From NCBI RefSeq assembly GCF_004366815.1, contig NZ_SORI01000002.1, forward strand, positions 62,001 to 126,000: 64,000 nucleotides of DNA. Direction: 5' to 3'. The notes under the pieces were generated by a model. The model was not told the DNA's origin and did not search any database. It saw only the letters and a list, made by a program, of their open reading frames with translations. Positions 1 to 64,000 of this stretch are shown here, in pieces (positions within the stretch are counted from its first letter, which is position 1; every line of letters begins with the position of its first letter). Both the position numbers and the translations under genes were made by a program. This DNA comes from Aminivibrio pyruvatiphilus (GTDB lineage Bacteria; Synergistota; Synergistia; Synergistales; Aminobacteriaceae).

Positions 1-472
1 TGATCTCGGAATACTGGACGCTGGAAGGCTGCATAAGGAACATGGCCGCCTGGGGCTTGCCGTCCTCTCCGACGGTGACCCGCGGGTCGATGAAGCTGCC
101 GACCACCGGCACGCCCGCCTTGCCGGCGATGGGGGCGAGGGCAAGGCCGATGTTGCTGACGGGGGGTCCGACGACCGCCACGGCACCGGAACTCACGAGG
201 CTGTTATATCCCTTGATGGCTTCCTGGACGTTGGCCTTCGTGTCCATGGTGACGAGCTTCAGCATGGCGCCGTCGATGCCGCCGGCCGCGTTGATCTTCT
301 CGATGGCGATCTCGGCGCCCCTGGTCACCGCGTTCCCCCACACCGACGTGGGGCCGCTGATATCCTGCATATTGCCGATCAGAATCTCCTTCGCCGACGC
401 CGCTCCGGCAAAACCGGCCAGCACTGCGACGAGCACCGCACAGAACAACCACTTTCCCATTCCGTTCTTCAT
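1..472 (-). CDS. Branched-chain amino acid-type ABC transporter substrate-binding protein (partial)
   Basis: Only the first ~157 residues are inside the window; the gene runs off the left edge. The protein begins with a lysine-poor but clear signal peptide (hydrophobic stretch WLFCAVLVAVLAGFAG followed by an AASA-type cleavage site). The mature part starts EILIGNMQDISGPTSVWG and continues with a GAEIAIEKINAAGGIDG stretch, the hallmark of type I periplasmic binding proteins of the LivJ/LivK class (Peripla_BP_6). It would bind a small amino acid or amide outside the membrane and deliver it to a Liv-type ABC permease beyond the window. The ATG is preceded by GGAGGG nine bases upstream. It lies 30 bases after the OYE-like gene in the same direction, so it is probably co-transcribed with it. 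Ligand unknown. Confidence 0.88.
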   Translation of the reverse strand, partial: MKNGMGKWLFCAVLVAVLAGFAGAASAKEILIGNMQDISGPTSVWGNAVTRGAEIAIEKINAAGGIDGAMLKLVTMDTKANVQEAIKGYNSLVSSGAVAVVGPPVSNIGLALAPIAGKAGVPVVGSFIDPRVTVGEDGKPQAAMFLMQPSSVQYSEI

Positions 473-502
473 GCCATTGTTCCCTCCAATGTGAATATGT
501 TT

Positions 503-1858
503 TCAGTGCGTTTTCCGGGAAGCCCTGTGCTCCTTCAGAATGGGGCCGTAGACATCCCGGTCTTTCGCGTAGCACCCGGTGGGACCTCCCTGGGACATGA
601 CCTCGCTGCACAAACTGCACGAAACGCACACCTTCTTCGGATCGACCGCCCCCTTCTCCAGCACGTCTTTCGGCAGACCGGGGTACGCAAACCCCGTCCG
701 CCCGAACCCCGCAAGCGTTACAGCCCTCCGCGCCACGTTGGCGGCGGCGGCAAAAACTCCGAACTGGCGAAGCCACGTATACCCCGGGCCGGTCACCGGA
801 AGATCCCGGTATTCCCGCTGCACCTTCTCCGTCAGGGAGAAGAGGCGGGCGACGCCTTCTAGGGGGTGCTCCGGCGCTTCGATGTTCCCCGGAATGAGCC
901 GGTCGAAGGGACGCACGAGCCAGGGATTATAGTAGGGGGTTCCGGTGGAAGTGGTCAGCAGGTTCAGGCCGAGTTCCCTCAGAATGCCGACAAGCTTCAG
1001 GGGTTCGGTCATATCGGGGGCAGGCGGATCGGACCGGTCGCAGCCCCAGCCGTAGGGGTACGGAAAACCGTCGAAGAGATTCATGCGGCTGGTTACGAGG
1101 AAAGAAGGGTTCTTCACGGCCGACCGAATGCGTTCCGTCATCTCCCGCAGGAAACGGGTCCTGCCCTCAAAGCCGCCGCCGAATTTTCCGGGGCGCAGGT
1201 GAGCCGCGAGAAGCTCTGAACCGAGATAGCGATGGCAGCTCTTGATGTCGATACCGTCGAAACCTATTTTTTCCGCCCGGACCGCCGCCTCGGTCATGCG
1301 GTCCTGCACCGCTTCGATGTCGGCATCGGAAAGGGGCGCCACATCCCCGGGGACCTTTGCACGCCGGTCGAGCAGCTCATAGGGGACGGTCAGGCCCGGA
1401 GTCGTTCCCGTGGCGTGGCGGTACCGGCCTGCGTCCTGAAGCTGGAGAAGGCACAGGGGAGAGTGGGAAGGACCGAGGGATTCGCGGGCGGCCGAGCGGG
1501 TCGCTTCAAGAAGAGAGGCGATCGCCTTCTCCGTGGATGCCTCGATGCACATCTGGCGGTCGCTGCTGCGGCCTCCCTGCCAGACGGCGCAGGCTTCGAA
1601 CTGGATCAGCCCCCACCCGCCGGCGCCGTAGCGCCGGTAGCGTCGGAACGTGAACTCACCGGGCGAGCCGTCGGGAAGGGAATCGCGCCCCTCCATGGGA
1701 AGAGTCGAAAAACGGTTGGGAATGGTCCGGTCTCCTGCCGCCGCAGGTGCGGCAAGGACGGAAAGATCTTCACTGAAGGAAATGTCGAGACCGAGCGTTT
1801 CGATTTTTTGACTGAGCTCGTCAAGCGTGGCGAAGCTGAAAGATTCGTACTGTGCCAT
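503..1858 (-). CDS. Old yellow enzyme / 2,4-dienoyl-CoA reductase-type NADH:flavin oxidoreductase
   Basis: 451-aa protein resembling the TIM-barrel half of the OYE/2,4-dienoyl-CoA reductase family, which reduces activated C=C bonds with FMN and NAD(P)H. Barrel motifs are visible: TLPMEGRD near the N-terminus, then FDGIDIKSCHRYLGSELL at the position where family members have the DGVEIH..HGYL active-site strand, and RFLREMTERIR. At the C-terminus C411, C414, C417 and C429 form the 4Fe-4S pattern typical of the dienoyl-CoA reductase branch, but the protein ends there, so the C-terminal Rossmann domain of full-length enzymes (~670 aa) is absent. It is transcribed with the downstream Liv-type binding protein. 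A palindromic operator sits just upstream. Substrate unknown; family assignment is firm, function is not. Confidence 0.82.
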   Translation of the reverse strand: MAQYESFSFATLDELSQKIETLGLDISFSEDLSVLAAPAAAGDRTIPNRFSTLPMEGRDSLPDGSPGEFTFRRYRRYGAGGWGLIQFEACAVWQGGRSSDRQMCIEASTEKAIASLLEATRSAARESLGPSHSPLCLLQLQDAGRYRHATGTTPGLTVPYELLDRRAKVPGDVAPLSDADIEAVQDRMTEAAVRAEKIGFDGIDIKSCHRYLGSELLAAHLRPGKFGGGFEGRTRFLREMTERIRSAVKNPSFLVTSRMNLFDGFPYPYGWGCDRSDPPAPDMTEPLKLVGILRELGLNLLTTSTGTPYYNPWLVRPFDRLIPGNIEAPEHPLEGVARLFSLTEKVQREYRDLPVTGPGYTWLRQFGVFAAAANVARRAVTLAGFGRTGFAYPGLPKDVLEKGAVDPKKVCVSCSLCSEVMSQGGPTGCYAKDRDVYGPILKEHRASRKTH

Positions 1859-1914
1859 GGGCCTCCCTCTCGCTTACGGCGCTTCCTATACGGAGACGCC
1901 GGGGTAAATTCATG

Positions 1915-1955
1915 GGTTGACCAAGGACAACCAAACAACTGACGAAATTATATCA
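1915..1955 (-). promoter_or_regulatory. Promoter with extended -10 and GntR-type operator for the OYE-like gene
   Basis: On the minus strand TGATATAAT (1955-1947) is a perfect extended -10 box. Immediately downstream, at about +8 to +25, lies the near-palindrome GGTTGTCCTTGGTCAACC (1932-1915). It differs at only two of 18 positions from the perfect palindrome at 2843-2860, on the other side of the GntR-family gene. A repressor bound here would block early transcription. The promoter and the repeat are seen directly; binding by the neighbouring regulator is inferred. Confidence 0.6.
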
Positions 1956-2015
1956 TTTGGGCTTCCGGCTGGGAAGCCCTGTCCCGGAACGTCAGTTTCC
2001 TTCTCCCCGCCCTTT

Positions 2016-2759
2016 TTAGCCGGCGGGAAAACCCAAAAGGGCAGACTCCCTGTCCTGGCAGAGCTTCTCAAGGTTGGCCGCGGAAATTTCCAGGTGCTTC
2101 CGCATGGCCTCCCGGGCTCCTGCCTCGTCCCGTTCCCTGATGGCCCGGACGATCTGTTCGTGCTCTCCCAGAATCCGTTCCGGCCACTGGGGCCGGGGCG
2201 TCGTCAGGCCGTTTCTGTTCAGCGATTCCATAGCCCGTTCGATGATCGAGGAGAGGCCCTCGTGCATCCTGATGAGCACCTCGTTGTGGGAGGCGGCGAT
2301 GACGATGCGGTGGAAGATATCGTTCCAGTGTGCTCCCTCGCGGCCCGCCTCGGGGCCTTCCGCGGCGAAGATTCGGGAGAACTGGGCCAGGCATTCGTTC
2401 ATTTTCGCGAGGTCTGCGTCCGTCCTGTTGAGCGCAGCCAGTCCCGCAGCCGGACTTTCCATCATGATGCGAACCTGGAAGACCTTGGGAATGACGTCCG
2501 CCGGCCACGTGGCGTACAGGTCAAGGCTCTGGGTAAGCCTGCCCATGCCGGGGTCCTTCACGAAAAGCCCCTGCTTTCCCCGGACCTCGATAATCCCCAG
2601 GGTCTCCAGCACGATGAGGGCCTCCCGCATGGAGGTCCTGCTGGTGGTCATGAGCGCGGCCATTTCACGCTCGGTTGGAAGCTTGCCATCATTGACGATG
2701 GAGCCGTCCTTGATGGCGGCGTACACCTTCTCCACGAGAACTCTTCTCGACTCGTTCAT
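2016..2759 (-). CDS. GntR-family transcriptional regulator, FadR/FCD subfamily
   Basis: 247-aa regulator. The N-terminal ~75 residues form a winged helix-turn-helix of the GntR family (KLPTEREMAALMTTSRTSMREALIVLETLGIIEVRGKQGLFV). The remaining ~160 residues are an all-helical FCD ligand-binding domain with the expected metal-ligand region (HWNDIFHRIVIAASHN ... EHEQIVRAIRERD). Such proteins usually repress catabolic genes and are released by a small carboxylic acid or sugar acid. It sits between the OYE-Liv genes (same strand, downstream) and the divergent cupin-SDR-flavoprotein operon. Matching 18-bp palindromes on both sides suggest that it controls both units and itself. Start is an ATG; the inducer is unknown. 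Confidence 0.9.
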   Translation of the reverse strand: MNESRRVLVEKVYAAIKDGSIVNDGKLPTEREMAALMTTSRTSMREALIVLETLGIIEVRGKQGLFVKDPGMGRLTQSLDLYATWPADVIPKVFQVRIMMESPAAGLAALNRTDADLAKMNECLAQFSRIFAAEGPEAGREGAHWNDIFHRIVIAASHNEVLIRMHEGLSSIIERAMESLNRNGLTTPRPQWPERILGEHEQIVRAIRERDEAGAREAMRKHLEISAANLEKLCQDRESALLGFPAG

Positions 2760-2842
2760 GTGTTTTCTCCGCTCCCGGTACCCGTCGTCCGGTTCGAAAT
2801 GCTATCATAAGGGCAGGACAGACGGGTAATGGTCCTGATTAC

Positions 2843-2860
2843 GGTTGTCCATGGACAACC
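2843..2860. promoter_or_regulatory. Perfect 18-bp palindrome, probable operator of the adjacent GntR regulator
   Basis: The sequence GGTTGTCCATGGACAACC is its own reverse complement. It lies between the divergent GntR gene and the cupin gene, next to a TATACA -10-like element at 2865-2870. A second copy with two changes lies at 1915-1932. A TTGTCC...GGACAA architecture is reasonable for an FCD-type GntR dimer site. Confidence 0.62.
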
Positions 2861-2898
2861 GCATTATACACGACAACCCCTTCTTTTGAGGAGGCGAC

Positions 2899-3279
2899 TT
2901 GGGAATGCAGAGGATTCACATTGACGATGCGGAGGGAACGCTCTTCCCTGCCGGACGCAGAACCCGGGTGCTTGTCGGGAAGGACAGCCCCCTCCAGGCA
3001 AAGGGCTTCGTGATGGGGCGCGTCCGTATCTTTCCGGGAGGGAGCATCCCCCCGCACGAGCATTTCAACGAGGAGATCTACCACATCCTCTCCGGCTCCG
3101 GGGAGATGGAGGCGGGCAACGAGACGGAGACCGTCCGCGCAGGCGACACGGTCTACCTTGACCCGAACATTCCCCACACGCTCCGCAATACCGGCGGATC
3201 GGACATGGAAATCCTGTTCGTCTACTCACCCGCGGGCGTGGTGGAACACTGGCAGGAGGAGCTTGAGGGAAAGCGCTGA
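2899..3279 (+). CDS. Small cupin-domain protein
   Basis: 126-aa single-domain cupin. Motif 1 is visible as G(X)5HEHFNEEIYHILSGSGE, giving the metal-binding HxH and Glu, and motif 2 as AGDTVYLDPNIPHTLRN. Small cupins of this kind are sugar-acid isomerases, dioxygenases or ligand sensors; this one cannot be assigned. It opens a plus-strand operon with the SDR and flavoprotein genes and has the palindromic operator just upstream. A GAGGAGG ribosome-binding site ends at 2894. Initiation may be at the TTG at 2899 (4-base spacing) or the ATG at 2905 (10-base spacing); the latter gives 124 aa. Confidence 0.85.
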   Translation: MGMQRIHIDDAEGTLFPAGRRTRVLVGKDSPLQAKGFVMGRVRIFPGGSIPPHEHFNEEIYHILSGSGEMEAGNETETVRAGDTVYLDPNIPHTLRNTGGSDMEILFVYSPAGVVEHWQEELEGKR

Positions 3280-3317
3280 AAGCATCCTCCCGACAACATG
3301 AAAGGAGACTCGATATC

Positions 3318-4097
3318 ATGACCCAAAAAGTCATCCTGGTGACGGGTTCCTCCCGCGGCATCGGCCTGGGGGTGCTGAAAAAGCACGCGGCCCTGGGATA
3401 TGCCGTGGTGATGAGCAGCTCCTCCGGCGGGGAAAAGGCGGCGGAGGCCATGGAAGAGCTCAAGGCGTACGGCGTTCCGGCCGCCTACGTGAAGTGCGAC
3501 ATCTCGAAGAGCGCCGACAGGCAGGCGGCCCTCGACTTCGTCCTCGGCCGGCACGGGCGGATCGACGTCCTGGTGAACAACGCGGGCGTCGCCCCCCTGG
3601 CCCGGATGAATATCCTGGAAACCACCGAAGAAAGCTTCGACCGCCTGATGGACATCAACCTGAAGGGAACCTTCTTCATGAACCAGCTTTTTGCCAACGC
3701 CATGATCTCCCTCCAGCAGCAGGGGCTTCCGGACTACTCCCCCAGGATCATCAACATCGGCTCCATTTCCGCCTACACGGCTTCCACGAACAGGGGAGAA
3801 TACTGCATCTCCAAGGCCGGCATCGCCATGGTGACGGCCCTCTTCGCCGCCGAACTCGGGGGGCACGGCATCCCCGTCTTCGAGATACGGCCCGGCATCA
3901 CAAAGACCGACATGACCAGGACCGTGGAGGGCAAGTACAACAAGTTCATCTTCGAGGACGACGGCATACCCACAAAACGCTGGGGCCTGCCCGAGGACAT
4001 CGGGGAAGCGGCGGCAGCCCTCTCGGGCGGCGCGTTCGACTACTCCACCGGCCAGGTGATCAACGTGGACGGCGGCTTCCACATCCGGAGGCTCTAG
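3318..4097 (+). CDS. Short-chain dehydrogenase/reductase (SDR), FabG-like
   Basis: 259-aa classical SDR. The NAD(P) site TGSSRGIG is at residues ~9-16, the structural NNAG motif near residue 91, and the active site is Ser...Tyr162-x3-Lys166 (EYCISKAG). The C-terminal STGQVINVDGGF is the typical SDR tail. It probably oxidises or reduces a hydroxy/keto group on a small acid or polyol. It is followed four bases later by the flavoprotein gene, so the two are likely to act in one pathway with the cupin. The gene name fabG is not justified because the context is catabolic. Confidence 0.9.
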   Translation: MTQKVILVTGSSRGIGLGVLKKHAALGYAVVMSSSSGGEKAAEAMEELKAYGVPAAYVKCDISKSADRQAALDFVLGRHGRIDVLVNNAGVAPLARMNILETTEESFDRLMDINLKGTFFMNQLFANAMISLQQQGLPDYSPRIINIGSISAYTASTNRGEYCISKAGIAMVTALFAAELGGHGIPVFEIRPGITKTDMTRTVEGKYNKFIFEDDGIPTKRWGLPEDIGEAAAALSGGAFDYSTGQVINVDGGFHIRRL

Positions 4098-4101
4098 GGC
4101 C

Positions 4102-6138
4102 ATGCCCCGCTCCAGCGGCCGGGAGCCCCGGCGAAACATCATCACCGTCGCGGGGCTCGATCTGCCGGTATACAGCTTCAACACCGTCGTCGTCGGCACG
4201 GGGTGCGCCGGGTACAACGCCGCGGACACCCTCTTTTCACTGGGCCGGGAGGATGTGGCCATGGTCACCGAAGGGGTGAACATGGGAACATCCCGGAACA
4301 CCGGTTCGGACAAGCAGACCTACTACAAGCTCACCCTCTCCGGGAGCGAGCCCGACTCCGTCCGCAGCATGGCGGAGACCCTCTTCTCCGGCGGGTCCAT
4401 GCACGGGGACATCGCCCTCGTCGAAGCGGCCATGAGCGCCCGGGGCTTCTTCAAGCTCGTCAGCCTCGGCGTTCCCTTCCCCCACAACGGCTTCGGCGAA
4501 TACGTCGGCTACAAGACTGACCACGACCCGCGGCAGCGGGCCACCTCCTGCGGCCCCCTCACCTCCCGCCTGATGACCGAGCATCTCCAGAAGAGCGTGG
4601 AACAGAAAGGAATACCCGTCTTCGACGGTTTCCGCGTCGTCGCCATCCTCACGGAAGGAGAACCGAAGCGGGCCGTCGGCCTTGTCGCCCTGGACACATC
4701 ATCCTTCGACGAAACCACCTTCGGCCTCACGGTCTTCAACTGCACCAACATCGTATACGCCGTCGGGGGCCCCTCCGGAATATACCGCTCCTCCGTCTAC
4801 CCCGGAAGCCAGACCTGCGCCACCGGCATCGCCCTGGAGGCGGGCGCGCGGGGCATCAATCTCACCGAGTCCCAGTACGGCATCGCTTCCACGAAATTCC
4901 GGTGGAACCTCTCCGGCACCTACCAGCAGGTGATCCCCACCTACATCTCCACCGACCGGGACGGAGGCGGCGCCCGGGAATTCCTCGGCGACTACTTCGA
5001 GACACCCGGCGACATGATGAACGCCACGTTCCTGAAAGGATACCAGTGGCCCTTCGACCCCCGAAAACTCCACAAGGGAGGCTCCTCCATCGTCGACATG
5101 GCCGTCTTTACCGAGACGCGCGTCAAGGGACGGCGGGTCTTCCTCGACTTCCGGGTCAACCCCGCGGAGGGGGGCGACGAAAAAGGCCTCAGGATCGGGC
5201 TGCTGAACGACGTCACCCGGGAATACCTCGAAAAATCCCATGCCCTGCTCGACACGCCGCTGAACCGGCTGCTGAAGATGAATCCACTCGCGTACAGGCT
5301 CTACCTCGACAACGGCATCGACCTGAAAAACGAACGGCTCGAGATCGACGTCTGCGCCCAGCACAACAACGGCGGCCTCGCAGGAAACCTCTGGTGGGAG
5401 AGCAACCTGAAACATTTCTTCCCCGTGGGGGAAGTCAACGGAACCTTCGGCGTCTACCGCCCCGGAGGCTCGGCCCTCAACTCCACCCAGACGGGCAGCA
5501 CCCGGGCCGCCCAGTTCATTGCCGCCAGGTACGGCGAAGAGCCCCTGGATATCGGCTCCCTGGCCAAGGCGGCGGAACCGGCCATGGAAAAGGTCATCGG
5601 GCTGGCAAAAACCTTCCGGGAAAACGCGGGCCGCGCCGGGGCATCGGAACCGCTTGCCCTCCGGGAACGGTTCCAGCGGAGGATGGACGCATGCGGCGCC
5701 ATGATCCGGCCTGCCGGTACCGTCAGGAAGGCCATCGGGGAATGCCGCCGCGACCTCGAATCCCTGGCTTCCGAGACCGGGGCAGGCGACGCCCGCCAGA
5801 TGGCTGCGGCCTTCATCAACCGCGACATCCTGCTGACCCAGCTCGCCTATCTCTCCGCCATCGACGAGTACATCCGCAAGGGGGGCAAAAGCCGGGGATC
5901 GTACCTCATCTGCGGTGAAGAGGGGCTCGCCGCCGACGCGGACGTCTGCGCCGCCGGAGGTGTCCCCGTCGAACTGGACGAAGGCGCCTTCTCCGACCGG
6001 GTCTGCGAAACCGCGCTGGACGCCGGTACGATGCAGTGCAGCTTTGAATGGAAGCCCGTCCGGCCCATTCCTTCGAACTACGACGACTGGTTCGAAAACG
6101 TGTACAACGCCTATGTCCGGGGAGAGATCGTGAAGTAG
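4102..6138 (+). CDS. FAD-dependent oxidoreductase, fumarate reductase/succinate dehydrogenase flavoprotein-like
   Basis: 678-aa flavoprotein. The dinucleotide-binding fold starts at about residue 28 (NTVVVGTGCAGYNAADTL), a GxGxxG motif with Ala in place of the second-last usual spacing residue. The C-terminal FAD-binding end is recognisable as HNNGGLAGNLWWES...FFPVGEVNGTFGVYRPGGSALNSTQTGSTRAAQFIAARY, matching the H..GG...L.A.GE...G...G.NR/S pattern of FrdA/SdhA/L-aspartate oxidase. No signal peptide is seen, so it is cytoplasmic unless partnered. It ends the cupin-SDR operon and is followed by a strong terminator. It could oxidise an alpha-hydroxy or amino acid or reduce an enoate; the substrate is unknown. 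Confidence 0.82.
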   Translation: MPRSSGREPRRNIITVAGLDLPVYSFNTVVVGTGCAGYNAADTLFSLGREDVAMVTEGVNMGTSRNTGSDKQTYYKLTLSGSEPDSVRSMAETLFSGGSMHGDIALVEAAMSARGFFKLVSLGVPFPHNGFGEYVGYKTDHDPRQRATSCGPLTSRLMTEHLQKSVEQKGIPVFDGFRVVAILTEGEPKRAVGLVALDTSSFDETTFGLTVFNCTNIVYAVGGPSGIYRSSVYPGSQTCATGIALEAGARGINLTESQYGIASTKFRWNLSGTYQQVIPTYISTDRDGGGAREFLGDYFETPGDMMNATFLKGYQWPFDPRKLHKGGSSIVDMAVFTETRVKGRRVFLDFRVNPAEGGDEKGLRIGLLNDVTREYLEKSHALLDTPLNRLLKMNPLAYRLYLDNGIDLKNERLEIDVCAQHNNGGLAGNLWWESNLKHFFPVGEVNGTFGVYRPGGSALNSTQTGSTRAAQFIAARYGEEPLDIGSLAKAAEPAMEKVIGLAKTFRENAGRAGASEPLALRERFQRRMDACGAMIRPAGTVRKAIGECRRDLESLASETGAGDARQMAAAFINRDILLTQLAYLSAIDEYIRKGGKSRGSYLICGEEGLAADADVCAAGGVPVELDEGAFSDRVCETALDAGTMQCSFEWKPVRPIPSNYDDWFENVYNAYVRGEIVK

Positions 6139-6171
6139 GGAAAAATCAATAAGCGCCAAAGCATAACGACA

Positions 6172-6209
6172 ACACGGGCCTTCCCGTTTCCGGGGGCCCG
6201 TGTTTTTTT
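6172..6209 (+). terminator. Rho-independent terminator after the flavoprotein gene
   Basis: Stem ACACGGGCC (6172-6180) / GGCCCGTGT (6195-6203) with a GC-rich loop, followed by a run of seven T. It closes the cupin-SDR-flavoprotein operon. Confidence 0.88.
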
Positions 6210-6328
6210 CGGCCTGTATTCCGGGGAGCGCCGGAACGGATTTCTAACGGCCAGGCCTTGTTCCTGACCGCACATTTCCTTCTTTCCGCTGGAGACAGTC
6301 CGGCCGGAGATCCCCTCACCTCATCCCG

Positions 6329-7306
6329 TCATGAAGCCGGATGTTCCTTGTTTGCCCGGGGGTTCACCACGTACCGCACTTCTTCACCCCGGGCGAGACG
6401 GAGGATATTGTCCGCGATCATGGGAATCATCGCGTCCGCCAGGTCGGAAGTAGCCCCGCCGATATGGGGGGTGATGATGATATTGGGCTGCCGGAGCATG
6501 GGGTGATCAGGGCTCAGGGGCTCCCGCTCCGGGCAGTCCAGGCCGGCGCCCGCAATCCGTTTCTCCAGGACTGCCGCAAGAAGGGCATCGTCGTCGATCA
6601 GCCCGCCCCGGGCCGTGTTGATGACGAAGGCTCCGGGCTTGAGCATGGCCAGTTTTTCCGCGTCCAGCAGATGGCGCGTCTCTTCCGTCAGGGGAACGTG
6701 GAGGCTCACCACGTCGCTTGTCCTCAGAAGTTCCTCAAGGGGGACGTAGGCCATCCCGCACTCCCTTTCGAGCTGCTCCGGAAGGCGGAACGTGTCGTAA
6801 TACCGCACCGAGGCTCCGAAGGCCTGCACTTTCGCCGCAACCTGCCGTCCGATATTGCCCCCGCCGATGAGGCCGACGATTTTTTTGTTGAGGGTGAAGG
6901 TCTGGTCCAGAAACATGGTCCTGCTCCAGACGCCCGAAGCTATGCTCCTTGTGTGGGCCTGGAGGTTCCTGCCCAGGGCGAGCATGAGAAGCAGTGCAAG
7001 TTCGGAGACGGCGTAGGCGTTTGCTCCGGGAGTATTGGCCACGAGCACGCCGTGTTCCGTGGCGGCCTCCACGTCGACTGAATCGACCCCTGCCCCCCAC
7101 CGGTGAATCAGCCTGAGCTTCCCGTTGTTTTCGATGGTGTTCCTGTAGGCCTTGAAGATGCGCAGCACGATGACTTCGGCATCGGAGAGCTCTTCGTATT
7201 CTTTCTGGCCGGTGACCGGCACCAGTTCAAATTCCTTCCCCGGCAGTATTTCCCTGAACTTTTCCAGGGTTCCCGCGGGGTACTCCCCTGCAAACACGAT
7301 TTTCAC
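6329..7306 (-). CDS. D-2-hydroxyacid dehydrogenase family protein (phosphoglycerate-dehydrogenase-like)
   Basis: 325-aa NAD-dependent D-isomer 2-hydroxyacid dehydrogenase. Visible are the NAD-binding signature (KIVGLIGGGNIGRQVAAKVQAFG), the catalytic Arg region (INTARGGLIDDDALLAAVLEKR) and a C-terminal HIGG in ITPHIGGAT carrying the catalytic His. There is no C-terminal ACT domain, so it is not a full regulated SerA. It interconverts a D-2-hydroxy acid and its 2-oxo acid. The gene starts at a GTG. It is the last gene of an operon with a DmpG-like aldolase, an Ldh2-type dehydrogenase and a TTT transporter, which points to catabolism of an imported hydroxy acid, not serine synthesis. Confidence 0.88.
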   Translation of the reverse strand: MKIVFAGEYPAGTLEKFREILPGKEFELVPVTGQKEYEELSDAEVIVLRIFKAYRNTIENNGKLRLIHRWGAGVDSVDVEAATEHGVLVANTPGANAYAVSELALLLMLALGRNLQAHTRSIASGVWSRTMFLDQTFTLNKKIVGLIGGGNIGRQVAAKVQAFGASVRYYDTFRLPEQLERECGMAYVPLEELLRTSDVVSLHVPLTEETRHLLDAEKLAMLKPGAFVINTARGGLIDDDALLAAVLEKRIAGAGLDCPEREPLSPDHPMLRQPNIIITPHIGGATSDLADAMIPMIADNILRLARGEEVRYVVNPRANKEHPAS

Positions 7307-7336
7307 GGCCTGCCCGTCTCCTTTCGGACGCCCCGT

Positions 7337-8326
7337 CTACAGGGCATCAGCCGCGGCCCGGATCTCATCCTCCGACGGCGATTTCTGGTTTTTGCCGGTG
7401 ACCACGGCTATCAGCCGGAGCAGGTCGACGTTTTTCTCCCGGGCTATATCGCGGAAAAGCTTCAGGAACCCCGAATGACAGCCCGAATACCCCAGGATGA
7501 GGTCGAGGGGGGGTATGGCCGTGTGATAGCCGTGCCGCTCCATGGCCGGGATCAGCCGGTCCTCGAGGAAACGAAGAAGGCCGAAGAGGTTCACTTCGGG
7601 CAGTTTGCCGTCCCGCTGCAGCACCGCCGCAATAACCTCTGTGGGGGTGTTTCCGGCACTGCGGGCCATTCCCAGCAGCCCGCAGTCTATAAGCTCCGCT
7701 CCGCTCCCGACGGCGGCCAGCACATTCGCCACGGAGAGCCCCAGGTTGTTGTGCCCGTGAAAACCTACGGGAATTCCCACCGCATTCACCAGGGCTTCTG
7801 TATAGCGGGATGTCTGGTCAGGGGTCATGAAACCCGCAGAGTCCATAATGGTAATTTCATGAACTCCCGCGTCTTCGAGTTTTCTGGATTCCTCGGCCAG
7901 AGCGGCAGGGGAAACAATGTAGGCCTTCATGAGGGAGTAGTACACCTTCATACCGTGGCGTGCCACAATCCTGACCGCATCCATGGCAATGGCCGAGTCC
8001 CCGGCATCCGCCCCCACCCGCAGGAAGGCCAGCCCCTTTTCGGCAGCGAGCACCACATTCTGCTCCCTGTAGCGCTTCGCGTTGAGGAACATTCCTATTT
8101 CTGCCTTACCGAGATAGGGCTGGACCAGGTCAAGGTACTCCAGGTCCGTGAGGGGGGCAATGGAGTTGGACACTTCATAGGCCCCTATGCCACCCGCATT
8201 TCCGTATTCAATAGCGGTAATCCCGTTTTCGATCAGGCCCTGCAGCATCATCTCCGTCAGGTCCGCGGGAAACCCTTTCCCGAGAACATTTGCACCGTCA
8301 CGCAGCGTACAGTCGAAAAGCTTCAC
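7337..8326 (-). CDS. HMG-CoA lyase-like aldolase, 4-hydroxy-2-oxovalerate aldolase (DmpG)-like
   Basis: 329-aa DRE-TIM metallolyase. The N-terminus MKLFDCTLRDGANVLG carries the family (D)xTLRDG motif, and the divalent-metal motif GFHGHNNLGLSVAN is intact, with CGLLGMARSAGNTPTE further on as in DmpG. This family cleaves 4-hydroxy-2-oxo acids to pyruvate and an aldehyde, or joins acyl-CoA with 2-oxo acids. No partner acylating aldehyde dehydrogenase (DmpF) is beside it. Instead it lies between two dehydrogenases that could supply the 2-oxo substrate. Start is GTG with GGAGTG eight bases upstream. Substrate unproven. Confidence 0.82.
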   Translation of the reverse strand: MKLFDCTLRDGANVLGKGFPADLTEMMLQGLIENGITAIEYGNAGGIGAYEVSNSIAPLTDLEYLDLVQPYLGKAEIGMFLNAKRYREQNVVLAAEKGLAFLRVGADAGDSAIAMDAVRIVARHGMKVYYSLMKAYIVSPAALAEESRKLEDAGVHEITIMDSAGFMTPDQTSRYTEALVNAVGIPVGFHGHNNLGLSVANVLAAVGSGAELIDCGLLGMARSAGNTPTEVIAAVLQRDGKLPEVNLFGLLRFLEDRLIPAMERHGYHTAIPPLDLILGYSGCHSGFLKLFRDIAREKNVDLLRLIAVVTGKNQKSPSEDEIRAAADAL

Positions 8327-8386
8327 TAAATTTCACTCCCTTTTCAGTATCAGTGCCAAGAGCCTTCACTCGCCCCATTCCCCGGG

Positions 8387-9430
8387 TCACCCCGGAAAAC
8401 TCAGGCCATACGCCGCTCCCAGTTCCTGCAGTTCCTTCACCACGTCCTCCTCGAGGGGAATGCCGTTTTCCGTCCGGTCCTTTTCCGTCATCGCCTCGAT
8501 TTCGCCCGGGAGGAAGACCTTCTCGTTGCCTCCGGACGGCGGCAGGGCTTTTATCTCCGCGACCATGGCCTCCATTCTCTTCCCGAAATCGAGCCCCGGT
8601 GCAAGAACGCCGGGAGCGGCGGCAATAAAGAAATGGCCGAGATTCTGCTCCCTGTCGAAGTCGTTGTACATGCTCCCGAGGGAGGGACCGAAGGCAGCTC
8701 CCGTCAAAACCCCCGCCATGGCTTCTATGAATAGGGCAATGGCGGAACCCTTCGGGCCTCCGAAGGGAAGGACATACCCCTCGAGCGCTTGTTCGGGATC
8801 CTCCGTCGGATTGCCGTCTTTGTCTATCGCCCAGTCCGGCGGGATCTTTTCCCCCTTTTTCCATGCCCTGCGGATCTTTCCCCGGGCTACGATGCTCGTG
8901 GCCATATCCAGCACCAGGGGCTCGTATTTCCCGGCAGGAATGGCGTACGAGAGGGGGTTTGTCCCCGTGTAGGGCTTGCCGGCGCCCCAGAGAGCCATGG
9001 TGGTGGGGGCGTTGGACATGGCGAGGGCAATGCAGCCTTTCTGTGCCAGCGGCAGGGTATAAAAGCTGGCCGCGCCGAAATGGTTGGACCCCCGGACGCC
9101 CACACAGCCGATCCCGTTCTCTTCCGCCAGTTCAGCCGCCAGCTTCGATGCTTCGGAAGCGGCAAACTGCCCTATGGTATTCCCCGCGTCCATTACGGCC
9201 CCTGACCGTCCGCCCCGTTCAATTTTCAGGGCAGCGTTCGGCCGGACCATGCCTGACGTTATTCTTTTCAGGTAAATTCCCGTTCTGCTGACCCCGTGGG
9301 ATTCAACTCCCCTGAGGCTCCCATGGACCATGGAGGCGGCCAGGACATCCGCTCTCTCCTTCAGAACTCCCGCCGCCTGATAGACGGCAGAACAAAACGA
9401 CTCCAGCGTCTCCTTTTTGAACAGCTCCAT
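8387..9430 (-). CDS. Ldh2/malate-L-sulfolactate dehydrogenase family oxidoreductase (ComC/YlbC type)
   Basis: 347-aa NAD(P)-dependent dehydrogenase of the Ldh_2 family, a fold distinct from classical lactate dehydrogenase. Recognisable segments are HGSLRGVESHGVSRTGIYLKR with the conserved His, GVRGSNHFGAASFY, and ALAMSNAPTTMALWGAGKPYTGTNPLSYAIP. Known members oxidise malate, ureidoglycolate, 2,3-diketogulonate or sulfolactate. The ATG at 9430 is preferred over upstream in-frame starts because AGGAGGAAAAATCA lies directly before it. It is 40 bases from tctA in the same operon. Paired with the D-2-hydroxyacid dehydrogenase, it could interconvert stereoisomers through a shared 2-oxo acid. Confidence 0.88.
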   Translation of the reverse strand: MELFKKETLESFCSAVYQAAGVLKERADVLAASMVHGSLRGVESHGVSRTGIYLKRITSGMVRPNAALKIERGGRSGAVMDAGNTIGQFAASEASKLAAELAEENGIGCVGVRGSNHFGAASFYTLPLAQKGCIALAMSNAPTTMALWGAGKPYTGTNPLSYAIPAGKYEPLVLDMATSIVARGKIRRAWKKGEKIPPDWAIDKDGNPTEDPEQALEGYVLPFGGPKGSAIALFIEAMAGVLTGAAFGPSLGSMYNDFDREQNLGHFFIAAAPGVLAPGLDFGKRMEAMVAEIKALPPSGGNEKVFLPGEIEAMTEKDRTENGIPLEEDVVKELQELGAAYGLSFPG

Positions 9431-9470
9431 TGATTTTTCCTCCTCGCCGGACCTTGCCGGAATTCTTCCT

Positions 9471-10988
9471 TCACGCCTTCGTTCCGCGGGCGGCAAGACG
9501 CGCTTTGAATACAGGGTAGAACAGGCTGAGCAGCGTCAGAAGGAACAGGAAAAACGAAAGGGGGCGCGTGAAAATTTCGATGGGAGAGTCCGCAATCATC
9601 AGCGCTCTCCTCAATTCGGTCTCCGCAAGGGGTCCCAGGATTATCCCAAGAACCGCCGGAGCGATGGGCAGCTTCATTTTCCGCATGACAAGCCCGACCA
9701 CGCCGAAGCACAGCATTGAATACACGTCGAACATGGAGTTGTTCAGGCTGTAGGTTCCGACGGTGCTCAAAACGCCGATGGCGGCGGCAAGAATCACCGT
9801 GGGCATCTTCAGGCATTTTGCAAAAAAACGGGAACCGAAATATCCCAGGGCGAGCATGATGAAATTCGTGAGAAGCATTCCCCACATGAGCCCGTACACT
9901 ATCCTCGGTTCCTTGATGAAAAGATTGGGGCCCGGGTGAAGCCCGTGGATGAGCAGGCCTCCGACCATGATGGCCGTCACCACGTTTCCGGGAATTCCGA
10001 AGGTCAGCATGGGGATCATGGCGCTGGCAGTGACCGCATTGTTTGCCGTTTCCGACGCCCGGATGCCCTCGACCTCACCTTTGCCGAAGTTATCGGGATT
10101 CTTCGATTTCCGCTTCGCCTCCTTGTAGCTGATGAAGGCGGCAATGCTCGACCCCGCGCCGGGAATCATCCCTATCACGATTCCGATGATGGAAGAACGG
10201 GTCCAGGTGGGGAGTGAAGACTTGAAATCCTGACGGAAGGTCCACCGCTTCTCCTCTTTGTACCGTGTCTGATCGAGCATGGCATTATTTGCCGCAGCGG
10301 TTTTTCCCGCGGCAACATCCTCCAGCATGGTAAAGACTTCCGGGATGGAATACAGGCCGATGAGCACCACTATTTCAGGAAAACCTTCCATAAGATACAT
10401 ATTGTCGAAGGTAAAGCGGAAAACGCCGCTGATCTGGTCGATGCCCACGGTGCTTATAAACAGCCCCGCAAAGGCGCAGAAAAGCCCCTTGACCGTCGAA
10501 CCGGAGAGAAAGCTCGCTATGGTCGACAGCCCGAGGACGGAGATCCAGAAATACTCCGCCGGTCCGAACTTCAGAGCCAGCGCGGCCAGGTAGGGGGCGA
10601 TGAACATGAGGGCCAGGGCACTCGCGGCCCCCCCGACGGTGGAACAGATCACCGCCGTTTCCAGGGCGTACCGGCCTTCACCCTTCTTTGCCATGGCGTT
10701 TCCGTCGAAGGTCGTGACCACGGCTCCGGGAGTTCCGGGAATGTTGATGAGAATCGCAGCGATCGAGCCGCCGTAAATGGCCCCGTTGTACATGCCTGCC
10801 ATGCACAGAAGCCCCGTCAGCGGATCCATGCTGAACGTGAAGGGAATGAGGAGGGCGACGCCCATGGAAGCCGAAAGTCCGGGAAGAGCCCCGACCATGA
10901 TTCCTGCCGCGGTGCTGACGACCATGGCCACCAGATTTGCAAAAACCAGGGTTCCGGATAGAGAGGACACCAAATGTTCGAACATCAT
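9471..10988 (-). CDS. tctA: Tripartite tricarboxylate transporter, large permease TctA
   Basis: 505-aa integral membrane protein of the TctA family with about 11-12 hydrophobic segments. Diagnostic stretches are GIMVGALPGLSASMGVALLIPFTFSMDP near the N-terminus, INIPGTPGAVVTTFDGNAMAKKGEG, and the repeat-like GMIPGAGSSIAAFISYKEAKRKSKNPDNFGKGEVEG. It forms the channel of a cation-coupled TTT importer together with TctB and the periplasmic TctC encoded just upstream. In this family the imported ligands are carboxylates such as citrate, tartrate or sulfolactate. The neighbouring dehydrogenases and aldolase suggest a hydroxy- or oxo-acid. Confidence 0.95.
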   Translation of the reverse strand: MMFEHLVSSLSGTLVFANLVAMVVSTAAGIMVGALPGLSASMGVALLIPFTFSMDPLTGLLCMAGMYNGAIYGGSIAAILINIPGTPGAVVTTFDGNAMAKKGEGRYALETAVICSTVGGAASALALMFIAPYLAALALKFGPAEYFWISVLGLSTIASFLSGSTVKGLFCAFAGLFISTVGIDQISGVFRFTFDNMYLMEGFPEIVVLIGLYSIPEVFTMLEDVAAGKTAAANNAMLDQTRYKEEKRWTFRQDFKSSLPTWTRSSIIGIVIGMIPGAGSSIAAFISYKEAKRKSKNPDNFGKGEVEGIRASETANNAVTASAMIPMLTFGIPGNVVTAIMVGGLLIHGLHPGPNLFIKEPRIVYGLMWGMLLTNFIMLALGYFGSRFFAKCLKMPTVILAAAIGVLSTVGTYSLNNSMFDVYSMLCFGVVGLVMRKMKLPIAPAVLGIILGPLAETELRRALMIADSPIEIFTRPLSFFLFLLTLLSLFYPVFKARLAARGTKA

Positions 10989-11000
10989 TACCCTCCTAGC

Positions 11001-11444
11001 TCAAAGTAAAAAACCTTTCGGGAGAGGAACCGTGAAAATTTTGACGAAGGTAATATAAAGAAAAACGGTAAACAGGGCGGCAAAGAGCAGGGAAAAACGA
11101 AGGGAAACCCCTTTTCCGAATCCGCCCCACAGCATGGAAACCGCCATCACGAAAAAGAAGGACGATGAAAAGAACCCCGCTTTTTCGATGGAAAGAACGT
11201 ACAGAAGAAGCACCACTCCGAACAATGCGGCTGAACGCAGGTTGATCCCCTCGACCTTGCCGGTCGCCTCTTTGTTTCGTATGCCCATCGCCAGGATAGC
11301 CAGGCTGCAGACGAAAATTCCCGATGCGGAAAGAAGAGGGAAAAGCGCTGAATCCGACGGATATTGTACCGACAGCCACAGGACTACCAGAGAGATTGCC
11401 GTTCCGGTCGCCCCGAAAATAATGTCCTGCTTTCTTTGTGTCAT
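11001..11444 (-). CDS. tctB: Tripartite tricarboxylate transporter, small membrane subunit TctB
   Basis: 147-aa protein with four predicted membrane helices, starting MTQRKQDIIFGATGTAISLVVLWLSV, the usual size and topology of TctB. It sits 12 bases upstream of tctA, after tctC, in the standard tctCBA order. It is poorly conserved in sequence, so the call rests largely on position, length and topology. A GGGAGG ribosome-binding site precedes the ATG. Confidence 0.88.
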   Translation of the reverse strand: MTQRKQDIIFGATGTAISLVVLWLSVQYPSDSALFPLLSASGIFVCSLAILAMGIRNKEATGKVEGINLRSAALFGVVLLLYVLSIEKAGFFSSSFFFVMAVSMLWGGFGKGVSLRFSLLFAALFTVFLYITFVKIFTVPLPKGFLL

Positions 11445-11470
11445 TCACAGTCCCTCCCGGAAAAGGAAAT

Positions 11471-11496
11471 GGGGAGATGCCCTCAAGGCTCTCCCC
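11471..11496 (-). promoter_or_regulatory. Hairpin between tctC and tctB
   Basis: GGGGAGA (11471-11477) pairs with TCTCCCC (11490-11496), with an inner GCC/GGC stem. In the transcribed (minus) direction it is followed by ATTTCCTTTTCC. It probably acts as a partial terminator or 3' stabiliser, so that the binding protein is made in excess over the permease. Confidence 0.55.
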
Positions 11497-11521
11497 ATAT
11501 TCGGCTAAGGAGCAGAAATAA

Positions 11522-12493
11522 TCAGTCTTTAATCCAGGGATCTTCCGCCCACAGTTTTGCCAGCCTGTCGCTCAGGTCCTGGAGATGCTTCTTATATTCA
11601 GCGGGATTCATGTACACCAGGGGAAGATAGGCATCTTCGCACTTCTTCCGGAATTCGGGATTCTCGACGACTTTTCTCATGCCCTCCGCAAACTTGTCGA
11701 CGATTTCAGACGGCACTCCCGCAGGCATGGCAATACCCCTCGAGCTTCCCATAACCACGTCGTATCCCATTTCCCTCAGCGTCTCAACCTCGGGGAACAG
11801 GGGATCCCTTTCCTCGCCCATCTGGGCCAGCACCCTGATCTGGCCGGTTTCGGTGTATTCCTTCGCCTCGCTCACATTGAAAAGGGCGATGTCGATATGC
11901 CCGCCCAGAAGAGCCGTTCTGTTCGGGCCGGCGCCGGTGAAGGGAACGACCTTCGCCTTGAAGCCCGCGGCCCTCTCGAGGAACAGCATGGCCATGTGGT
12001 CGTCCGAGCCGATGCCGCTCACGCCGTAGGTCAGCTTCTCCGGGTTGTCCTTCGCATACTGGATGACGTCAGCCATGGTCTTGAAAGGACTGTCGGGCCG
12101 GACCAGCACCGTGCCCGGGTCATCCATCAGGCAGGCCACCGGAACAAATGAATCAAGGGTGAATTTTGTCTTCTTCCGTATGGGAAGGGCGACAATGCTC
12201 GGCGTGTTCAGGAAACCCACCGTGTACCCGTCGGGCTTCGCTTCGCTGACGAGGGTATAGCCTATTTCCGCCCCTGCCCCAGGCTTGTTCAGGACGACGA
12301 CCTTCTGCCCGATATAGGGCTCGATATAGTTTGCCACGAGCCGTGCCATAATATCCGTCGACCCGCCCGGTGCATAGGCGACGATCATGGTTATCTGCTG
12401 GTCCGCCGGCCACTCGGCGTTTGCCGGCACCGAAGAGAAGATCAGAAAAGAAGCGCACAGGAGCATCATCAAACCGGTCATTTTTTTCATCAT
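11522..12493 (-). CDS. tctC: Tripartite tricarboxylate transporter substrate-binding protein TctC
   Basis: 323-aa secreted binding protein of the Bug/TctC family. A signal peptide (MMKKMTGLMMLLCASFLIFSS...ANA) is followed by the family opening WPADQQITMIVAYAPGGSTDIMARLVA and later AKPDGYTVGFLNTPSIVALP, which contact the ligand carboxylates. It captures a carboxylate in the periplasm for TctAB. It is the first structural gene of the operon, 178 bases from the RpiR-type regulator. GGGGGAGG lies six bases before the ATG at 12493. Confidence 0.95.
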   Translation of the reverse strand: MMKKMTGLMMLLCASFLIFSSVPANAEWPADQQITMIVAYAPGGSTDIMARLVANYIEPYIGQKVVVLNKPGAGAEIGYTLVSEAKPDGYTVGFLNTPSIVALPIRKKTKFTLDSFVPVACLMDDPGTVLVRPDSPFKTMADVIQYAKDNPEKLTYGVSGIGSDDHMAMLFLERAAGFKAKVVPFTGAGPNRTALLGGHIDIALFNVSEAKEYTETGQIRVLAQMGEERDPLFPEVETLREMGYDVVMGSSRGIAMPAGVPSEIVDKFAEGMRKVVENPEFRKKCEDAYLPLVYMNPAEYKKHLQDLSDRLAKLWAEDPWIKD

Positions 12494-12671
12494 GCCTTAC
12501 CTCCCCCAAAAAGTGTGATTCCTCAAAGGTTCTGCATTGCTTTCGAGAAAAACGGCCTTCCGGATTTCTGTTTCATCCCCTTCAACTGCCTCCGCTTTCT
12601 TTTCTGCCGATCACTCCTTTCACGACGGTTTATCCCAAAACGCGCATTTGGACCGATAAAAGAGGGCAGTC

Positions 12672-13553
12672 TCATGGTTCGGGGAGATACCCCTGCACTC
12701 CAAGAGAGAGCTTTGACGACCAGTCTTTCATGGCATTGCTGTGTTTTTCGAGGCGTTGTACCCCACCCTGCCCCAGGTGCTGAAGCACTCCGGAAAGAAG
12801 GGCATTAATGATTGCCTGCGCTGCAATATTGGAGTTGAAGAAGCTCGCCGATTCATACCGGCAGAAAAAAGCGATGTCGGAAGCGATCGCCAGGGGGGAC
12901 AATTCACTGTCCGTGATTGAAACAACCCGGCAGCCGGTTCTCCGGATCTTCTCCGTCACTTCAAGGACAAACTTCGTGTATCTCGGAAGGGAAACAACAA
13001 ACACCACATCATCCTGCCCGATGTCAAAAACGCTTTCCGTCAGCTGCCCGTCATCGATGGAAATATGGTGCACATTCGGCCGGATCTGGAACAGCAGCAG
13101 GTTGAAGAAAAAAGTGAGGGGATAGGAACTGCGGAGAGCCAGGGAATACACATTGGGGGCAGACGCAAACAATTCAACGGCCTTCTGGAATTTTTCCCCG
13201 GAATTCAGGGACAGCAGGGTGTTCAGCGATTCCTGGTCCCTCAAAATGGAACTCGTCCAGATCGGCGTGCTTTCGTCGGCCGGAGTTTCTTTGAGCCGTT
13301 CAACAGGGGTTATGCCTATTTTCAACTGTGACCGTATCTGCTCCTGAAGATCCGGATACCCGCTGAAGCCCATCTCTACGGAAGTCCTGCTTATCGTCGC
13401 AGGGCTGACGCCGATGCGTTCCGCAAGCTCGCCCAGATTCAGGAAAGCGGCCTCCTCCGGAGAACATGCAAAAAAGCTGGCTACCGTCCTTTTCGCCTTG
13501 GAAATAGCGTTCCTTCTGAAGTAGGCACGAATTTTTTCCCTGAAGTCATGCAC
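12672..13553 (-). CDS. MurR/RpiR-family transcriptional regulator
   Basis: 293-aa regulator with an N-terminal RpiR helix-turn-helix (residues ~1-80; FLNLGELAERIGVSPATISRTSVEMGFSGYPDLQEQI) and a C-terminal SIS sugar-isomerase-like domain (~110-260; VVFVVSLPRYTKFVLEVTEKIRRTGCRVVSITD). SIS domains of this family bind phosphosugars or small acids. It precedes the tct-dehydrogenase-aldolase operon on the same strand and most likely regulates it. Translation starts at GTG (13551-13553), with GGAGG about nine bases upstream. The effector is unknown. Confidence 0.9.
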   Translation of the reverse strand: MHDFREKIRAYFRRNAISKAKRTVASFFACSPEEAAFLNLGELAERIGVSPATISRTSVEMGFSGYPDLQEQIRSQLKIGITPVERLKETPADESTPIWTSSILRDQESLNTLLSLNSGEKFQKAVELFASAPNVYSLALRSSYPLTFFFNLLLFQIRPNVHHISIDDGQLTESVFDIGQDDVVFVVSLPRYTKFVLEVTEKIRRTGCRVVSITDSELSPLAIASDIAFFCRYESASFFNSNIAAQAIINALLSGVLQHLGQGGVQRLEKHSNAMKDWSSKLSLGVQGYLPEP

Positions 13554-13907
13554 AATCCCTTACCTCCGGAATGATTGAAAGGATATTATCATGACTAGCT
13601 TTTTTCTGCAATTTCTTTTTCAAATGAATCACATTTTCAGATTTCTACACTGACAATCGGGCAGACAGAAAGAAGATTAAGGAAGGGCCGGAGATGATGA
13701 GCTGTTTTCACCCCGACAGCAGGGTACCCGAAATCCGCCGGGGCCTCCCCTCTTCAGTAAAAGGGAAGAACCCCCGCAGATTCTTCTATTCCTTTTCGTA
13801 TGGCCTATGAAAAAACATCTTTACTGGGATGATGCAGAATGATTACCGGCATACCCCCGGGGAAGAAATTCTTCCAGGAATAGGCGCCAGAACGAGGAGG
13901 ATGGATC
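13554..13907. other. Intergenic region, 354 bp
   Basis: No gene recognised. The left part should hold the promoter of the RpiR-type regulator (minus strand). Near the right end is a 15-bp odd-centre palindrome, GGAAGAAATTCTTCC (13861-13875), followed by a good AGGAGG site for the DUF533 remnant. Confidence 0.4.
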
Positions 13908-14253
13908 ATGAACATTATGGATATACTGGGCGGCCTCATGCAGGCCAAGACGGCTCCGTCGGCGAGCTCCCCTGCTCGCGGCCATGGCCATGAACGCCCT
14001 GCAGAACAGCGGCAAGAGCACCGGGAAGGTTCCCCTGGGCCTTCTGGCCCCTGAGACCGAGGAACAGCAGCGCGACCTTGAAAGCGGAGCGGAAGTGGTG
14101 GTCGCCGCCATGAACAACTCCGCCACCCCCATGACCATCGAGGTGGACACCCAGGCTGAAAAGACTTACCTTCGGGAACTGTCCTCCGGCATGGGCCTCT
14201 CCCGGGACGTGGTGAACAACATCGAGCACATGGTGGGCATGCAGGGGGTGTAA
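13908..14253 (+). pseudogene. DUF533 (YebE-like) protein remnant, internally deleted and frameshifted
   Basis: An AGGAGG site and ATG at 13908 begin a frame reading MNIMDILGGLMQAKTAPSA, the usual start of DUF533 proteins. The recognisable C-terminal part (AMNALQNSGKSTG ... LESGAEVVVAAMNNSATPMTIEVDTQAEKTYLREL, ending GMQGV) continues in a different frame from about 13966 to 14253. The glycine-rich middle of the family (~200 aa in full) is missing. This looks like one deletion that also shifted the frame near 13955-13970. Translation from the internal ATG at 13984 could still give an 89-aa C-terminal fragment, but there is no ribosome-binding site before it. A single assembly error would be the alternative. 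Confidence 0.65.
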
Positions 14254-14294
14254 CAGCGCCGCCCCCCGCAAAACCAAAACCGCATTGTGATAAG

Positions 14295-14320
14295 GCCCGA
14301 ATCGGACAGCCGATTCGGGC
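14295..14320. terminator. Hairpin between convergent genes
   Basis: Perfect 11-bp stem GCCCGAATCGG / CCGATTCGGGC with an ACAG loop, between the DUF533 remnant and the convergent hicB. There is no T-run on either side, so it is a hairpin terminator at best. Confidence 0.5.
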
Positions 14321-14327
14321 GACATGT

Positions 14328-14759
14328 TCAAAATGACACCGGTTCCTTGATCTTCAGTTCCTTTTTCAGGGCCTCCTGCAGGATGAGGGAAACGTTGACA
14401 TCCTCCCGCTTTCGAAGTTCTTCTTCCATCCAAGCGGGGATGGTCAGCGTCTTTTTGACGGCCTTCCGGCTCCATGCGCGACGGACCGGAGGCATCACCG
14501 CAACGACAACCTGAACAAAGCTTCCTTCTTCCAGGGCAACGTTCTCCATAGGCGTCGGCTCAGGGATCTCATCTTTCTGCTCCTCCCGGAAGTACATGCA
14601 GTCCTGGAGAACAGCCTGGGCTTCAACGATGGCTTCTTCCACGGTATCGGCTGAAGTGAAGCAGTTATCCAGGTCCGGGAACCGGACGGTCCACCCGTCA
14701 CCGTCCGGAGAAAAAACCGCCGGATATTTGTAGTAGTTAGGGCGATTCATTGTGTTCAC
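14328..14759 (-). CDS. hicB: HicB-type antitoxin
   Basis: 143-aa protein with the HicB fold at residues ~5-65 (YYKYPAVFSPDGDGWTVRFPDLDNCFTSADTVEEAIVEAQ) and a C-terminal DNA-binding region of ribbon-helix-helix type (KKTLTIPAWMEEELRKREDVNVSLILQEAL). HicB neutralises the HicA RNase and autorepresses the operon. It lies 39 bases after hicA on the same strand, in the common hicA-hicB order. The pair stands next to the CRISPR locus in what looks like a small defence island. Confidence 0.92.
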   Translation of the reverse strand: MNTMNRPNYYKYPAVFSPDGDGWTVRFPDLDNCFTSADTVEEAIVEAQAVLQDCMYFREEQKDEIPEPTPMENVALEEGSFVQVVVAVMPPVRRAWSRKAVKKTLTIPAWMEEELRKREDVNVSLILQEALKKELKIKEPVSF

Positions 14760-14798
14760 CTGCCTTTATGTGATTGGGGAAGACAGTTTCTCTTTCAC

Positions 14799-14990
14799 CT
14801 AATCATCGATCTGGAGCATTTTTTTGAGAGAAGCGAGAAGGCCGGGCTTTATTTTTCTCGGGATCGGGAAGGGCCGTTCTCCTGCTTTCATTGCCAGAAC
14901 GTGACTTCCCTTTCCTCTCGTTTCATCAATCTCCCAACCTCTTTCTTTCGCTATTTTGATGAGCTCTTTCTGGCTATATTGCCTTCCCAA
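14799..14990 (-). CDS. hicA: HicA-type mRNA interferase toxin
   Basis: 63-aa protein of normal HicA length. The double-stranded-RNA-binding-like core is clear: KELIKIAKERGWEIDETRG followed by GKGSHVLAMKAGERPFPIPRK, where GSH carries the catalytic His, and IKPGLLASLKKMLQ. HicA cleaves mRNA when free of HicB. The start is a TTG (14990-14988) preceded by GGGAGGTGA, a weak initiation choice that fits a toxin needing low expression. Confidence 0.92.
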   Translation of the reverse strand: MGRQYSQKELIKIAKERGWEIDETRGKGSHVLAMKAGERPFPIPRKIKPGLLASLKKMLQIDD

Positions 14991-15362
14991 ACCCTCACCT
15001 CCCGTGGAACCATATTATAGCGAATAAATCAACACGTGTCGATACGTTTTTCCATTAAAAAACTTGATCCTGCCAAACGGAAAAATGATTGTCATTGAAA
15101 ATCCTTTCCCTTGGAACGACAGCCGAAAATTGACCACTTGGGGGTGCGATTGATTCACCCCCGCAAGTGTCACTCCCCTATATCTTTCCCATCTTTGGGG
15201 AGGTGAGAGTCCAGAATGGTCTCAAAAGTTTCGGGAGTTTTGCTTCTTTGAGGTTGATCTGTCCCGCAGTTCAGCATATAACGCATGCTGATTTTTCATA
15301 ACAATAAGACAAAAAGCAATGCTTCGCTTCACCTCCGATAAACAAACAAAAGAAAATTGGAC
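14991..15362. other. Intergenic region upstream of tracrRNA
   Basis: No open reading frame of note. It is visibly more AT-rich than the flanking chromosome. The left end carries the hicA promoter region. A short hairpin followed by TTTTT lies at 15271-15296. Confidence 0.45.
15271..15296 (+). terminator. Terminator-like hairpin upstream of tracrRNA
   Basis: TCAGCAT (15271-15277) / ATGCTGA (15285-15291) with a 7-base loop, followed by TTTTT. It may insulate the tracrRNA promoter from upstream transcription; no gene that it would end is evident. Confidence 0.45.
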
Positions 15363-15391
15363 TTGACAATCGTAAAATTTGGAGATATCTT
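15363..15391 (+). promoter_or_regulatory. Promoter of the tracrRNA
   Basis: Consensus -35 TTGACA (15363-15368), 17-base spacer and -10 TATCTT (15386-15391). The predicted start is near 15398, about 20 bases before the anti-repeat. Confidence 0.75.
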
Positions 15392-15397
15392 TCTTTT

Positions 15398-15505
15398 GCG
15401 GGTGCTTTTAGGCGACTTGTAGCATTTCGGAGTGCGGCACGTTGCTATAATAAGAGCTTTGCTCGCAAGGTTAGCCCTGGTTGTTTACAACCAGGGTATC
15501 CTTTT
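15398..15505 (+). ncRNA. tracrRNA of the type II-C CRISPR system
   Basis: The anti-repeat at 15416-15451 matches the plus-strand CRISPR repeat over 23 contiguous bases and again over GCTATAA. A four-base mismatch (CGTT against GGGA) makes the usual internal bulge. It continues with AATAAG, as in Neisseria-type tracrRNAs, a small hairpin GAGC-TTT-GCTC (15454-15464), and a strong terminator hairpin CCCTGGTTG/CAACCAGGG (15475-15496) followed by TATCCTTTT. It would pair with the repeat part of crRNAs transcribed from the minus strand, giving the duplex for RNase III and Cas9. Length about 108 nt. Ends are predicted, not mapped. Confidence 0.88.
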
Positions 15506-15596
15506 GTAAAAATCGCCGTCGATAAAGCCTTCTCTTCGCTCTTCATTTCATCGATAAAGCGCAAGGTTTTCCCAAAATCAGGGGGGAGGATAGACG

Positions 15597-18500
15597 ATGA
15601 AGCATACTATCGGACTTGATATAGGAATTGCGTCTGTCGGATGGAGCGTTATTAACCTCGACAAAAACCGGATTGAAGACCTTGGAGTCAGGATTTTCCC
15701 CGCCCCTGAACATCCAAAGGACGGATCCTCCCTCGCAAAACAGCGCCGAGAAGCCAGCGGAACACGGAAACGCAATCAAAGAAAGACGGCACGCCTCCAG
15801 AAGATTCAAGCCCTTTTCCGGGAAGAAAAAATTCTCACTTCCCTCGAAATAGAAAACCTCCTGAATGCACATTCAGAAAAATCCCCTTACGAACTCAGGA
15901 CCGATGCCCTCTCCCGCGAATTATCAGCACCGGAATGGTTCCGTGCCCTCTACCACATAGCCAAACACAGGGGATTCCAGTCAAACAAGAAAATAAAGGC
16001 CGGATCAAAGGAAAAGGAAAAGGAAGAAGGAGCTCTCCTTGAAGGAGTGAAGACCAACGCCCTTCTTATGGCTGAGAAGGGCTACCGGACAGTAGGGGAG
16101 ATGTTTTTCCTCGACCCGAAATTTACTGACCACAAACGGAATAAAGGCGGCGATTATGCTCATACAGTCTCTCAGGAACTCCTGCGGGAAGAGGTTGAAC
16201 TCCTGTTTGCCGAACAGAAAAGGTTAGGAAATCCCCACACCTCCGAAATATTTCGAAAATCATTCATCGAGGCTTTCACAAGCCGCCTCCCTTTCGCCGC
16301 TCCCGGCCAGATAGAATCAAAAATCGGCTTCTGTACCTTCGAAAAAAACGAAAAGCGTGCTCCACGGATGAGCTGGAGTGCTGAACGCTTCATCCTTCTG
16401 GGCAAGGTAAACAATCTTCGAATCCTTGACACATTCAAGGGGGAACGCCCTCTCACTCCGGAAGAGCGGGAAAACTTGATCAATCTGGCCTATAAAAAGG
16501 CAGAAGTTAAATATAAGGACATACGAAAAGCCTTCTCGCTGGAAGAATCCTCCTACTTTTCCGGCATCCGGTACAGCAAAGAAGACGCAAGGGAAGGCAG
16601 CGAGAACGGTAAGTTTATCGCACTGAAGGGAACCCATGAACTACGGAAGGAAATAACCGAAAGGCTTGGCAAAGAAGCCTGGGAAACGTACGAATCAACA
16701 CCGGCCATTCTTGATGAAATTGCGCTTACCCTTACACTCCTAAAAACAGAGGAGGACATCCGGAGCGATCTTGAAAGCAAAAAAATACCTTCCGTCCTCA
16801 TCGATGCCGTTATCGATCTCGACTTCAAGTCCACAATCAACCTTTCCTTCAGGGCGCTGCGTAAAATACTCCCGTTCATGGAATCCGGGTTTCGATACGA
16901 TGAGGCATGTGAAAAGGCCGGGTACCCGTACGAAAATGCAGAAAGAACGAAATTGCTCCCCCCGGATGATTTTGACGACATCACCAATCCCGTAGTCAAA
17001 CGATCTCTTCATCAGACCCGGAAAGTGCTGAACGCCATTATCAGAAAATATGGTTCGCCGTGGTCCATCCACATTGAACTGGCCCGGGAAATGGGAAAGA
17101 GCTTCGATGACCGAAAGAAAATCCAGAAAATGCAGGATGAAAACAGAAACGAAAGAGAACGGCTCAAAGCAGATTTTATTTCCAACTTCCATCGCGAGCC
17201 CTCAGGTACCGACCTTCTCAAATACAGGCTCTGGAAAGAACAAAATTGCTGTGATCCTTATGTTCAGCTTCCGGTGGGACCTGGAATATTCGAACCCAAA
17301 TATATCGACCCTATCCGCCTCTTCCAGCAGGGAGACGGCACCTATGCGGAAATCGACCACATAATCCCTTACAGCAGAAGCCTCGACAATTCATACACGA
17401 ACAAAATCCTTGTGCTTGCTGAAGAAAACAGGAACAAAGGAAACAAAACCCCCGGTGAATATTTATTTTCAAGCACAAATCCCGAATGTTGGGATGCCTT
17501 TGTTGCATGGGTTCAGTCGAACATACGCAACGGCAAGAAAAGAAGGAACCTCCTCCGGGAATCCTTCACTCTTGAAGATTCCAGGGAAATGACCGAGCGG
17601 AATCTCACGGATACCCGCTACATCACCAGGTATCTCGCGAACTATCTGGAAAGCCGCCTTCAATTTTCCGATCCCTCCCCTTCAAGCAAAAAGGTGCACC
17701 GCGTCAACGGGGGAGTCACCGCGGCTCTCAGAGGACTGTGGGGCCTGCCGAAAGACAGGGAAGAGAGTCATCTTCACCACGCCCTCGACGCCGTTGTCGT
17801 GGCCGTTACGGCACCGCATCTCATAGAAAGAATGACGGAATACGACAGAATGCGTAAAGCAGCAAACTTCGGCACCGGACAAGACCGCTCATCCAGGAAT
17901 GCCCCCCAGCCATGGGCAGGGTTCCGAAAGGAACTCCTCGCCCGCATTTCGGAAAACCCGGCCGAAGAGATAGGCAAGATAGCGCTGCCTTCCTACAAAC
18001 AGGAAGAAATTGACTCACTTCGCCCGATATTCGTTTCCCACATGCCGGTGAGAAAAGCTACCGGAGCTGCCCACAAAGAAACAGTGCGAAGCCTGAAACT
18101 GGCAGACACTTTAGGCGGGACATTTGTCCGGACGCCTCTAACCAAACTCAAACTTGCGGACCTGGAAAATATGGTCGGCAAAGAACGTGACCGAAAACTT
18201 TACGATGCCCTGAAAGAGCGGCTTTCAGCTAACGACGGCAAAGGAGAAAAGGCCTTCGGGACTTCGGCACCTCTTTTCAGAAAACCTACCAGAGAAGGAA
18301 ATCCCGGCCCCATCGTCCGTTCAGTCAAAATTTTCAGCCCAGGCACTTCCGGGGTAAGAGTCCGGGGAGGCATTGCGGACAACGACAATCTGGTTCGTGT
18401 GGATATTTACTCCTATAAAAACAAATTTTCGCTCGTCCCCCATTACGTGGACGATATTGCTCGAGGAGTTCTGAGAAGAAAGGGTATCCTCGCACACAAG

Positions 18501-18800
18501 GACGAAAACAACTGGGAGCCTATTACACCTGAGCATAAGTTTCTTTTCTCTCTTTTCCCGAACGACTTGGTTGAAGTCCTCCAAAGGAACGATGACAGTG
18601 TTTTAGGCTATTATAGAACTGTAGATAGAGATAATGGACGGCTCACTCTTGCCTCACATGACGGAAAAGAAGAAGATATACGGGTTTCCATGAGAACGTG
18701 CAAATCAATTCGGAAATTCCAGGTTGGCCTCCTAGGCGACTTTCACGAAGTGAAGAAAGAAAAACTGCCTTCGGGAAAACCCGTTCATGAGCTGGCGTAG
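15597..18800 (+). CDS. cas9: Type II-C CRISPR-associated endonuclease Cas9
   Basis: 1067-aa Cas9, close in size to the Neisseria enzyme. Residues seen: RuvC-I GLDIG with D8; an arginine-rich bridge helix at ~50-75 (QRREASGTRKRNQRKTARLQ); RuvC-II SIHIELAREMG with E494; HNH EIDHIIPYSRSLDNSYTNK with H588 and its Asn residues; RuvC-III HHALDAVVVAV with H728 and D731. All catalytic residues are intact, so it should cut both DNA strands under crRNA:tracrRNA guidance. The C-terminal ~250 residues would be the PAM-interacting region. A strong GGGGGGAGG site precedes the ATG. The stop overlaps the cas1 start by 14 bp. No csn2 or cas4 is present, which supports subtype II-C. Base composition is lower in GC than the neighbouring metabolic genes, hinting at horizontal acquisition. 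Confidence 0.98.
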   Translation: MKHTIGLDIGIASVGWSVINLDKNRIEDLGVRIFPAPEHPKDGSSLAKQRREASGTRKRNQRKTARLQKIQALFREEKILTSLEIENLLNAHSEKSPYELRTDALSRELSAPEWFRALYHIAKHRGFQSNKKIKAGSKEKEKEEGALLEGVKTNALLMAEKGYRTVGEMFFLDPKFTDHKRNKGGDYAHTVSQELLREEVELLFAEQKRLGNPHTSEIFRKSFIEAFTSRLPFAAPGQIESKIGFCTFEKNEKRAPRMSWSAERFILLGKVNNLRILDTFKGERPLTPEERENLINLAYKKAEVKYKDIRKAFSLEESSYFSGIRYSKEDAREGSENGKFIALKGTHELRKEITERLGKEAWETYESTPAILDEIALTLTLLKTEEDIRSDLESKKIPSVLIDAVIDLDFKSTINLSFRALRKILPFMESGFRYDEACEKAGYPYENAERTKLLPPDDFDDITNPVVKRSLHQTRKVLNAIIRKYGSPWSIHIELAREMGKSFDDRKKIQKMQDENRNERERLKADFISNFHREPSGTDLLKYRLWKEQNCCDPYVQLPVGPGIFEPKYIDPIRLFQQGDGTYAEIDHIIPYSRSLDNSYTNKILVLAEENRNKGNKTPGEYLFSSTNPECWDAFVAWVQSNIRNGKKRRNLLRESFTLEDSREMTERNLTDTRYITRYLANYLESRLQFSDPSPSSKKVHRVNGGVTAALRGLWGLPKDREESHLHHALDAVVVAVTAPHLIERMTEYDRMRKAANFGTGQDRSSRNAPQPWAGFRKELLARISENPAEEIGKIALPSYKQEEIDSLRPIFVSHMPVRKATGAAHKETVRSLKLADTLGGTFVRTPLTKLKLADLENMVGKERDRKLYDALKERLSANDGKGEKAFGTSAPLFRKPTREGNPGPIVRSVKIFSPGTSGVRVRGGIADNDNLVRVDIYSYKNKFSLVPHYVDDIARGVLRRKGILAHKDENNWEPITPEHKFLFSLFPNDLVEVLQRNDDSVLGYYRTVDRDNGRLTLASHDGKEEDIRVSMRTCKSIRKFQVGLLGDFHEVKKEKLPSGKPVHELA

Positions 18801-19686
18801 CATTCTGATCGCTTCACCGGCAAAACTCAGCCTGGCCCAGCAGCACCTTCACATCGCTATCGGTGATGAAGAAATTGATGTGCCCTTGGAGGACATCGCT
18901 GTTATCATCATCGAAAACCTGCAGACGCTCCTGACCGGACAGATAATCAGCGAACTGGCTCAAAGAGGGATCGGTCTAATCATCTGTGACGAAAGACATC
19001 TGCCCTGCGGAGAATTACTGCCGTTTCATCAGCACAGCCGAATGAGAAAAGCGCTTTCATTTCAGTTGGAAATGACTGAACCGTTTCGAAAAAACTGCTG
19101 GCGACTGATAATCCGCCGAAAGATACTGAACCAGGCTATTTGCCTTGATCTGCTCTGGAAGCCGGACGGAGACAGCCTGCGAAGCCTCGCCTCCGGCGTC
19201 AGGAGCGGAGATCCGGACAACAGGGAAGCTCAGGCAGCCCAGATTTTTTTCTCGCGGATCATTCCCGGCATTACACGACGAACCCCTGATCCCTTTAATG
19301 ACACTTTGAATTATGGATATTCCGTCATGAGGGCCGCAGTTGCACGGGCTTTTTCTGCTCACGGATTTCTCCCTGCCCTGGGGCTCCACCACAGGAACGA
19401 ACTCAACCAATTCAACCTGGCCGACGATTTCGTTGAGGTTCTGCGTCCTCTTGTCGATCTTTGGGTAAGCAGCAACCTGGGAAGGGAGGAAATTTTTAAT
19501 TCTCTCCACAGGCAAAGCCTGGCATCGCTCCTCTCGAGCGATATTTCAATCGATGGGGAAAGAAACACGGTACTGCGCTCAACGGAGATCATGGCTGCCA
19601 GTTTTTTTACTGCTTGCAGGGAAAAAGCTCCTGCCCTGATACGCTTGCCGGAGCTCCTTCCTCTGACAGAACACCGGTATGAGTGA
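18787..19686 (+). CDS. cas1: CRISPR adaptation integrase Cas1
   Basis: 299-aa type II Cas1. The N-terminal beta domain is at ~1-80 (SILIASPAKLSLAQQHLHIAIGDEEIDVPLEDIAVIIIEN). The catalytic helical domain contains NDTLNYGYSVMRAAVARAF, then GLHHRNELNQFNLADDFVEVLRPLVD with the conserved metal-binding His and Asp of the Glu-His-Asp triad. It integrates new spacers with Cas2. It begins inside the end of cas9 and overlaps cas2 by eight bases, so the three genes are translationally coupled. Confidence 0.97.
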   Translation: MSWRSILIASPAKLSLAQQHLHIAIGDEEIDVPLEDIAVIIIENLQTLLTGQIISELAQRGIGLIICDERHLPCGELLPFHQHSRMRKALSFQLEMTEPFRKNCWRLIIRRKILNQAICLDLLWKPDGDSLRSLASGVRSGDPDNREAQAAQIFFSRIIPGITRRTPDPFNDTLNYGYSVMRAAVARAFSAHGFLPALGLHHRNELNQFNLADDFVEVLRPLVDLWVSSNLGREEIFNSLHRQSLASLLSSDISIDGERNTVLRSTEIMAASFFTACREKAPALIRLPELLPLTEHRYE

Positions 19687-20005
19687 ATGCCGCTTCATGA
19701 GGCTGCTCGTATTCTTTGATCTACCGGTAGTCAGCAAGGAAGACAGGCGGATTTACCAGAGATTCCGTAAATTCTTGCTTGCTGACGGTTACGACATGCT
19801 CCAGTTTTCAGTGTACAGCAGAATTGTCAACGGGGAAGACGGCGTTGACAAACACTTGAAAAGACTGGGGAAGAATATTCCAGGCAAGGGATCCGTCCGG
19901 TTTCTCCAGATTACTGAACGCCAGTATGCTGCAATGAAACTTCTCGTCGGCCAGAGAACAATCAAAGAAAAAAAGGTCGGAACAAGCCAGCTCCTGATCT
20001 TTTGA
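19679..20005 (+). CDS. cas2: CRISPR adaptation protein Cas2
   Basis: 108-aa ferredoxin-like Cas2 with the characteristic first strand RLLVFFDLP, carrying the conserved Asp14 (or Asp8 if translation begins at the internal ATG at 19697), then a YQRFRKFLLADGYDMLQFSVYSR strand-helix and a VRFLQITERQYAAMKLL segment. It bridges Cas1 dimers in spacer integration. It starts within the cas1 stop region and ends 63 bp before the first repeat. Confidence 0.96.
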   Translation: MSECRFMRLLVFFDLPVVSKEDRRIYQRFRKFLLADGYDMLQFSVYSRIVNGEDGVDKHLKRLGKNIPGKGSVRFLQITERQYAAMKLLVGQRTIKEKKVGTSQLLIF

Positions 20006-20019
20006 GGCAATTTTTTCGA

Positions 20020-20061
20020 CGATGAAGGGGCTTGAACTTCAGTGTTCAAGCCCCTTCATCG
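20020..20061. repeat. Perfect 18-bp inverted repeat between cas2 and the CRISPR array
   Basis: CGATGAAGGGGCTTGAAC (20020-20037) and its exact reverse complement (20044-20061) enclose a 6-base loop, TTCAGT. It ends seven bases before the first repeat. Neither side has a classical T-run: a T6 precedes it on the plus strand and A6 follows it in the minus direction. It may stop or stabilise transcripts entering from either side, or anchor spacer integration. Confidence 0.85.
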
Positions 20062-20068
20062 TTAGGAT

Positions 20069-21424
20069 ATTGTAGCATTTCGGAGTGCGGCAGGGAGCTA
20101 TAACGGCGAAAAAGGAGCCGCCTCCCGTTGGCAGATTGTAGCATTTCGGAGTGCGGCAGGGAGCTATAACAAGACAAACGACATATACGCCGGAGCAATA
20201 ATTGTAGCATTTCGGAGTGCGGCAGGGAGCTATAACGGTCGGGGTGTTCTCCGAGAACTGCAAGATATTGTAGCATTTCGGAGTGCGGCAGGGAGCTATA
20301 ACTGGCGTACTGCCGGACAAATACCCTGTTGTATTGTAGCATTTCGGAGTGCGGCAGGGAGCTATAACCGTAAATGACGCCGACCTGTTCGCGTCGTGAT
20401 TGTAGCATTTCGGAGTGCGGCAGGGAGCTATAACCGAAAGGAGTGATCCCCATGAAACGCCTCGATTGTAGCATTTCGGAGTGCGGCAGGGAGCTATAAC
20501 CAGAAATGCTCCACCATGTAGCGCTGGAATATTGTAGCATTTCGGAGTGCGGCAGGGAGCTATAACCTGCACCAGGACGGTAAAACACAATGTTTGATTG
20601 TAGCATTTCGGAGTGCGGCAGGGAGCTATAACGGTGCAGGAAAAACGGAGTTGGTGGGCACGATTGTAGCATTTCGGAGTGCGGCAGGGAGCTATAACTT
20701 GATTATCCTTGGTCTTCGACATTTAACGATTGTAGCATTTCGGAGTGCGGCAGGGAGCTATAACGTAAATGTGCGGCTGGACAACGTATCGGGGATTGTA
20801 GCATTTCGGAGTGCGGCAGGGAGCTATAACATCGCTCCGGATCTTCGCCGCGTAATCCGCATTGTAGCATTTCGGAGTGCGGCAGGGAGCTATAACCATG
20901 GAATTGCCCTCCACATATATGGAGAGATTGTAGCATTTCGGAGTGCGGCAGGGAGCTATAACTAGATTCTTGACACGCCCCCTACCCCCGGCATTGTAGC
21001 ATTTCGGAGTGCGGCAGGGAGCTATAACCTGAACTTTCCCGCCTCCGCCAAGGTTTGCATTGTAGCATTTCGGAGTGCGGCAGGGAGCTATAACACCCTA
21101 ACGTGCTTCGCCTGACCGATCCTTATTGTAGCATTTCGGAGTGCGGCAGGGAGCTATAACGGTGAACCCGGTGCGGAGATATACAGCGCAATTGTAGCAT
21201 TTCGGAGTGCGGCAGGGAGCTATAACGGACAGGAAGGCGGCACGGAGCCGGGCACTATTGTAGCATTTCGGAGTGCGGCAGGGAGCTATAACAGATAGAG
21301 GCTCTCAGGGAAGCGGCGAGAGATTGTAGCATTTCGGAGTGCGGCAGGGAGCTATAACAAGCTCAGCTTCGACGAGTCGAACCGCACGATTGTAGCATTT
21401 CGGAGTGCGGCAGGGATCTATAAC
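20069..21424 (-). CRISPR. CRISPR array, type II-C, 21 repeats and 20 spacers
   Basis: A 36-bp repeat recurs with an exact 66-bp period, giving 21 repeats and 20 unique 30-bp spacers. Read on the minus strand, the repeat begins GTTATAGCTCCC and ends TGCTACAAT, the same plan as Neisseria and Campylobacter II-C repeats. This is the orientation complementary to the tracrRNA. TGCTACAAT is an extended -10 promoter box, so each crRNA can have its own start about six bases into the spacer. All inspected repeats are identical except the last on the right (21389-21424), which has G to T at 21417; such a degenerate repeat usually marks the oldest end. Spacer 9 (20633-20662) reads in frame as GAGKTELVGT, a Walker A motif. 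Spacer 6 (20435-20464) contains AAAGGAG and an ATG, like a gene start. Confidence 0.98.
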
Positions 21425-21451
21425 CGATAGTACCATCGCCCCTTCAATGAA

Positions 21452-21500
21452 CCCGGCGGCCTTTCCGCAATAAGCTCAGATAGGCCGCCGGGCAGTTTTT
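21452..21500 (+). terminator. Rho-independent terminator beyond the CRISPR array
   Basis: CCCGGCGGCCT (21452-21462) pairs with AGGCCGCCGGG (21482-21492) across a 19-base loop, followed by CAGTTTTT. It is oriented to stop plus-strand transcription running out of cas9-cas1-cas2 through the array. Confidence 0.8.
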
Positions 21501-21589
21501 GCATTCATTCTCAGTTTCCAAATCGCGGCACGGTCAAAGAAAGACGCTTTTCACGCCGACCTCAAAAAAACGGGATTGTCGCTCCCTTT

Positions 21590-22417
21590 CTACTGTAGCT
21601 TGGAGACGATGACCCTGTTGGTGATGCCCTTTTCCTTTTCCTCCTTGGTGGCCCTGATGATGCCGTAGAGTACGCCGGTTTCGCTTCTGTCCCATGCGAT
21701 GCCCTGGCCACGGATGTTTTTCGGCAGTATTTCCACCAGCTCGATGACGGAACCCATTTTGGGAAGCCTGCATTTGTAGACTTCCGCAGGGTCGTGGCCC
21801 GACAGGTAGAGGAATCCGTCGGCTCCCCAGGAGCCTCCCGAATTGCTCATATCCTCCAGCCGTTCGAGTATTGCCTTGGGGAGGGTCCACGCTTCGAGCC
21901 ACTGCCAGTTGTCGGCGAACTTGACTATGGTGGTGCATATCTTGTGCCCGTAGGGCGTTTTGTTGGGGCCGTAGGGCCTGTCGTAGTTGGCGAAGGCCAC
22001 CCACCAGTATCCGTCGTGCCGGTCCACCCAGGTGGCGGATCCCCAGTGTATGCCGAAGCTGTGGTTGGCCACGTGCTCCAGGGTTGCGGCGTCCCACACC
22101 TCGATGGAGCTGGTCATGGGCCATTCGCTCCAGTTGGAATGGGCGCAGTAGATTTTTCCGTCGATGACGGCGGCGCTGTCGAGGTGAATGATGGGCCCGT
22201 CCTTGGGTCCTTCCCATTTCTTGACGAGCTTTCCGGTGGCCTTGTCGTACTTGGCGACGACCCGGTTGTCTATGGCATAGAAGTGGTGTTCATCCACTCC
22301 GATCCCCTGGTTCGCTTCCGGGACGTTGAACTCCGCGGTCTGCTTGAATTCGGCCGCTCCCGCCAGCGAAGCGAACAGCAATACAAGCCCCAAAGAAAGC
22401 AATACTGTCTTTTTCAT
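21590..22417 (-). CDS. Secreted beta-propeller-like protein of unknown function
   Basis: 275 aa from the ATG at 22417, which has a GAGGAAG-like site before it. A signal peptide (MKKTVLLSLGLVLLFASLAGAAEF) directs export. The rest is rich in short strands with tryptophan and repeating motifs such as YAIDNRVVAKYDKATGKLVKKWEG and SSIEVWDAATLEHVANHSFG, suggesting a propeller fold of the YVTN/quinoprotein type. It follows the M29-type gene by about 100 bases on the same strand and may be the last member of that operon. It may bind or process an extracellular ligand for the system; no catalytic residues can be assigned. Confidence 0.72.
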   Translation of the reverse strand: MKKTVLLSLGLVLLFASLAGAAEFKQTAEFNVPEANQGIGVDEHHFYAIDNRVVAKYDKATGKLVKKWEGPKDGPIIHLDSAAVIDGKIYCAHSNWSEWPMTSSIEVWDAATLEHVANHSFGIHWGSATWVDRHDGYWWVAFANYDRPYGPNKTPYGHKICTTIVKFADNWQWLEAWTLPKAILERLEDMSNSGGSWGADGFLYLSGHDPAEVYKCRLPKMGSVIELVEILPKNIRGQGIAWDRSETGVLYGIIRATKEEKEKGITNRVIVSKLQ

Positions 22418-22515
22418 TTTTTCTTCCTCCCCGAACCGCTCATGGTTTTTTCGGACATGGTTTCCCCTGACCGTGCCGTCAGTCAATAGGGTGAAGCTCC
22501 GGACAGGCGCCGGGG

Positions 22516-23463
22516 TTACCCCGCGTGGACCTTGCCTTCCTCCACCACGGTCTTTCCGTCAAGGAGCAGCCTGGGCCTGGTGATGATGCCGTCCACGTGG
22601 ACGCCTGCCGCCACGGTGCCGCCGAAGGTGTCGTTGCTGCCGAGGGCGATGTGGACGGTGCCGTAGATTTTTTCGTCCTCCAGGATGACTCCGGTGACCC
22701 GGGCTTTGTCGTTGGTTCCTATGCCGAGCTCCGCCAGGTTCCGGGCCCCGGGGTTGTTTCCCAGCATTGTTTCCAGCCGTTCGGCGTCCGGCCCTTCCGC
22801 CCTGACGAGGAGGCCCTTCCGGAAGACAAGGTGCAGGGGTGCGCTGAGGACGCCGATGCCGGCGAAGGACCCGTCCACCAGGACTTCCCCTTCCGCCGTT
22901 CCCTCCACGGGGGCGATGTAGGATTCCCCCGTGGGAAGGTTCCCCGACTCTCCCCTGTTCCGGTAGATGCCGGTGCTCGGCACGCCGCTTCGGCCTTCGA
23001 GGGACATGCGGAGGACGTAACCTCCGGAGTGGAGTTCGGCGGCTCTGGCCTCCGAGAGCAGGGCCGTGACCCTGCCGGTGAGTTCGGCCACCTTGCCGTA
23101 ATCCGCGGTGATGGGGCCGTGAAAGAACATGTCCTCGGTGATTTTGGGCATGGTGGCCACCCTGGCACCGGCGGCGCAGGCCCTTTTCTTCGCCTGGGTG
23201 TGGGTCAGGGACGTTCCGGTGGCGGCGATGACCACATCGGCATGCTCCATGGCGGCGGCTGCCGGGGCGAAGGGTTCTTCGCCGTTTTTGGACAAAAGGG
23301 GCATCCTGAGGGCGAGGGCTTTGGCGCCCAGGGTTCCGGCTGCCTCGAACAGGCTCTCGCCGATGCGAAGAGTGGTGTGGTCGTACAGGACCAGGAAGGT
23401 TTCACCGGGCTTCAGCCCCATGTTGTCCTCAAGAATGCGGCGGGCGACTTCCACAAAATCCAT
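22516..23463 (-). CDS. M29-family aminopeptidase-like protein (AmpS/NicX-related)
   Basis: 315 aa from the ATG at 23463, which has GAGGAGG just upstream; an in-frame extension to 23487 is less likely. The C-terminal half carries the family pattern ELGIGTNDKARVTGVILEDEKIYGTVHIALGSNDTFGG followed by HVDGII, which includes the Glu, His and Asp metal ligands seen in M29 peptidases and in the related 2,5-dihydroxypyridine dioxygenase NicX. It is shorter than typical M29 peptidases (~400 aa). In this operon it could hydrolyse a small peptide or amide released after import. Peptidase or ring-opening activity cannot be told apart from sequence. Confidence 0.75.
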   Translation of the reverse strand: MDFVEVARRILEDNMGLKPGETFLVLYDHTTLRIGESLFEAAGTLGAKALALRMPLLSKNGEEPFAPAAAAMEHADVVIAATGTSLTHTQAKKRACAAGARVATMPKITEDMFFHGPITADYGKVAELTGRVTALLSEARAAELHSGGYVLRMSLEGRSGVPSTGIYRNRGESGNLPTGESYIAPVEGTAEGEVLVDGSFAGIGVLSAPLHLVFRKGLLVRAEGPDAERLETMLGNNPGARNLAELGIGTNDKARVTGVILEDEKIYGTVHIALGSNDTFGGTVAAGVHVDGIITRPRLLLDGKTVVEEGKVHAG

Positions 23464-23499
23464 TATTCCGCCTCCTCTCCCCTTCAAACAGGGGTGTCT

Positions 23500-24174
23500 T
23501 TAGCCTATGAGCTCTTTTACCATGCTCGCGGCGACGCCCCTGGCGAGGAGGGCGGGCCTGTCCGTTATCTCCCGGACCAGGGAGCGGATGGCCAGGGTGT
23601 ACCCTATGCAGTCCAGGACGGTGATTTCCGCCTTCCATTCCTTGAGTTCCTCCGCCGCTGCCCGGGCGGCCTCCATGGCGTTGACGTAGGGCGATGACGG
23701 CACCGCCCGTACGAAGGGGCTCAGGCTGCCCCACCGGTGTTCCGACTGCTCCACCTGCTCGGGGGAAGGGGTGAGGATGCCGATCCGCATTCCCTTGGCC
23801 ACGGCCGCCACGGCGTTGAAGAGCACTTTCTGGGGGCGGATGAGGAGGCCGCCGGTTTCAAAATCGGGGAATTCCCCGGTGCACAGGAGCAGGACGACGG
23901 GAATGCCGCCGGTGAAGTGCTCCGCAATTTTTTCGTGGATCCTCGGCGTGATGTGCCGCTCGGCCACCTGGACGGATGAGCCGTCAGCGAGTCTCGTCAC
24001 GAGGACGTAGTCTCCTTCCCGGGGAGCGAAGGAGGCGATTATTTCAGGGGAAAGACCGTCCAGGGCGCCCGCTTCCCGTATTTCGATGTCCGGGCCCAGG
24101 ATGGAGGCCACGTCGGGAATGACGTCAGTTCTCGGAGACTGTCCTATGGTCACCGTTCCAATCACTTTTTTCAT
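23500..24174 (-). CDS. AroM-family protein
   Basis: 224-aa protein with the AroM-family opening MKKVIGTVTIGQSPRTDVIPD and the segments GALDGLS, YVLVTRLADGSSVQVAERHI, LLLCTGEFPDF (a Cys in a racemase-like position), RIGILTPSPEQ and VLDCIGYT. The fold resembles Asp/Glu racemases, with two conserved Cys (LLLCTGEF and VLDCIGY). AroM in E. coli has no established function; the name comes from its position near aroL. The gene starts inside the preceding gene (50-bp overlap) with a GGGAGGG site, so it is co-translated with it. Role in the OPT operon unknown. Confidence 0.88.
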   Translation of the reverse strand: MKKVIGTVTIGQSPRTDVIPDVASILGPDIEIREAGALDGLSPEIIASFAPREGDYVLVTRLADGSSVQVAERHITPRIHEKIAEHFTGGIPVVLLLCTGEFPDFETGGLLIRPQKVLFNAVAAVAKGMRIGILTPSPEQVEQSEHRWGSLSPFVRAVPSSPYVNAMEAARAAAEELKEWKAEITVLDCIGYTLAIRSLVREITDRPALLARGVAASMVKELIG

Positions 24175-25018
24175 CGGAATCCCTCCCGAATTGAGTGTTC
24201 CGCCCGTAGACGCACCCGAGGTGCCACGGACGGCCCGGGCCGCACCGGAGGCATTCTTCCATGGATGACGGTATTCCGCTGGTTACGGCCCCCTTTATGT
24301 TCCGCAGCAGCCCGAGGAGGGCCCGGATGGTTTCCTCCGAGCCGTCCTCGACTAAAAAGGTGGAAGCACCCTCGGCCCCGGAAATTCCCCCTCTCCCCAC
24401 GAGCCACCTTCTGGGCCAGCCGAGCAGGGCGAGGGCGTCCAGTTCCGTCACCACCCTGCCGGGGACGGGCACGAGGCCGACTGCCATGCCCATGGCCCAT
24501 ACGGAGGCTTTCCGCCCCGCGTTCCCGCAGGCTTCCCTCAGGGGGACGGGAGAGAGCTTTTCAAGCCCTGCGGCCACATAACACCGCACGCCCTCGGATT
24601 CGAGGGCAGGTATGACGCTGCCGGGTTCTCCGCAGAGGTCCTTCCCGGCCATCATGGCGGCGCCTCCCCAGGGATCGATGAGGTTGGCGCCGCAGACGCA
24701 CACATCGTCAGGGCCCATTTCCCGGGCGATCTCCGCCAGCCTTCCGTCCGCCTTTTCGGCCATACCCCTTCTGAGCAGAAGGGAATGGGCGCCCTCCGGC
24801 TCCGCCGCCCCGGAGGAAACCGTTCCCCTGGGAGTCACCCTGCCGGAAATCCTCAGGGGCTGCCCGCAGAGTTCTTCGGACAGGGCGGAGACCGTGGTAC
24901 CCCCCTTCAGGAGGATCATCCCGTCCGACAGGGCCTTCCGGACCTCGGGCAGGGACGCTATGGCTTTGGCTATGAGCCGCTTCCCCTCGGATACGGTGAG
25001 GGTGAACTGGCACTTCAT
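24125..25018 (-). CDS. Conserved-looking protein of unknown function in the OPT/DUF1177/AroM operon
   Basis: 297 aa from the ATG at 25018, which lies five bases after the DUF1177 stop. I do not recognise the family. It begins KCQFTLTVSEGKRLIAKAIA, has a glycine-rich segment ILLKGGTTVSALSEELCG, then DVCVCGANLIDPWGGAAMMAGKDLCGEPGS (GxN and GGA motifs suggestive of a small-molecule or nucleotide pocket) and a C-terminal Cys cluster SSMEECLRCGPGRPWHLGC. There is no signal peptide or membrane segment. Its 3' end overlaps aroM-like by 50 bp, unusually long. Tight packing implies that it works with DUF917, DUF1177 and AroM. Confidence 0.7.
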   Translation of the reverse strand: MKCQFTLTVSEGKRLIAKAIASLPEVRKALSDGMILLKGGTTVSALSEELCGQPLRISGRVTPRGTVSSGAAEPEGAHSLLLRRGMAEKADGRLAEIAREMGPDDVCVCGANLIDPWGGAAMMAGKDLCGEPGSVIPALESEGVRCYVAAGLEKLSPVPLREACGNAGRKASVWAMGMAVGLVPVPGRVVTELDALALLGWPRRWLVGRGGISGAEGASTFLVEDGSEETIRALLGLLRNIKGAVTSGIPSSMEECLRCGPGRPWHLGCVYGRNTQFGRDSDEKSDWNGDHRTVSEN

Positions 25019-25023
25019 GACGG

Positions 25024-25971
25024 TCAGCCGGTGGTTCTGCCCATGGTCTGGAGATGGACCATGGACCCGTACAGGTCCACCATGCGCCTGAACTCCTCCT
25101 CGCTGCAGAAGCTCAGCTTTCCTTCGCCGAACTCCTTGGCGGCCTCGATGACGAACCGCACCGCCGCCTCGATATCCACCACCTGGGACGATCCCGTGGC
25201 GCACCCCGGTACGGCCGTTTCCGCCGTCAGGGCGATCCCCACCACCGGCGCCTTCGTGGCGGTGCAGGGCTGCAGTATGCTGTTCAGGTGGTAGAGGCCG
25301 TTGCCGTAGGGCGTTATGTCCTGGGTGGTGATGGGGAACACCACGGGGGCCCGGCCGGTGACGCTTGCCATCAGGGAGAGAAGGTCTTCGCTCACCCTGA
25401 GGATATACCCCTCCCTCACCGTGGGGGAGAGGGCGAACCCCCTGCAGTTGATCACCCGGTTTCCCCTGGTGGTGTCGATGGAAAGCACGGCGTCGAGTTC
25501 ATCGCTCATTTCCTCGCCGTTGGCGATGGCCATGTTGATGGGCGAGTCCATGAAGGGGACCGGGTCGTGGGGCCGGGTGGGGGCGTTGGGGCAGATGTGG
25601 GTGGAGATGAACACGTCTCCGGCCAGGACGTCCCCCAGGCTCGCCATCCGGCCGAGCTTCATGGCCGCCGCCACCGCCGCGACGGCGCCGTCCCCGTCAG
25701 AGACGAGGCCTATCCGCTCCGGCCGGGCGCCGATTCCTCCCAGGCGACCCACGATGCCGAGGGTGGGAGCTTTTCCCCCTCCCCGTTTTCCGCTCTTTCC
25801 GGAGAACCAGACCTTGATGAAGTCCGTGTGGCCTTTCGGTCCCTCCACTTTTTTCACGGTGATGCTGCCGGCGCTGACGCCTGCGGCAATCAGGGCCTCC
25901 CGCACCGACTCCCCCGACGCCGACGGGCTGTCGAGGAGTTCGTAGGCTTCAATGGCATATTTCAGGGACAT
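25024..25971 (-). CDS. DUF1177-family protein
   Basis: 315-aa protein recognised as DUF1177 by its overall layout: SLKYAIEAYELLDSPSASGESV, FIKVWFSGKSG, GIVGRLGGIGARPERIGLVSDGDGAVAAVAAAMKLG, VFISTHICPNAPTRPHDPVPFMDSPI and LSIDTTRGNRVINCRGFALSPTVREGYILRV. Conserved His, Asp and Cys suggest a metal-dependent enzyme, and the fold is hydrolase-like by appearance. No function is established. It sits between DUF917 and the unknown 297-aa gene with gaps of 5-14 bases. Confidence 0.88.
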   Translation of the reverse strand: MSLKYAIEAYELLDSPSASGESVREALIAAGVSAGSITVKKVEGPKGHTDFIKVWFSGKSGKRGGGKAPTLGIVGRLGGIGARPERIGLVSDGDGAVAAVAAAMKLGRMASLGDVLAGDVFISTHICPNAPTRPHDPVPFMDSPINMAIANGEEMSDELDAVLSIDTTRGNRVINCRGFALSPTVREGYILRVSEDLLSLMASVTGRAPVVFPITTQDITPYGNGLYHLNSILQPCTATKAPVVGIALTAETAVPGCATGSSQVVDIEAAVRFVIEAAKEFGEGKLSFCSEEEFRRMVDLYGSMVHLQTMGRTTG

Positions 25972-25985
25972 GGGATCTTCCCCTC

Positions 25986-27059
25986 CTATCTGATGTATTC
26001 CACTATTTTCTTACCCACCACGGGCTCGATTTCCTCCATGAGTTCCATGCACCGCATGCCCTCACCCAGGATGAGCCGGTCGGCGGGGACGACGAAAAGA
26101 ATGACGGTCTGCCCTTCCTTTACTTCCGCCGTGGTGACGGGAAGCCCGGACCCGGCGTCGAGGGTCATGATGAGGTCGGGAAAGGTGGCAAGCCGTTCGC
26201 CCCTGCTCTCCAGCGTCATGTATTCGTTCCAGAAGGTGGTTTCGAAGTCCCCCACGATGACGGAGCCGCTGTCGAACCCGCCCCTGGTGACGATCTCCTT
26301 CCGGGCCACCGCCCCGGTGACCATGTGCTCACCGCCGAGGAAATTCAGGATGGAGGCGAGGACGACATCCCCGCCCCGGGGCATGGCCTTTCTCATCCGC
26401 TCCCCCAGGTCCATGGCCTGCCGGAGGGCGCCGCAGGCGCCGTGCGCCCTCGCGTAGGACGCCGCCACCGGGTTCCGGGCCACGGCGACGAGGCCGCCGG
26501 ATTTGTCCGCCGCCGCCCGGATCATGGAGGACGCGCTGCCGAGCTTCCCCGCCACGTGCAGTTCCAGGTAGAGCCCCTTCTCCCGGTCTCCGCCGGCGGC
26601 GGACTGGCGGGAGACGTACCCGGGGTCCCTGTGGAGCCCCATGGAACCCATGACTCCCGTGGGATGGGCCCTGCCGTTGCAGAGGGCGTCCACCACCGGC
26701 AGGCCCATGAGGGCAGCGGGAACCCATCCGTTGGTGATGGAGCTTCCGCCGCACTCGTTGGGTATGAACCCTCCCGGCGCCGGGCAGCCGTTTTCTTTCA
26801 GTATTTCCACGACCCGGACATAGTCCTTCGGCTCCACCCGCGCTTCCGCCGCAGCGGGGGCCCCGACGGCCGATCCGGTGATGAGCACCGTGTCCGGAGG
26901 GATGTCGTCGATATCGGCCAGGACCACCTCTCCGGCCTCCAGGGCGCCCCTGAGGTTGAGGCGCCCCTTCTCCATGCTGCCCCCTCCGCCGCCTCCCAGG
27001 ACTGCTCCGCCCAGTATGGCGGCTTCTCCCGTTTCTTTCGTTATGGGTCTTTTCGCCAC
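25986..27059 (-). CDS. DUF917 family protein (S-methyl-thiohydantoin desulfurase-like)
   Basis: 357 aa from a GTG start at 27059 with AGGAGGAG upstream. The N-terminus AAILGGAVLGGGGGGSMEKGRL and the block ITGSAVGAPAAAEARVEPKDY with GGFIPNECGGSSITNGWVPAALMGLPVVDALCNGRAHPTGVMGSMGL are typical of DUF917, the domain also known from thiohydantoin/hydantoinase-linked proteins. It lies directly after the hydantoin-racemase-like gene, a pairing that supports metabolism of cyclised amino acid derivatives. The exact reaction in this organism is unknown. Confidence 0.86.
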   Translation of the reverse strand: MAKRPITKETGEAAILGGAVLGGGGGGSMEKGRLNLRGALEAGEVVLADIDDIPPDTVLITGSAVGAPAAAEARVEPKDYVRVVEILKENGCPAPGGFIPNECGGSSITNGWVPAALMGLPVVDALCNGRAHPTGVMGSMGLHRDPGYVSRQSAAGGDREKGLYLELHVAGKLGSASSMIRAAADKSGGLVAVARNPVAASYARAHGACGALRQAMDLGERMRKAMPRGGDVVLASILNFLGGEHMVTGAVARKEIVTRGGFDSGSVIVGDFETTFWNEYMTLESRGERLATFPDLIMTLDAGSGLPVTTAEVKEGQTVILFVVPADRLILGEGMRCMELMEEIEPVVGKKIVEYIR

Positions 27060-27076
27060 CGGCTCTCTCCTCCTCT

Positions 27077-27724
27077 TCAGCCCAGGACGGTCCACGCCGC
27101 AGCGGCCTGGGCCCTCACGGGATCGATGACGGGCATGCCGGTTTTTTCCCTGAGGATCCCGGCCGCCCCGATGGTGGACATGCCGGTGCAGGCAAGAACG
27201 AGCATCCTCGCTCCCCTTCCGGCAAGTAACCGGCCTGCGGCGACCAAAGCCTGCATGCCTTCGGGCTTCATAAGGTCCAGCGTGGACTCCACCCCTTCGG
27301 GCACCGCATCCGCCGCGAGGTTTTTTCCCAGAATGCGGCTCATGGCCTCCGGCACAATCTTCGTAATGCCAAGAACGCCCACCGGCAGGCCGGTGATCAG
27401 GGCGGCCGATGCGGCCGCCCTTCCTGCGCCGATGACGGGAATCCGGAGGGACCGGGAGGCCTCCTCCACCGCCGGGTCGCCTGCACAGCTCACGATGACC
27501 GCATCCATCCCTTCCCGCTCCATTTCCTTCGCGAGGGCGAGCACCTTGGGGACGGCGATCCGCTCCGTCTCCCCGTCGTGAATTCCTTCGGGCTGGTCGG
27601 GGATGCAGCGGGAAACCACGTCGAAGCAGGGGAAATACTGCATAACGAGCTCGCCGTGAAGGTTCAGGAGCTTTTCATCCGGCGTGGTCAGCACGCGGAT
27701 GAGGCCGATCCGTTGTTTTGTCAT
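27077..27724 (-). CDS. Asp/Glu/hydantoin racemase family protein
   Basis: 215-aa racemase-fold protein with both catalytic cysteines: C80 in AVIVSCAGDPAVEEA and C179 in LVLACTGMSTI. The start GLIRVLTTPDEKLLNLHGE and the middle VIGAGRAAASAALITGLPVGVLGITK match the hydantoin racemase branch. Such enzymes epimerise 5-substituted hydantoins or related compounds by a two-base mechanism. Its ATG overlaps the stop of the OPT transporter gene (TAATG), indicating translational coupling, so the likely substrate is what that transporter imports. Confidence 0.88.
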   Translation of the reverse strand: MTKQRIGLIRVLTTPDEKLLNLHGELVMQYFPCFDVVSRCIPDQPEGIHDGETERIAVPKVLALAKEMEREGMDAVIVSCAGDPAVEEASRSLRIPVIGAGRAAASAALITGLPVGVLGITKIVPEAMSRILGKNLAADAVPEGVESTLDLMKPEGMQALVAAGRLLAGRGARMLVLACTGMSTIGAAGILREKTGMPVIDPVRAQAAAAWTVLG

Positions 27725-29385
27725 TACAGGAAGCTCCTTATGAGGGCGTTCACGAACCCGTAAATGCCGTCGCCCGCCACGAGGCCGCCGCCGTAGATCT
27801 CAAGCTCCGGCTTGAAGTTCTTTTCAAGGGGAAGCCTGATGAGAAGGGCCACCAGGAGACCGACGCCGTAAATGGGGTTGCGGATGAGCAGCCCCGTGGC
27901 GAAGAGGATCCCCAGGGCTTTTTTCGCCCCACCCGCGAACTGCAGTGCCGCGCCGAAGACGCTGGCGATGACGAGCTGCCTGAGAATTTCCGGGTTCAGC
28001 CCCGCCTTGACCGTGGCGGCGAAGACCTTGCTGACCGGGGGTACCATGTCGAGCTTGAAGTGCATGTTCATCAGGAGGGCCGTCACGCCCACGGCGATGA
28101 AGGCGCCGATCAGCTCGGAGATGACCTGCTGCCGCCGTCCGTCCATTTCGTATGCGGGGTCGCTTCCCCTGCCCCGGACGATCCAGCCGGTCTTGAGGTC
28201 ATAGCCCATATCGGCGAAACAGGGGCCCGTGCTGGCCACATACCCGGTGAGAAGGATCAGGGCGTGGGGAGGGAACCCCATGAACACGCCGAGGCTCAGG
28301 AAGATGATCGTCACGGCGAATCCGGGGAACCATCCGGAGTGCATGGCGGAAAGGCCCACGAGGATGGGCGCGACGATGGCCGAGAAGGTGCACCACAGTA
28401 CCCAGATCACGAGCTTCTCCATGGGCATTTCGGTCCAGATTCCGCTCATGACCGCCAGCACCACCGCGCCGAGGGCGAAGAGGACGATGTGGGCGGACAG
28501 GGTCTTTTTCACCGTTTCGGGCGAAACGGTGTACTGTTCGGCGGCCTCTTCCCCCGCAGGAGCGGACGGCTTCCTGTGCCGGAAAATAATCACCATGGCC
28601 TGGACCAGGGAGATGGCTCCGGCGCCGATCATGACGCCGTGGGGAATGTAGGTCTTGCCGAGGTCGGTGACGTTTTCAAAGCCGATGCCCGCAAGAATGG
28701 GTCCGGCCCAGGGAGCGATATGGTGAAAATATCCCCGGACCAGGAGGCCGATGGCCAGGGCCAGCATGGCGTAGACGTTGGCTATGAAGGCTATGCCGAC
28801 ACCCGCCATGGGAAGGCCCGCTATGCCCAGCGCCGGGAAGGTGAAGAGCTTGCTGCTGCCGAGGGCGCCGAGGAAGACGCCGAGAAGAAGGTGCTTCCCC
28901 TTTCTGCCGCCTTCATCCCCCGCGATGAGGGCCTGGGCGGTGGCGATGCCCGGAGGCCAGGTGCCCGTGGCGGGAAAGAGTTCCGAGTCGAAGAGGCGGT
29001 ACACGAGGTGCATGCCGATGAGCGTGGCAAGGCCCGACCCGAGGAGCATGGGTATGACGAGGCTCAGGTCGCCGTAGGCGTAAAAGATGGCCACGGCGAG
29101 GAGGGTGCAGTTCGCAGCCGCGAAGCCTGCTCCGGACGTCATGGTCTGGACAAGGTTCTGGCGGTCCAGGGACCGGAACTTGTGCATGGCCTGGAAAGGC
29201 ATCCTGGCAAGAGACATGGCGATAAGGGCTCCGATGATGGAGGTATTCGGCGTGATCCCTATTCTGGAGATTATCTGCATGCAGATGACCGCCGAGAGCG
29301 CAGAAACCAGAAGGCTCAAGATGAGCGTTTCCTTTTCAAGGGCCTTCACATGCTGCCTTTTTTCCGTGCTTTCCATTTCTTTCAT
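27724..29385 (-). CDS. OPT-family oligopeptide transporter
   Basis: 553-aa membrane protein with roughly 13-15 hydrophobic segments. OPT features include LVSALSAVICMQIISRIGITPNTSIIGALIAMSL, RQNLVQTMTSGAGFAAANC, FPATGTWPPGIATAQALIAG, FENVTDLGKTYIPHGVMIGAGA and the C-terminal YGGGLVAGDGIYGFVNALI. OPT proteins are proton-coupled importers of small peptides or peptide-derived metal chelates. The start at 29385 has GAGGAGAGGGG directly upstream. It is the first gene of an eight-gene operon, so the pathway begins with uptake of a peptide-like compound. Confidence 0.92.
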   Translation of the reverse strand: MKEMESTEKRQHVKALEKETLILSLLVSALSAVICMQIISRIGITPNTSIIGALIAMSLARMPFQAMHKFRSLDRQNLVQTMTSGAGFAAANCTLLAVAIFYAYGDLSLVIPMLLGSGLATLIGMHLVYRLFDSELFPATGTWPPGIATAQALIAGDEGGRKGKHLLLGVFLGALGSSKLFTFPALGIAGLPMAGVGIAFIANVYAMLALAIGLLVRGYFHHIAPWAGPILAGIGFENVTDLGKTYIPHGVMIGAGAISLVQAMVIIFRHRKPSAPAGEEAAEQYTVSPETVKKTLSAHIVLFALGAVVLAVMSGIWTEMPMEKLVIWVLWCTFSAIVAPILVGLSAMHSGWFPGFAVTIIFLSLGVFMGFPPHALILLTGYVASTGPCFADMGYDLKTGWIVRGRGSDPAYEMDGRRQQVISELIGAFIAVGVTALLMNMHFKLDMVPPVSKVFAATVKAGLNPEILRQLVIASVFGAALQFAGGAKKALGILFATGLLIRNPIYGVGLLVALLIRLPLEKNFKPELEIYGGGLVAGDGIYGFVNALIRSFL

Positions 29386-29597
29386 CCCCTCTCCTCGATT
29401 TGCCTGAAACTTCCACTTCCTCTGAAACGCATTTTTCAAAAAACCATGCAATAATTGTACAAGCCCCGCCCGGGTTTTACCAGATGCATTATGCAAATCT
29501 TCCCCACTTTCAAAAATTTTCCTCCCGGCCTTTCAGGTTTTCAAAGGCTCCCCGGCCGGCTATCTCCGCCTCCCTTTCACCGCAAAGAAAATGCGGC

Positions 29598-29626
29598 TTG
29601 TTTAAAAGGCGGCAATCTTATATAAA
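29598..29626 (+). promoter_or_regulatory. Promoter for the secreted protein gene at 29684
   Basis: TTGTTT (29598-29603), exactly 17 bases, then TATAAA (29621-29626), with GGAGGAAAGCCCG before the ATG. The divergent OPT operon shares this intergenic space; an 11-bp palindrome TGCATTATGCA lies at 29485-29495 on its side. Confidence 0.65.
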
Positions 29627-29683
29627 CTTTCATCAGAGGAGTCTTTCAGTCTGCACGTCGAGTACCGGAAGGAGGAAAGCCCG

Positions 29684-30238
29684 ATGAGAAGAACAATGGT
29701 TTTTTTGATTGCCGCCGCTCTGGCGGCGGGGTTTCTGTCAGTTCCTGCCTGGGGTGCGGAGGTTCCCGGCCCGTGCGGGCTTTTTGCGCAGGCGGATGCG
29801 GAGGCGCTGTTCAGCGAGCCCGTGTCGCCGGGGGTTTCCCGGGAAACGGTTGCCCCGGCGGGGAAGAGCTGCAGGTATTCTTTCAGGAAGGACGGGTCTG
29901 TGTACGGAGTGACGCTCAGGGTCTGCACCACGGAGGAGATCGCCGCCGAGGGTATTTTCGGCTCGGCGGGGGATGTGTTCAGCCGCCAGATCGGAGCGCG
30001 GACCAGGCACGAAGAAGCCTCGAAGACGTTTCTGGAAGTGGGGGTGCCGGGAGCGGAAGCTTTCTGGGAGGGGACTGCACTGTGGGTGCTGAAGGGAGAG
30101 GTGCTGTTTCTTCTGACCGTTCATTCGCCCCTGGCGGGGTCCTTCAAAACCATGGATGAAATGAACGCCGCCCAGGAGGAACAGAATCTCGCCCTGGCCC
30201 GCAAAGCCGCCGTAGTCATCGCGGGAAGGCTGAAATGA
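29684..30238 (+). CDS. Secreted protein of unknown function
   Basis: 184-aa protein with a clear signal peptide (RRTMVFLIAAALAAGFLSVPAWGAEV). The mature part begins GPCGLFAQADAEALFSEPV and has CRYSF and RVCTTEEI, giving three cysteines that could form disulfides. It ends with a helix-rich tail (AQEEQNLALARKAAVVIAGRL). The pattern loosely recalls small exported DUF3558-like proteins, but I would not assign a family. It is monocistronic with its own promoter. Function unknown. Confidence 0.8.
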   Translation: MRRTMVFLIAAALAAGFLSVPAWGAEVPGPCGLFAQADAEALFSEPVSPGVSRETVAPAGKSCRYSFRKDGSVYGVTLRVCTTEEIAAEGIFGSAGDVFSRQIGARTRHEEASKTFLEVGVPGAEAFWEGTALWVLKGEVLFLLTVHSPLAGSFKTMDEMNAAQEEQNLALARKAAVVIAGRLK

Positions 30239-30710
30239 GAGAGGAAGGGCAGGGGGATTTTCTTCTTTTTTCTTCTGGAATATTGCTGAAGGAAAAGAGG
30301 CTTCTTCTTCAACATTCATGGTAAAATTGTTACATTCAATTGTTACATACAATTGCACCATACATTATATCTTCGGCACCTTGACAACCGGGTCCTTGAT
30401 TGCACGAAACTGCAGGCCCCCTGTTGTATACCCGTACGGCTCACCGCCGAAGGGCAGGGGGTCTTTCTGAACACACAGTTTTTTTCAGATGTCTTTGCTC
30501 CTCCGGAGTACCAGAAAACATCACCTGCAGGTCAAGCAAACAGCACCGGTTCTTCCCCAAGAAACACAATCACAACCGAATACCGCACCTCCAGCCCCCT
30601 GTACCTCCGCTTCACAGGACAAAAACCCTCAAGGTCTGCTGCCGGACCTTTCTTTCCGACCTCACCCGTTTTTATCAGAAAGCAGAATACTCACGAAAGG
30701 GTGTCATTGT
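30239..30710. other. Long leader/intergenic region before the serA-like gene
   Basis: About 470 bases. It contains two tandem 13-bp units (AATTGTTACATTC, AATTGTTACATAC) plus a partial third at 30325-30355, followed by TTATAT at 30365-30370, suggesting a regulated promoter. An open frame continues upstream of the serA-like start to 30489, but its predicted residues resemble no protein and its codon use differs from the gene. A structured leader is possible, but no known riboswitch or T-box motif was identified. Confidence 0.5.
30325..30355. repeat. Tandem 13-bp repeat, possible operator
   Basis: AATTGTTACATTC / AATTGTTACATAC / AATTG at 30325-30337, 30338-30350 and 30351-30355. CAATTG halves flank the second unit, so the sites also have dyad character. 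It lies just upstream of a -10-like TTATAT. Confidence 0.55.
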
Positions 30711-31601
30711 ATGCTGATTTTGATTTCCGATGCTTTTGATCCCAGCCTGCCTGAAAGACTTTCGGTCTTCGGAGAAGTGACGGAAGACAGGAATCGCCTT
30801 GCGGAAGCGGATGCCGTTCTGGTCCGGAGCAAGACGAAGTGCACCAGGGAGTATATCGACGGCGCTCCGAACCTGAAGCTGATCATCCGGGGAGGGGTGG
30901 GCACCGACAACATCGATACAGCCTATGCCCTCGGGAAGGGCATTGTCGTTAAAAACACGCCGAAGGCTTCCGCCATTTCCGTGGCCGAGGTCGCCTTCGC
31001 CCTGATGATTTCGGTCCCGAACCAGCTGGTCACGGCGCACGTCGCCATGACCGAGGGTCGGTGGCTGAAGAACGAGATAAGGAGAACCGAGCTGTTCGGA
31101 AAAACCCTGTGCCTGGTGGGCATGGGCAACATCGCCCGGGAGATGGCCCTCAGGGCCAGGGCCTTCGGGATGAAAACCATCGCCTGCAGAAAATCGGGGC
31201 TTCCGAGCGATTTCGCGGAAGTGCGGGGCTCCCTGAAGGAGGCCTTTTCCGAGGCGGACTACATTTCCCTCCACGTTCCCCTGACGGACGAAACACGGAA
31301 CATGATCAACCGGGAAAGCATCTCCTGGATGAAGGACGGCGTTGCAATAATCAATACGGCGAGGGGAAAGTGCGTGGTCGAGGAAGACCTGGCGGCTGCC
31401 CTGGAGAGCGGCAAGGTAGGGGCCTATGCCTCTGATGTCTGGTTCTCCGATCCCCCTTCCCCGGACTGCCCCCTGCTGAAGGCGCCCAACGTGACCATGA
31501 CCCCCCACATAGGGGCGAACAGCGAGGAGAACCTGCTTCGAATCAGCGATGAAGTCTGTGAACTGATACATCATTTCGTCAAAGGAGACCTGAAAGGATG
31601 A
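30711..31601 (+). CDS. serA: D-3-phosphoglycerate dehydrogenase-like hydroxyacid dehydrogenase
   Basis: 296 aa from the ATG at 30711 (GAAAGGGTG upstream); a longer frame to 30489 is rejected because the extra residues look non-coding. It has the NAD-binding motif LCLVGMGNIAREMALRARAFG, the AEVAFALMISV helix, IINTARGKCVVEEDLAAAL and a terminal TPHIGANSEEN carrying the catalytic His. It lacks an ACT domain, like short archaeal/bacterial SerA versions. Its stop overlaps the serC start (ATGA), so the pair probably performs the first two steps of the phosphorylated serine pathway from 3-phosphoglycerate. A catabolic role with the downstream TAXI-TRAP transporter is the alternative. Confidence 0.85.
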   Translation: MLILISDAFDPSLPERLSVFGEVTEDRNRLAEADAVLVRSKTKCTREYIDGAPNLKLIIRGGVGTDNIDTAYALGKGIVVKNTPKASAISVAEVAFALMISVPNQLVTAHVAMTEGRWLKNEIRRTELFGKTLCLVGMGNIAREMALRARAFGMKTIACRKSGLPSDFAEVRGSLKEAFSEADYISLHVPLTDETRNMINRESISWMKDGVAIINTARGKCVVEEDLAAALESGKVGAYASDVWFSDPPSPDCPLLKAPNVTMTPHIGANSEENLLRISDEVCELIHHFVKGDLKG

Positions 31602-32677
31602 GAAAATTTAATTTTTCGGCCGGCCCGGCGGTTCTGCCCCTGCCGGTGCTGGAGGAAGTAAGGGATACGCTGGTTGACTACAGGGGGAACGGCTTGTCCC
31701 TCCTCGAGTGCAGCCACAGAAGCAAAATGTACGAAGACGTGCACAACGAGACGATTTCCCTGTTTCAGGAACTGCTCGGCCTGCCCGAGAGCCACAAGGT
31801 CATTTTCCTGGGGGGCGGCGCAACGCTCCAGTTCTCCATGGTCCCCATGAACTTCCTGACGCCCGGGAAGGCCTGCGACATGGTGGTCAGCGGCGCGTGG
31901 GCGAAAAAGGCCCTTTCCGACGCCAAAAAGATCGGCGACGTGAAGGTGGTCTTCGACGGCGCCGAAACGAAGTACACCACCCTTCCGAAATCCGATACCA
32001 TCTACAACCCGGACGCGGCCTACGTCCACATCACGTCGAACGAGACCATCGGGGGCCTGCAGTGGAAGACCTTCCCCGACACGGGCGACGTTCCCCTGAT
32101 AGCGGACATGTCGAGCGACATCATGAGCACCCCCCTTCCCGTGGAGAAATTCAGCATGATCTACGCGGGCGCGCAGAAGAACCTGGGCCCTTCGGGAGTC
32201 GCCGTGGCAGTCATCCACGAGAAGCTCCTCGAACGGTGCCCCAAGTCGCTGACCGCCTATCTGAACTACGGCATCCACTCCGAGAAGAATTCGCTCTACA
32301 ACACTCCCCCCGTGTTCTCCATCTACATCATGATGCTTGTCCTGAGATGGGTGAAGGCCCAGGGCGGGGTGGCGAAGATGAGCGAGCTTTCGTCCCAAAA
32401 GGCGGGGGCCATTTACCGGGAGATTGATTCCAGCGGGGGCTTCTATTCCTGCCCCGTGGAGAAGGAGAGCCGTTCCGTGATGAACGTCATTTTCCGCCTG
32501 CCCTCCGAGGAACTGGACAAGAAATTCCTGAAGGAGGCGGAGGCACTGGATATGATCGGGCTGAAGGGGTACCGTGATGTGGGAGGATGCAGGGCATCCC
32601 TCTACAACGCCATGCCCCTGGAAGGAGCCCTGACCCTGGCCGGCTTCATGAAGGACTTCGCGGCGGCCAACGGGTAA
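31598..32677 (+). CDS. serC: Phosphoserine aminotransferase
   Basis: 359-aa class V PLP-dependent aminotransferase of normal SerC length. It starts RKFNFSAGPAVLPLPVLEE, the SerC signature, and has LLECSHRSKMYEDVHNE, FLGGGATLQFSMVPMN and the PLP lysine K194 in YAGAQKNLGPSG. The C-terminal part EAEALDMIGLKGYRDVGGCRASLYNAMPLEG is diagnostic. It transaminates 3-phosphohydroxypyruvate with glutamate. It overlaps the serA-like gene by four bases. Confidence 0.96.
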   Translation: MRKFNFSAGPAVLPLPVLEEVRDTLVDYRGNGLSLLECSHRSKMYEDVHNETISLFQELLGLPESHKVIFLGGGATLQFSMVPMNFLTPGKACDMVVSGAWAKKALSDAKKIGDVKVVFDGAETKYTTLPKSDTIYNPDAAYVHITSNETIGGLQWKTFPDTGDVPLIADMSSDIMSTPLPVEKFSMIYAGAQKNLGPSGVAVAVIHEKLLERCPKSLTAYLNYGIHSEKNSLYNTPPVFSIYIMMLVLRWVKAQGGVAKMSELSSQKAGAIYREIDSSGGFYSCPVEKESRSVMNVIFRLPSEELDKKFLKEAEALDMIGLKGYRDVGGCRASLYNAMPLEGALTLAGFMKDFAAANG

Positions 32678-32753
32678 TACAAGGCGTTTACGGCGTTCCT
32701 CAAGCCGGTTTAAAGAGCGGCGCACAAATAAATCACGAAAAGGAGATGGAAAA

Positions 32754-33728
32754 ATGAAAAAAGCGATCCTGGTTCTCATGATGTTTCTTTTCTGCGTAAC
32801 GTCTGTTGCGGCAACGAGCGGCGAGGCCCTCGCCTCGGCATCGTATCTCATGGCCACAAGCAGCGCCACGGGCAACTATTACCGGTTCGGCAGCGTCCTT
32901 GCCCAGATCATCAGTGCGAAGGCCGGAGTGAGCATCACCGTCACGTCCAGCGGCGGCTCCATCGAAAACGCGCGGCTCCTTGGAAGCGGGGAGAACGAGT
33001 TCGCCCTCATCCAGACCGACGTGAACCACTATGCGCTGACGGGAACCGAGCAGTTCGCCGGCAAGCCGATCAGGGGCTTTTCGGCCATCACCGCCCTGTA
33101 CCCCGAGATGGTGCAGATCGTGGTTTCCAAGAAGAGCGGCATCCAGAGCGTTCTTGACATGAAGGGCAAGAGGATCTGCGTCGGCGCCGCGGGAAGCGGC
33201 TACGAAGTGGCGGCCCGCCAGGTGCTGCTGGCCCACGGCATGACCTACGACGACATCGACGAGCGCTTCCTTTCCGCTTCCGAGGGCAAGAACGCCCTTC
33301 AGGACGGCCAGATCGACGCGTTCTTCATGTGCTCGGGCTATCCGAACTCCAACGTGGTGGAACTGGGCCTCACCGGCGGCATCGACGTGATCAGCATCGC
33401 CCCGGAGTATGTGAAGAAGCTCACGGAGATGTACCCCTTCTACTCTCCCTACACCACTCCCGATGACGACCAGTACAAGATCGGCCACACCGTGGACAGC
33501 GTGTCCGTCATGGCCATGCTCGTGGCCCGGGACGACGTTCCGGAAGATGTGATCTATAACGTCACAAAGGTGCTCTATGAGAATCTCGACGAGATCAGGC
33601 TGCTGAACAGCAGAGGGAACTACATGACCCTCGAGGGAGCCTTCAGGGGCATCGGCGGCAACGTCCATCCGGGAGCGGCCCGCTTCTACAGGGAAAAAGG
33701 GATGACCGTGCCCTCCAAGGACCTGTAA
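32754..33728 (+). CDS. TRAP transporter substrate-binding protein, TAXI family
   Basis: 324-aa exported protein: signal peptide (KKAILVLMMFLFCVTSVAATS), then ATSSATGNYYRFGSVLAQIISAKAGVSITVTSSGGSIENARLLGSGENEFALIQTDV, the TAXI hallmark, and LDMKGKRICVGAAGSGYEVAARQVLLAHGM. It binds its ligand in the periplasm for the fused TRAP permease encoded next. TAXI proteins studied elsewhere bind glutamate-like or other dicarboxylic compounds; here the ligand is unknown. It may be co-transcribed with serA-serC (77-base gap). Confidence 0.94.
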   Translation: MKKAILVLMMFLFCVTSVAATSGEALASASYLMATSSATGNYYRFGSVLAQIISAKAGVSITVTSSGGSIENARLLGSGENEFALIQTDVNHYALTGTEQFAGKPIRGFSAITALYPEMVQIVVSKKSGIQSVLDMKGKRICVGAAGSGYEVAARQVLLAHGMTYDDIDERFLSASEGKNALQDGQIDAFFMCSGYPNSNVVELGLTGGIDVISIAPEYVKKLTEMYPFYSPYTTPDDDQYKIGHTVDSVSVMAMLVARDDVPEDVIYNVTKVLYENLDEIRLLNSRGNYMTLEGAFRGIGGNVHPGAARFYREKGMTVPSKDL

Positions 33729-33777
33729 ACCCTTTCGTTACACCGCTCCGGTTATCCGCTTCTCTTTAATCCGTGCC

Positions 33778-33805
33778 ATGCGGGGGAGGGAAACCTCTCC
33801 CGCAT
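33778..33805 (+). promoter_or_regulatory. Hairpin between TAXI binding protein and permease genes
   Basis: GCGGGGGAGG (33780-33789) pairs with CCTCTCCCGC (33794-33803), with one G-T pair and a GAAA tetraloop, extended by flanking A-T pairs. There is only a weak T stretch after it, so it is more a stabiliser/attenuator than a full terminator. Confidence 0.6.
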
Positions 33806-33828
33806 TCTTCAGATGGAGGATACCGCCC

Positions 33829-35772
33829 ATGGGTCTGAATTTTTTCAAGAACCGCGATACAGTGCTCGAGAACGTCGACCTCTCCGAAATTGACAGGGAG
33901 TCGAAATTCAAGCATTTCAGGGGAAGGCAGGAAATCCTTCTCACGATTCTTCTGACGGCCTTTTCATGCTTTCAGCTCTACGCTTCCATCACAAACCGAT
34001 TTCCCCAGCAGATCGTCCGCTACTCTCACCTGGGCTTCGCCATATGCCTTGCCTATATCATGTACCCGGCCACGTCGAAGACGGACCGGAGCAGGCACAG
34101 CATTTTCGACCTGGTCCTGGCGGCGCTTTTCGCCGCGGTGACCTTCTATTTTCTTTACAACTACAAGGACCTCCAGCTCCGGGCAGGGGCGTACACCCAG
34201 CTTGACGTGATCATGGCAGGCATCGGCATTCTCTTCGTCCTCTTCGCCTGCTGGCGCGTCGTCGGGCCTCCCATCGTCTGCGTCGCTTCGTTCTTTATCA
34301 TTTACGGATTTATCGGCCCCTATCTCCCGGGCTTCCTTCACCACAGGGGATACTCCGTCCAGCGGGTCATCACCCACTTGTTCATCACCACCGAGGGAAT
34401 CATCGGGAACCCCCTCGGAGTGAGCTCCACGTTCATTTTCCTGTTCATCTTCTTCGGAGCCTGTCTCGAGAAAACGGGTATCGGCAAGTTTTTCATCGAG
34501 GCGGCCACCAGCGCGTCCGGCTGGGCGGCTGGAGGTCCGGCGAAAGTGGCCGTTCTCACCTCGGCCCTCACCGGTACTATAAGCGGATCCTCGGTTTCCA
34601 ACACGGTAAGCACCGGGAGCTTCACCATCCCCATGATGAAAAAACTGGGTTACAAGGCAGAATTCGCGGCAGCCGTTGAAGCCGCCGCGTCCACGGGAGG
34701 GCAGATCATGCCGCCCGTCATGGGGTCCGCGGCATTCCTCATCGCCGACGCCATAGGCGTGCCCTACCCCACCCTCATGAAGCACGCTCTCATCCCGGCA
34801 ATGCTGTATTTTACCGGCATTTGGGTCATGGTCCATTTCGAGGCCAAAAAGAGCGGGCTCCGGGGGCTGCCCCGGGACCAGCTTCCCCCTCTGTGGCCCC
34901 TCATCCGGGACCAGGGTCACCTCATGCTTCCCCTCGCGGCCATCATCTACTTCATGCTGAGCGGCTTCACCATCACGCGGAGCGCCCTGTGGGGCATCTG
35001 CGTCGCCGCCTTCATCCCGTACCTGCGAAGGGGAACCTTCGTTCCCTTCAGGCAGATACTCACCGCCCTGCCGGCGGCGGCGAAATCCATCGTCAGCGTC
35101 GCCACTGCCTGCGGCACCGCGGGCATCATCGTGGGAATGGTGACCCTTACGGGGCTGGGGCAGAGAATCGGCGCCGGCATGTTCGAGCTTGTGGGCGGTT
35201 CGCTGATCCTGGGGCTCATGGTGGCCATGCTGACGTCGCTGATCCTGGGTATGGGGGTTTCGACCACGTCCAACTACATCATCACGAGCACCATCGCCGC
35301 GCCGATTCTTATCCGGATGGGCGTTCCCGTTCTGGCGAGCCATCTCTTCTGCTTTTACTTCGGCATCATCGCCGACATCACTCCTCCCGTGGCCCTCGCG
35401 GCCTACGCGGGGTCGGCGATAGCGAAGAGCAATCCCTTCAAGACCGGGGTGATCGCGTCAAAGATCGCCATAGGGGCTTTCATAATCCCCTACATGTTCG
35501 CCTTCAACCCGAAAATGATCATGATCAACGGGAATTTCTGGGAGGCCCTTCCCATGATCGTAACGGCGGTCATAGGAATGATCGGCATCGGTGGCGGGCT
35601 GACCGGCTATCTCGACGGCCCGGTGAACAGCTTCTGGAGAATTCTGATGATCATAGGCGGTTTTATGCTGATAATTCCGGATTTCGGAACCGACATCATC
35701 GGCGCGGGCATCATATTCGGCATCCTTCTGCTTCACCGCCTGTACATCTACCCGAAGACAGGAAGCAAATAA
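33829..35772 (+). CDS. TRAP transporter permease, 4TM/12TM fusion protein
   Basis: 647 aa from the ATG at 33829 with GGAGG nine bases upstream. It is the fused DctQ-DctM type that pairs with TAXI binding proteins. The N-terminal ~190 residues hold the small-subunit helices. The large-subunit part shows ASGWAAGGPAKVAVLTSALTGTISGSSVSNTVSTGSFTIPMMKKLGYKAEFAAAVEAAASTGGQIMPPVMGSAAFLIADA and GMGVSTTSNYIITSTIAAPILIRMGVPVLASHLFCFYFGIIADITPPVALAA, both typical. It imports the TAXI ligand with sodium or protons. Followed by a strong terminator. Confidence 0.95.
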   Translation: MGLNFFKNRDTVLENVDLSEIDRESKFKHFRGRQEILLTILLTAFSCFQLYASITNRFPQQIVRYSHLGFAICLAYIMYPATSKTDRSRHSIFDLVLAALFAAVTFYFLYNYKDLQLRAGAYTQLDVIMAGIGILFVLFACWRVVGPPIVCVASFFIIYGFIGPYLPGFLHHRGYSVQRVITHLFITTEGIIGNPLGVSSTFIFLFIFFGACLEKTGIGKFFIEAATSASGWAAGGPAKVAVLTSALTGTISGSSVSNTVSTGSFTIPMMKKLGYKAEFAAAVEAAASTGGQIMPPVMGSAAFLIADAIGVPYPTLMKHALIPAMLYFTGIWVMVHFEAKKSGLRGLPRDQLPPLWPLIRDQGHLMLPLAAIIYFMLSGFTITRSALWGICVAAFIPYLRRGTFVPFRQILTALPAAAKSIVSVATACGTAGIIVGMVTLTGLGQRIGAGMFELVGGSLILGLMVAMLTSLILGMGVSTTSNYIITSTIAAPILIRMGVPVLASHLFCFYFGIIADITPPVALAAYAGSAIAKSNPFKTGVIASKIAIGAFIIPYMFAFNPKMIMINGNFWEALPMIVTAVIGMIGIGGGLTGYLDGPVNSFWRILMIIGGFMLIIPDFGTDIIGAGIIFGILLLHRLYIYPKTGSK

Positions 35773-35803
35773 CCGGAGAAGAGCATCCGTACAGAGTTGT
35801 TGT

Positions 35804-35837
35804 CAGGGGACGGCATACGGCCGTCCCCTGTTTTTTT
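35804..35837 (+). terminator. Rho-independent terminator after the TAXI-TRAP permease
   Basis: CAGGGGACGGC (35804-35814) / GCCGTCCCCTG (35820-35830) with a 5-base loop, followed by seven T. The T-run borders the stop of the convergent DMT transporter gene. Confidence 0.92.
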
Positions 35838-36723
35838 ACCCTCCGTTATGATGCCGCCTGCCCAGGTTGAACAGGGCAAGGCCCGAAAGGATGACCGCTC
35901 CGCCGATCAGGGTGGCCGTATCGGGCAGTTCGCCCGCGAGCAGAAAGCCCAGCAGACTCGAGAGCAGAGGGGTCACGAACATGTAGTTGCTCACCGAGGA
36001 TGTGTTTCCGGCCTTCTCGAAAGCTTTCGACCAGGCGACGTAGGCGATGGCGCTGGAAAAGACGGAGAGCATGGCGAGGTTGAAGAGCTGGGAAGGAGGC
36101 GCTGATGCCAGTTCCAGAAAGGATTGGGGCGCAAAGACGGCGAGCATGGCGGTTCCGGCCATGATGCTGTAGGTGGCGGTCTGCAGCCCCGAGTATCTTT
36201 TCGTCAGCCCCTTCTGGAGGAGGTTGTAAACGCTGAGGACCAGCGCGGCCATGAGCAGCCAGAGGATCCCCCTGTTTACGGTGAATGCACCCTTCATGAG
36301 CGAAAGGATCAGGATGCCGCCGAACTCCACGGCAAAGGCTGCCCATTGGAGCATTCCCACCCTTTCGCCCTGGAACAGGACGGCGAGGAGTGCGGTGATC
36401 ACCGGAGCGGAGGAAATGATAATACTGCTGGTGGCCGAGGTGACGGTGAGCGACCCCTGGTTGAAGGCCCCCAGGTAAAGAAAGAAACCCGCGGCTCCGG
36501 CTGCTGCGAAGTACTTGAGGTCTTCCCTCCGGGGGAGCTTCATTCCGGTGCGGAAGCCCGCCGCGCCGAGGATGCAGGAGGCTATGAGGCAGCGCAGAAA
36601 ACCGAGGGAGAGGGGCGAAAAGTGCCCCAGGGCCAGGCGGGTGAAGACATAGGCCAGGGACCAGCAGAAAATGGCTGTAAATGCGTAGGGGTGGTAGCTT
36701 CGCAGAATGTTCAGCAACGGCAC
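35836..36723 (-). CDS. EamA/DMT-family transporter
   Basis: 295-aa protein with ten membrane segments in two EamA repeats (residues ~10-135 and ~150-285). Family features include AIFCWSLAYVFTRLALGHFSPLSLGFLRCLIASCILG and ATSSIIISSAPVITALLAVLFQGERV, repeated as YMFVTPLLSSLLGFLLAGELPDTATLIGGAVILSG. DMT proteins usually export amino acids or metabolites. The GTG start at 36723 stands only two bases after GGGGAGG, so a slightly later start is possible. It is probably not part of the gnd operon, because a hairpin (36740-36774) lies between. Confidence 0.9.
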   Translation of the reverse strand: MPLLNILRSYHPYAFTAIFCWSLAYVFTRLALGHFSPLSLGFLRCLIASCILGAAGFRTGMKLPRREDLKYFAAAGAAGFFLYLGAFNQGSLTVTSATSSIIISSAPVITALLAVLFQGERVGMLQWAAFAVEFGGILILSLMKGAFTVNRGILWLLMAALVLSVYNLLQKGLTKRYSGLQTATYSIMAGTAMLAVFAPQSFLELASAPPSQLFNLAMLSVFSSAIAYVAWSKAFEKAGNTSSVSNYMFVTPLLSSLLGFLLAGELPDTATLIGGAVILSGLALFNLGRRHHNGG

Positions 36724-36739
36724 CTCCCCGGACGGGACA

Positions 36740-36774
36740 AGCCCTGCGGAGGGCGGCAGGTTCTCCGCAGGGCT
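36740..36774 (-). terminator. Hairpin after gnd
   Basis: AGCCCTGCGGAG (36740-36751) pairs with CTCCGCAGGGCT (36763-36774), a 12-bp stem. In the minus direction only a few T follow (TTGTCC), so it is a weak terminator between gnd and the DMT gene. Confidence 0.6.
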
Positions 36775-36816
36775 TCAGGGTCAGGATAGAGGATCGTCGT
36801 TCCTGAAGCGGGGGAA

Positions 36817-38268
36817 TCAGAGCACATAGGTTCCCGAGACGGTGTTCCCTCCCCGCTCCGTCCAGTTGGTATGGAAAAATTTGCCTCTTTCGGCGTCGAG
36901 CCTCTGGTACATGTGGGCGCCGAAGTAGTCCCGCTGGGCCTGCAGCAGGTTCGCGGGAAGGAATTCGCTGGTGTATCCGTCGAAGTAGGCCAGGCCGGAG
37001 CTCATGGAGGGGATGGGGATGCCGTGCATGATGGCGGCTGCGGCCACCTCCCGCCAAGCGGGAAGGAGTTCCTTCATGAGATTCTTGAAGTAGGGGTCGA
37101 GGATGAGGTTGGTGAGGCCGGGGTCCCGGTCGAAGGCATCCTTGATCCTGCCGAGGAAGACGCTGCGGATGATGCACCCCGCCCGCCAGAGAAGGGCGAT
37201 GCCGCCGTAGTTGAGCTTCCAGCCGTAGGTCTCCGCCGCGGCCCGGAGGAGCGTGTACCCCTGGGCATAGGAGATGATCTTGGACGCGAGGAGGGCCTTC
37301 CGGATCTTTTCAAGAAATTCGGCCCTGTCGCCGATGAAGGGTGTCTTTTCTCTGGGGAATTCCCCGGCGGCGGCCACCCGCTCGTCCTTCATGGCGGAAA
37401 GGCATCGAGCGAAGACGGCCTCGCTGATGAGGGTGAGGGGAACGCCCTCGTCCAGGGCGGAGACGCTCATCCACTTGCCTGTCCCCTTCTGCCCGGCGGT
37501 GTCGAGAATCTTGTCCACCAGGGGCTGCCCGTCAGCGTCTTTGTAGGCGAGGATGTCCCTGGTGATCTCGATGAGGTAGCTGTCCAGGTCAGTCTCGTTG
37601 AACCCCTTGAAGGCTTCGTGCATTTCCTCGGCGGACATGCCGAGCACGTCCCGCATGAGGTGGTAGGCCTCGCAGATGAGCTGCATGTCGCCGTATTCGA
37701 TGCCGTTGTGGACCATCTTGACGAAGTGCCCTGCGCCGTTGTCGCCCATCCAGTCGCAGCAGGGGGTGCCGTCCTCCACCCTGGCGCTGATGGACTGGAA
37801 GATGTCTTTGACATGGGGCCAGGCTGCTGCCGAACCGCCAGGCATCATGGAGGGACCCTTGAGGGCCCCCTCTTCTCCGCCGCTGACCCCGGTGCCGATG
37901 TAGAGAAGGCCCTTGCTTTCCACGTAGGCCGTTCGCCGGATGGTGTCGGAGAAGTGGCTGTTGCCTCCGTCGATGAGGATGTCACCCTTTTCCACGAGGG
38001 GCAGGAGGTGCTCGATCATTTCGTCCACGGCCTTGCCGGCCTGGACCATCATCATGATCTTCCGGGGGCGTTCGAGGCTCTCCACAAGGTCCTCGAGGAA
38101 ATAGGTGCCGAGAATGTTCTTTCCCTTCGCCCTGCCTTCGACAAAATTGGAAACCTTGTCCGCAGTGCGGTTGAACACGGAGACGGTGTACCCCCTGGAT
38201 TCCATGTTCATGACAAGGTTTTCACCCATGACCGCCAGGCCGATGAGGCCGATGTCTGCTTTTTTCAT
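36817..38268 (-). CDS. gnd: 6-phosphogluconate dehydrogenase, decarboxylating
   Basis: 483-aa enzyme of standard length for the NADP-type Gnd. N-terminal Rossmann motif IGLIGLAVMGENLVMNMESRGY, then ILIDGGNSHFSDTIRR, the catalytic segment GTGVSGGEEGALKGPSMMPGG, NGAGHFVKMVHNGIEYGDMQLICEAY with the catalytic Lys, and C-terminal AQRDYFGAHMYQRLD. It converts 6-phosphogluconate to ribulose 5-phosphate, CO2 and NADPH. It is the last gene of the uronate cluster, suggesting that hexonate carbon also enters the pentose phosphate pathway. Confidence 0.96.
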   Translation of the reverse strand: MKKADIGLIGLAVMGENLVMNMESRGYTVSVFNRTADKVSNFVEGRAKGKNILGTYFLEDLVESLERPRKIMMMVQAGKAVDEMIEHLLPLVEKGDILIDGGNSHFSDTIRRTAYVESKGLLYIGTGVSGGEEGALKGPSMMPGGSAAAWPHVKDIFQSISARVEDGTPCCDWMGDNGAGHFVKMVHNGIEYGDMQLICEAYHLMRDVLGMSAEEMHEAFKGFNETDLDSYLIEITRDILAYKDADGQPLVDKILDTAGQKGTGKWMSVSALDEGVPLTLISEAVFARCLSAMKDERVAAAGEFPREKTPFIGDRAEFLEKIRKALLASKIISYAQGYTLLRAAAETYGWKLNYGGIALLWRAGCIIRSVFLGRIKDAFDRDPGLTNLILDPYFKNLMKELLPAWREVAAAAIMHGIPIPSMSSGLAYFDGYTSEFLPANLLQAQRDYFGAHMYQRLDAERGKFFHTNWTERGGNTVSGTYVL

Positions 38269-38314
38269 GGCATAGCTCCTTATCGTCGAGATAGCCGCTC
38301 CTGCGGGCGGACCT

Positions 38315-39397
38315 CTACCGTTTCACCCTGGCGTTGCCTTCCCACACGCTCCAGACCTGCTCCTCGCTCGCGGGAAGGGCAAAGTCGTAGATCATGGTGG
38401 TGGCCATGGCGCCGGTGGCCCAGCCGAACTGAAGGGCCTTCTCGGGCTCCCACCCCTTGTTCAGGCCGTAGAGCAGGCCGCCGACGAAGCCGTCGCCGCC
38501 GCCGATGCGGTCGAGGATGTGGATGGGCCGGGGCGGGGCCTCGAACCATCCTCCGCCGGAGTGAAGGATGGCCCCCCACAGGTGCTCGTTGGCGTGGACC
38601 ACCTGGCGGAGGGTGGTGGCAAAGACGGACGCATTGGGGAAGGCTTTCCGGGCGTTGTCGATCATGCCCTTGAAGCTGTCCATCTTGCCGGAGATGTCCG
38701 AGCCTCCGGCCTCGGGTCCCTGGACGCCCAGGGCGAGCTGGAAGTCTTCCTCGTTGCCGATGAGGTAGTCCGTCAGGGAGGCGATTTCGGCGAAGAGGGC
38801 GGAAAGCTCCTGTCCCCTGCCCTTCCAGAAGGATTCCCGGTAGTTCAGGTCGAAGCTGATGAGGGTGCCGTGGCTCTTGGCGGCCCGGGCCAGCTCGATG
38901 CAGAACTGCCCCGTCTCGGGCGAGAGGGCGGCAATGAGGCCGGAGACATGGAGCACCCGGACTCCTTCGCGGCCGAAGAGCCGCTCGAGGTCGAAATCCC
39001 TGACGTTGAGGGTACGGCCGACCTCTCCTGCGCGGTCGTTGGTCACCCGGGGTCCCCGGACACCGAAGCCCGTGTCGGCGATGTTGAACTGGTGCCGGTA
39101 GCCCCACGGACCTCCCTGGGGCACTTCCTTTCCCTCGAACTCGATGCCCCGCTTACGGAGATCGTTCTTGATGAGAAGCGCTATGGGGCTGTCCTTCACG
39201 AAGGTGGTGAGTACCTTGACCCTCTCTCCCAGGGCGGCGCTGACGGTGAGGACGTTGCTCTCGGCGCTGGTGGCCTGGAGAAAGAAATGGTCGCTCACGT
39301 GCACCGGCTGGTGGTTGACGGGGGTGATCCGCACCCCCATGCTGGTGGGGCAGACAAGCGAATAGGTCCAGCTTTTCCTAACGGTCGGTTTCATCAT
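38315..39397 (-). CDS. kdgK: PfkB-family sugar kinase, probable 2-keto-3-deoxygluconate kinase
   Basis: 360-aa ribokinase-fold kinase. The PfkB C-terminal signature is clear in HILDRIGGGDGFVGGLLYGLNKGW, with the catalytic Asp of GGGDGF, and the substrate half has TLISFDLNYRESFWKGRGQE and YLIGNEEDFQLALGV. This set is common to KDG kinases and 5-dehydro-2-deoxygluconokinase (IolC). The neighbouring kduD-like, KduI/IolB-like and ManD-like genes favour KDG phosphorylation to KDPG. No KDPG aldolase gene is in the window. Two overlapping ATG codons are possible starts. Confidence 0.82.
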   Translation of the reverse strand: MMKPTVRKSWTYSLVCPTSMGVRITPVNHQPVHVSDHFFLQATSAESNVLTVSAALGERVKVLTTFVKDSPIALLIKNDLRKRGIEFEGKEVPQGGPWGYRHQFNIADTGFGVRGPRVTNDRAGEVGRTLNVRDFDLERLFGREGVRVLHVSGLIAALSPETGQFCIELARAAKSHGTLISFDLNYRESFWKGRGQELSALFAEIASLTDYLIGNEEDFQLALGVQGPEAGGSDISGKMDSFKGMIDNARKAFPNASVFATTLRQVVHANEHLWGAILHSGGGWFEAPPRPIHILDRIGGGDGFVGGLLYGLNKGWEPEKALQFGWATGAMATTMIYDFALPASEEQVWSVWEGNARVKR

Positions 39398-39532
39398 GTC
39401 CTCCTTCTCGGCAGGAATCGGCCTGCGGCGGAATTGAAAACAGACTTTTCCGTATTGACGGAAGCGGGCGGGAAAAAGAGGATTCCTCTTCTTCTCCGCA
39501 CCGCCCGTTCTATTTCACAATATATCAGAAAA

Positions 39533-39553
39533 CGGGGGAACGGGGTTCCCCCT
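39533..39553 (-). terminator. Hairpin between kduD-like 1 and the kinase gene
   Basis: GGGGGAAC (39534-39541) / GTTCCCCC (39545-39552) with a 3-base loop. On the minus strand it is followed by GTTTTCTG. It may partly separate the kinase-gnd pair from the upstream kdu genes. Confidence 0.55.
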
Positions 39554-39592
39554 TCTGCACAAATTTCCCCTGAAAAGAGAAATCATCACCCA

Positions 39593-40354
39593 TTAACGGA
39601 CAAGGTACCCTCCGTCCACAGGAATGACGGCTCCGTTGAGATAATCCGAAGCAGGGGAAGCCAGGAAGAGCGCAACTCCCTGCATGTCTTCAGGAGTCCC
39701 CCACCGGTGCGCGGGGATCCGGTCGGTAATCTCCTTGTAGCGGGGATTGGCGGGATCGAGAAGGGCGGTGTTCATTTCGGTGGCCATGTAGCCCGGGGCG
39801 ATGGCGTTCACGTTGATTCCGCAGCCGGCCCATTCGTTGCAGAATGCCTTGGTGAGCTGGGCCACTCCTCCCTTGCTTGCCGCATAGGCAGGGATGGTGA
39901 AGCCCCCGAAGAAGCTGATCATGGAGGCCACGTTGATGATTTTCCCGCTGCCCTGTCTGATCATTTCCCTGGCGGCCATCTGGCACATGCGGAATGTCGC
40001 CGTCAGGTTGACTTCAAGAACGTCATTCCAGTCTTCCAGGGGAAATTCTTCTGATTTGTGGCGGCGCTGTATTCCCGCGCTGTTGACAAGGATGTCGATT
40101 TTTCCGCCAAGCATTTCGAGCGCCTGCTGAAAACCGGCCTGGCGGGAAGCCTCGTCTGCGAGATCCGCGGCGACGCCGTGGCACTTGAATCCCTTGTCCC
40201 TGTATTCCCGGGCCATGGTCACTATTTTTTCCGTAGTGGCAAAGAGAACCGTTTCCACACCGGCTTCCATGAACCCTTCAGCCATGCCTTTGCCGAGTCC
40301 TCGTCCGGCACCCGTTATCATAGCTTTTTTTCCGGACAGATCAAACCATCTCAT
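39593..40354 (-). CDS. kduD: SDR oxidoreductase, KduD-like (2-deoxy-D-gluconate 3-dehydrogenase family), copy 1
   Basis: 253-aa SDR with TGAGRGLG at residues ~14-21, NSAGIQRRHKSEEFPLEDWNDVLEVNL (a KduD-type stretch), ASMISFFGGFTIPAYAASKGG with the Tyr-x3-Lys pair, and GINVNAIAPGYMATEMNTAL...IPAHRWGTPEDM...GAVIPVDGGYLV, typical of KduD. It would oxidise 2-dehydro-3-deoxy sugar acids or reduce 3-deoxy-hexulosonate to KDG. It is closely similar to the second copy at 41319-42083, so the two are paralogues. Confidence 0.85.
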   Translation of the reverse strand: MRWFDLSGKKAMITGAGRGLGKGMAEGFMEAGVETVLFATTEKIVTMAREYRDKGFKCHGVAADLADEASRQAGFQQALEMLGGKIDILVNSAGIQRRHKSEEFPLEDWNDVLEVNLTATFRMCQMAAREMIRQGSGKIINVASMISFFGGFTIPAYAASKGGVAQLTKAFCNEWAGCGINVNAIAPGYMATEMNTALLDPANPRYKEITDRIPAHRWGTPEDMQGVALFLASPASDYLNGAVIPVDGGYLVR

Positions 40355-40424
40355 TGAAGCCCCTCCTTGCCATGGTTAGCACCAGCGGACGAACGGCCCG
40401 CCATTCTTTCAGACGAAACCAAAC

Positions 40425-41228
40425 TCAATTGCTTCCCGCATACTCCGGGTCGATGACCGCGAGGTCGTAGCGGCGCTGCTCCGGAGAAAAGGACGCCAGG
40501 GCCCAGAAGTAGGCGTTGCGTGTTCCGGGGCTGGCCACCGTGGGGTGGTAGCCGCAGGGCGCCTCGACCATCGTGCCCGAATGAACGGGATGAGCGACGC
40601 AGTCCATGGTGCCTCCGGTTTCGAGATAGCTCAGATGAAAGCCGAATTTGGGGGCCGGCATGTCGAAGTAGCAGTACACCTCTTCCAGATCCTTTTCATG
40701 CTGGTGGGGCGGCCAGCTTGTCCATGCGCCGTTGCCGCCCCATGTCAGGCCGCAGATCAGCCTGGAAGCGGGGGTCTTGGGGGCAAGGGTGAACATGACC
40801 TCCCGGCGTCCGACCCCTTCACCGTGGATCTGGTGGACATCACCGATGGGAAGGGTGGGATCATATTTCCGGAAGCTCACCTCGCCTATGTTTTCATAGG
40901 GAGCGCCGGCGATGTAGAAAAACGAGTCCTCAAGGGAAGTGATTTCCACACTTGCCCGGGCGGGAAGGTAAAAGGAGTCGAATCTGTCCATGGACATGTC
41001 AAGGGCGGAGTTTCCGCCCAGCTGTACCCTTCCGTTCATCAGGACGGCATGCATTTCCAGGTCTCCGGTCTCCAGAAGAAAGCGCTCCCCGCGGGGAAGG
41101 TTCAGGCGGTAGATCCGGGCTACCCTGCATTCGCTTTTTTCAGGAGAGATGACCGTATGAAAACCCGGCTCTTCCGGCGACTGGACCCGCCACTTCTCCA
41201 TCCTGGCCTTGCTGTTTAGTGAACTCAT
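40425..41228 (-). CDS. KduI/IolB-family isomerase
   Basis: 267 aa from the ATG at 41228, with GGAGG upstream. The protein is a bicupin of the KduI family (Pfam KduI). The metal site appears in GAWTSWPPHQHEKDLEEVYCYFDMP, followed by APCGYHPTVASPGTRNAYFWALASF. The GxWTSWPPHxH wording is nearer to IolB (5-deoxyglucuronate isomerase) than to classical KduI, but the flanking kduD-like genes point to 5-keto-4-deoxyuronate metabolism. It isomerises a keto-uronate ring-opened acid. The exact substrate is unresolved. Confidence 0.82.
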   Translation of the reverse strand: MSSLNSKARMEKWRVQSPEEPGFHTVISPEKSECRVARIYRLNLPRGERFLLETGDLEMHAVLMNGRVQLGGNSALDMSMDRFDSFYLPARASVEITSLEDSFFYIAGAPYENIGEVSFRKYDPTLPIGDVHQIHGEGVGRREVMFTLAPKTPASRLICGLTWGGNGAWTSWPPHQHEKDLEEVYCYFDMPAPKFGFHLSYLETGGTMDCVAHPVHSGTMVEAPCGYHPTVASPGTRNAYFWALASFSPEQRRYDLAVIDPEYAGSN

Positions 41229-41318
41229 GTGAATTCCTCCGATCATAGTGTGTCATTTTCCGGTGCAGAGAAAACTTCCTCCCGTCCTGCAAAAAAGATC
41301 CGGTGCAGCGGATTCCGG

Positions 41319-42083
41319 CTACTTGACCAGGTATCCTCCGTCAACGGGGATGATCGCCCCGCTGACATAGTCGCTCGCCCGGGAGGCGAGAAAGATTACA
41401 GCGCCTTTCATGTCATCCCCCGTTCCCCACCGGTGCGCCGGGATGCGCTCGGTAATCTGCCGGTTTCGCGTTTCATCGGCAACAAGGGCCGCGTTCATTT
41501 CCGTTGCCATGTAGCCGGGTGCAATGGCGTTGACGTTGATTCCCCGTCCGACCCAGTCGTTCGTCAGTTCCTTCGTCAGCTGCGCGACGCCGCCCTTTGC
41601 CGCGGAGTAGGCGGGAACGGTCTGCCCGCCGAAGAAGCTGGCCATGGACGCGATGTTGATTATTTTGCCGCAGCCCTTTTTCAGCATTATTCTGCCTGCG
41701 AGCTGGCATTGAATGAAAACGGCGTTGAGGTTGACGTTGATGACTTCGTCCCATTCTTCCACGGGGAAATTTTCTGCGGAATGGCGTCTCTGGATTCCGG
41801 CAGCGGTCACCAGTATGTCCAGGTCGCCTCCGAGGGCGCCGAGAGCTTCGTCAAAGGACCGGTACACTTCATCCCGGTTTCTGAGGTCCGCCCTGACGCC
41901 GTGGCATTTCCACCCTTTGGCGCGGAATTCCTCCGCCGTGGCGAACACTCCGTCGGAAGATCCTATGATGGCGACTTCGCACCCCGCCTCCAGCAGGCCC
42001 TCGGCCATTCCCCTGCCCAGCCCCCGGGTTCCTCCCGTTACGATCGCCTTTTTTCCCGTGATATCAAACAAATCGTGTGTCAT
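41319..42083 (-). CDS. kduD: SDR oxidoreductase, KduD-like, copy 2
   Basis: 254-aa SDR with TGGTRGLG, AAGIQRRHSAENFPVEEWDEVINVNL, IASMASFFGGQTVPAYSAAKGGVAQLTKE (Tyr-x3-Lys), GINVNAIAPGYMATEMNAAL and IPAHRWGTGDDM. The sequence strongly parallels copy 1, so a local duplication has probably allowed the two to specialise on different deoxy-keto acids. It lies 36 bases after the ManD-like gene and precedes the KduI/IolB-like gene. Confidence 0.85.
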   Translation of the reverse strand: MTHDLFDITGKKAIVTGGTRGLGRGMAEGLLEAGCEVAIIGSSDGVFATAEEFRAKGWKCHGVRADLRNRDEVYRSFDEALGALGGDLDILVTAAGIQRRHSAENFPVEEWDEVINVNLNAVFIQCQLAGRIMLKKGCGKIINIASMASFFGGQTVPAYSAAKGGVAQLTKELTNDWVGRGINVNAIAPGYMATEMNAALVADETRNRQITERIPAHRWGTGDDMKGAVIFLASRASDYVSGAIIPVDGGYLVK

Positions 42084-42122
42084 TCAGTTTTTCTCCTTTT
42101 CCTTCATTTCCCGTCCTCCCGG

Positions 42123-43370
42123 CTAGGGCCTCTGGAGCGTGCCGTCGGGGAGCCTCGTCTGTGTCCAGGTGGTAACGGTGTTTTCGCAGGGATACTTCGC
42201 AGCCTCCGCCTCATCCAGGTCGACACCGAGACCGGGGCGGTCGTTGGCGTAAACATAGCCCCGGCGGAGTTCAGGCAGTCCGGGGAAAACATCGAGCAGG
42301 GCATCCCGGGGACCCTTGAGGTCGTGGAGAATGAAATTGGGAGGTTCCGTTCCGGACCACTCCTGAACGCCAAAGTTGTGGGCGGCAAGATCGAGGTGGA
42401 TATTCGCGGCGTGGCCGAGGGGAGACATGTCGCCCGGACCGTGCCAGGCCGTCCTGACACCGAACTGCTCGGAAAAGAGCTGGAGTTTCCTGGCCGGGGT
42501 AATTCCGCCTATCTGGCTGATGTGAACACGGATAAAATCGATCAGGCGGTTCGTGATGATGTCCTTCCACTCGGAGGGATTGCTGAAAAGTTCGCCCTGG
42601 GCCAGGGGAATGGTCGTATGGGAGCGCAGCAGACGCAGCCACTCGCCCTGTTCCAGGGGAACGGCGTCTTCGAGGAAGAAGAGGTCGAAGGGCTCCAGGG
42701 CCTGGGCGAAACGAACGGCGTCCATGGGATGAATGCGCTCGTGCACGTCATGGCAGAGAGCCATGTCAAAGCCGATCCGCTCCCGTATGCCCTCGAACAG
42801 GGCGATGGTGTCCCTCATGTATTTCCGGGGCTCGAGGTAGACTCCCTTCGGCGCTCCGGCGGGCGCTCCGGACGGAGCGTTTCCGAACCCGCCTCCGCCG
42901 TATCCTCCGCACTGACACCGGACGCAGGTGATACCCTGCTCCTGCCGCCGGAGAATGTCCTCGCAGATCTCGGAAAGATCCTTTCCCTCCACGTGACGAT
43001 AGACCGGCACCGCCTCCCTGCATTTTCCGCCGAAGAGCTGGTACAGGGGCATGTCCGCCATTTTTCCCTTGATGTCCCAGAGGGCCATGTCGACTCCGGA
43101 TACGGCGTTGTTCTCGGCAGGTCCGTTCCGCCAGTAGCCGTTCTGGTGCATCATGTGCCAGAGATCTTCAATGTTCTCCACAGGCCGCCCGATCAACAGG
43201 GGCCTGAGGTATTCCTCCACCAGGCATTTCACCACCAGGTGCCGGTAGGCGAAGGTGGCGCAGCCCAGGCCGTAGAGTCCCGGTTCGCTTGTGTCAATCC
43301 TGACCGCCGTGAGGTTGATGCCCTCAGGGGCGGTGCAGATGACCCTGACATCCCTGATATATACTGTCAC
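42123..43370 (-). CDS. Enolase-superfamily dehydratase, D-mannonate/D-gluconate dehydratase (ManD/RspA)-like
   Basis: 415-aa member of the mandelate racemase/ManD group. Metal ligands are visible in order: the Asp of MALCHDVHERIHP, the Glu of LFFLEDAVPLEQ and the Glu of PLAQGELFSNPSEW. The catalytic His stretch AWHGPGDMSPLGHAANIHLDLAAHNFGVQEW matches ManD. The N-terminal capping domain has GLGCATFAYRH and a central Gly/Cys-rich CVRCQCGGYGGGGF loop. It dehydrates a hexonate to 2-keto-3-deoxygluconate, the kinase substrate. Start is GTG. The Gly/Cys loop is unusual and may tune specificity. Confidence 0.86.
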   Translation of the reverse strand: MTVYIRDVRVICTAPEGINLTAVRIDTSEPGLYGLGCATFAYRHLVVKCLVEEYLRPLLIGRPVENIEDLWHMMHQNGYWRNGPAENNAVSGVDMALWDIKGKMADMPLYQLFGGKCREAVPVYRHVEGKDLSEICEDILRRQEQGITCVRCQCGGYGGGGFGNAPSGAPAGAPKGVYLEPRKYMRDTIALFEGIRERIGFDMALCHDVHERIHPMDAVRFAQALEPFDLFFLEDAVPLEQGEWLRLLRSHTTIPLAQGELFSNPSEWKDIITNRLIDFIRVHISQIGGITPARKLQLFSEQFGVRTAWHGPGDMSPLGHAANIHLDLAAHNFGVQEWSGTEPPNFILHDLKGPRDALLDVFPGLPELRRGYVYANDRPGLGVDLDEAEAAKYPCENTVTTWTQTRLPDGTLQRP

Positions 43371-43465
43371 GGCACTTTTCCTTCTTTCCGCAGTCGCATG
43401 GCGTCGTATCGTGCCGGGGCGAAAGCTGCAATATTATCCTTTTTCTCCGGAATACCCTGCACGGC

Positions 43466-44743
43466 CTACTTGAGTATGAATGTGCTGAAACCGGGAATCA
43501 GAACCGCCGCAATAAACACCGCAAGGTAGCCGATGAAGAACGGAGTCTGGGCTTTTGCGATATCCCCCATTCTGAGTTTCGAAACGGTGGTGGCGGCAAA
43601 TATGTTTACGGCGACAGGCGGTGTCATGGTGCCGATGACATTGGCCACGCAGACGATCATCCCGAAATGGATCACGTTGATGCCCATGGACTGGGCTATA
43701 GGCCAGAGGACCGGAACGAGCAGCACGGCAATAGCTATGCCCTCCATGAAGGTACCGAACATGAGCAGAATGCAGGCCACGGCGACACAGTACAAAATGG
43801 GGCTGAGATTCATAGCCATAACAGAAGAAACCATGGCCCTGGAAAGACCCGAAAAAGTAAACAGCCACGAGAACGCCGTGGATGTCCCTATGATGAAGAG
43901 CACCATGGCCGAACTCTTGGCGGAATTCAGGATGATCGGCACAAGATCCGAAAGGCTGAGTTCCCTGTAGATGAACATTCCGGCAAAGAGGGCCCACACA
44001 ACGGCAACGGCAGAAGATTCCGTCGGCGTCAGAAGACCGCTGTATATGCCGCCGAGAATGATCAGGGGAAGCATGAGCGCCGGTATGGCCTTTACCGCGG
44101 AGACGAGGAATTCCCTGAGGGTATATTTCTCCGTGGACTTCGGCCATTTTTCCTTGTAGGCGAAGTAACCGCCGACGACCATGAGAACCACCATGATCAC
44201 CAGACCGATCACCATGCCGGCGCTGAACATATCCCCGACGGACGCTCCCGTGAGGGTGGCATAGATGACCATAATGATGCTGGGCGGGATGATGGGACCG
44301 AGTCCTCCTGAAACGACCAGCAGTCCTGCCGTCCTGTCTTTCGGATAGCCTATGCGGATCATATCGTCGTAGAGCATTGCACCTATGGCGACCACTGTCG
44401 CCGGTGCTGAGCCGGACAAAGCGGCAAAAAACGCGCAGGCAAGGACAAGGGCGAGGGCCATTCCTCCCCTGACGCCTCCCACGATGGAGTTTGCGAAATC
44501 GACGATGCGCCTGGAAATGCCGCCCCTCGTCATGAGGTTTCCCGCAAGGACGAAAAAGGCGATGGCCATGATGGAGGTCGATTCAAGCCCTCCGTAGATC
44601 CGCTGGGCCACGGTGGAGATGGACACAGAAATATCAGGGCTTGTCACTATGGTAAACATGGTCGCCGCCCCGAGAGAAAGAGCGATGGGTACGCCGAGGA
44701 CAAGGAGCAGCGCGAAACTCCCGAACAGAAGAAACCCGGTCAT
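43466..44743 (-). CDS. dctM: TRAP transporter large permease DctM
   Basis: 425 aa from the ATG at 44743, which overlaps the dctQ stop (ATGA). About 12 membrane helices with DctM motifs: GVPIALSLGAATMFTIV, AIAFFVLAGNLMTRGGISRRIVDFANSIVGGVRGGMALALVLACAFFAALSGSAPATVVAIGAML, GPIIPPSIIMVIYATLTG, and GMIVCVANVIGTMTPPVAVNIF. It is the translocation subunit for the binding protein at 45377-46378, probably importing a uronate or hexonate in view of the adjacent enzymes. Confidence 0.94.
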   Translation of the reverse strand: MTGFLLFGSFALLLVLGVPIALSLGAATMFTIVTSPDISVSISTVAQRIYGGLESTSIMAIAFFVLAGNLMTRGGISRRIVDFANSIVGGVRGGMALALVLACAFFAALSGSAPATVVAIGAMLYDDMIRIGYPKDRTAGLLVVSGGLGPIIPPSIIMVIYATLTGASVGDMFSAGMVIGLVIMVVLMVVGGYFAYKEKWPKSTEKYTLREFLVSAVKAIPALMLPLIILGGIYSGLLTPTESSAVAVVWALFAGMFIYRELSLSDLVPIILNSAKSSAMVLFIIGTSTAFSWLFTFSGLSRAMVSSVMAMNLSPILYCVAVACILLMFGTFMEGIAIAVLLVPVLWPIAQSMGINVIHFGMIVCVANVIGTMTPPVAVNIFAATTVSKLRMGDIAKAQTPFFIGYLAVFIAAVLIPGFSTFILK

Positions 44744-45270
44744 GAGTCCGCCCTCCCGTCTGCGGCACAGGTCATCCTGCCTCCGCCGTCCCCCGAGACG
44801 AAATCTTTCAGCATGGCGAAAAGCATGGCGCTCTGAACAAGTGTGATTATGGAGAAGCTCAGAGTGAGAGCGAAGTAGGGAATAAACATGGGAATGTGCA
44901 TAGCGGAAGAGGTCTGCCCGCTTAACAGCTGGACTCGAAGAAGCCTGATGGTGCTGAAGGCAAGGACACCCGAGAAGACGATCACTATCAGCTTGGACAC
45001 CATCTGGATGATCTTCTTTTTCTTCCCCTGGAATCTGTCCACCACTGCAGTCACCGAAACCTGCGTTCCGTCCCGAAGCCCGATCTCCGTACCTATGAGT
45101 ACCATGTATATCTGGCAGTAGGTGGCCAGTTCCTCGAACCAGGAAAAACCGGGAGCCTGGAAAAAATTCCTGTTCAATACCTGGGCGAAGAACGTGGCGA
45201 CCATGGTCACAAAAGTGACCACCATGATTGCGTTTTCGATCTTTTGACATATGGATAGTATTTTTTTCAT
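44740..45270 (-). CDS. dctQ: TRAP transporter small permease DctQ
   Basis: 176 aa from the ATG at 45270, with four membrane helices and the DctQ pattern VLNRNFFQAPGFSWFEELATYCQIYMVLIGTEIGLRDGTQVSVTAVVDRF. It forms a complex with DctM. Its stop overlaps the dctM start. Confidence 0.92.
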   Translation of the reverse strand: MKKILSICQKIENAIMVVTFVTMVATFFAQVLNRNFFQAPGFSWFEELATYCQIYMVLIGTEIGLRDGTQVSVTAVVDRFQGKKKKIIQMVSKLIVIVFSGVLAFSTIRLLRVQLLSGQTSSAMHIPMFIPYFALTLSFSIITLVQSAMLFAMLKDFVSGDGGGRMTCAADGRADS

Positions 45271-45290
45271 ACCCGACCCGCTTTCCCAGG

Positions 45291-45331
45291 AAAAAAACAC
45301 CGGAAGGCACATTCAACAGTGACTTCCGGTG
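45291..45331 (-). terminator. Terminator/attenuator between dctP and dctQ
   Basis: In the minus direction CACCGGAAG (45331-45323) pairs with CTTCCGGTG (45306-45298) and is followed by seven T (45297-45291), a classical terminator. Since dctQM must still be expressed, it is probably leaky and sets a high binding-protein to permease ratio. Confidence 0.8.
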
Positions 45332-45376
45332 CCTTTCGAGTTCAGTTCTTATAAACTCTCGTTTTGGATGACGCGG

Positions 45377-46378
45377 TTATTTCACGGTGGCGATAGTCTG
45401 GTCAACCGCAGCCTGCCACGCAGGATCGAACTTCCACCCCTTCTCAGCGGCGGCTTTCTGGTAGGCTGCCTGCAGAGCGGAATTGTCGATATCATGGAAA
45501 ACGACGCCGACTCCCTTGAGCTTCTCGGTGGCTTCCTCGTTGGCATCGACAAGATACTGGCGCTGTGCCTCGTAGCCTCTCTTGACCGCTGCCAGGAAGG
45601 GCTCCCGCAGATCTTCGGGGATCTTGTTCCAGGCGTTGTCGGACATGCAGAGCAGAATGTAGACGAACGCGTGGTTGGTGTAGGTGATATTCTTTGTGAC
45701 CTCGTAGAATCCGTTATTCCAGCAGTTTGCGATGGCATTCTCAGCAGCGTCGATCGTTCCCTGCTGAAGGGCCGTAAACTGCTCGCCGGCGGCCATGGCT
45801 ACGGGCATGGCGCCGAAAGCGCTGAAAGCGGCCATGTGATACTGGTTCTGCATGGTACGGATCTTGACGCCCGAGAAATCTTCGATCTTCTGGATGGGCT
45901 TCACGGAAAACACGTTCCTGAAACCGGACTCCATGTATCCGATGACGTTAAGGCCGAGCCTCTTTGCCTTCTCCTGGATCAGGGCGCCGACGGGGCCGTC
46001 GACGGCAGCGTGAGCCTGCGCGGCGTTTGCCCAGAGGAAAGCCTGGTCGAGAATGCTCATCTCGGGAATAAAGTTGGTCATGACGGAGTTTGCCGCCGTT
46101 GCGATGTCGATGTCTCCCGTCATGGCGAGCTCAACGGTATCCCTTTCGCCTCCGAGGGTTCCGCCGGCTACGATTTTAATTTTGATTCTTCCGTCGGTGG
46201 CCTTTTCAACTTCTTCGGCAATCTTGGCAGCCCCTTTGTAATAAGGGGATGTCTCGGGGTCAACCATGGCGAAGGTAAAGGTAATCGGGTCCGCGCTCTC
46301 CGCAGGAACAACCTGTACCGATGCCGCCATTCCGAACGCCATTGTTGCAATCAGCAGTGCAGTTGCCAGTTTCTTCAT
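45377..46378 (-). CDS. dctP: TRAP transporter substrate-binding protein DctP
   Basis: 333 aa from the ATG at 46378 with GAGGAGGAGACAGGAA upstream. Signal peptide KKLATALLIATMAFGMAASV. DctP features include ETSPYYKGAAKIAEEVEKATDGRIKIKIVAGGTLGGERDTVELAMTGDIDIAT and IEDFSGVKIRTMQNQYHMAAFSAFGAMPVAMAAGEQFTALQQGTIDAAENAI, with the Arg of VKIRTM that binds the ligand carboxylate. It is the first gene of the uronate import/catabolism operon, upstream of dctQM and the ManD-kdu-kinase genes. Confidence 0.94.
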   Translation of the reverse strand: MKKLATALLIATMAFGMAASVQVVPAESADPITFTFAMVDPETSPYYKGAAKIAEEVEKATDGRIKIKIVAGGTLGGERDTVELAMTGDIDIATAANSVMTNFIPEMSILDQAFLWANAAQAHAAVDGPVGALIQEKAKRLGLNVIGYMESGFRNVFSVKPIQKIEDFSGVKIRTMQNQYHMAAFSAFGAMPVAMAAGEQFTALQQGTIDAAENAIANCWNNGFYEVTKNITYTNHAFVYILLCMSDNAWNKIPEDLREPFLAAVKRGYEAQRQYLVDANEEATEKLKGVGVVFHDIDNSALQAAYQKAAAEKGWKFDPAWQAAVDQTIATVK

Positions 46379-46461
46379 TTCCTGTCTCCTCCTCGAAAAT
46401 AGATTTCGGTGCTCCATCAACGGGCCGGATTCACGGCCTGTCAAACCCTGTTTTCAAGTAC

Positions 46462-46477
46462 ATCCGATGGTTCGGAT
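46462..46477. promoter_or_regulatory. Short palindrome upstream of dctP
   Basis: ATCCGA-TGGT-TCGGAT, a 6+4+6 dyad 85 bases before the dctP ATG. It may be an operator or part of a leader hairpin. Confidence 0.35.
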
Positions 46478-46535
46478 AAACCGCTTCTGCGTTCCGTCTC
46501 ACCTCTTGGGGAGGCCGAATGCCGGCAGTTGCAAG

Positions 46536-46548
46536 CTTGTCATACAAG
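46536..46548. promoter_or_regulatory. Probable FCD-regulator operator upstream of the dctP operon
   Basis: CTTGTCATACAAG, a CTTGT-N3-ACAAG dyad. The same arrangement (CTTGTAAGACAAG) occurs at 47232-47244 at the start of the regulator gene. The form suits FadR-type GntR proteins. Confidence 0.55.
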
Positions 46549-46556
46549 ACGGGGTC

Positions 46557-47249
46557 TTAAGGGGTTTCCGGTACGAGACGTTCTATCGCTGACTGAAGGT
46601 GCTCGGACATAAGGCTGCGAACCTGCTTTGCGTTGCCGTCGCGGAATGCCTTGAGGATAATGGAGTGGTAGTAGATTCCGTCTTTGTATCCCAGGACGGC
46701 GTTCATCTTTGCATGGGTACGGACCGTTTCTTTAAAAATCTCTCTCAGGCTTTTTTCCAGGAGAGGGTTTCCTGATGCCCTGGCAATACACTCATGAAAC
46801 AGGATATCTTCCCGGACGAACTCTTCAGGTTCCCCGACGCTGCCTATCATGTTCTCCAGGTGCAAAGCAAGTTCTTCCAGCAATCCTGAAGGCATGCACG
46901 AGCATGCCAGGTAACCCGCCTCCGGTTCGACGATTCTCCGGAATTCCATAACCTTCCTCATGTCACGGCAGTCCTGGGACGTAATTCCGGTAATCTCTCC
47001 GCCGAACAGGGAAAGGTCGGCGTTCTTCACAAAAGTCCCTTTGCCATGAACGCTCTGGAGCACGCCGAGGCCCACAAACTGCTGTATGGCAACCCGAACG
47101 CTGGCCCTGCTGACACCTAGGATACGGGTAAGGCAGTTTTCGGAGGGGATTTTCCCTCCTGCCGGCCAGGTCCCGTTCTCGATGTTGTTCATGAGGTATT
47201 CGACCACTTTCTGGATCACGCTGACTCTCAACTTGTAAGACAAGCTCAT
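46557..47249 (-). CDS. GntR-family transcriptional regulator, FadR/FCD subfamily
   Basis: 230 aa from the ATG at 47249. The N-terminal winged helix reads NGTWPAGGKIPSENCLTRILGVSRASVRVAIQQFVGLGVLQSVHGKGTFV. The C-terminal FCD domain has DMRKVMEFRRIVEPEAGYLA, FVREDILFHECIARASGNPLL and YYHSIILKAFRDGN with the usual metal-binding Asp/His. It is likely the repressor of the uronate TRAP operon that follows. A perfect TATAAT lies immediately upstream (47267-47262), only ~13 bases before the ATG, implying an almost leaderless mRNA; an in-frame ATG at 47261 would lie inside that box and is less likely. Confidence 0.88.
   Translation of the reverse strand: MSLSYKLRVSVIQKVVEYLMNNIENGTWPAGGKIPSENCLTRILGVSRASVRVAIQQFVGLGVLQSVHGKGTFVKNADLSLFGGEITGITSQDCRDMRKVMEFRRIVEPEAGYLACSCMPSGLLEELALHLENMIGSVGEPEEFVREDILFHECIARASGNPLLEKSLREIFKETVRTHAKMNAVLGYKDGIYYHSIILKAFRDGNAKQVRSLMSEHLQSAIERLVPETP
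47232..47244. promoter_or_regulatory. Probable autoregulatory operator of the FCD regulator
   Basis: CTTGTAAGACAAG overlaps codons 2-6 of the regulator gene, just downstream of its TATAAT. A looser relative, TTTGTAATACAGG, is at 47311-47323. Confidence 0.5.
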
Positions 47250-47373
47250 CACCGTTTTCATTATACGGGGAAATGTTTGATTTGCAACCCAAAAAGAATG
47301 CTTCCTGCATTTTGTAATACAGGAAGGGCAGACCCGGGGTTCCCTGAGTGAAAGGAAATCCGCCTCCATACAA

Positions 47374-47403
47374 AAAAGGGCTCCCCGAACGGGAAGCCCT
47401 TTC
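47374..47403 (-). terminator. Rho-independent terminator after the RraA-like gene 1
   Basis: In the minus direction AAAGGGCTTCCC / GGGGAGCCCTTT with a short loop is followed by TTTT. It separates the second TRAP operon from the FCD regulator gene. Confidence 0.85.
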
Positions 47404-47422
47404 ACCAACAGCTTTGGAACTA

Positions 47423-48070
47423 TCAGGCCCTGGTCTGGAGCGAGTGGTACTTGAACTGCTTCCGGGCCTCGTCGAGCCTCATACCCTGCTCGGTGGCGGA
47501 GCGGATCTTTTCCTCGGCGGCCTCGATCTCGAGAGCGGTGGCCAGGACTTTCTCCTCGAACTCCCTTGGAATGACGACGACTCCGTCGGCGTCGCCCACG
47601 ACGATGTCGCCGGGGCGGACCCTGACGGTGGCGATGTTGACGTGGCAGTTGACGCCGTCGACCTGGACCCGGTCCTTGCCCGTCCGCATGTACCGGCCGG
47701 AACTGAAGATGGGATAGTCCAGCTCGAGGCTGCGGTTGGTGTCGCGGCACACGCCGTCGATTACGGTGCCCGCGATGCCTCTGCGTTTGGCGACGCTGGT
47801 GAGGATGTCTCCCCAGACAGTGCAGTCCAGCCGTCCCTGGTTGTCCAGCACGACAACGCCGCCCTCCGGTACGTCGTCGATGAAGTCTCCCACGGTGCCC
47901 TTCACGATGTCAACGGGACCGTACTTGACAGTGAAAGCCCTCCCGGCGATTTTCCACCCGGGGTTGAAGGATTTGATCCCCAGGCACTGTCCCGTGAGCC
48001 CGTTTTTGTCCAGGGCATCGGAAATTGTGGAGGTATCGATTGTGTGGAACTGCTCAACGATTTTTTCCAT
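47423..48070 (-). CDS. RraA-like / HMG-CHA aldolase family protein, copy 1
   Basis: 215 aa from the ATG at 48070. The family core is visible: TISDALDKNG near the N-terminus, GDIL and GIAGTVIDGVCRDTNRSLELDYPIFSSGR, and VNIATVRVRPGDIVVGDADGVVVIPREF. Members include the RNase E regulator RraA and class II pyruvate aldolases acting on 4-hydroxy-4-methyl-2-oxoglutarate or oxaloacetate. The Arg/Asp of DGVCRD and GDADG are those used by the aldolases. Its place after a TRAP transporter argues for a catabolic aldolase or decarboxylase, not an RNase regulator. Confidence 0.85.
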   Translation of the reverse strand: MEKIVEQFHTIDTSTISDALDKNGLTGQCLGIKSFNPGWKIAGRAFTVKYGPVDIVKGTVGDFIDDVPEGGVVVLDNQGRLDCTVWGDILTSVAKRRGIAGTVIDGVCRDTNRSLELDYPIFSSGRYMRTGKDRVQVDGVNCHVNIATVRVRPGDIVVGDADGVVVIPREFEEKVLATALEIEAAEEKIRSATEQGMRLDEARKQFKYHSLQTRA

Positions 48071-48120
48071 GATCTCTGCACTCCTTTTTCTGGTTTGCTT
48101 TATCCGGCGGCTGCCGGGCG

Positions 48121-49395
48121 TCATTTCATCATGTTCGGAAGGTAGAGGATAACCTCGGGGAAGAAGTTCAGCGCCACGACCACTACGATCATCGCGGCCA
48201 CCAGCGGCATGACTTCCTTCACCAGGCTCTCCAGCTTGATGTTGCCGATGTCGCAGGCGATGAAAAGGCACATGCCCACGGGGGGCGTGTTGTGGCCTAT
48301 GGCAAGGGCGATGACCATGATGATGCCGAAGAAGAGAGGGTCGATCCCGAGGCTTGTGATGATCGGGTAGAAGATGGGAGCCATGAGCACCATGGCCGCC
48401 GTATTGTTGAGGAACGTGCCGATGATGAGGAGGATCAGCACCATGATGAGCTGGACAACGATGGCGTTATTGGAAAAACCGAGGATTGAACTGGCGATGG
48501 TCTGGGGAATCTGTTCGCTCACAAGAACGAAGCTGAGCACCTCGGCGGTAACCATGAGGTACATGACCAGTGCCGTGGACTTGGCGGACTTCAGGATGAG
48601 CTTGGGAAGATCCCTGAAGGAAATCTCGCGGTGGATGAAAAGGCCGACGATAAGCCCGTACACCACAGCAACGGCCGCTGACTCAGTGGGCGTAAAGATG
48701 CCTGCGTAAATGCCTCCGAGGATGAGAACGGGCATGAAGATGGCAAATACTGCTTCCCTGCAGTATTTCAGGATCGTTTTCATGGAGGTTTTCTCTTCGC
48801 CGCGGTATCCCCTTTTCACGGAGATGATGTATTCCACTATCATCAGGGCAATGCAGATGATGATACCGGGGATGATGCCGCCCAGGAAAAGGGCGCCGAT
48901 GGAGACTCCCGTAGAAACTCCGTACAGAACCATGGTGAGGCTGGGGGGGATGATGAGACCGATGGTTCCCGAGGCAGCCACAACCGCCCCGGCAAAATTT
49001 TTGTCGTACCCTTTTTCCACCATGGGTTTTATCATGACGCCGCCGATGGCGGCCGTCGTTGCGGGAGCTGAACCCGAGAGGGCGCCGAAAAAGGTGGACG
49101 CCGCGGTGGCGACGAGGGCAAGGCCGCCGCTCATCCGGCCGAAGAATGCTCCGGCGAGGTTCACAAGCCTGCGGGACACGCCCCCTTCGCTCATGATGTT
49201 CCCGGCGAGGATGAAGAAGGGAACCGCCATGAGGGCAAAGGAATTTCCGGCGTTGAACATGTTCTGCACCAGGACCGCAATATCGGCGGCTCCGGTGATG
49301 ACCACCGAGAATATGCATGACAGGCCGAGGGCCACGATGATGGGCACACCGAGAAGAAGAAACCCGATGAAAAAGGCCGCCAGCAGGATACTCAT
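48121..49395 (-). CDS. dctM: TRAP transporter large permease DctM (second system)
   Basis: 424-aa DctM with about 12 helices; LLLGVPIIVALGLSCIFSVVITG, MAVPFFILAGNIMSEGGVSRRLVNLAGAFFGRMSGGLALVATAASTFFGALSGSAPATTAAIGGVM, IPPSLTMVLYGVSTGVSIGALFLGGIIPG and IAIGHNTPPVGMCLFIACDIGNI are characteristic. It overlaps dctQ by four bases. Substrate unknown, but it lies between two RraA-like enzymes, so a hydroxy- or oxo-dicarboxylate is plausible. Confidence 0.94.
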   Translation of the reverse strand: MSILLAAFFIGFLLLGVPIIVALGLSCIFSVVITGAADIAVLVQNMFNAGNSFALMAVPFFILAGNIMSEGGVSRRLVNLAGAFFGRMSGGLALVATAASTFFGALSGSAPATTAAIGGVMIKPMVEKGYDKNFAGAVVAASGTIGLIIPPSLTMVLYGVSTGVSIGALFLGGIIPGIIICIALMIVEYIISVKRGYRGEEKTSMKTILKYCREAVFAIFMPVLILGGIYAGIFTPTESAAVAVVYGLIVGLFIHREISFRDLPKLILKSAKSTALVMYLMVTAEVLSFVLVSEQIPQTIASSILGFSNNAIVVQLIMVLILLIIGTFLNNTAAMVLMAPIFYPIITSLGIDPLFFGIIMVIALAIGHNTPPVGMCLFIACDIGNIKLESLVKEVMPLVAAMIVVVVALNFFPEVILYLPNMMK

Positions 49396-49895
49396 TGTCT
49401 GATCTCCTTCAGCTGCGCTATGGATTTAAGAATGACTTCAAGGAGCATGAACAGGGAGAGAAAGCTGGCGACCGGCACTATCATGAATACGTGTCCCATC
49501 TTCAGCCACTCCATGGACGGGGAAACCACTTCGAAGTCGATGATCTGCAGGGCCATGGGGTAGGAGTACCAGACCACGATGGCCAGGAAGAGAAAAGACA
49601 GGAGATGGGCTACGATGACGATGATCTGCCTGACAAAGGGGTTCTTAATGGAGTCGACGAAAAGGGACATGTTTATGTGCCTTGATTCCCGGTACAGAAG
49701 CACCGCACCGAAAAAGAACACTCCCGAAAACAGGTATCCGGCAAGCTCTTCGGACCAGGAGAGGGGCTGTGCAAGAACGTAGCGGAAATAGACCTGCATG
49801 ACGATAAAGACGACCATTCCCGTCATCAATAGGGTAATAAGGACTTCGAGCAGCCTGGTCAGCATGTCGTTGATATAGGTTACTGTCTTGAGCAT
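49392..49895 (-). CDS. dctQ: TRAP transporter small permease DctQ (second system)
   Basis: 167 aa from the ATG at 49895 with GGGAGG nine bases upstream; an extension to a TTG at 49922 is unlikely. Four membrane helices and the typical FRYVLAQPLSWSEELAGYLFSGVFFFGAVLLYRESRHINMSLF. Works with DctM encoded next. Confidence 0.92.
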   Translation of the reverse strand: MLKTVTYINDMLTRLLEVLITLLMTGMVVFIVMQVYFRYVLAQPLSWSEELAGYLFSGVFFFGAVLLYRESRHINMSLFVDSIKNPFVRQIIVIVAHLLSFLFLAIVVWYSYPMALQIIDFEVVSPSMEWLKMGHVFMIVPVASFLSLFMLLEVILKSIAQLKEIRQ

Positions 49896-49936
49896 AATGC
49901 GGAAAACCTCCCGTGGGGACAAGAATCAGCAGAACG

Positions 49937-49991
49937 TTCCGGCGATCCGGCACAATTCCCGATGGGTGAAGGGAATCCCGGATCGCCGGAA
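49937..49991 (-). promoter_or_regulatory. Large nested hairpin between dctP and dctQ (second system)
   Basis: Outer stem TTCCGGCGATCCGG (49937-49950) / CCGGATCGCCGGAA (49978-49991), 14 bp and perfect. An inner ATTCCC / GGGAAT stem lies at 49955-49976. There is no T-run, so it should stabilise the dctP mRNA end, not end transcription. Confidence 0.7.
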
Positions 49992-50007
49992 GTTTCTGGT
50001 GTAAGGG

Positions 50008-50988
50008 CTACTTTCTGCCGGTGGCCGTCAGAATCTTGTCCAGCATTTCGCCGTACTTGTCCCTGTATTTCTCGTAGACGGGAGCGACGGCCTGCCTGAA
50101 GGGTTCCTTGTCGGGGCGGGTGAAGACGACGCCCTGGTCTTCGCACTGCTTCATTTCTTCCGCGTCGAGACTCCTCTGGTTGTCGTAGGAGAACCGGCTG
50201 ACCTTCTTCGCCTCTTCGATAAAGATGGCTTTGTCTTCGGCCGGAATGGAGCTCCAGAGCTTGTTGGACATGATGAGCACGCCGGGCATGTACATGTACC
50301 CCACGAGGGCCGCCGTCTTGGTGAGCTCGTAGTATTTCTGGGTGATCATGTGGGTGAGGGTTCCCTCGCATCCGTCGATGGTGCCGAGCTGCCACGCGGA
50401 ATAGACGTCGTTGAAGCCCATGGGAACGGCGCTGGCGCCCATGGCGTTGATGGTGTCGATCATCTCGGCGGAGTTGACGACCCTGAGCTTCATTCCCTTG
50501 AGATCGTCGGGATGGTTCACGGGCCTGGGGGGGAAGAGGTGGCGGAATCCGCTCTCAAACCAGCCGACGACCACGAGGTTCCTTTTCGCAAGGCTTTCCG
50601 CGAATTCTTCACCGATAGGTCCGTGCAGCACTTCATAGGCTTCCTCGGAATCGTTGAAAAGGAAGGGGAGGTTCAGGACGCCGATCTTGGGGCTGTAGGA
50701 CGTCAGGAGCGACCCCGTGGCCATGACCATGTCCCTGGTTCCCAGCTGGCAGCCCTCGATGAGCTGGTTCTGCTTGCCGTACAGGTCAGAATGGTACACC
50801 TCGAGCACGTAGCGGTTGTTGGTCGCCTCGGCGATCTGCTTCCCCCACATTTCAAGGTACACCTGGTAGGGGAACTGGGCGTTTCCGCTGTGCCCCACCT
50901 TGATCACCCTGGGAGCTGCAAATGCGGTTGAAGCGGTCAAAAGAACGCAGAGCAGAATTACGGTCCCGAACAGTCTTTTCCCTTTCAC
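50008..50988 (-). CDS. dctP: TRAP transporter substrate-binding protein DctP (second system)
   Basis: 326 aa from a GTG at 50988 with AAGGAGG nine bases before it. Signal peptide KGKRLFGTVILLCVLLTASTAFAA. The mature part has KVGHSGNAQFPYQVYLEMWGKQIAEATNNRYVLEVYHSDLYGKQNQLIEGCQLGTRDMVMATGSL and LKGMKLRVVNSAEMIDTINAMGASAVPMGFNDVYSAWQLGTIDG, with the carboxylate-binding Arg of MKLRV. First transport gene after the RraA-like gene 2. Confidence 0.94.
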   Translation of the reverse strand: MKGKRLFGTVILLCVLLTASTAFAAPRVIKVGHSGNAQFPYQVYLEMWGKQIAEATNNRYVLEVYHSDLYGKQNQLIEGCQLGTRDMVMATGSLLTSYSPKIGVLNLPFLFNDSEEAYEVLHGPIGEEFAESLAKRNLVVVGWFESGFRHLFPPRPVNHPDDLKGMKLRVVNSAEMIDTINAMGASAVPMGFNDVYSAWQLGTIDGCEGTLTHMITQKYYELTKTAALVGYMYMPGVLIMSNKLWSSIPAEDKAIFIEEAKKVSRFSYDNQRSLDAEEMKQCEDQGVVFTRPDKEPFRQAVAPVYEKYRDKYGEMLDKILTATGRK

Positions 50989-51093
50989 TGAAATAGCCTC
51001 CTTCTGTAAATCCGGATTTTTGGGAACCATACTCATTTCTGCCGTATGTTTCGGCGGAAATGAAGAAAAACAGGAATAGATTCCTGGAAAAAC

Positions 51094-51762
51094 CTACTTT
51101 TTCATGCCCACACTTTCAGGAACTCCGTCCAGCTTGAGCAGGCTGTAGAGGGTTTCCCCTTTTTCAATCCTCTCCCTTATTTCCTTTTCCTTTTTGACCA
51201 CGGCGCGGCTTTTTTCCAGTATCTCCTCCGCTTTTCCCGACGGGATGACCACGATGCCGTCGGCGTCGCCCACGACAAGATCTCCCGGAAGGACAGGCAC
51301 ATTTCCGCAGGAAATCGGGACATTGACGGATCCCGGCGAGGCCTTGAAGCCTCCCTGGGGAGAGACCGCCCGGGCAAAAACGGGCAGGGGGGACGCAGCC
51401 AGCTCCTGGCAGTCACGGACGCCTCCGTCGAGGATAATTCCGCCCAGCTGCTTCTGCCGGGCCATCTGGTTCATAAGACCGCCCCACAGGCCGGTGTCAT
51501 ATATTCCGCCGGCGTCGATGACGAGGACGTCGCCCGGCCTGGCCATTTCCAGGGCGACATGGATGGCAAGGTTGTCGGCCCGGTAGGTCTGCACGGTCAG
51601 TGCGGGACCGCAGAGTCTCATGTCGGGGTTCATGGGCTTGATCATCCAGGACATGCACCCGAACCGTCCGCGGGCATCCCCGATGTTGGCCACGGGAATG
51701 TTCCGGTAGCTCTCGATTATTTCCTTCGGTATCACGTCGCAGCAGGGATTCACTACAAACAC
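51094..51762 (-). CDS. RraA-like / HMG-CHA aldolase family protein, copy 2
   Basis: 222 aa from a GTG at 51762 with GAGGTGA upstream. Core motifs: VANIGDARGRFGCM, GPALTVQTYRADNLAIHVALEMARPGDVLVIDAGG, GLMNQMARQKQLGGIILDGGVRDCQEL (the catalytic Arg-Asp pair in GGVRD) and LPGDLVVGDADGIVVIP. It is closer to the 4-carboxy-4-hydroxy-2-oxoadipate aldolase branch. It heads the TRAP operon and faces the divergent LysR gene. The two RraA-like copies at either end of one transporter operon may act on successive or stereoisomeric substrates. Confidence 0.86.
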   Translation of the reverse strand: MFVVNPCCDVIPKEIIESYRNIPVANIGDARGRFGCMSWMIKPMNPDMRLCGPALTVQTYRADNLAIHVALEMARPGDVLVIDAGGIYDTGLWGGLMNQMARQKQLGGIILDGGVRDCQELAASPLPVFARAVSPQGGFKASPGSVNVPISCGNVPVLPGDLVVGDADGIVVIPSGKAEEILEKSRAVVKKEKEIRERIEKGETLYSLLKLDGVPESVGMKK

Positions 51763-51859
51763 ATCGGTTCACCTCGGTCTCGAAAAAAAGAACATTTCGT
51801 TTTGATTTCCGAGCGCATGCAGTTCGGCAAAAGAACTATACTGCAAAACAGCAAGTTCG

Positions 51860-51885
51860 TATAACAAAGATTTTCGTTATATAAT
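51860..51885 (+). promoter_or_regulatory. LysR-type promoter/operator between the TRAP operon and the LysR gene
   Basis: TATAACAAAGATTTTCGTTATA (dyad arms TATAAC and GTTATA, 51860-51881) has the T-N11-A character of LysR sites. It overlaps a perfect TATAAT (51880-51885) that would serve the LysR gene, a classical autoregulated divergent arrangement. The surrounding region is very AT-rich. Confidence 0.6.
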
Positions 51886-51917
51886 ATTTAGCAAATAAAT
51901 ATCTTGGGGGGGAAAGA

Positions 51918-52805
51918 ATGCTCTCCACAGGGACGGAAACCTTTCTGGCCATTATAGAAAGCGGAAGCCTGAGCAGGGCCGCGGAACAGCTTCGGATCAC
52001 CCAGTCCACGGTGAGCCTCAGGCTGAAAAACCTGGAAAGCGAGCTGGGGTGCACTCTCATCGACAGACGAAGGGGAGAGCGGAGTATAGAACTGACCCCT
52101 GCGGGCAAGGCCTACCTACATTTTGCGGAGCAGATGAGGGATATTGCCCAGGACATGGACACGGAGGAGCTTTCAGGAGGTTCGCTGAAGATCGGCGGGG
52201 TGGATAGTGCCCACGTTTTTCTGCTTTCCCCGGTCTTCAGGTCGCTGATAACCCACACTCCCCCGGTCAAAATTATCCTGGAAACCCACCAGAGCTGGCA
52301 GATCCAGGATCTTGTGGAAAGGCGGCAGCTGGACGCGGGATTCGCCATTTCGGTGGAGCGTTCGCCGAACATCGTTGTCCAACAGCTTATCCGGGAGGAA
52401 TATTTCCTTATGCGGCTTCCGAGAGAAGGTGAAAGCAGCGAAAAAAAAGTGGACGCACGGACACTCGATCCTCTCGAGGAACTGCACATCAACTGGGGAA
52501 GCAGCTACATGCTGTGGCACGACCAGATCTGGAATCCTCTGAAGACTGTGAACATCCAGCTCGATACCGTCGCGTGCATCACCCGTATGCTTTTTTCACC
52601 CAAGCAGTGGGCCATCGTGGCATCCTCGGTGAAGGAGCATTACGGTGACCGGTACCTCTTCCAGCGTCTTGATCCGCCGCCCCCGCCCAGGCCCCTTCAT
52701 CTTCTTGTCCACCGCCATCCGCCCCTGCGGGCGGTAAGGGGGCTGAAAATACTCCGGGAAATACTCGGCGAAGTATTTCCCGGCATGGTTTCTCTTTCGG
52801 CATGA
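51918..52805 (+). CDS. LysR-family transcriptional regulator
   Basis: 295-aa LysR protein. The N-terminal helix-turn-helix (residues ~1-60) reads ETFLAIIESGSLSRAAEQLRITQSTVSLRLKNLESELGCTLIDRRRGERSIELTPAG. The C-terminal effector domain has two lobes (SLKIGGVDSAHVFLLSPVFRSL, later MLWHDQIWNPLKTVNIQLDTVACITRML). It is divergent from the RraA-TRAP operon and most likely controls it in response to the imported acid. The ATG is preceded by GGGGGGGAAAGA. Confidence 0.93.
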   Translation: MLSTGTETFLAIIESGSLSRAAEQLRITQSTVSLRLKNLESELGCTLIDRRRGERSIELTPAGKAYLHFAEQMRDIAQDMDTEELSGGSLKIGGVDSAHVFLLSPVFRSLITHTPPVKIILETHQSWQIQDLVERRQLDAGFAISVERSPNIVVQQLIREEYFLMRLPREGESSEKKVDARTLDPLEELHINWGSSYMLWHDQIWNPLKTVNIQLDTVACITRMLFSPKQWAIVASSVKEHYGDRYLFQRLDPPPPPRPLHLLVHRHPPLRAVRGLKILREILGEVFPGMVSLSA

Positions 52806-52819
52806 ACTGAAGGTTTTTT

Positions 52820-55711
52820 TCAGAGGTCCGTCCCAATTTCCGCCAGCAAGGTCTCCATCTGGCGGCTGAAGGTGCCGTGAAGTTCCCGGATCTTTTCTCC
52901 GTCGGAATCCTCGAGAGCCCGCTGGAGATCCCTTGCGGTTTCGTGAAGGGCCGTCGCACCGATGCTGCCTGAACTGCTTTTCACCTTGTGGACCATCTTT
53001 GCGGCGTCATCGTACTGCCCCGCTTCCACCAAGGCGGCGAGATCCCTGACAAGGGTGCCGTTTTCCCGGGCGTATTCGGACAGCACAGTTTTGTAGAGGG
53101 CTTCGTTGCTGCCCATGAACTTGAGCCCCATGGCCCTGTCAAGAATGCCTTTTTCCTTCGGCAGGTGCAGCGGCCGGGTCCCGGCCGTTTCAACCACCTT
53201 CCTGACGAAGCCCTCGGGGTCGAAGGGCTTGCTGATGTAGTCGGTTATGCCGTGCTGTTCGCACTTCTCCCTGACCCCGTCCACCACGTCTGCCGTGAGG
53301 GCGATGATGGGAACTGCGGGGGCGGTTTCCTTGATCCTGAGTGACGCGTCGTACCCGTTGAGGACGGGCATGTGAAGGTCCATGAGAACAAGGCGTATCT
53401 CCCCGAAGTGTTCCCGGAAGGCCGCCACGCCCTTTTCGCCATCATCCGCGAGGATAATTGAGAACCCTTCCTGTTCAAGCAGGGATTTCGCGATGAGCTG
53501 GTTTGTTTTGTTGTCCTCCACCACGAGGATGGTTCCGAGAGATGTTTTCATTTCTTCCTCTGCCACCTGTTCTTTCTTGTCCTGGGATTCGCCTCCGACC
53601 GAGGAGACGGCCTTCAGCTTGAATATTTCCTGTATGGCATTGAAGAGGACTGATTGTATGACCGGCTTGCCCACGGCCATTTCAATTCCGTGCTCTTCCG
53701 TCCTGTCGAAGAGATCTTCCCGCATCATGGGGAGCAGAAGGATGACCGCCGGCATTTTGACGATCCTCGGATTGTCCCTCATTTTGTCCACGAAGCTGAA
53801 GGCCTTTTCCTCCGGCGTTTCGTAGTCGATGATGAGAAGGTCGAAGGGCTTGGAGAACTTGTCGTTCGCCGTTTCGAGCATGCTCCGGGCGCTGGCCTCC
53901 GATGTGGTGATCTCGCACTCCATGCCGAAGGAGCTGAGATAGGAATCGATCAGGTTCATGTTGGCTCCGGTCTTCTCCAGGACGAGGGTCTTGATGTTCC
54001 TGAAGTAGGAAGAGGATATCCTTTTCCGGTGCTCTTCCTCGTTTGCGGCGTCGACTTCCAGCTCCACCTGGATGATGAAGGTGGTTCCCCTGCCTTCGGA
54101 ACTGTAGACCTGGATCTCGCCGCCCATCATGTCCAGCAGGTTCTTCACGATGGCCAGCCCGAGGCCGGTGCCGCCGAAACGCCTGTTGATGCTGGCGTCC
54201 CCCTGGGAGAAAGGCTCGAAGAGCCTGTTCGCCTGCTCCTCCGTCATGCCGATGCCCGTGTCCTCGATGGTGAAGAGCAGAAGGCAGGTTGAGGCCTTCC
54301 GGGCCTTCATCCGGACATCGAAGGAGATGGTTCCCGATTCGGTGAACTTGGCGGCGTTGTTGATGAGGTTAATGAGGATCTGCTCGATGCGCCTTGAGTC
54401 ACCGAAAAAGAAGTTCGGCAGCCTGGGGTCCTTGGTGAGGCTGAAGCCGATCCTCTGCTCCTCTATCTTGTAGGAGACGATGTCGATGACGTTCTGGAGC
54501 ACGTTGTCGATGTTGAAGGCAATATGTTCCAGCTCCACCTTCCCGGCCTCGATCTTCGAGAAGTCGAGGATGTCGTTGATGATGCTCAGCATGGTGTTCG
54601 ACGACTGAATGATCCGGTCCACGTACATCTTCTGGGTCGGCGCCAGTTCGCTCTTTTTCAGGAGATAGGCCATGCCGTTGATGGCGTTCAGCGGTGTCCT
54701 CACTTCGTGGGACATGCGGGCCATGAAGCCCGATTTCACGTTGTTCGCCGCTTCGGCCTCCAGCTTGGCCTTCTCCAGGTCTTCCTGGATTTTCACCCTG
54801 CGGGCCGCCTCCCGTTTCAATATCCAAACCCAGCAGAGAGACACGAGCAGAATGAGGAAGACAGCAGAGCCTGCAATGAGCAAATTCCTGATGAGAGGGC
54901 CGTAGTCCGTTTCAGTCCCCAGGTCGATCCATTTCGCGTTGATGGCCAACCGTTCTTCCTGGGTTATGGAGGCCAGGGTCTTGTCCAGGACGGAGACCAG
55001 CTCGGGCCAGTCCTTTCTTACGGCGAAATGGAGGGAGAGCTGCTTTTCCGCCTCGAAGGCCACGAACTTGAGGTTGGTGAGCCCCGTGGATTTAATGAGG
55101 AAATGGGTGGTGGCCAGATTTCCTACAAAGGCGGTTTCCGTGCCGTTGGCCACCGAGGTGAGGGCCGTCTCCACCGAATCGTAGAGGCTGAGGTTGATGG
55201 CCGGGTGGCCGATGAGGTAGCTGTGGTGGGAACTGTTCCTCTGGACGGCCACGGTCTTCCCGTACAGGTCCTCTATGTCGTTGATGTCCGTCTGGGAGGT
55301 TCGCGTGACGATGACTCTCTTGAAGTTGTAGTACGGCCGGGAGAAGAGGAAATAGCGCTCCCGCTCAGGAGTCTGGGATATGGAGGGAAGCACGTCCAGA
55401 TCCCCTTCCAGGGCCTTCGAGTAGGCCTCCGGCCAGGTGAGTCCTTTCGCCGCCTCGAACCGGACACCGAGCTTCCCTTCCATGATCCTGACATACTCCG
55501 CGGCGATTCCCTTGTAGCCGCCGTCTGAATCAATAAACTCGAAAGGGACGAAGGAAGGGTCCACCCCCATACGGATAACTTTGTGCTGCTCCAGGAAAGC
55601 TTTTTCTGCTTCCGAAAGAACAAGCTCCTGTGCAAACGCGGCGGACGCAAGAAAGAAACACAGAAGGAAAAGGGCAATCACCGCTGCCCTTGCAGGTCCG
55701 GATAGTCTCAT
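52820..55711 (-). CDS. BvgS-like hybrid sensor histidine kinase
   Basis: 963 aa from the ATG at 55711 (an upstream frame is non-coding in appearance and overlaps the next gene). Order of domains: signal/N-terminal helix; periplasmic type 3 solute-binding domain (~30-270; KVIRMGVDPSFVPFEFIDSDGGYKGIAAEYVRIM); membrane helix (~280-305; LLIAGSAVFLILLVSLCWVW); HisKA with H335 in MSHEVRTPLN; HATPase (ILINLINNAAKF, DTGIGM, FGGTGLGLAI); a degenerate receiver (~600-720); a true receiver with D778 (LVLMDLHMP); and an Hpt domain with H908 (VHKVKSSSGS). It probably senses an amino acid or small ligand and feeds a phosphorelay. No dedicated DNA-binding regulator is adjacent. Confidence 0.92.
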   Translation of the reverse strand: MRLSGPARAAVIALFLLCFFLASAAFAQELVLSEAEKAFLEQHKVIRMGVDPSFVPFEFIDSDGGYKGIAAEYVRIMEGKLGVRFEAAKGLTWPEAYSKALEGDLDVLPSISQTPERERYFLFSRPYYNFKRVIVTRTSQTDINDIEDLYGKTVAVQRNSSHHSYLIGHPAINLSLYDSVETALTSVANGTETAFVGNLATTHFLIKSTGLTNLKFVAFEAEKQLSLHFAVRKDWPELVSVLDKTLASITQEERLAINAKWIDLGTETDYGPLIRNLLIAGSAVFLILLVSLCWVWILKREAARRVKIQEDLEKAKLEAEAANNVKSGFMARMSHEVRTPLNAINGMAYLLKKSELAPTQKMYVDRIIQSSNTMLSIINDILDFSKIEAGKVELEHIAFNIDNVLQNVIDIVSYKIEEQRIGFSLTKDPRLPNFFFGDSRRIEQILINLINNAAKFTESGTISFDVRMKARKASTCLLLFTIEDTGIGMTEEQANRLFEPFSQGDASINRRFGGTGLGLAIVKNLLDMMGGEIQVYSSEGRGTTFIIQVELEVDAANEEEHRKRISSSYFRNIKTLVLEKTGANMNLIDSYLSSFGMECEITTSEASARSMLETANDKFSKPFDLLIIDYETPEEKAFSFVDKMRDNPRIVKMPAVILLLPMMREDLFDRTEEHGIEMAVGKPVIQSVLFNAIQEIFKLKAVSSVGGESQDKKEQVAEEEMKTSLGTILVVEDNKTNQLIAKSLLEQEGFSIILADDGEKGVAAFREHFGEIRLVLMDLHMPVLNGYDASLRIKETAPAVPIIALTADVVDGVREKCEQHGITDYISKPFDPEGFVRKVVETAGTRPLHLPKEKGILDRAMGLKFMGSNEALYKTVLSEYARENGTLVRDLAALVEAGQYDDAAKMVHKVKSSSGSIGATALHETARDLQRALEDSDGEKIRELHGTFSRQMETLLAEIGTDL

Positions 55712-55713
55712 GG

Positions 55714-58209
55714 TCAAACGCCCCTTTCCGGTTGAGGTTCCGCCGGGTTTGTCTCCCCGAGCAGTTCCAGCGCGGCTTCGGGCGAAACGGGCCTGCTGAA
55801 GAGATAGCCCTGCATCAGGTCGCACCTGTGCCGCTCCAGGTAGCGCTTCTGTTCTTCCAGCTCCACGCCTTCGGCGACCACGAGGCGGCCGAGCCGGTGT
55901 CCCATGGAGATGATGTCGCCGGTTATGGCTGCCTCCGGGGGAAGGTGGACGAGCTTGTCGATGAAGTGCCTGTCGATCTTGAGATAGTTCACATTCAGCT
56001 CCCTTGCACGGAACAGGGACGAATAGCCGGTGCCGAAATCGTCCATGGCCACTGAGACGCCCCTTTTCTGCAGCTCGCCCAGCTTGCGGTTGATCAGGTC
56101 GAAGTTGTCCGCCAGGAGTGATTCGGTGACTTCCAGACAGATCCGGGAGGGAGCGGTTTCCTTCTCTTCGAGGAGACCGAAGAAGTCGTCGAGAAATGCG
56201 TCCCTCACCAGCTCTATGGCGGACACGTTGACCGACACGTAGACATCGTCATGGCCCGCCCTGCGGACTTCTTCGAGAAAATCGCAGGCCAGCCCAGTGA
56301 TCTTCCGTCCGAGGGGAACGACGAGCTGGAGTTCCTCCGCCAGGGGAATGAATTCCAGGGGAGACACGGGACCGAGCCTGGGACTCCTCATGCGGGCCAG
56401 GGCTTCAAATCCCTTGATCCTGCCCGTCCACAGGTCAACGATGGGCTGGAATTCAGCGTAAATGTCCCGGCTCCCCTCGTTTCCAAGGGTTTCGAGCAGC
56501 TCTTCCTTGATGTCCTTTTCCCGCTTCGCCCTTTCCTCCAGCTCCTTTTCAAAGGGACAGACCTGGAAGGCTCCCTTCCGGGCGGCATATTCCGCGGCGA
56601 TGGACGCGTTCCGGAGGATGGCGTCACCATCCCGGCATGTTTCATCCAGCCGGAGGATGCCGATGCCGCAGCCTGCGGCGTGGATGAGCTGGATCCCGGA
56701 GAGAGCGGAGATTATGGAGTCGCAGAGGCGGGCCGCTTCGCCGGCATCCGTGGAGTTCTTCAGGTAGAAGGCCATCCGTTCAGGTGAAATCTGGAAGAGC
56801 TTCCTTTCATCGGTGGCCAGGGCAAGGAGCCGGGTCGCCGCTTCCCTGACGATCTGTTCGCTGAAGGCGTAGCCGTAGGAGAGGCTCAGGGCGTTGAGGC
56901 GGTTCAGGTCCACCAGCACAACGGTCCGGTCCGCCTCCCCCGCGTCCCTGGCCAGGATTTTTTCTAAAAAGGCCCGGTTGTACAGGCCGGTCAGAATATC
57001 GTGTTCGCCCATAAACTGCAGCTGCCGTTCATATTCCCTGCGGCTCGAAATGTCGATGATGATCCCTTCAAGAGCCTCCACGTTGCCGTCGTGGTCGTAG
57101 ACCCCTTGCCCAATCTCCAGCACCCATTTCCGGACCCCCGACGCGGCAGTAATCTCGTATTCTTCGTGGATGGGGCGTTTTTCCGGAAGGAAGCGCTCCC
57201 ACTTCCGCCAGAGTTCTTCCCTGTATTCGGGGGCGATGAGTTCGTTGAAGGAGAGGTCCCTGTTCCCGACGAGGCTGTCGGGGCCATAGCCCGAAAGTTC
57301 GCGGCATCCGTCCGAGACGAACTCCATGGTCCAGTCCCTGTCGTATCTGCACCGGTAGGCCATGCCCGGGAGGTTGGAGAGGAGGACGGACTTGCTCCGC
57401 TCGCTTTCCCTCAGGGCTATCTCGGCCGTCTTCCGGGCCGTGATGTCCTGCATCAGGCTGATGTGACCGTTTCCGCCAGCATCGCCGAGCCGCAGCCCGG
57501 CCACGGTCATATCCACCCAGACCACGGACCCGTCCGGTCTGATGTACCGCTTTTCCATGGAATAGCTCTTGATCTCCCCGGCTTGAAGGGCGGCGTAATA
57601 CTCCAGGTTTTTTTCCACATCATCCGGATGGGTTATCCGGGCCCATCCGAGGCCGAGGAGGTCCTCCCTGGTCCTGCCCGTTATTTTTTCAAGCGCGGGG
57701 TTGATGATAGGGGGAAGGTCTTCCCCGGGACGGAAGGGATCCTTGCTGAAGGAGAGGGAAATACCGATGGGAGACTGTTCGAGGATGGTCTGAAGCAGGG
57801 TGGTGCTTTTCTTCAGTCGTTCCTCGACCAGCCGCTGCATTCTGTTCAGTTCGAGATGGGTTTCCACCCTGACCCTGAGGGATTCAAGGTTGACGGGTTT
57901 CCGGATGTAATCCTCCGCACCCAGTTTCAGGCCCCGGATTTCCTTGTCGAGCTCGTCGTAATTGGTCAGGATAAGAAAGGGAGTCTTCACGGGGGGTTTT
58001 CCGGCTTTCAGCTTCTCGAGGAGCTGGAAGCCGTCCATGTTGGGCATGTGGAGGTCCAGGATGACGAGATCGAGATCGGGGTGCGTTTCGATCACCTGGA
58101 GGGCCTCGATGCCGTCGCAGGCGGTGAGGATTTCAAAATCGGCCAGCATGTTCCCGATAACCATGCGGTCTGTGGATGAGTCGTCGACGATCAGAATCTG
58201 TGCGCCCAT
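55714..58209 (-). CDS. Receiver-PAS-PAS-degenerate GGDEF-EAL protein, probable c-di-GMP phosphodiesterase
   Basis: 831 aa from the ATG at 58209 with GGGGAG before it. REC domain ~1-125 with D52 (LVILDLHMP); two PAS domains (~145-270 and ~280-405); a GGDEF-like domain ~420-560 in which the signature is replaced (SPERMAF around E477), so it cannot make c-di-GMP; and an EAL domain ~575-815. The EAL domain is intact: E602 in GFEALAR, then NVSAIEL, CLEVTES, MDDFGTGYSS, LKIDRHF and AEGVELEE. It should hydrolyse c-di-GMP to pGpG under phosphorylation and PAS control. The stop at 55714 abuts the hybrid kinase start at 55711, so the two are coupled and the kinase may phosphorylate it. Confidence 0.92.
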   Translation of the reverse strand: MGAQILIVDDSSTDRMVIGNMLADFEILTACDGIEALQVIETHPDLDLVILDLHMPNMDGFQLLEKLKAGKPPVKTPFLILTNYDELDKEIRGLKLGAEDYIRKPVNLESLRVRVETHLELNRMQRLVEERLKKSTTLLQTILEQSPIGISLSFSKDPFRPGEDLPPIINPALEKITGRTREDLLGLGWARITHPDDVEKNLEYYAALQAGEIKSYSMEKRYIRPDGSVVWVDMTVAGLRLGDAGGNGHISLMQDITARKTAEIALRESERSKSVLLSNLPGMAYRCRYDRDWTMEFVSDGCRELSGYGPDSLVGNRDLSFNELIAPEYREELWRKWERFLPEKRPIHEEYEITAASGVRKWVLEIGQGVYDHDGNVEALEGIIIDISSRREYERQLQFMGEHDILTGLYNRAFLEKILARDAGEADRTVVLVDLNRLNALSLSYGYAFSEQIVREAATRLLALATDERKLFQISPERMAFYLKNSTDAGEAARLCDSIISALSGIQLIHAAGCGIGILRLDETCRDGDAILRNASIAAEYAARKGAFQVCPFEKELEERAKREKDIKEELLETLGNEGSRDIYAEFQPIVDLWTGRIKGFEALARMRSPRLGPVSPLEFIPLAEELQLVVPLGRKITGLACDFLEEVRRAGHDDVYVSVNVSAIELVRDAFLDDFFGLLEEKETAPSRICLEVTESLLADNFDLINRKLGELQKRGVSVAMDDFGTGYSSLFRARELNVNYLKIDRHFIDKLVHLPPEAAITGDIISMGHRLGRLVVAEGVELEEQKRYLERHRCDLMQGYLFSRPVSPEAALELLGETNPAEPQPERGV

Positions 58210-58416
58210 TGATATCTCCCCTTTGTGCGTCTGCCAGGCATATTCATTCATGGGAAGCGACAGCGAAGCCCGTTGTGCGCTGGGGACACCGGTTCAGAAA
58301 AAAGTCACGTCAAGGGAAACGTTTTCCTTCGTCCGGCCGAAAGCCGGACTGCCCCGGAAGGAAAAGTCCCTCAATGTCAGTCTACTGCAAATCAGCCATC
58401 CGGTCCACACGGAAAA

Positions 58417-58779
58417 TCAGGCATCCTCATCCTCTCCGTCATCGTCCTGAAAAAGCTCCATTTCCTCCTCCCGGGCCAGGTAGTCAACTCCGGCGAGAGA
58501 TTCCACGTGGTGCCGTAGTTCGTGGATCACCGTTTCCTCGATCTCTTCCTCCCACTCGTCCGCGGAAGCCCCCTCCAGCGCCTCGGCAAAACTGCCGTAA
58601 TAGAGCAGGACCAGGCTGCCGAGATCGGGGTCCTCGACATATTCCCCCAGAATGAGGGCATCCCCGTCCTCCTTCGTTTCCGGTCGGACGAGGATCCCCC
58701 CGTTGAGCTGCCGGAACAGTTCCGGCGGAAGAGATTCCAGAACGGCGTCGATCGTTTTCCTGAAGCGGCGGATGTTCAT
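58417..58779 (-). CDS. Small metallopeptidase-like (zincin) protein
   Basis: 120-aa protein with the zinc motif H86-E87-L-R-H90 (VIHELRHHVESLAG), followed by an acidic tail (EEEMELFQDDDGEDEDA). It belongs to the small zincin/DUF1025-type family, whose members are cytosolic and of unknown substrate. It lies between the EAL and HD-GYP genes on the same strand and may be co-transcribed, but no direct link to signalling is evident. Confidence 0.82.
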   Translation of the reverse strand: MNIRRFRKTIDAVLESLPPELFRQLNGGILVRPETKEDGDALILGEYVEDPDLGSLVLLYYGSFAEALEGASADEWEEEIEETVIHELRHHVESLAGVDYLAREEEMELFQDDDGEDEDA

Positions 58780-58794
58780 GCTTCCACCTTCCTG

Positions 58795-59877
58795 TCAGAT
58801 GGCGGCGAATTCTGCCGCGCGGGCCAGGAAGGCGTCCACCACGACGGGGTCGAAATGGCTTCCCTTTCCGTCGATGATGATCCCGACACTCCGTTCATGG
58901 GAAAAAGCCTCCTTGTACGGTCGGTTCGAACGGAGGGCATCATAGACATCTGCCAGGGCCATGATCCGCCCCCCCAGGGGAATGTTCTCCCCGGCGAGGC
59001 CCTCGGGATAGCCTGTGCCGTCCCATTTTTCGTGGTGGTACCTCGTGAGGGTGATGCCCATCTTCACCAGGGCATTTCCCGGGTATTCTTCCAGAACCCG
59101 TTCCAGGGTCCTGGAACCGATGGTGGTGTGGGTCTTCATTATCCGGAATTCCTCAGGGGTAAGCTTACCCGGCTTGAGGAGGATCCTGTCCGGGATGCCC
59201 ACCTTGCCGATATCATGCAGGGGAGCGGCGTGGTAAATGTTCTCCACGAATTCGTCGGTGACGGTCTCCCGGAACCGGGGATCCTCCCTGAGGCAGAGGG
59301 CGAGCACCCTGCAGTATGACCGGCTCCGCTCGATGTGCTTTCCCGTCACGTCGTCCCGGGACTCCGCGAGCCTTGAGAGGGCGAGAATAGTGGCAAGCTG
59401 GGATTCGGAAATCTCCCTGACCTTTTCCCGGACCAGGTCCTCGAGATAATGGTTGTGCCGCTCCAGTTCCTTCCGCATGCGGCCGAGGTCGAGGTGGGTC
59501 CTGACCCTGGCGGCGAGTTCTTCTTCCTGAAAGGGCTTGGTGACGTAATCCACTCCTCCGGCCGCGAAAGCCCGTACCTTGCCTGCGGGGTCGTCCAGGG
59601 CACTGATGAACAGCACGGGAATTTCCCTGAGTTTTTCGTCCTCCTTGAGCCTCATGCAGATTTCGAATCCGTCCATCCCGGGCATCATGATGTCGAGAAG
59701 TATCAGGTCAGGCGCCTCGAGGGCCGCCGCTTTCAGGGCCATGCTCCCCCTGGGAAAGGCCGCGACGCGGTAGCCTCTCCGGCCGAGCAGTTCGACAAGG
59801 ATGGCGAGGTTGGCCGGCGTGTCGTCCACCGCCATGATCGTTTCGTTTCCGGTCCTCTGGGGAGCTGTGTTATCCAT
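58795..59877 (-). CDS. Response regulator with HD-GYP domain (c-di-GMP phosphodiesterase)
   Basis: 360 aa from the ATG at 59877, which overlaps the kinase stop by eight bases. Receiver ~12-130 with acidic pair D18/D19 and phospho-acceptor D62 (LILLDIMMP); coiled linker ~135-165; HD-GYP ~170-345. Catalytic motifs are intact: HDIGKVGIP at H221-D222, the following HTTIGSRTLE, and HHEKWDGTGYPEG with GYP at 289-291, then DVYDALRSNRPYK. Such enzymes hydrolyse c-di-GMP to GMP. The adjacent PAS histidine kinase is the obvious partner. Confidence 0.95.
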   Translation of the reverse strand: MDNTAPQRTGNETIMAVDDTPANLAILVELLGRRGYRVAAFPRGSMALKAAALEAPDLILLDIMMPGMDGFEICMRLKEDEKLREIPVLFISALDDPAGKVRAFAAGGVDYVTKPFQEEELAARVRTHLDLGRMRKELERHNHYLEDLVREKVREISESQLATILALSRLAESRDDVTGKHIERSRSYCRVLALCLREDPRFRETVTDEFVENIYHAAPLHDIGKVGIPDRILLKPGKLTPEEFRIMKTHTTIGSRTLERVLEEYPGNALVKMGITLTRYHHEKWDGTGYPEGLAGENIPLGGRIMALADVYDALRSNRPYKEAFSHERSVGIIIDGKGSHFDPVVVDAFLARAAEFAAI

Positions 59878-61582
59878 GGGACGAGTCCTCCTCCATGCCG
59901 AGGATCCGGCTGAGCTGTTCGTAATCGAAGGCCGCCACAAGGGCCTGGATCCTCTTTCCCGCCGCTTGGTCATAACGCGCCGCTTCACCGGCGAGGTCCC
60001 TGAGCCTGAGGATGTCTCCCCTTTCCACCGCCCGGGCCATTCCGGAGCGCAGTTCGTCCGGAAGGACAATAGGGAACTCCTCGCCGGGAGCGGGGATAGA
60101 CAGAGCAGCCCCCTTCAGCCCCGAGATTTCACTCCGGACGGCACGGTTTTGGGGCCCGATGCGGGAATCCCGGCCCGATGCCTCTCCGCGGCCATCATGA
60201 ACCGTCAGCACCGGAAGGCGGACACAAAAGAGGCTTCCCTGTCCCGGTGTGCTCCGTACGGAAACGTCCCCTCCCAGAAGGGCGGCCAGGCGTCTCGTTA
60301 TGGCCAGGCCGAGCCCCGTGCCGCCGGTCTCCTTCCCCGCAGAGGACTGGCTGAATTCATCAAAGATGGCTTCAAGGTCTTCCGGCGTTATTCCGGGGCC
60401 CGTGTCCTCCACTTCCACCGAGAGAAGAACTCTCCGGTCCCCTTCCTCTCCCCCGTTCCCGCCGGGGGGAACGGGTTCCGCCTGTGCCCGGAAGCCGACC
60501 CCTCCGATTTTCGTGAACTTGACGGCGTTCCCGAGGAGATTCAGCAGGATCTGCCGCAGTTTCCTCCTGTCGGAGGAGACGAAGATGGGAACGGTTTCCC
60601 TCCGTTCGTAGCCGAAAACCAGCCCCCTGGCTTCCGCCTGGGGCCGGAAGAAATCCGCCACGTCATCGAGAAGGTCATGGAGATTGAAGCCTTCGACGGC
60701 GAGTTCCATTTTTCCCGATTCAATTTTCGATAAATCGAGAATGTTGTTGATGAGAGAGAGAAGCTGGGTTCCGCTGTGGATTATGGTTCTGACCTGTTCC
60801 GCCTGGGCTGCCGTAAGTGCGGGGTCCCTGTCCAGAACCTGGGCGAACCCGAGGATCGCATTGAGAGGCGTGCGGATTTCGTGGCTCATGTGGGCGACAA
60901 AGGCGCTCTTGGCCCTGCTGGCCTGTTCCGCCACCTGGAGCCGTATGCGCTCCTGCTCGCTCCGCTTCCTTTCGGTAATGTCCGTGAGGGCACAGATGAT
61001 CTCCGCCGGATTGTTCTCCCCGTCTCCCAGCACCAGGAGGTCGTCGTGAACCCAGATCATTTCTCCGTTCTTTCTGAACAGCCGGTATTCACGGACTCCT
61101 TTTCCCGCCCTGATCGCGGATACAGACGTGTTCCTGACCGCCTGAACGTCTTCCGGATGGACGAATTCCTCCCAAAAGCCGGGATGCATGACCTCATCGG
61201 GCGTGTAGCCGAGGAGAGGCGTCACGTTCTGGCTGATCCAGGTGACGGAATAGTCAGCAGGGTTAAGGGTGTACACGATGGAAGGGCTCACGGAAAAAAG
61301 ATGGCGCAGCCGCCGCTCGTTCTGCTCCAGCTTCTCCTGGGCCTGGCGGCGGGCGGCATGGGTGAGATCCCTGGCCCTGCTCTCCGCCAGCAGAAGGGAG
61401 GTGAGGAGAACCGCCGTCACCGCCACGAAGGCCATGCCCTTGTAGATGGACAGGCGGGTCAGGACTCCGGGGGCAAGGTCCATATACTCCAGAAGCCGGT
61501 CGGAGAAGAAAATCCACAGGCCGGCGAAAAGGAGATATGGAAGAACGATTCTCGTGATGGCCCGGACGGCCTGCATCCTCAT
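59870..61582 (-). CDS. Membrane-bound PAS-domain sensor histidine kinase
   Basis: 570-aa kinase with two N-terminal membrane helices (~8-30 and ~45-65), a coiled segment, a PAS domain ~85-205 (HLFSVSPSIVYTLNPADYSVTWISQNVTPLLGYTPDEV) with PAC end, HisKA with H234 (AHMSHEIRTPLNAILGF), and HATPase (ILLNLLGNAVKFT, EDTGPGI, GGTGLGLAI). A ~120-residue C-terminal extension of unclear fold follows. It overlaps the HD-GYP regulator gene and should phosphorylate it, controlling c-di-GMP turnover. Confidence 0.92.
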   Translation of the reverse strand: MRMQAVRAITRIVLPYLLFAGLWIFFSDRLLEYMDLAPGVLTRLSIYKGMAFVAVTAVLLTSLLLAESRARDLTHAARRQAQEKLEQNERRLRHLFSVSPSIVYTLNPADYSVTWISQNVTPLLGYTPDEVMHPGFWEEFVHPEDVQAVRNTSVSAIRAGKGVREYRLFRKNGEMIWVHDDLLVLGDGENNPAEIICALTDITERKRSEQERIRLQVAEQASRAKSAFVAHMSHEIRTPLNAILGFAQVLDRDPALTAAQAEQVRTIIHSGTQLLSLINNILDLSKIESGKMELAVEGFNLHDLLDDVADFFRPQAEARGLVFGYERRETVPIFVSSDRRKLRQILLNLLGNAVKFTKIGGVGFRAQAEPVPPGGNGGEEGDRRVLLSVEVEDTGPGITPEDLEAIFDEFSQSSAGKETGGTGLGLAITRRLAALLGGDVSVRSTPGQGSLFCVRLPVLTVHDGRGEASGRDSRIGPQNRAVRSEISGLKGAALSIPAPGEEFPIVLPDELRSGMARAVERGDILRLRDLAGEAARYDQAAGKRIQALVAAFDYEQLSRILGMEEDSSHG

Positions 61583-61923
61583 TGTTTCCCTGCCTTTGCG
61601 GCGGGGGCCCGAAGGAGAGCTGTGGCGTCAAAATCCGCCGCAGCAAGGGCACAGAGTTCAGTGACCGGGAAGACGCTCCTCATAACGCTTTACCTCCGCT
61701 GCGCCGCCTGAAATCTTTTAACCGGTGGAAGTCCCTGACTCCGGCGGAAAATGTTGAAGACAGGCTATTTGTACATCATCGCCGGGGAGAAAGTCAAACA
61801 GGTCCGGAGAACCTATACGGCAGGGGATTGTCCAGTACCGGGAAAAACCGGCAATCCTCCCCTGTTTCCCTCAGGCGGAGTCCTTTATACTACCCTGCGG
61901 CAGCTCGAAAGGAGGCTGAAACC
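61583..61923. other. Intergenic region between the kinase and the SGNH hydrolase
   Basis: About 340 bases with no gene recognised. The right end has a -10-like TATACT (61886-61891) and GGAGG for the hydrolase. The left end must contain the kinase promoter, which was not resolved. Confidence 0.4.
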
Positions 61924-62559
61924 GTGATTCGGTCCAAACCCGCGGCATTTACCCTGCTGGCCGTTCTCTGCATTGCAGGATACTGGTTTTTCAGCGGGCC
62001 TTCGGTCAATTCGTGGAAGATAGTGAACAATCCGCCCCTTGCGGCGGGGCCGGTGGTGGCCTTCGGGGACAGCCTGACGGCAGGCTTCGGATCGGGAGGT
62101 CCGGGCAGGGACTACCCGGCAGTGCTCTCGGGCCTGATAGGCCGCGAGGTGATCAACCTGGGCGTGAACGGCGACACCGTTTCCAGGGCCTACGGACGGA
62201 TCGAAAAGCTCGAGGCCCTCTCCCCCTCCGTGGTGCTCCTGCTGCTGGGCGGGAACGACCTGCTCCGCAGGGCGAACCTCGACGAGAGTTTCGCCCTCCT
62301 CGGGGAGATGATCCGCCGGATCCAGTCCGGCGGTGCACTGGTGGTTCTTCTGGGAATCGACGGGCTGCCCCTGGCGGCTCCTCTGGGGAAGAGGTACCTG
62401 GAGACCGCGAGGACGACGGGAGCGCTGCTGGTTCCGGACATCCTGAAGGACATCCTGGGAAAGGGCTCACTCATGGCGGACGGCATCCACCCCAACGGGG
62501 AGGGATACCGGATCATGGCGGAGCGGGTGGCGAAGGCGCTGAAACCCTATCTCCGCTGA
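61924..62559 (+). CDS. SGNH/GDSL-family hydrolase (lysophospholipase/arylesterase-like)
   Basis: 211 aa from a GTG at 61924 with AGGAGG eight bases upstream. An N-terminal hydrophobic segment (AAFTLLAVLCIAGYWFFSG) is an uncleaved anchor or signal. SGNH blocks are complete: AFGDSLTAGFGSG with nucleophile S50, the Gly of INLGVNGDTVS, GGNDLLRR with Asn, and DGIHPNGEGY with Asp and His. It resembles the TesA/arylesterase group, acting on lysophospholipids or acyl esters in the cell envelope. It stands alone, convergent with the ahb genes. Confidence 0.92.
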   Translation: MIRSKPAAFTLLAVLCIAGYWFFSGPSVNSWKIVNNPPLAAGPVVAFGDSLTAGFGSGGPGRDYPAVLSGLIGREVINLGVNGDTVSRAYGRIEKLEALSPSVVLLLLGGNDLLRRANLDESFALLGEMIRRIQSGGALVVLLGIDGLPLAAPLGKRYLETARTTGALLVPDILKDILGKGSLMADGIHPNGEGYRIMAERVAKALKPYLR

Positions 62560-62564
62560 AGGGG

Positions 62565-63059
62565 TCAGCGGGGTTCGCCGTCAGGGCGGCCGAAAAAGAC
62601 CATGCTGCTCTTTTTCAGCTCTTCCCTGCTGAAGAGGATGTCGTACTTCTCCACGGCGTTTTCGGCGGCGAAGGCTGACACGAAGGAGGTTATTTCCTCC
62701 TCGGTCCTGCCGTGGATCATGGCGTAGAGAGTATAGATCCACTCCCCGCAGGGGATGCGCTCGTAGCAGTGGCTCACCATGGGACTGGCGGCCAGTTTTT
62801 CTCCCAGTTCGTCCGTGGTGCCCGGGGGCGGGAGGAAAACCGCCATGGCGTTGGCGGCAAAACCGGAATTCTGGTGTCTCAAGACGGCGCCGACCCTCTT
62901 GAGTTTGCCGGAAGCCCTCAGCCCCCTCAGCCGTGCCACCACCTCGTCCTCGGGAATTCCGAGCCTGCAGGCGAGGGCCTGCCAGGGGTTTTCGCCGGGG
63001 GGGAGGTTTTCCTGAAGCTCCCGTACAAGCCGTCCGTCGAGATCGTCCACTGCTGTCAC
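62565..63059 (-). CDS. ahbB: Siroheme decarboxylase subunit AhbB (Lrp/AsnC-type)
   Basis: 164 aa from a GTG at 63059 that overlaps the ahbA stop (GTGA); a GTG at 63050 is also possible. Lrp-like HTH (PWQALACRLGIPEDEVVARLRGLRASGKLKRVGAVLRHQNSGFAANAMAVF), then the C-terminal RAM-like domain with MVSHCYERIPCGEWIYTLYAMIHGRTEEE, where the HCYER segment is characteristic of AhbB/NirL-type proteins. With AhbA it decarboxylates siroheme to 12,18-didecarboxysiroheme in the alternative heme pathway. Despite the HTH fold it is an enzyme subunit. Confidence 0.85.
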   Translation of the reverse strand: MTAVDDLDGRLVRELQENLPPGENPWQALACRLGIPEDEVVARLRGLRASGKLKRVGAVLRHQNSGFAANAMAVFLPPPGTTDELGEKLAASPMVSHCYERIPCGEWIYTLYAMIHGRTEEEITSFVSAFAAENAVEKYDILFSREELKKSSMVFFGRPDGEPR

Positions 63060-63532
63060 TCCTTCTCCATGTCGAAAAAGACCCTGAGCTTGAAGTGCTT
63101 CACCTTCGGGAAGGGATACACGGAGGAAAGGCCGAACCTCTCCCTGAGGGCCGCCAGCAGCCCGTCGATCTCCCCTGGGTCGCCGGAGGCGAAGGTGAAC
63201 CACATGTTCAGCGGTCCGGAGCGGCGGTAGTTGTGGGTAACACCGGGGAAGGAATTCACGAAGGCCGCCGCGTCGCCGAAGATCTCCCCGGGAACGGCCG
63301 CTCCCACGAGAAGGCTCGAATACCCCATGGCGGCGGAATCGAAGACGCCGCCGATGCGCCGGATGACGCCCCCGTCGACGAGGGCGCCGATCCTCTCCGT
63401 CACCTCGCTCCGGGAGATGTCGAGATCCCGGGCGATTATCCCGTAGGGATCCTTCTCCAGGGGAAGGCCCTCCTGGAGAAGGTTGACGAGCTTCCGGCCC
63501 ACGGAGTCCAGGATCATCTCCGGAAGCACCAT
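63056..63532 (-). CDS. ahbA: Siroheme decarboxylase subunit AhbA (Lrp/AsnC-type)
   Basis: 158 aa from the ATG at 63532 (GGAGGAGCC upstream, overlapping the radical-SAM stop by 19 bases). It has the HTH-like EKDPYGIIARDLDISRSEVTERIGALVDGGVIRRIGGVFDSAAMGYSSLLV and the family stretch FPGVTHNYRRSGPLNMWFTFA, in which the THNYRR segment with His is diagnostic for the AhbA/NirD/NirG group. It forms the decarboxylase with AhbB. Three heme-pathway genes are coupled by overlaps. Confidence 0.85.
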   Translation of the reverse strand: MVLPEMILDSVGRKLVNLLQEGLPLEKDPYGIIARDLDISRSEVTERIGALVDGGVIRRIGGVFDSAAMGYSSLLVGAAVPGEIFGDAAAFVNSFPGVTHNYRRSGPLNMWFTFASGDPGEIDGLLAALRERFGLSSVYPFPKVKHFKLRVFFDMEKE

Positions 63533-64000
63533 GGCTCCTCCGCAAGATAGTTTCCGGTGTAATACCAGGCCCTGGCCCTGCACCCGCCGCATATCTCCCA
63601 GTGCCCGCACTCCCCGCAGCTTCCCCCGTAGGCCGAGCGATCCCGCAGCTTCAGGAACACGTCGCTGTCCCTCCAGATATCCTCGAAAGGCCTCTCCCTC
63701 ACGCTGCTGGCCCTGACGGGCAGGTAGGGGCATACGTGGACCTCCCCGTCCGGGAGGACGCAGCAGTATGCCGTTCCTGCCAGGCATCCCCGGGTGAACC
63801 TCTGGGGAATGCCCATCTCCTTCGCCATGGGCATGAACTGGGGGGCACAGGTGGGCTTGATTTCCAGCGAGGCGGTGCCCTGTTTTTCCAGGACCGTGCG
63901 GATCATGGAAAAGTAGGCTTCCGAGGTGAGTTCCTCTTCTGCCATGGAGAGGGCCCTCCCCGTGGGAACGAGGAAGAAGGGATGGACAGCGTGGACGCCC
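63514..64000 (-). CDS. Radical SAM heme-pathway protein (AhbC/AhbD/NirJ-like), C-terminal part
   Basis: The reading frame continues past the right window edge; about 161 codons are inside, including HAVHPFFLVPTGRALS and the C-terminal SPASM-type region. Cysteines: RGCLAGTAYCCVLPDGEVHVCPYLP, then CGECGHWEICGGCRARAWYYTGNYLAEEPWC, which should bind an auxiliary 4Fe-4S cluster. This pattern is shared by AhbC (didecarboxysiroheme to Fe-coproporphyrin III), AhbD (heme synthase) and NirJ. The N-terminal CxxxCxxC is outside the window, so the exact member cannot be decided. Confidence 0.82.
   Translation of the reverse strand, partial: GVHAVHPFFLVPTGRALSMAEEELTSEAYFSMIRTVLEKQGTASLEIKPTCAPQFMPMAKEMGIPQRFTRGCLAGTAYCCVLPDGEVHVCPYLPVRASSVRERPFEDIWRDSDVFLKLRDRSAYGGSCGECGHWEICGGCRARAWYYTGNYLAEEPWCFRR

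Follow-up and report, generated by a model that had tools for sequence, protein, structure and literature searches.

What does a bacterium take up and convert with an operon that joins an OPT-family importer to two racemase-fold proteins, a peptidase-like protein and the families DUF917 and DUF1177? The question is raised by a locus in the window, a stretch of 64,000 nucleotides from contig NZ_SORI01000002.1 of Aminivibrio pyruvatiphilus (Synergistota). A reading made from the sequence alone had described it as an eight-gene operon and a candidate for an undescribed catabolic pathway.

Organization of the operon

The locus holds a real and conserved operon of seven minus-strand genes, which encode, in order, an OPT importer, a PF01177 racemase, DUF917, DUF1177, a protein of 297 amino acids, AroM and an M29-like protein (Table 1). 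The successive junctions are an overlap of 1 bp, gaps of 17, 14 and 5 bp, an overlap of 50 bp and a gap of 36 bp. The sequence-only reading was thus correct in describing same-strand genes with overlaps or short gaps, and all seven genes were recovered where it had placed them. Gene starts were chosen by ribosome-binding site; the OPT gene starts with the ATG at 29385, with AGGAGAGGGG upstream, and the DUF917 gene with a GTG at 27059 (alternative start: 27095).

Table 1. Genes of the operon and the gene that follows it (window coordinates)
Product	Position	Strand	Evidence or remark
OPT-family importer, 553 aa, first gene of the operon	27724..29385	-	PF03169, 3.9e-24
Asp/Glu/hydantoin-racemase-family protein, 215 aa	27077..27724	-	PF01177, 1.7e-25
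DUF917 / S-Me-THD-like protein, 357 aa	25986..27059	-	PF06032 (S-Me-THD_N) and PF20906 (S-Me-THD_C)
DUF1177 protein, 315 aa, predicted zinc-exopeptidase fold	25024..25971	-	PF06675, 1e-129
Unnamed 297-aa protein, probable ISOCOT-type fold and C-terminal Cys/His motif	24125..25018	-	predicted model
AroM, 224 aa, second racemase-fold enzyme	23500..24174	-	PF07302, 5.8e-72
M29-like protein, 315 aa, last gene of the conserved unit	22516..23463	-	PF02073, 5.9e-11
Exported propeller-like protein, outside the conserved unit	21590..22417	-	98 bp beyond M29

The eighth gene of the original description, encoding the propeller-like protein, was left out of the conserved unit, because besides this genome it has a single carrier, a congener, in which about 4.5 kb of other genes, a DctP TRAP receptor among them, separate it from M29. 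In this strain it may be co-transcribed with the operon. The scan for terminator-like sites found none between M29 and the propeller gene, and one directly past the latter (21557-21543); it gave 14 sites versus 8.2 +/- 3.4 expected, only four of them on the operon strand. Promoter-like sites numbered 1, versus 1.4 in shuffles.

Conservation and core of the gene cluster

In a search of the phylum, DUF1177 was found in 27 and AroM in 26 of 188 Synergistota genomes, and both together in 23 (Fisher p = 2e-22, a value that overstates independence, the genomes being related). Among twenty larger loci the order OPT-racemase-DUF917-DUF1177-(297)-AroM-M29 is the same in several Synergistota genera and families. 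When one genome from each of 84,980 species was scanned for the pattern, 540 DUF1177 relatives were confirmed, the best 80 of which were taken; these are the closest relatives by sequence and no random sample. In the same or permuted order the cluster is found in the Synergistota, Bacillota, Chloroflexota, Pseudomonadota, Actinomycetota and Archaea. The best 80 loci also come from the Acidobacteriota, Acetothermia, Aminicenantes and Rokuibacteriota, and the archaea among them are Thermococcus, Thermoplasmata and Desulfurococcales. Further loci come from plasmid records of Haloferacaceae, Sodalis, Klebsiella, Niallia, Paenibacillus and Planococcus. It appears that the operon is mobile. The DUF1177, DUF917 and AroM families are all present in Haloferax volcanii.

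Neighbors were counted in the 46 loci outside the Synergistota that are flanked by 4.5 kb or more in both directions, taking same-strand genes within 7 kb and families defined by iterative profile; since the racemase profile also reaches AroM, each ORF was assigned to its best-scoring family. AroM accompanies DUF1177 in 38 of these loci, OPT in 28, the M29-like protein in 23, and the PF01177 racemase and DUF917 in 21 each, followed by PucR (16) and IclR (14) regulators, Dpp permeases (8), PepE (5) and the 297-aa protein (4). By chance, far fewer than 1% of loci would have a given once-per-genome gene within 7 kb. The gene order, being recurrent in distant phyla, is far beyond chance, and the co-occurrence that had been named as a check of the operon holds strongly. 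The core of the cluster is DUF1177 with AroM, mostly without a cyclodipeptide oxidase. A pair of racemase-fold proteins, previously thought unusual, is common: it occurs in 38 of the 73 loci that contain both DUF1177 and AroM.

Around this core the importers and peptidases vary, and their exchange is informative. The 59 well-flanked loci contain OPT alone (38), a Dpp ABC transporter alone (7), both (3), an NCS1 permease (3) or no importer that could be seen (8), and DUF917 is present in 33 of them. The M29-like protein is replaced by PepE (PF03575) in enterics, Actinopolymorpha and an acidobacterium, and by M20 or M28 proteins elsewhere. The enteric form reads OPT-DUF1177-AroM-PepE-racemase and lacks DUF917, as do all eight PepE-type loci. 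In some Bacillota, HyuA (hydantoinase/oxoprolinase) is paired with DUF917; in some variants the core is joined by an NCS1 permease and a carbon-nitrogen hydrolase, and in some lineages an aspartoacylase-type gene and ArgE/DapE deacylases lie beside it. The 297-aa protein is missing from most clusters and is thus dispensable. Regulators of the PucR or IclR type hint at a catabolism induced by its substrate.

The racemase, AroM, M29-like and DUF917 proteins

The PF01177 racemase scores 90.5 bits (cut-off 31) and has both cysteines of the family, C80 and C179, which are invariant in 41 of 41 sequences. Over its full length it is related to PDB 2eq5 (5.5e-65), an entry annotated only as 'hypothetical hydantoin racemase'. 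AroM, the sole copy in the genome, clearly belongs to its family (242.2 bits for PF07302 and 210.3 bits for NCBIfam NF007788, both above the cut-offs), and its C98 and C189 are invariant in 75/75 sequences. Such cysteine pairs are as expected of two-base racemases.

The M29-like protein is likely a hydrolase, judging from its sequence. It scores 42.3 bits (cut-off 27) over part of the PF02073 profile; E180, E245 and H271 align with aminopeptidase T, and the dioxygenase 7cn3 scores equally. These three residues, together with H289 and D291, are invariant in all 40 sequences compared.

DUF917 had been related to thiohydantoin desulfurases. The relationship stands as full-length homology, but a desulfurase assignment does not follow, as the protein reaches 279.6 and 248.4 bits versus the NCBIfam equivalog cut-offs of 440 and 450 for thiohydantoin and S-methyl-thiohydantoin desulfurase, respectively. 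Many of its polar residues are invariant, e.g. E102, D124, R130, H132, D263 and E279. Sequence searches of the PDB with DUF917, AroM, DUF1177 and the 297-aa protein gave no significant relative.

Predicted folds of DUF1177 and the 297-aa protein

Structure prediction, proposed for these two proteins along with the sequence-only reading, was run for both. The AlphaFold2 model of DUF1177 (pLDDT 87.6, pTM 0.91) matches the catalytic domains of the M17, M28 and M20/DapE families in Foldseek (E 7e-8 to 6e-7, probability 1.00, TM about 0.5), and DUF1177 thus likely has a zinc-exopeptidase fold, an assignment that is new here. It is one of structure prediction only, since a comparison by hhalign with shallow M20 and M28 alignments found nothing (probability <1%).

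In zinc exopeptidases the ligands His-Asp-Glu-Asp-His are expected to form a co-catalytic metal site. These were mapped onto DUF1177 manually, from sequence order and predicted secondary structure and without coordinates. In this mapping the invariant D92 and D166 fit the positions of the bridging and the terminal Asp ligand, whereas R76, T124-H125 and G256-C257 lie approximately where the first His, the Glu-Glu and the last His are expected. The metal-ligand pattern is apparently altered, and DUF1177 may have a different metal site or no longer bind metal. Seven residues (D92, D94, H125, C127, D166, D218 and H228) are invariant in 92/92 sequences, which argues for an active site.

The 297-aa protein, which matched nothing in Pfam and NCBIfam, is a member of an unnamed family. 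Its AlphaFold2 model (pLDDT 78) is weakly ISOCOT-like: the Foldseek matches, led by eIF2B and ribose-1,5-bisphosphate isomerase, are weak (E 0.003-0.04, TM about 0.2-0.3), and for a paralog from Thermococcus the match, also weak, is to ribose-5-phosphate isomerase A (E 0.0098). The protein probably has an ISOCOT fold, likewise a new assignment. A C-terminal Cys/His motif (C256, H266, C269) is present in the operon members of the family; among four paralogs only the one from Thermococcus has a Cys-rich end. In two deep Synergistota genomes, paralogs head an apparent threonine operon (gene names assigned by eye).

Relation to known systems

The association of these families has been reported in part. 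Around cyclodipeptide oxidases, PF01177, DUF917, AroM, OPT and peptidases are enriched, and hydantoin chemistry was suggested for them (Andreas & Giessen 2024, PMC11055893); AroM and DUF917 were noted there as experimentally uncharacterised. The present clusters resemble these neighborhoods in PF01177, DUF917, AroM, OPT or peptide ABC importers, and peptidases, but DUF1177, the commonest partner of AroM in our loci, and the 297-aa protein are not mentioned in that report. It names Blautia, Clostridium and Thermococcus; in our set two Blautia loci (L078 and L109) carry both the cluster and the oxidase, with PF19585 (cyclodipeptide oxidase subunit B) directly following the racemase, and only there are the two adjacent. 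PF19585 has no match in the present genome and is absent from 26 of the 31 genomes tested. The operon can therefore not be identified as a cyclodipeptide-oxidase cluster.

A literature search on DUF1177 gave no relevant paper and no description of the operon. The label 'undescribed' is only partly right, given the earlier report on the other families. New here are the DUF1177-AroM core, the informative exchange of importers and peptidases, and the likely exopeptidase fold of DUF1177.

Two other systems share components with the operon. DUF917 is a full-length homolog of the thiohydantoin/S-methyl-thiohydantoin desulfurases of ergothioneine-type breakdown, but falls below both curated cut-offs. 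Canonical hydantoin operons (hydantoinase, racemase, N-carbamoylase) share the PF01177 racemase, but OPT, AroM, DUF1177 and M29 stand here in place of hydantoinase and carbamoylase. A canonical hydantoin utilization operon is thus rejected for this locus; both missing families are encoded elsewhere in the genome, which does contain operons of that type. Finally, DUF1177 shares with the zinc exopeptidases M17, M28 and M20 (DapE) the predicted fold, but without detectable sequence similarity and with an apparently altered ligand pattern (R76, H125 and C257).

Functional interpretation

Our tentative proposal, to which we give slightly less than an even chance, is that the operon allows the cell to import and degrade small peptide derivatives with a cyclised structure or with D-residues. 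The importers, OPT or Dpp-type dipeptide ABC systems, and the partners M29, PepE, M20 and M28 argue for a small-peptide substrate, although what importers and regulators tell is indirect; the paired racemases speak for residues that are cyclised or in the D form, and the predicted exopeptidase fold of DUF1177 counts in the same direction. The possible loss of the usual metal ligands in DUF1177 counts against the proposal. The cyclised or D-configured peptide suggested by the sequence-only reading is a reasonable guess and agrees with these importers, dipeptidase-type partners and two-cysteine racemases. Gene content, conservation, partner exchange and the kept cysteine pairs are observations, whereas the substrate and each of the following reactions are inferred. 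The substrates would resist ordinary peptidases through cyclisation or D-residues. OPT would take up the compound, the two-Cys enzymes (the PF01177 racemase and AroM) would epimerise alpha carbons to the L form, and DUF917 and/or the zinc-exopeptidase-fold DUF1177 would hydrolyze the ring or the blocked amide. The M29-like protein (elsewhere PepE, M20 or M28) would then split the resulting dipeptide into amino acids, which Synergistota ferment. Ring opening by DUF917 cannot be universal, given the PepE-type loci that lack it.

If a single substrate class has to be named, we favor the diketopiperazines (cyclic dipeptides), a choice that taken by itself is rather unlikely to be right. The cyclodipeptide oxidase beside two Blautia clusters and the published association (PMC11055893) argue for cyclic dipeptides, as do the ATP-dependent ring-openers of the HyuA type in the variants, an enzyme class proposed to include cyclic dipeptide hydrolases (PMC6061476). 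The lack of the oxidase here and in most of the genomes tested counts against them.

Alternatively, the operon may degrade 5-substituted hydantoins or related ureides, the racemase and AroM epimerising the ring carbon, DUF917 opening or modifying the ring and a hydrolase removing the carbamoyl group. The DUF917 relatives named as (S-methyl-)thiohydantoin desulfurases and the 'hydantoin racemase' annotation closest to the racemase are in line with this, as is the chemistry favored in PMC11055893; the variants with HyuA, and with an NCS1 permease and a carbon-nitrogen hydrolase, point the same way, the latter two indicating hydantoins or ureides. However, the main importers are OPT and Dpp, the operon contains neither hydantoinase nor carbamoylase, and the genome has separate operons of the hydantoinase type. 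Four of its five PF01177 genes lie elsewhere, two of them beside genes for allantoinase/hydantoinase-type amidohydrolases, and at one such locus these are joined by a carbamoylase-family amidase, a TRAP importer and a regulator of the IclR type. Because of these separate hydantoinase operons, plain hydantoin use is less likely, and we regard it as improbable.

The substrates might also be linear peptides that carry D-, isoaspartyl or other blocked residues and are unblocked by the racemase-fold enzymes and DUF1177 for PepE or M29, which we regard as equally improbable. PepE enzymes are Asp-X dipeptidases, and the enteric form of the cluster consists of just the importer, DUF1177, AroM, PepE and the racemase; the aspartoacylase-type gene and the ArgE/DapE deacylases of some lineages would also suit blocked peptides. 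On the other hand, DUF917, present in over half of the well-flanked loci, and HyuA are related to ring-acting enzymes, and the links to cyclodipeptide oxidases indicate rings.

That the cluster makes or tailors a secondary metabolite derived from peptides is very unlikely. Cyclodipeptide oxidases do make modified cyclic dipeptides (PMC11055893) and adjoin the cluster in the two Blautia loci, but the neighborhoods examined showed no recognisable assembly enzyme such as a cyclodipeptide synthase, importers and peptidases predominate, and the spread over amino-acid fermenters, enterics and archaea fits catabolism. The OPT family includes the YSL metal-chelate transporters, and the PGAP label of the Sodalis member is 'OPT/YSL', but that OPT imports a metal chelate whose amino-acid-derived chelator is recycled by the enzymes is scarcely credible in view of the replacement of OPT by Dpp peptide importers and the regulators of the PucR or IclR type.

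Returning to peptide-derivative catabolism, its most far-reaching form would be a general pathway, so far unrecognised, by which bacteria and archaea use cyclic dipeptides. In it DUF1177, on its zinc-exopeptidase fold and with a changed metal site, would be a new type of ring-opening amidase, and AroM would epimerise diketopiperazines (or dipeptides). We consider this decidedly unlikely; if true, it would assign a function to AroM, which was reportedly sequenced in 1986 and to our knowledge has been uncharacterised since. More generally, the conserved operon, with its peptide importer, its pair of racemase-fold enzymes and dipeptidases that can be exchanged, narrows the substrates to a short list and opens three or more orphan families to direct functional tests, also in the tractable Pantoea, Paenibacillus and Haloferax volcanii.

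Genomic surroundings and related loci

Apart from the DUF1177-AroM operon, the genome (G000) contains two hydantoinase-type operons, one of which (L144) includes the second DUF917 gene of the genome as well as genes resembling threonine ammonia-lyase and succinate-CoA ligase alpha. Upstream of the DUF1177-AroM operon, on the opposite strand, lie a serine synthesis pair and a TRAP receptor gene, and a type II CRISPR-Cas system is found near its 3' side.

Features near the operon and at other loci
Feature	Location	Remark
Hydantoinase-type operon L143	G000:C6:25000-43000	
Hydantoinase-type operon L144	G000:C1:140000-158000	
Phosphoglycerate-dehydrogenase-like protein and SerC	within window 30489-33728	adjoining; serine synthesis
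TAXI-type TRAP receptor	within window 30489-33728	follows the pair
Cas9	within window 15597-21427	1067 aa
Cas1	within window 15597-21427	
108-aa ORF	within window 15597-21427	occupies Cas2 position
CRISPR array	within window 15597-21427	~20 repeats, 66-bp spacing; terminates close to operon 3' side
297-aa protein paralog	L146:4563-5291	
297-aa protein paralog	L148:4068-4796	

In two deep Synergistota genomes (L146, L148) the paralog of the operon's 297-aa protein is located immediately 5' of genes that by eye are threonine-synthase-like, homoserine-kinase-like and aspartokinase-like. The DUF1177 proteins of loci L028 and L048, which are encoded outside the DUF1177-AroM cluster, are divergent (~40% identity) and lack H125, C127 and D166; perhaps they have a different function.
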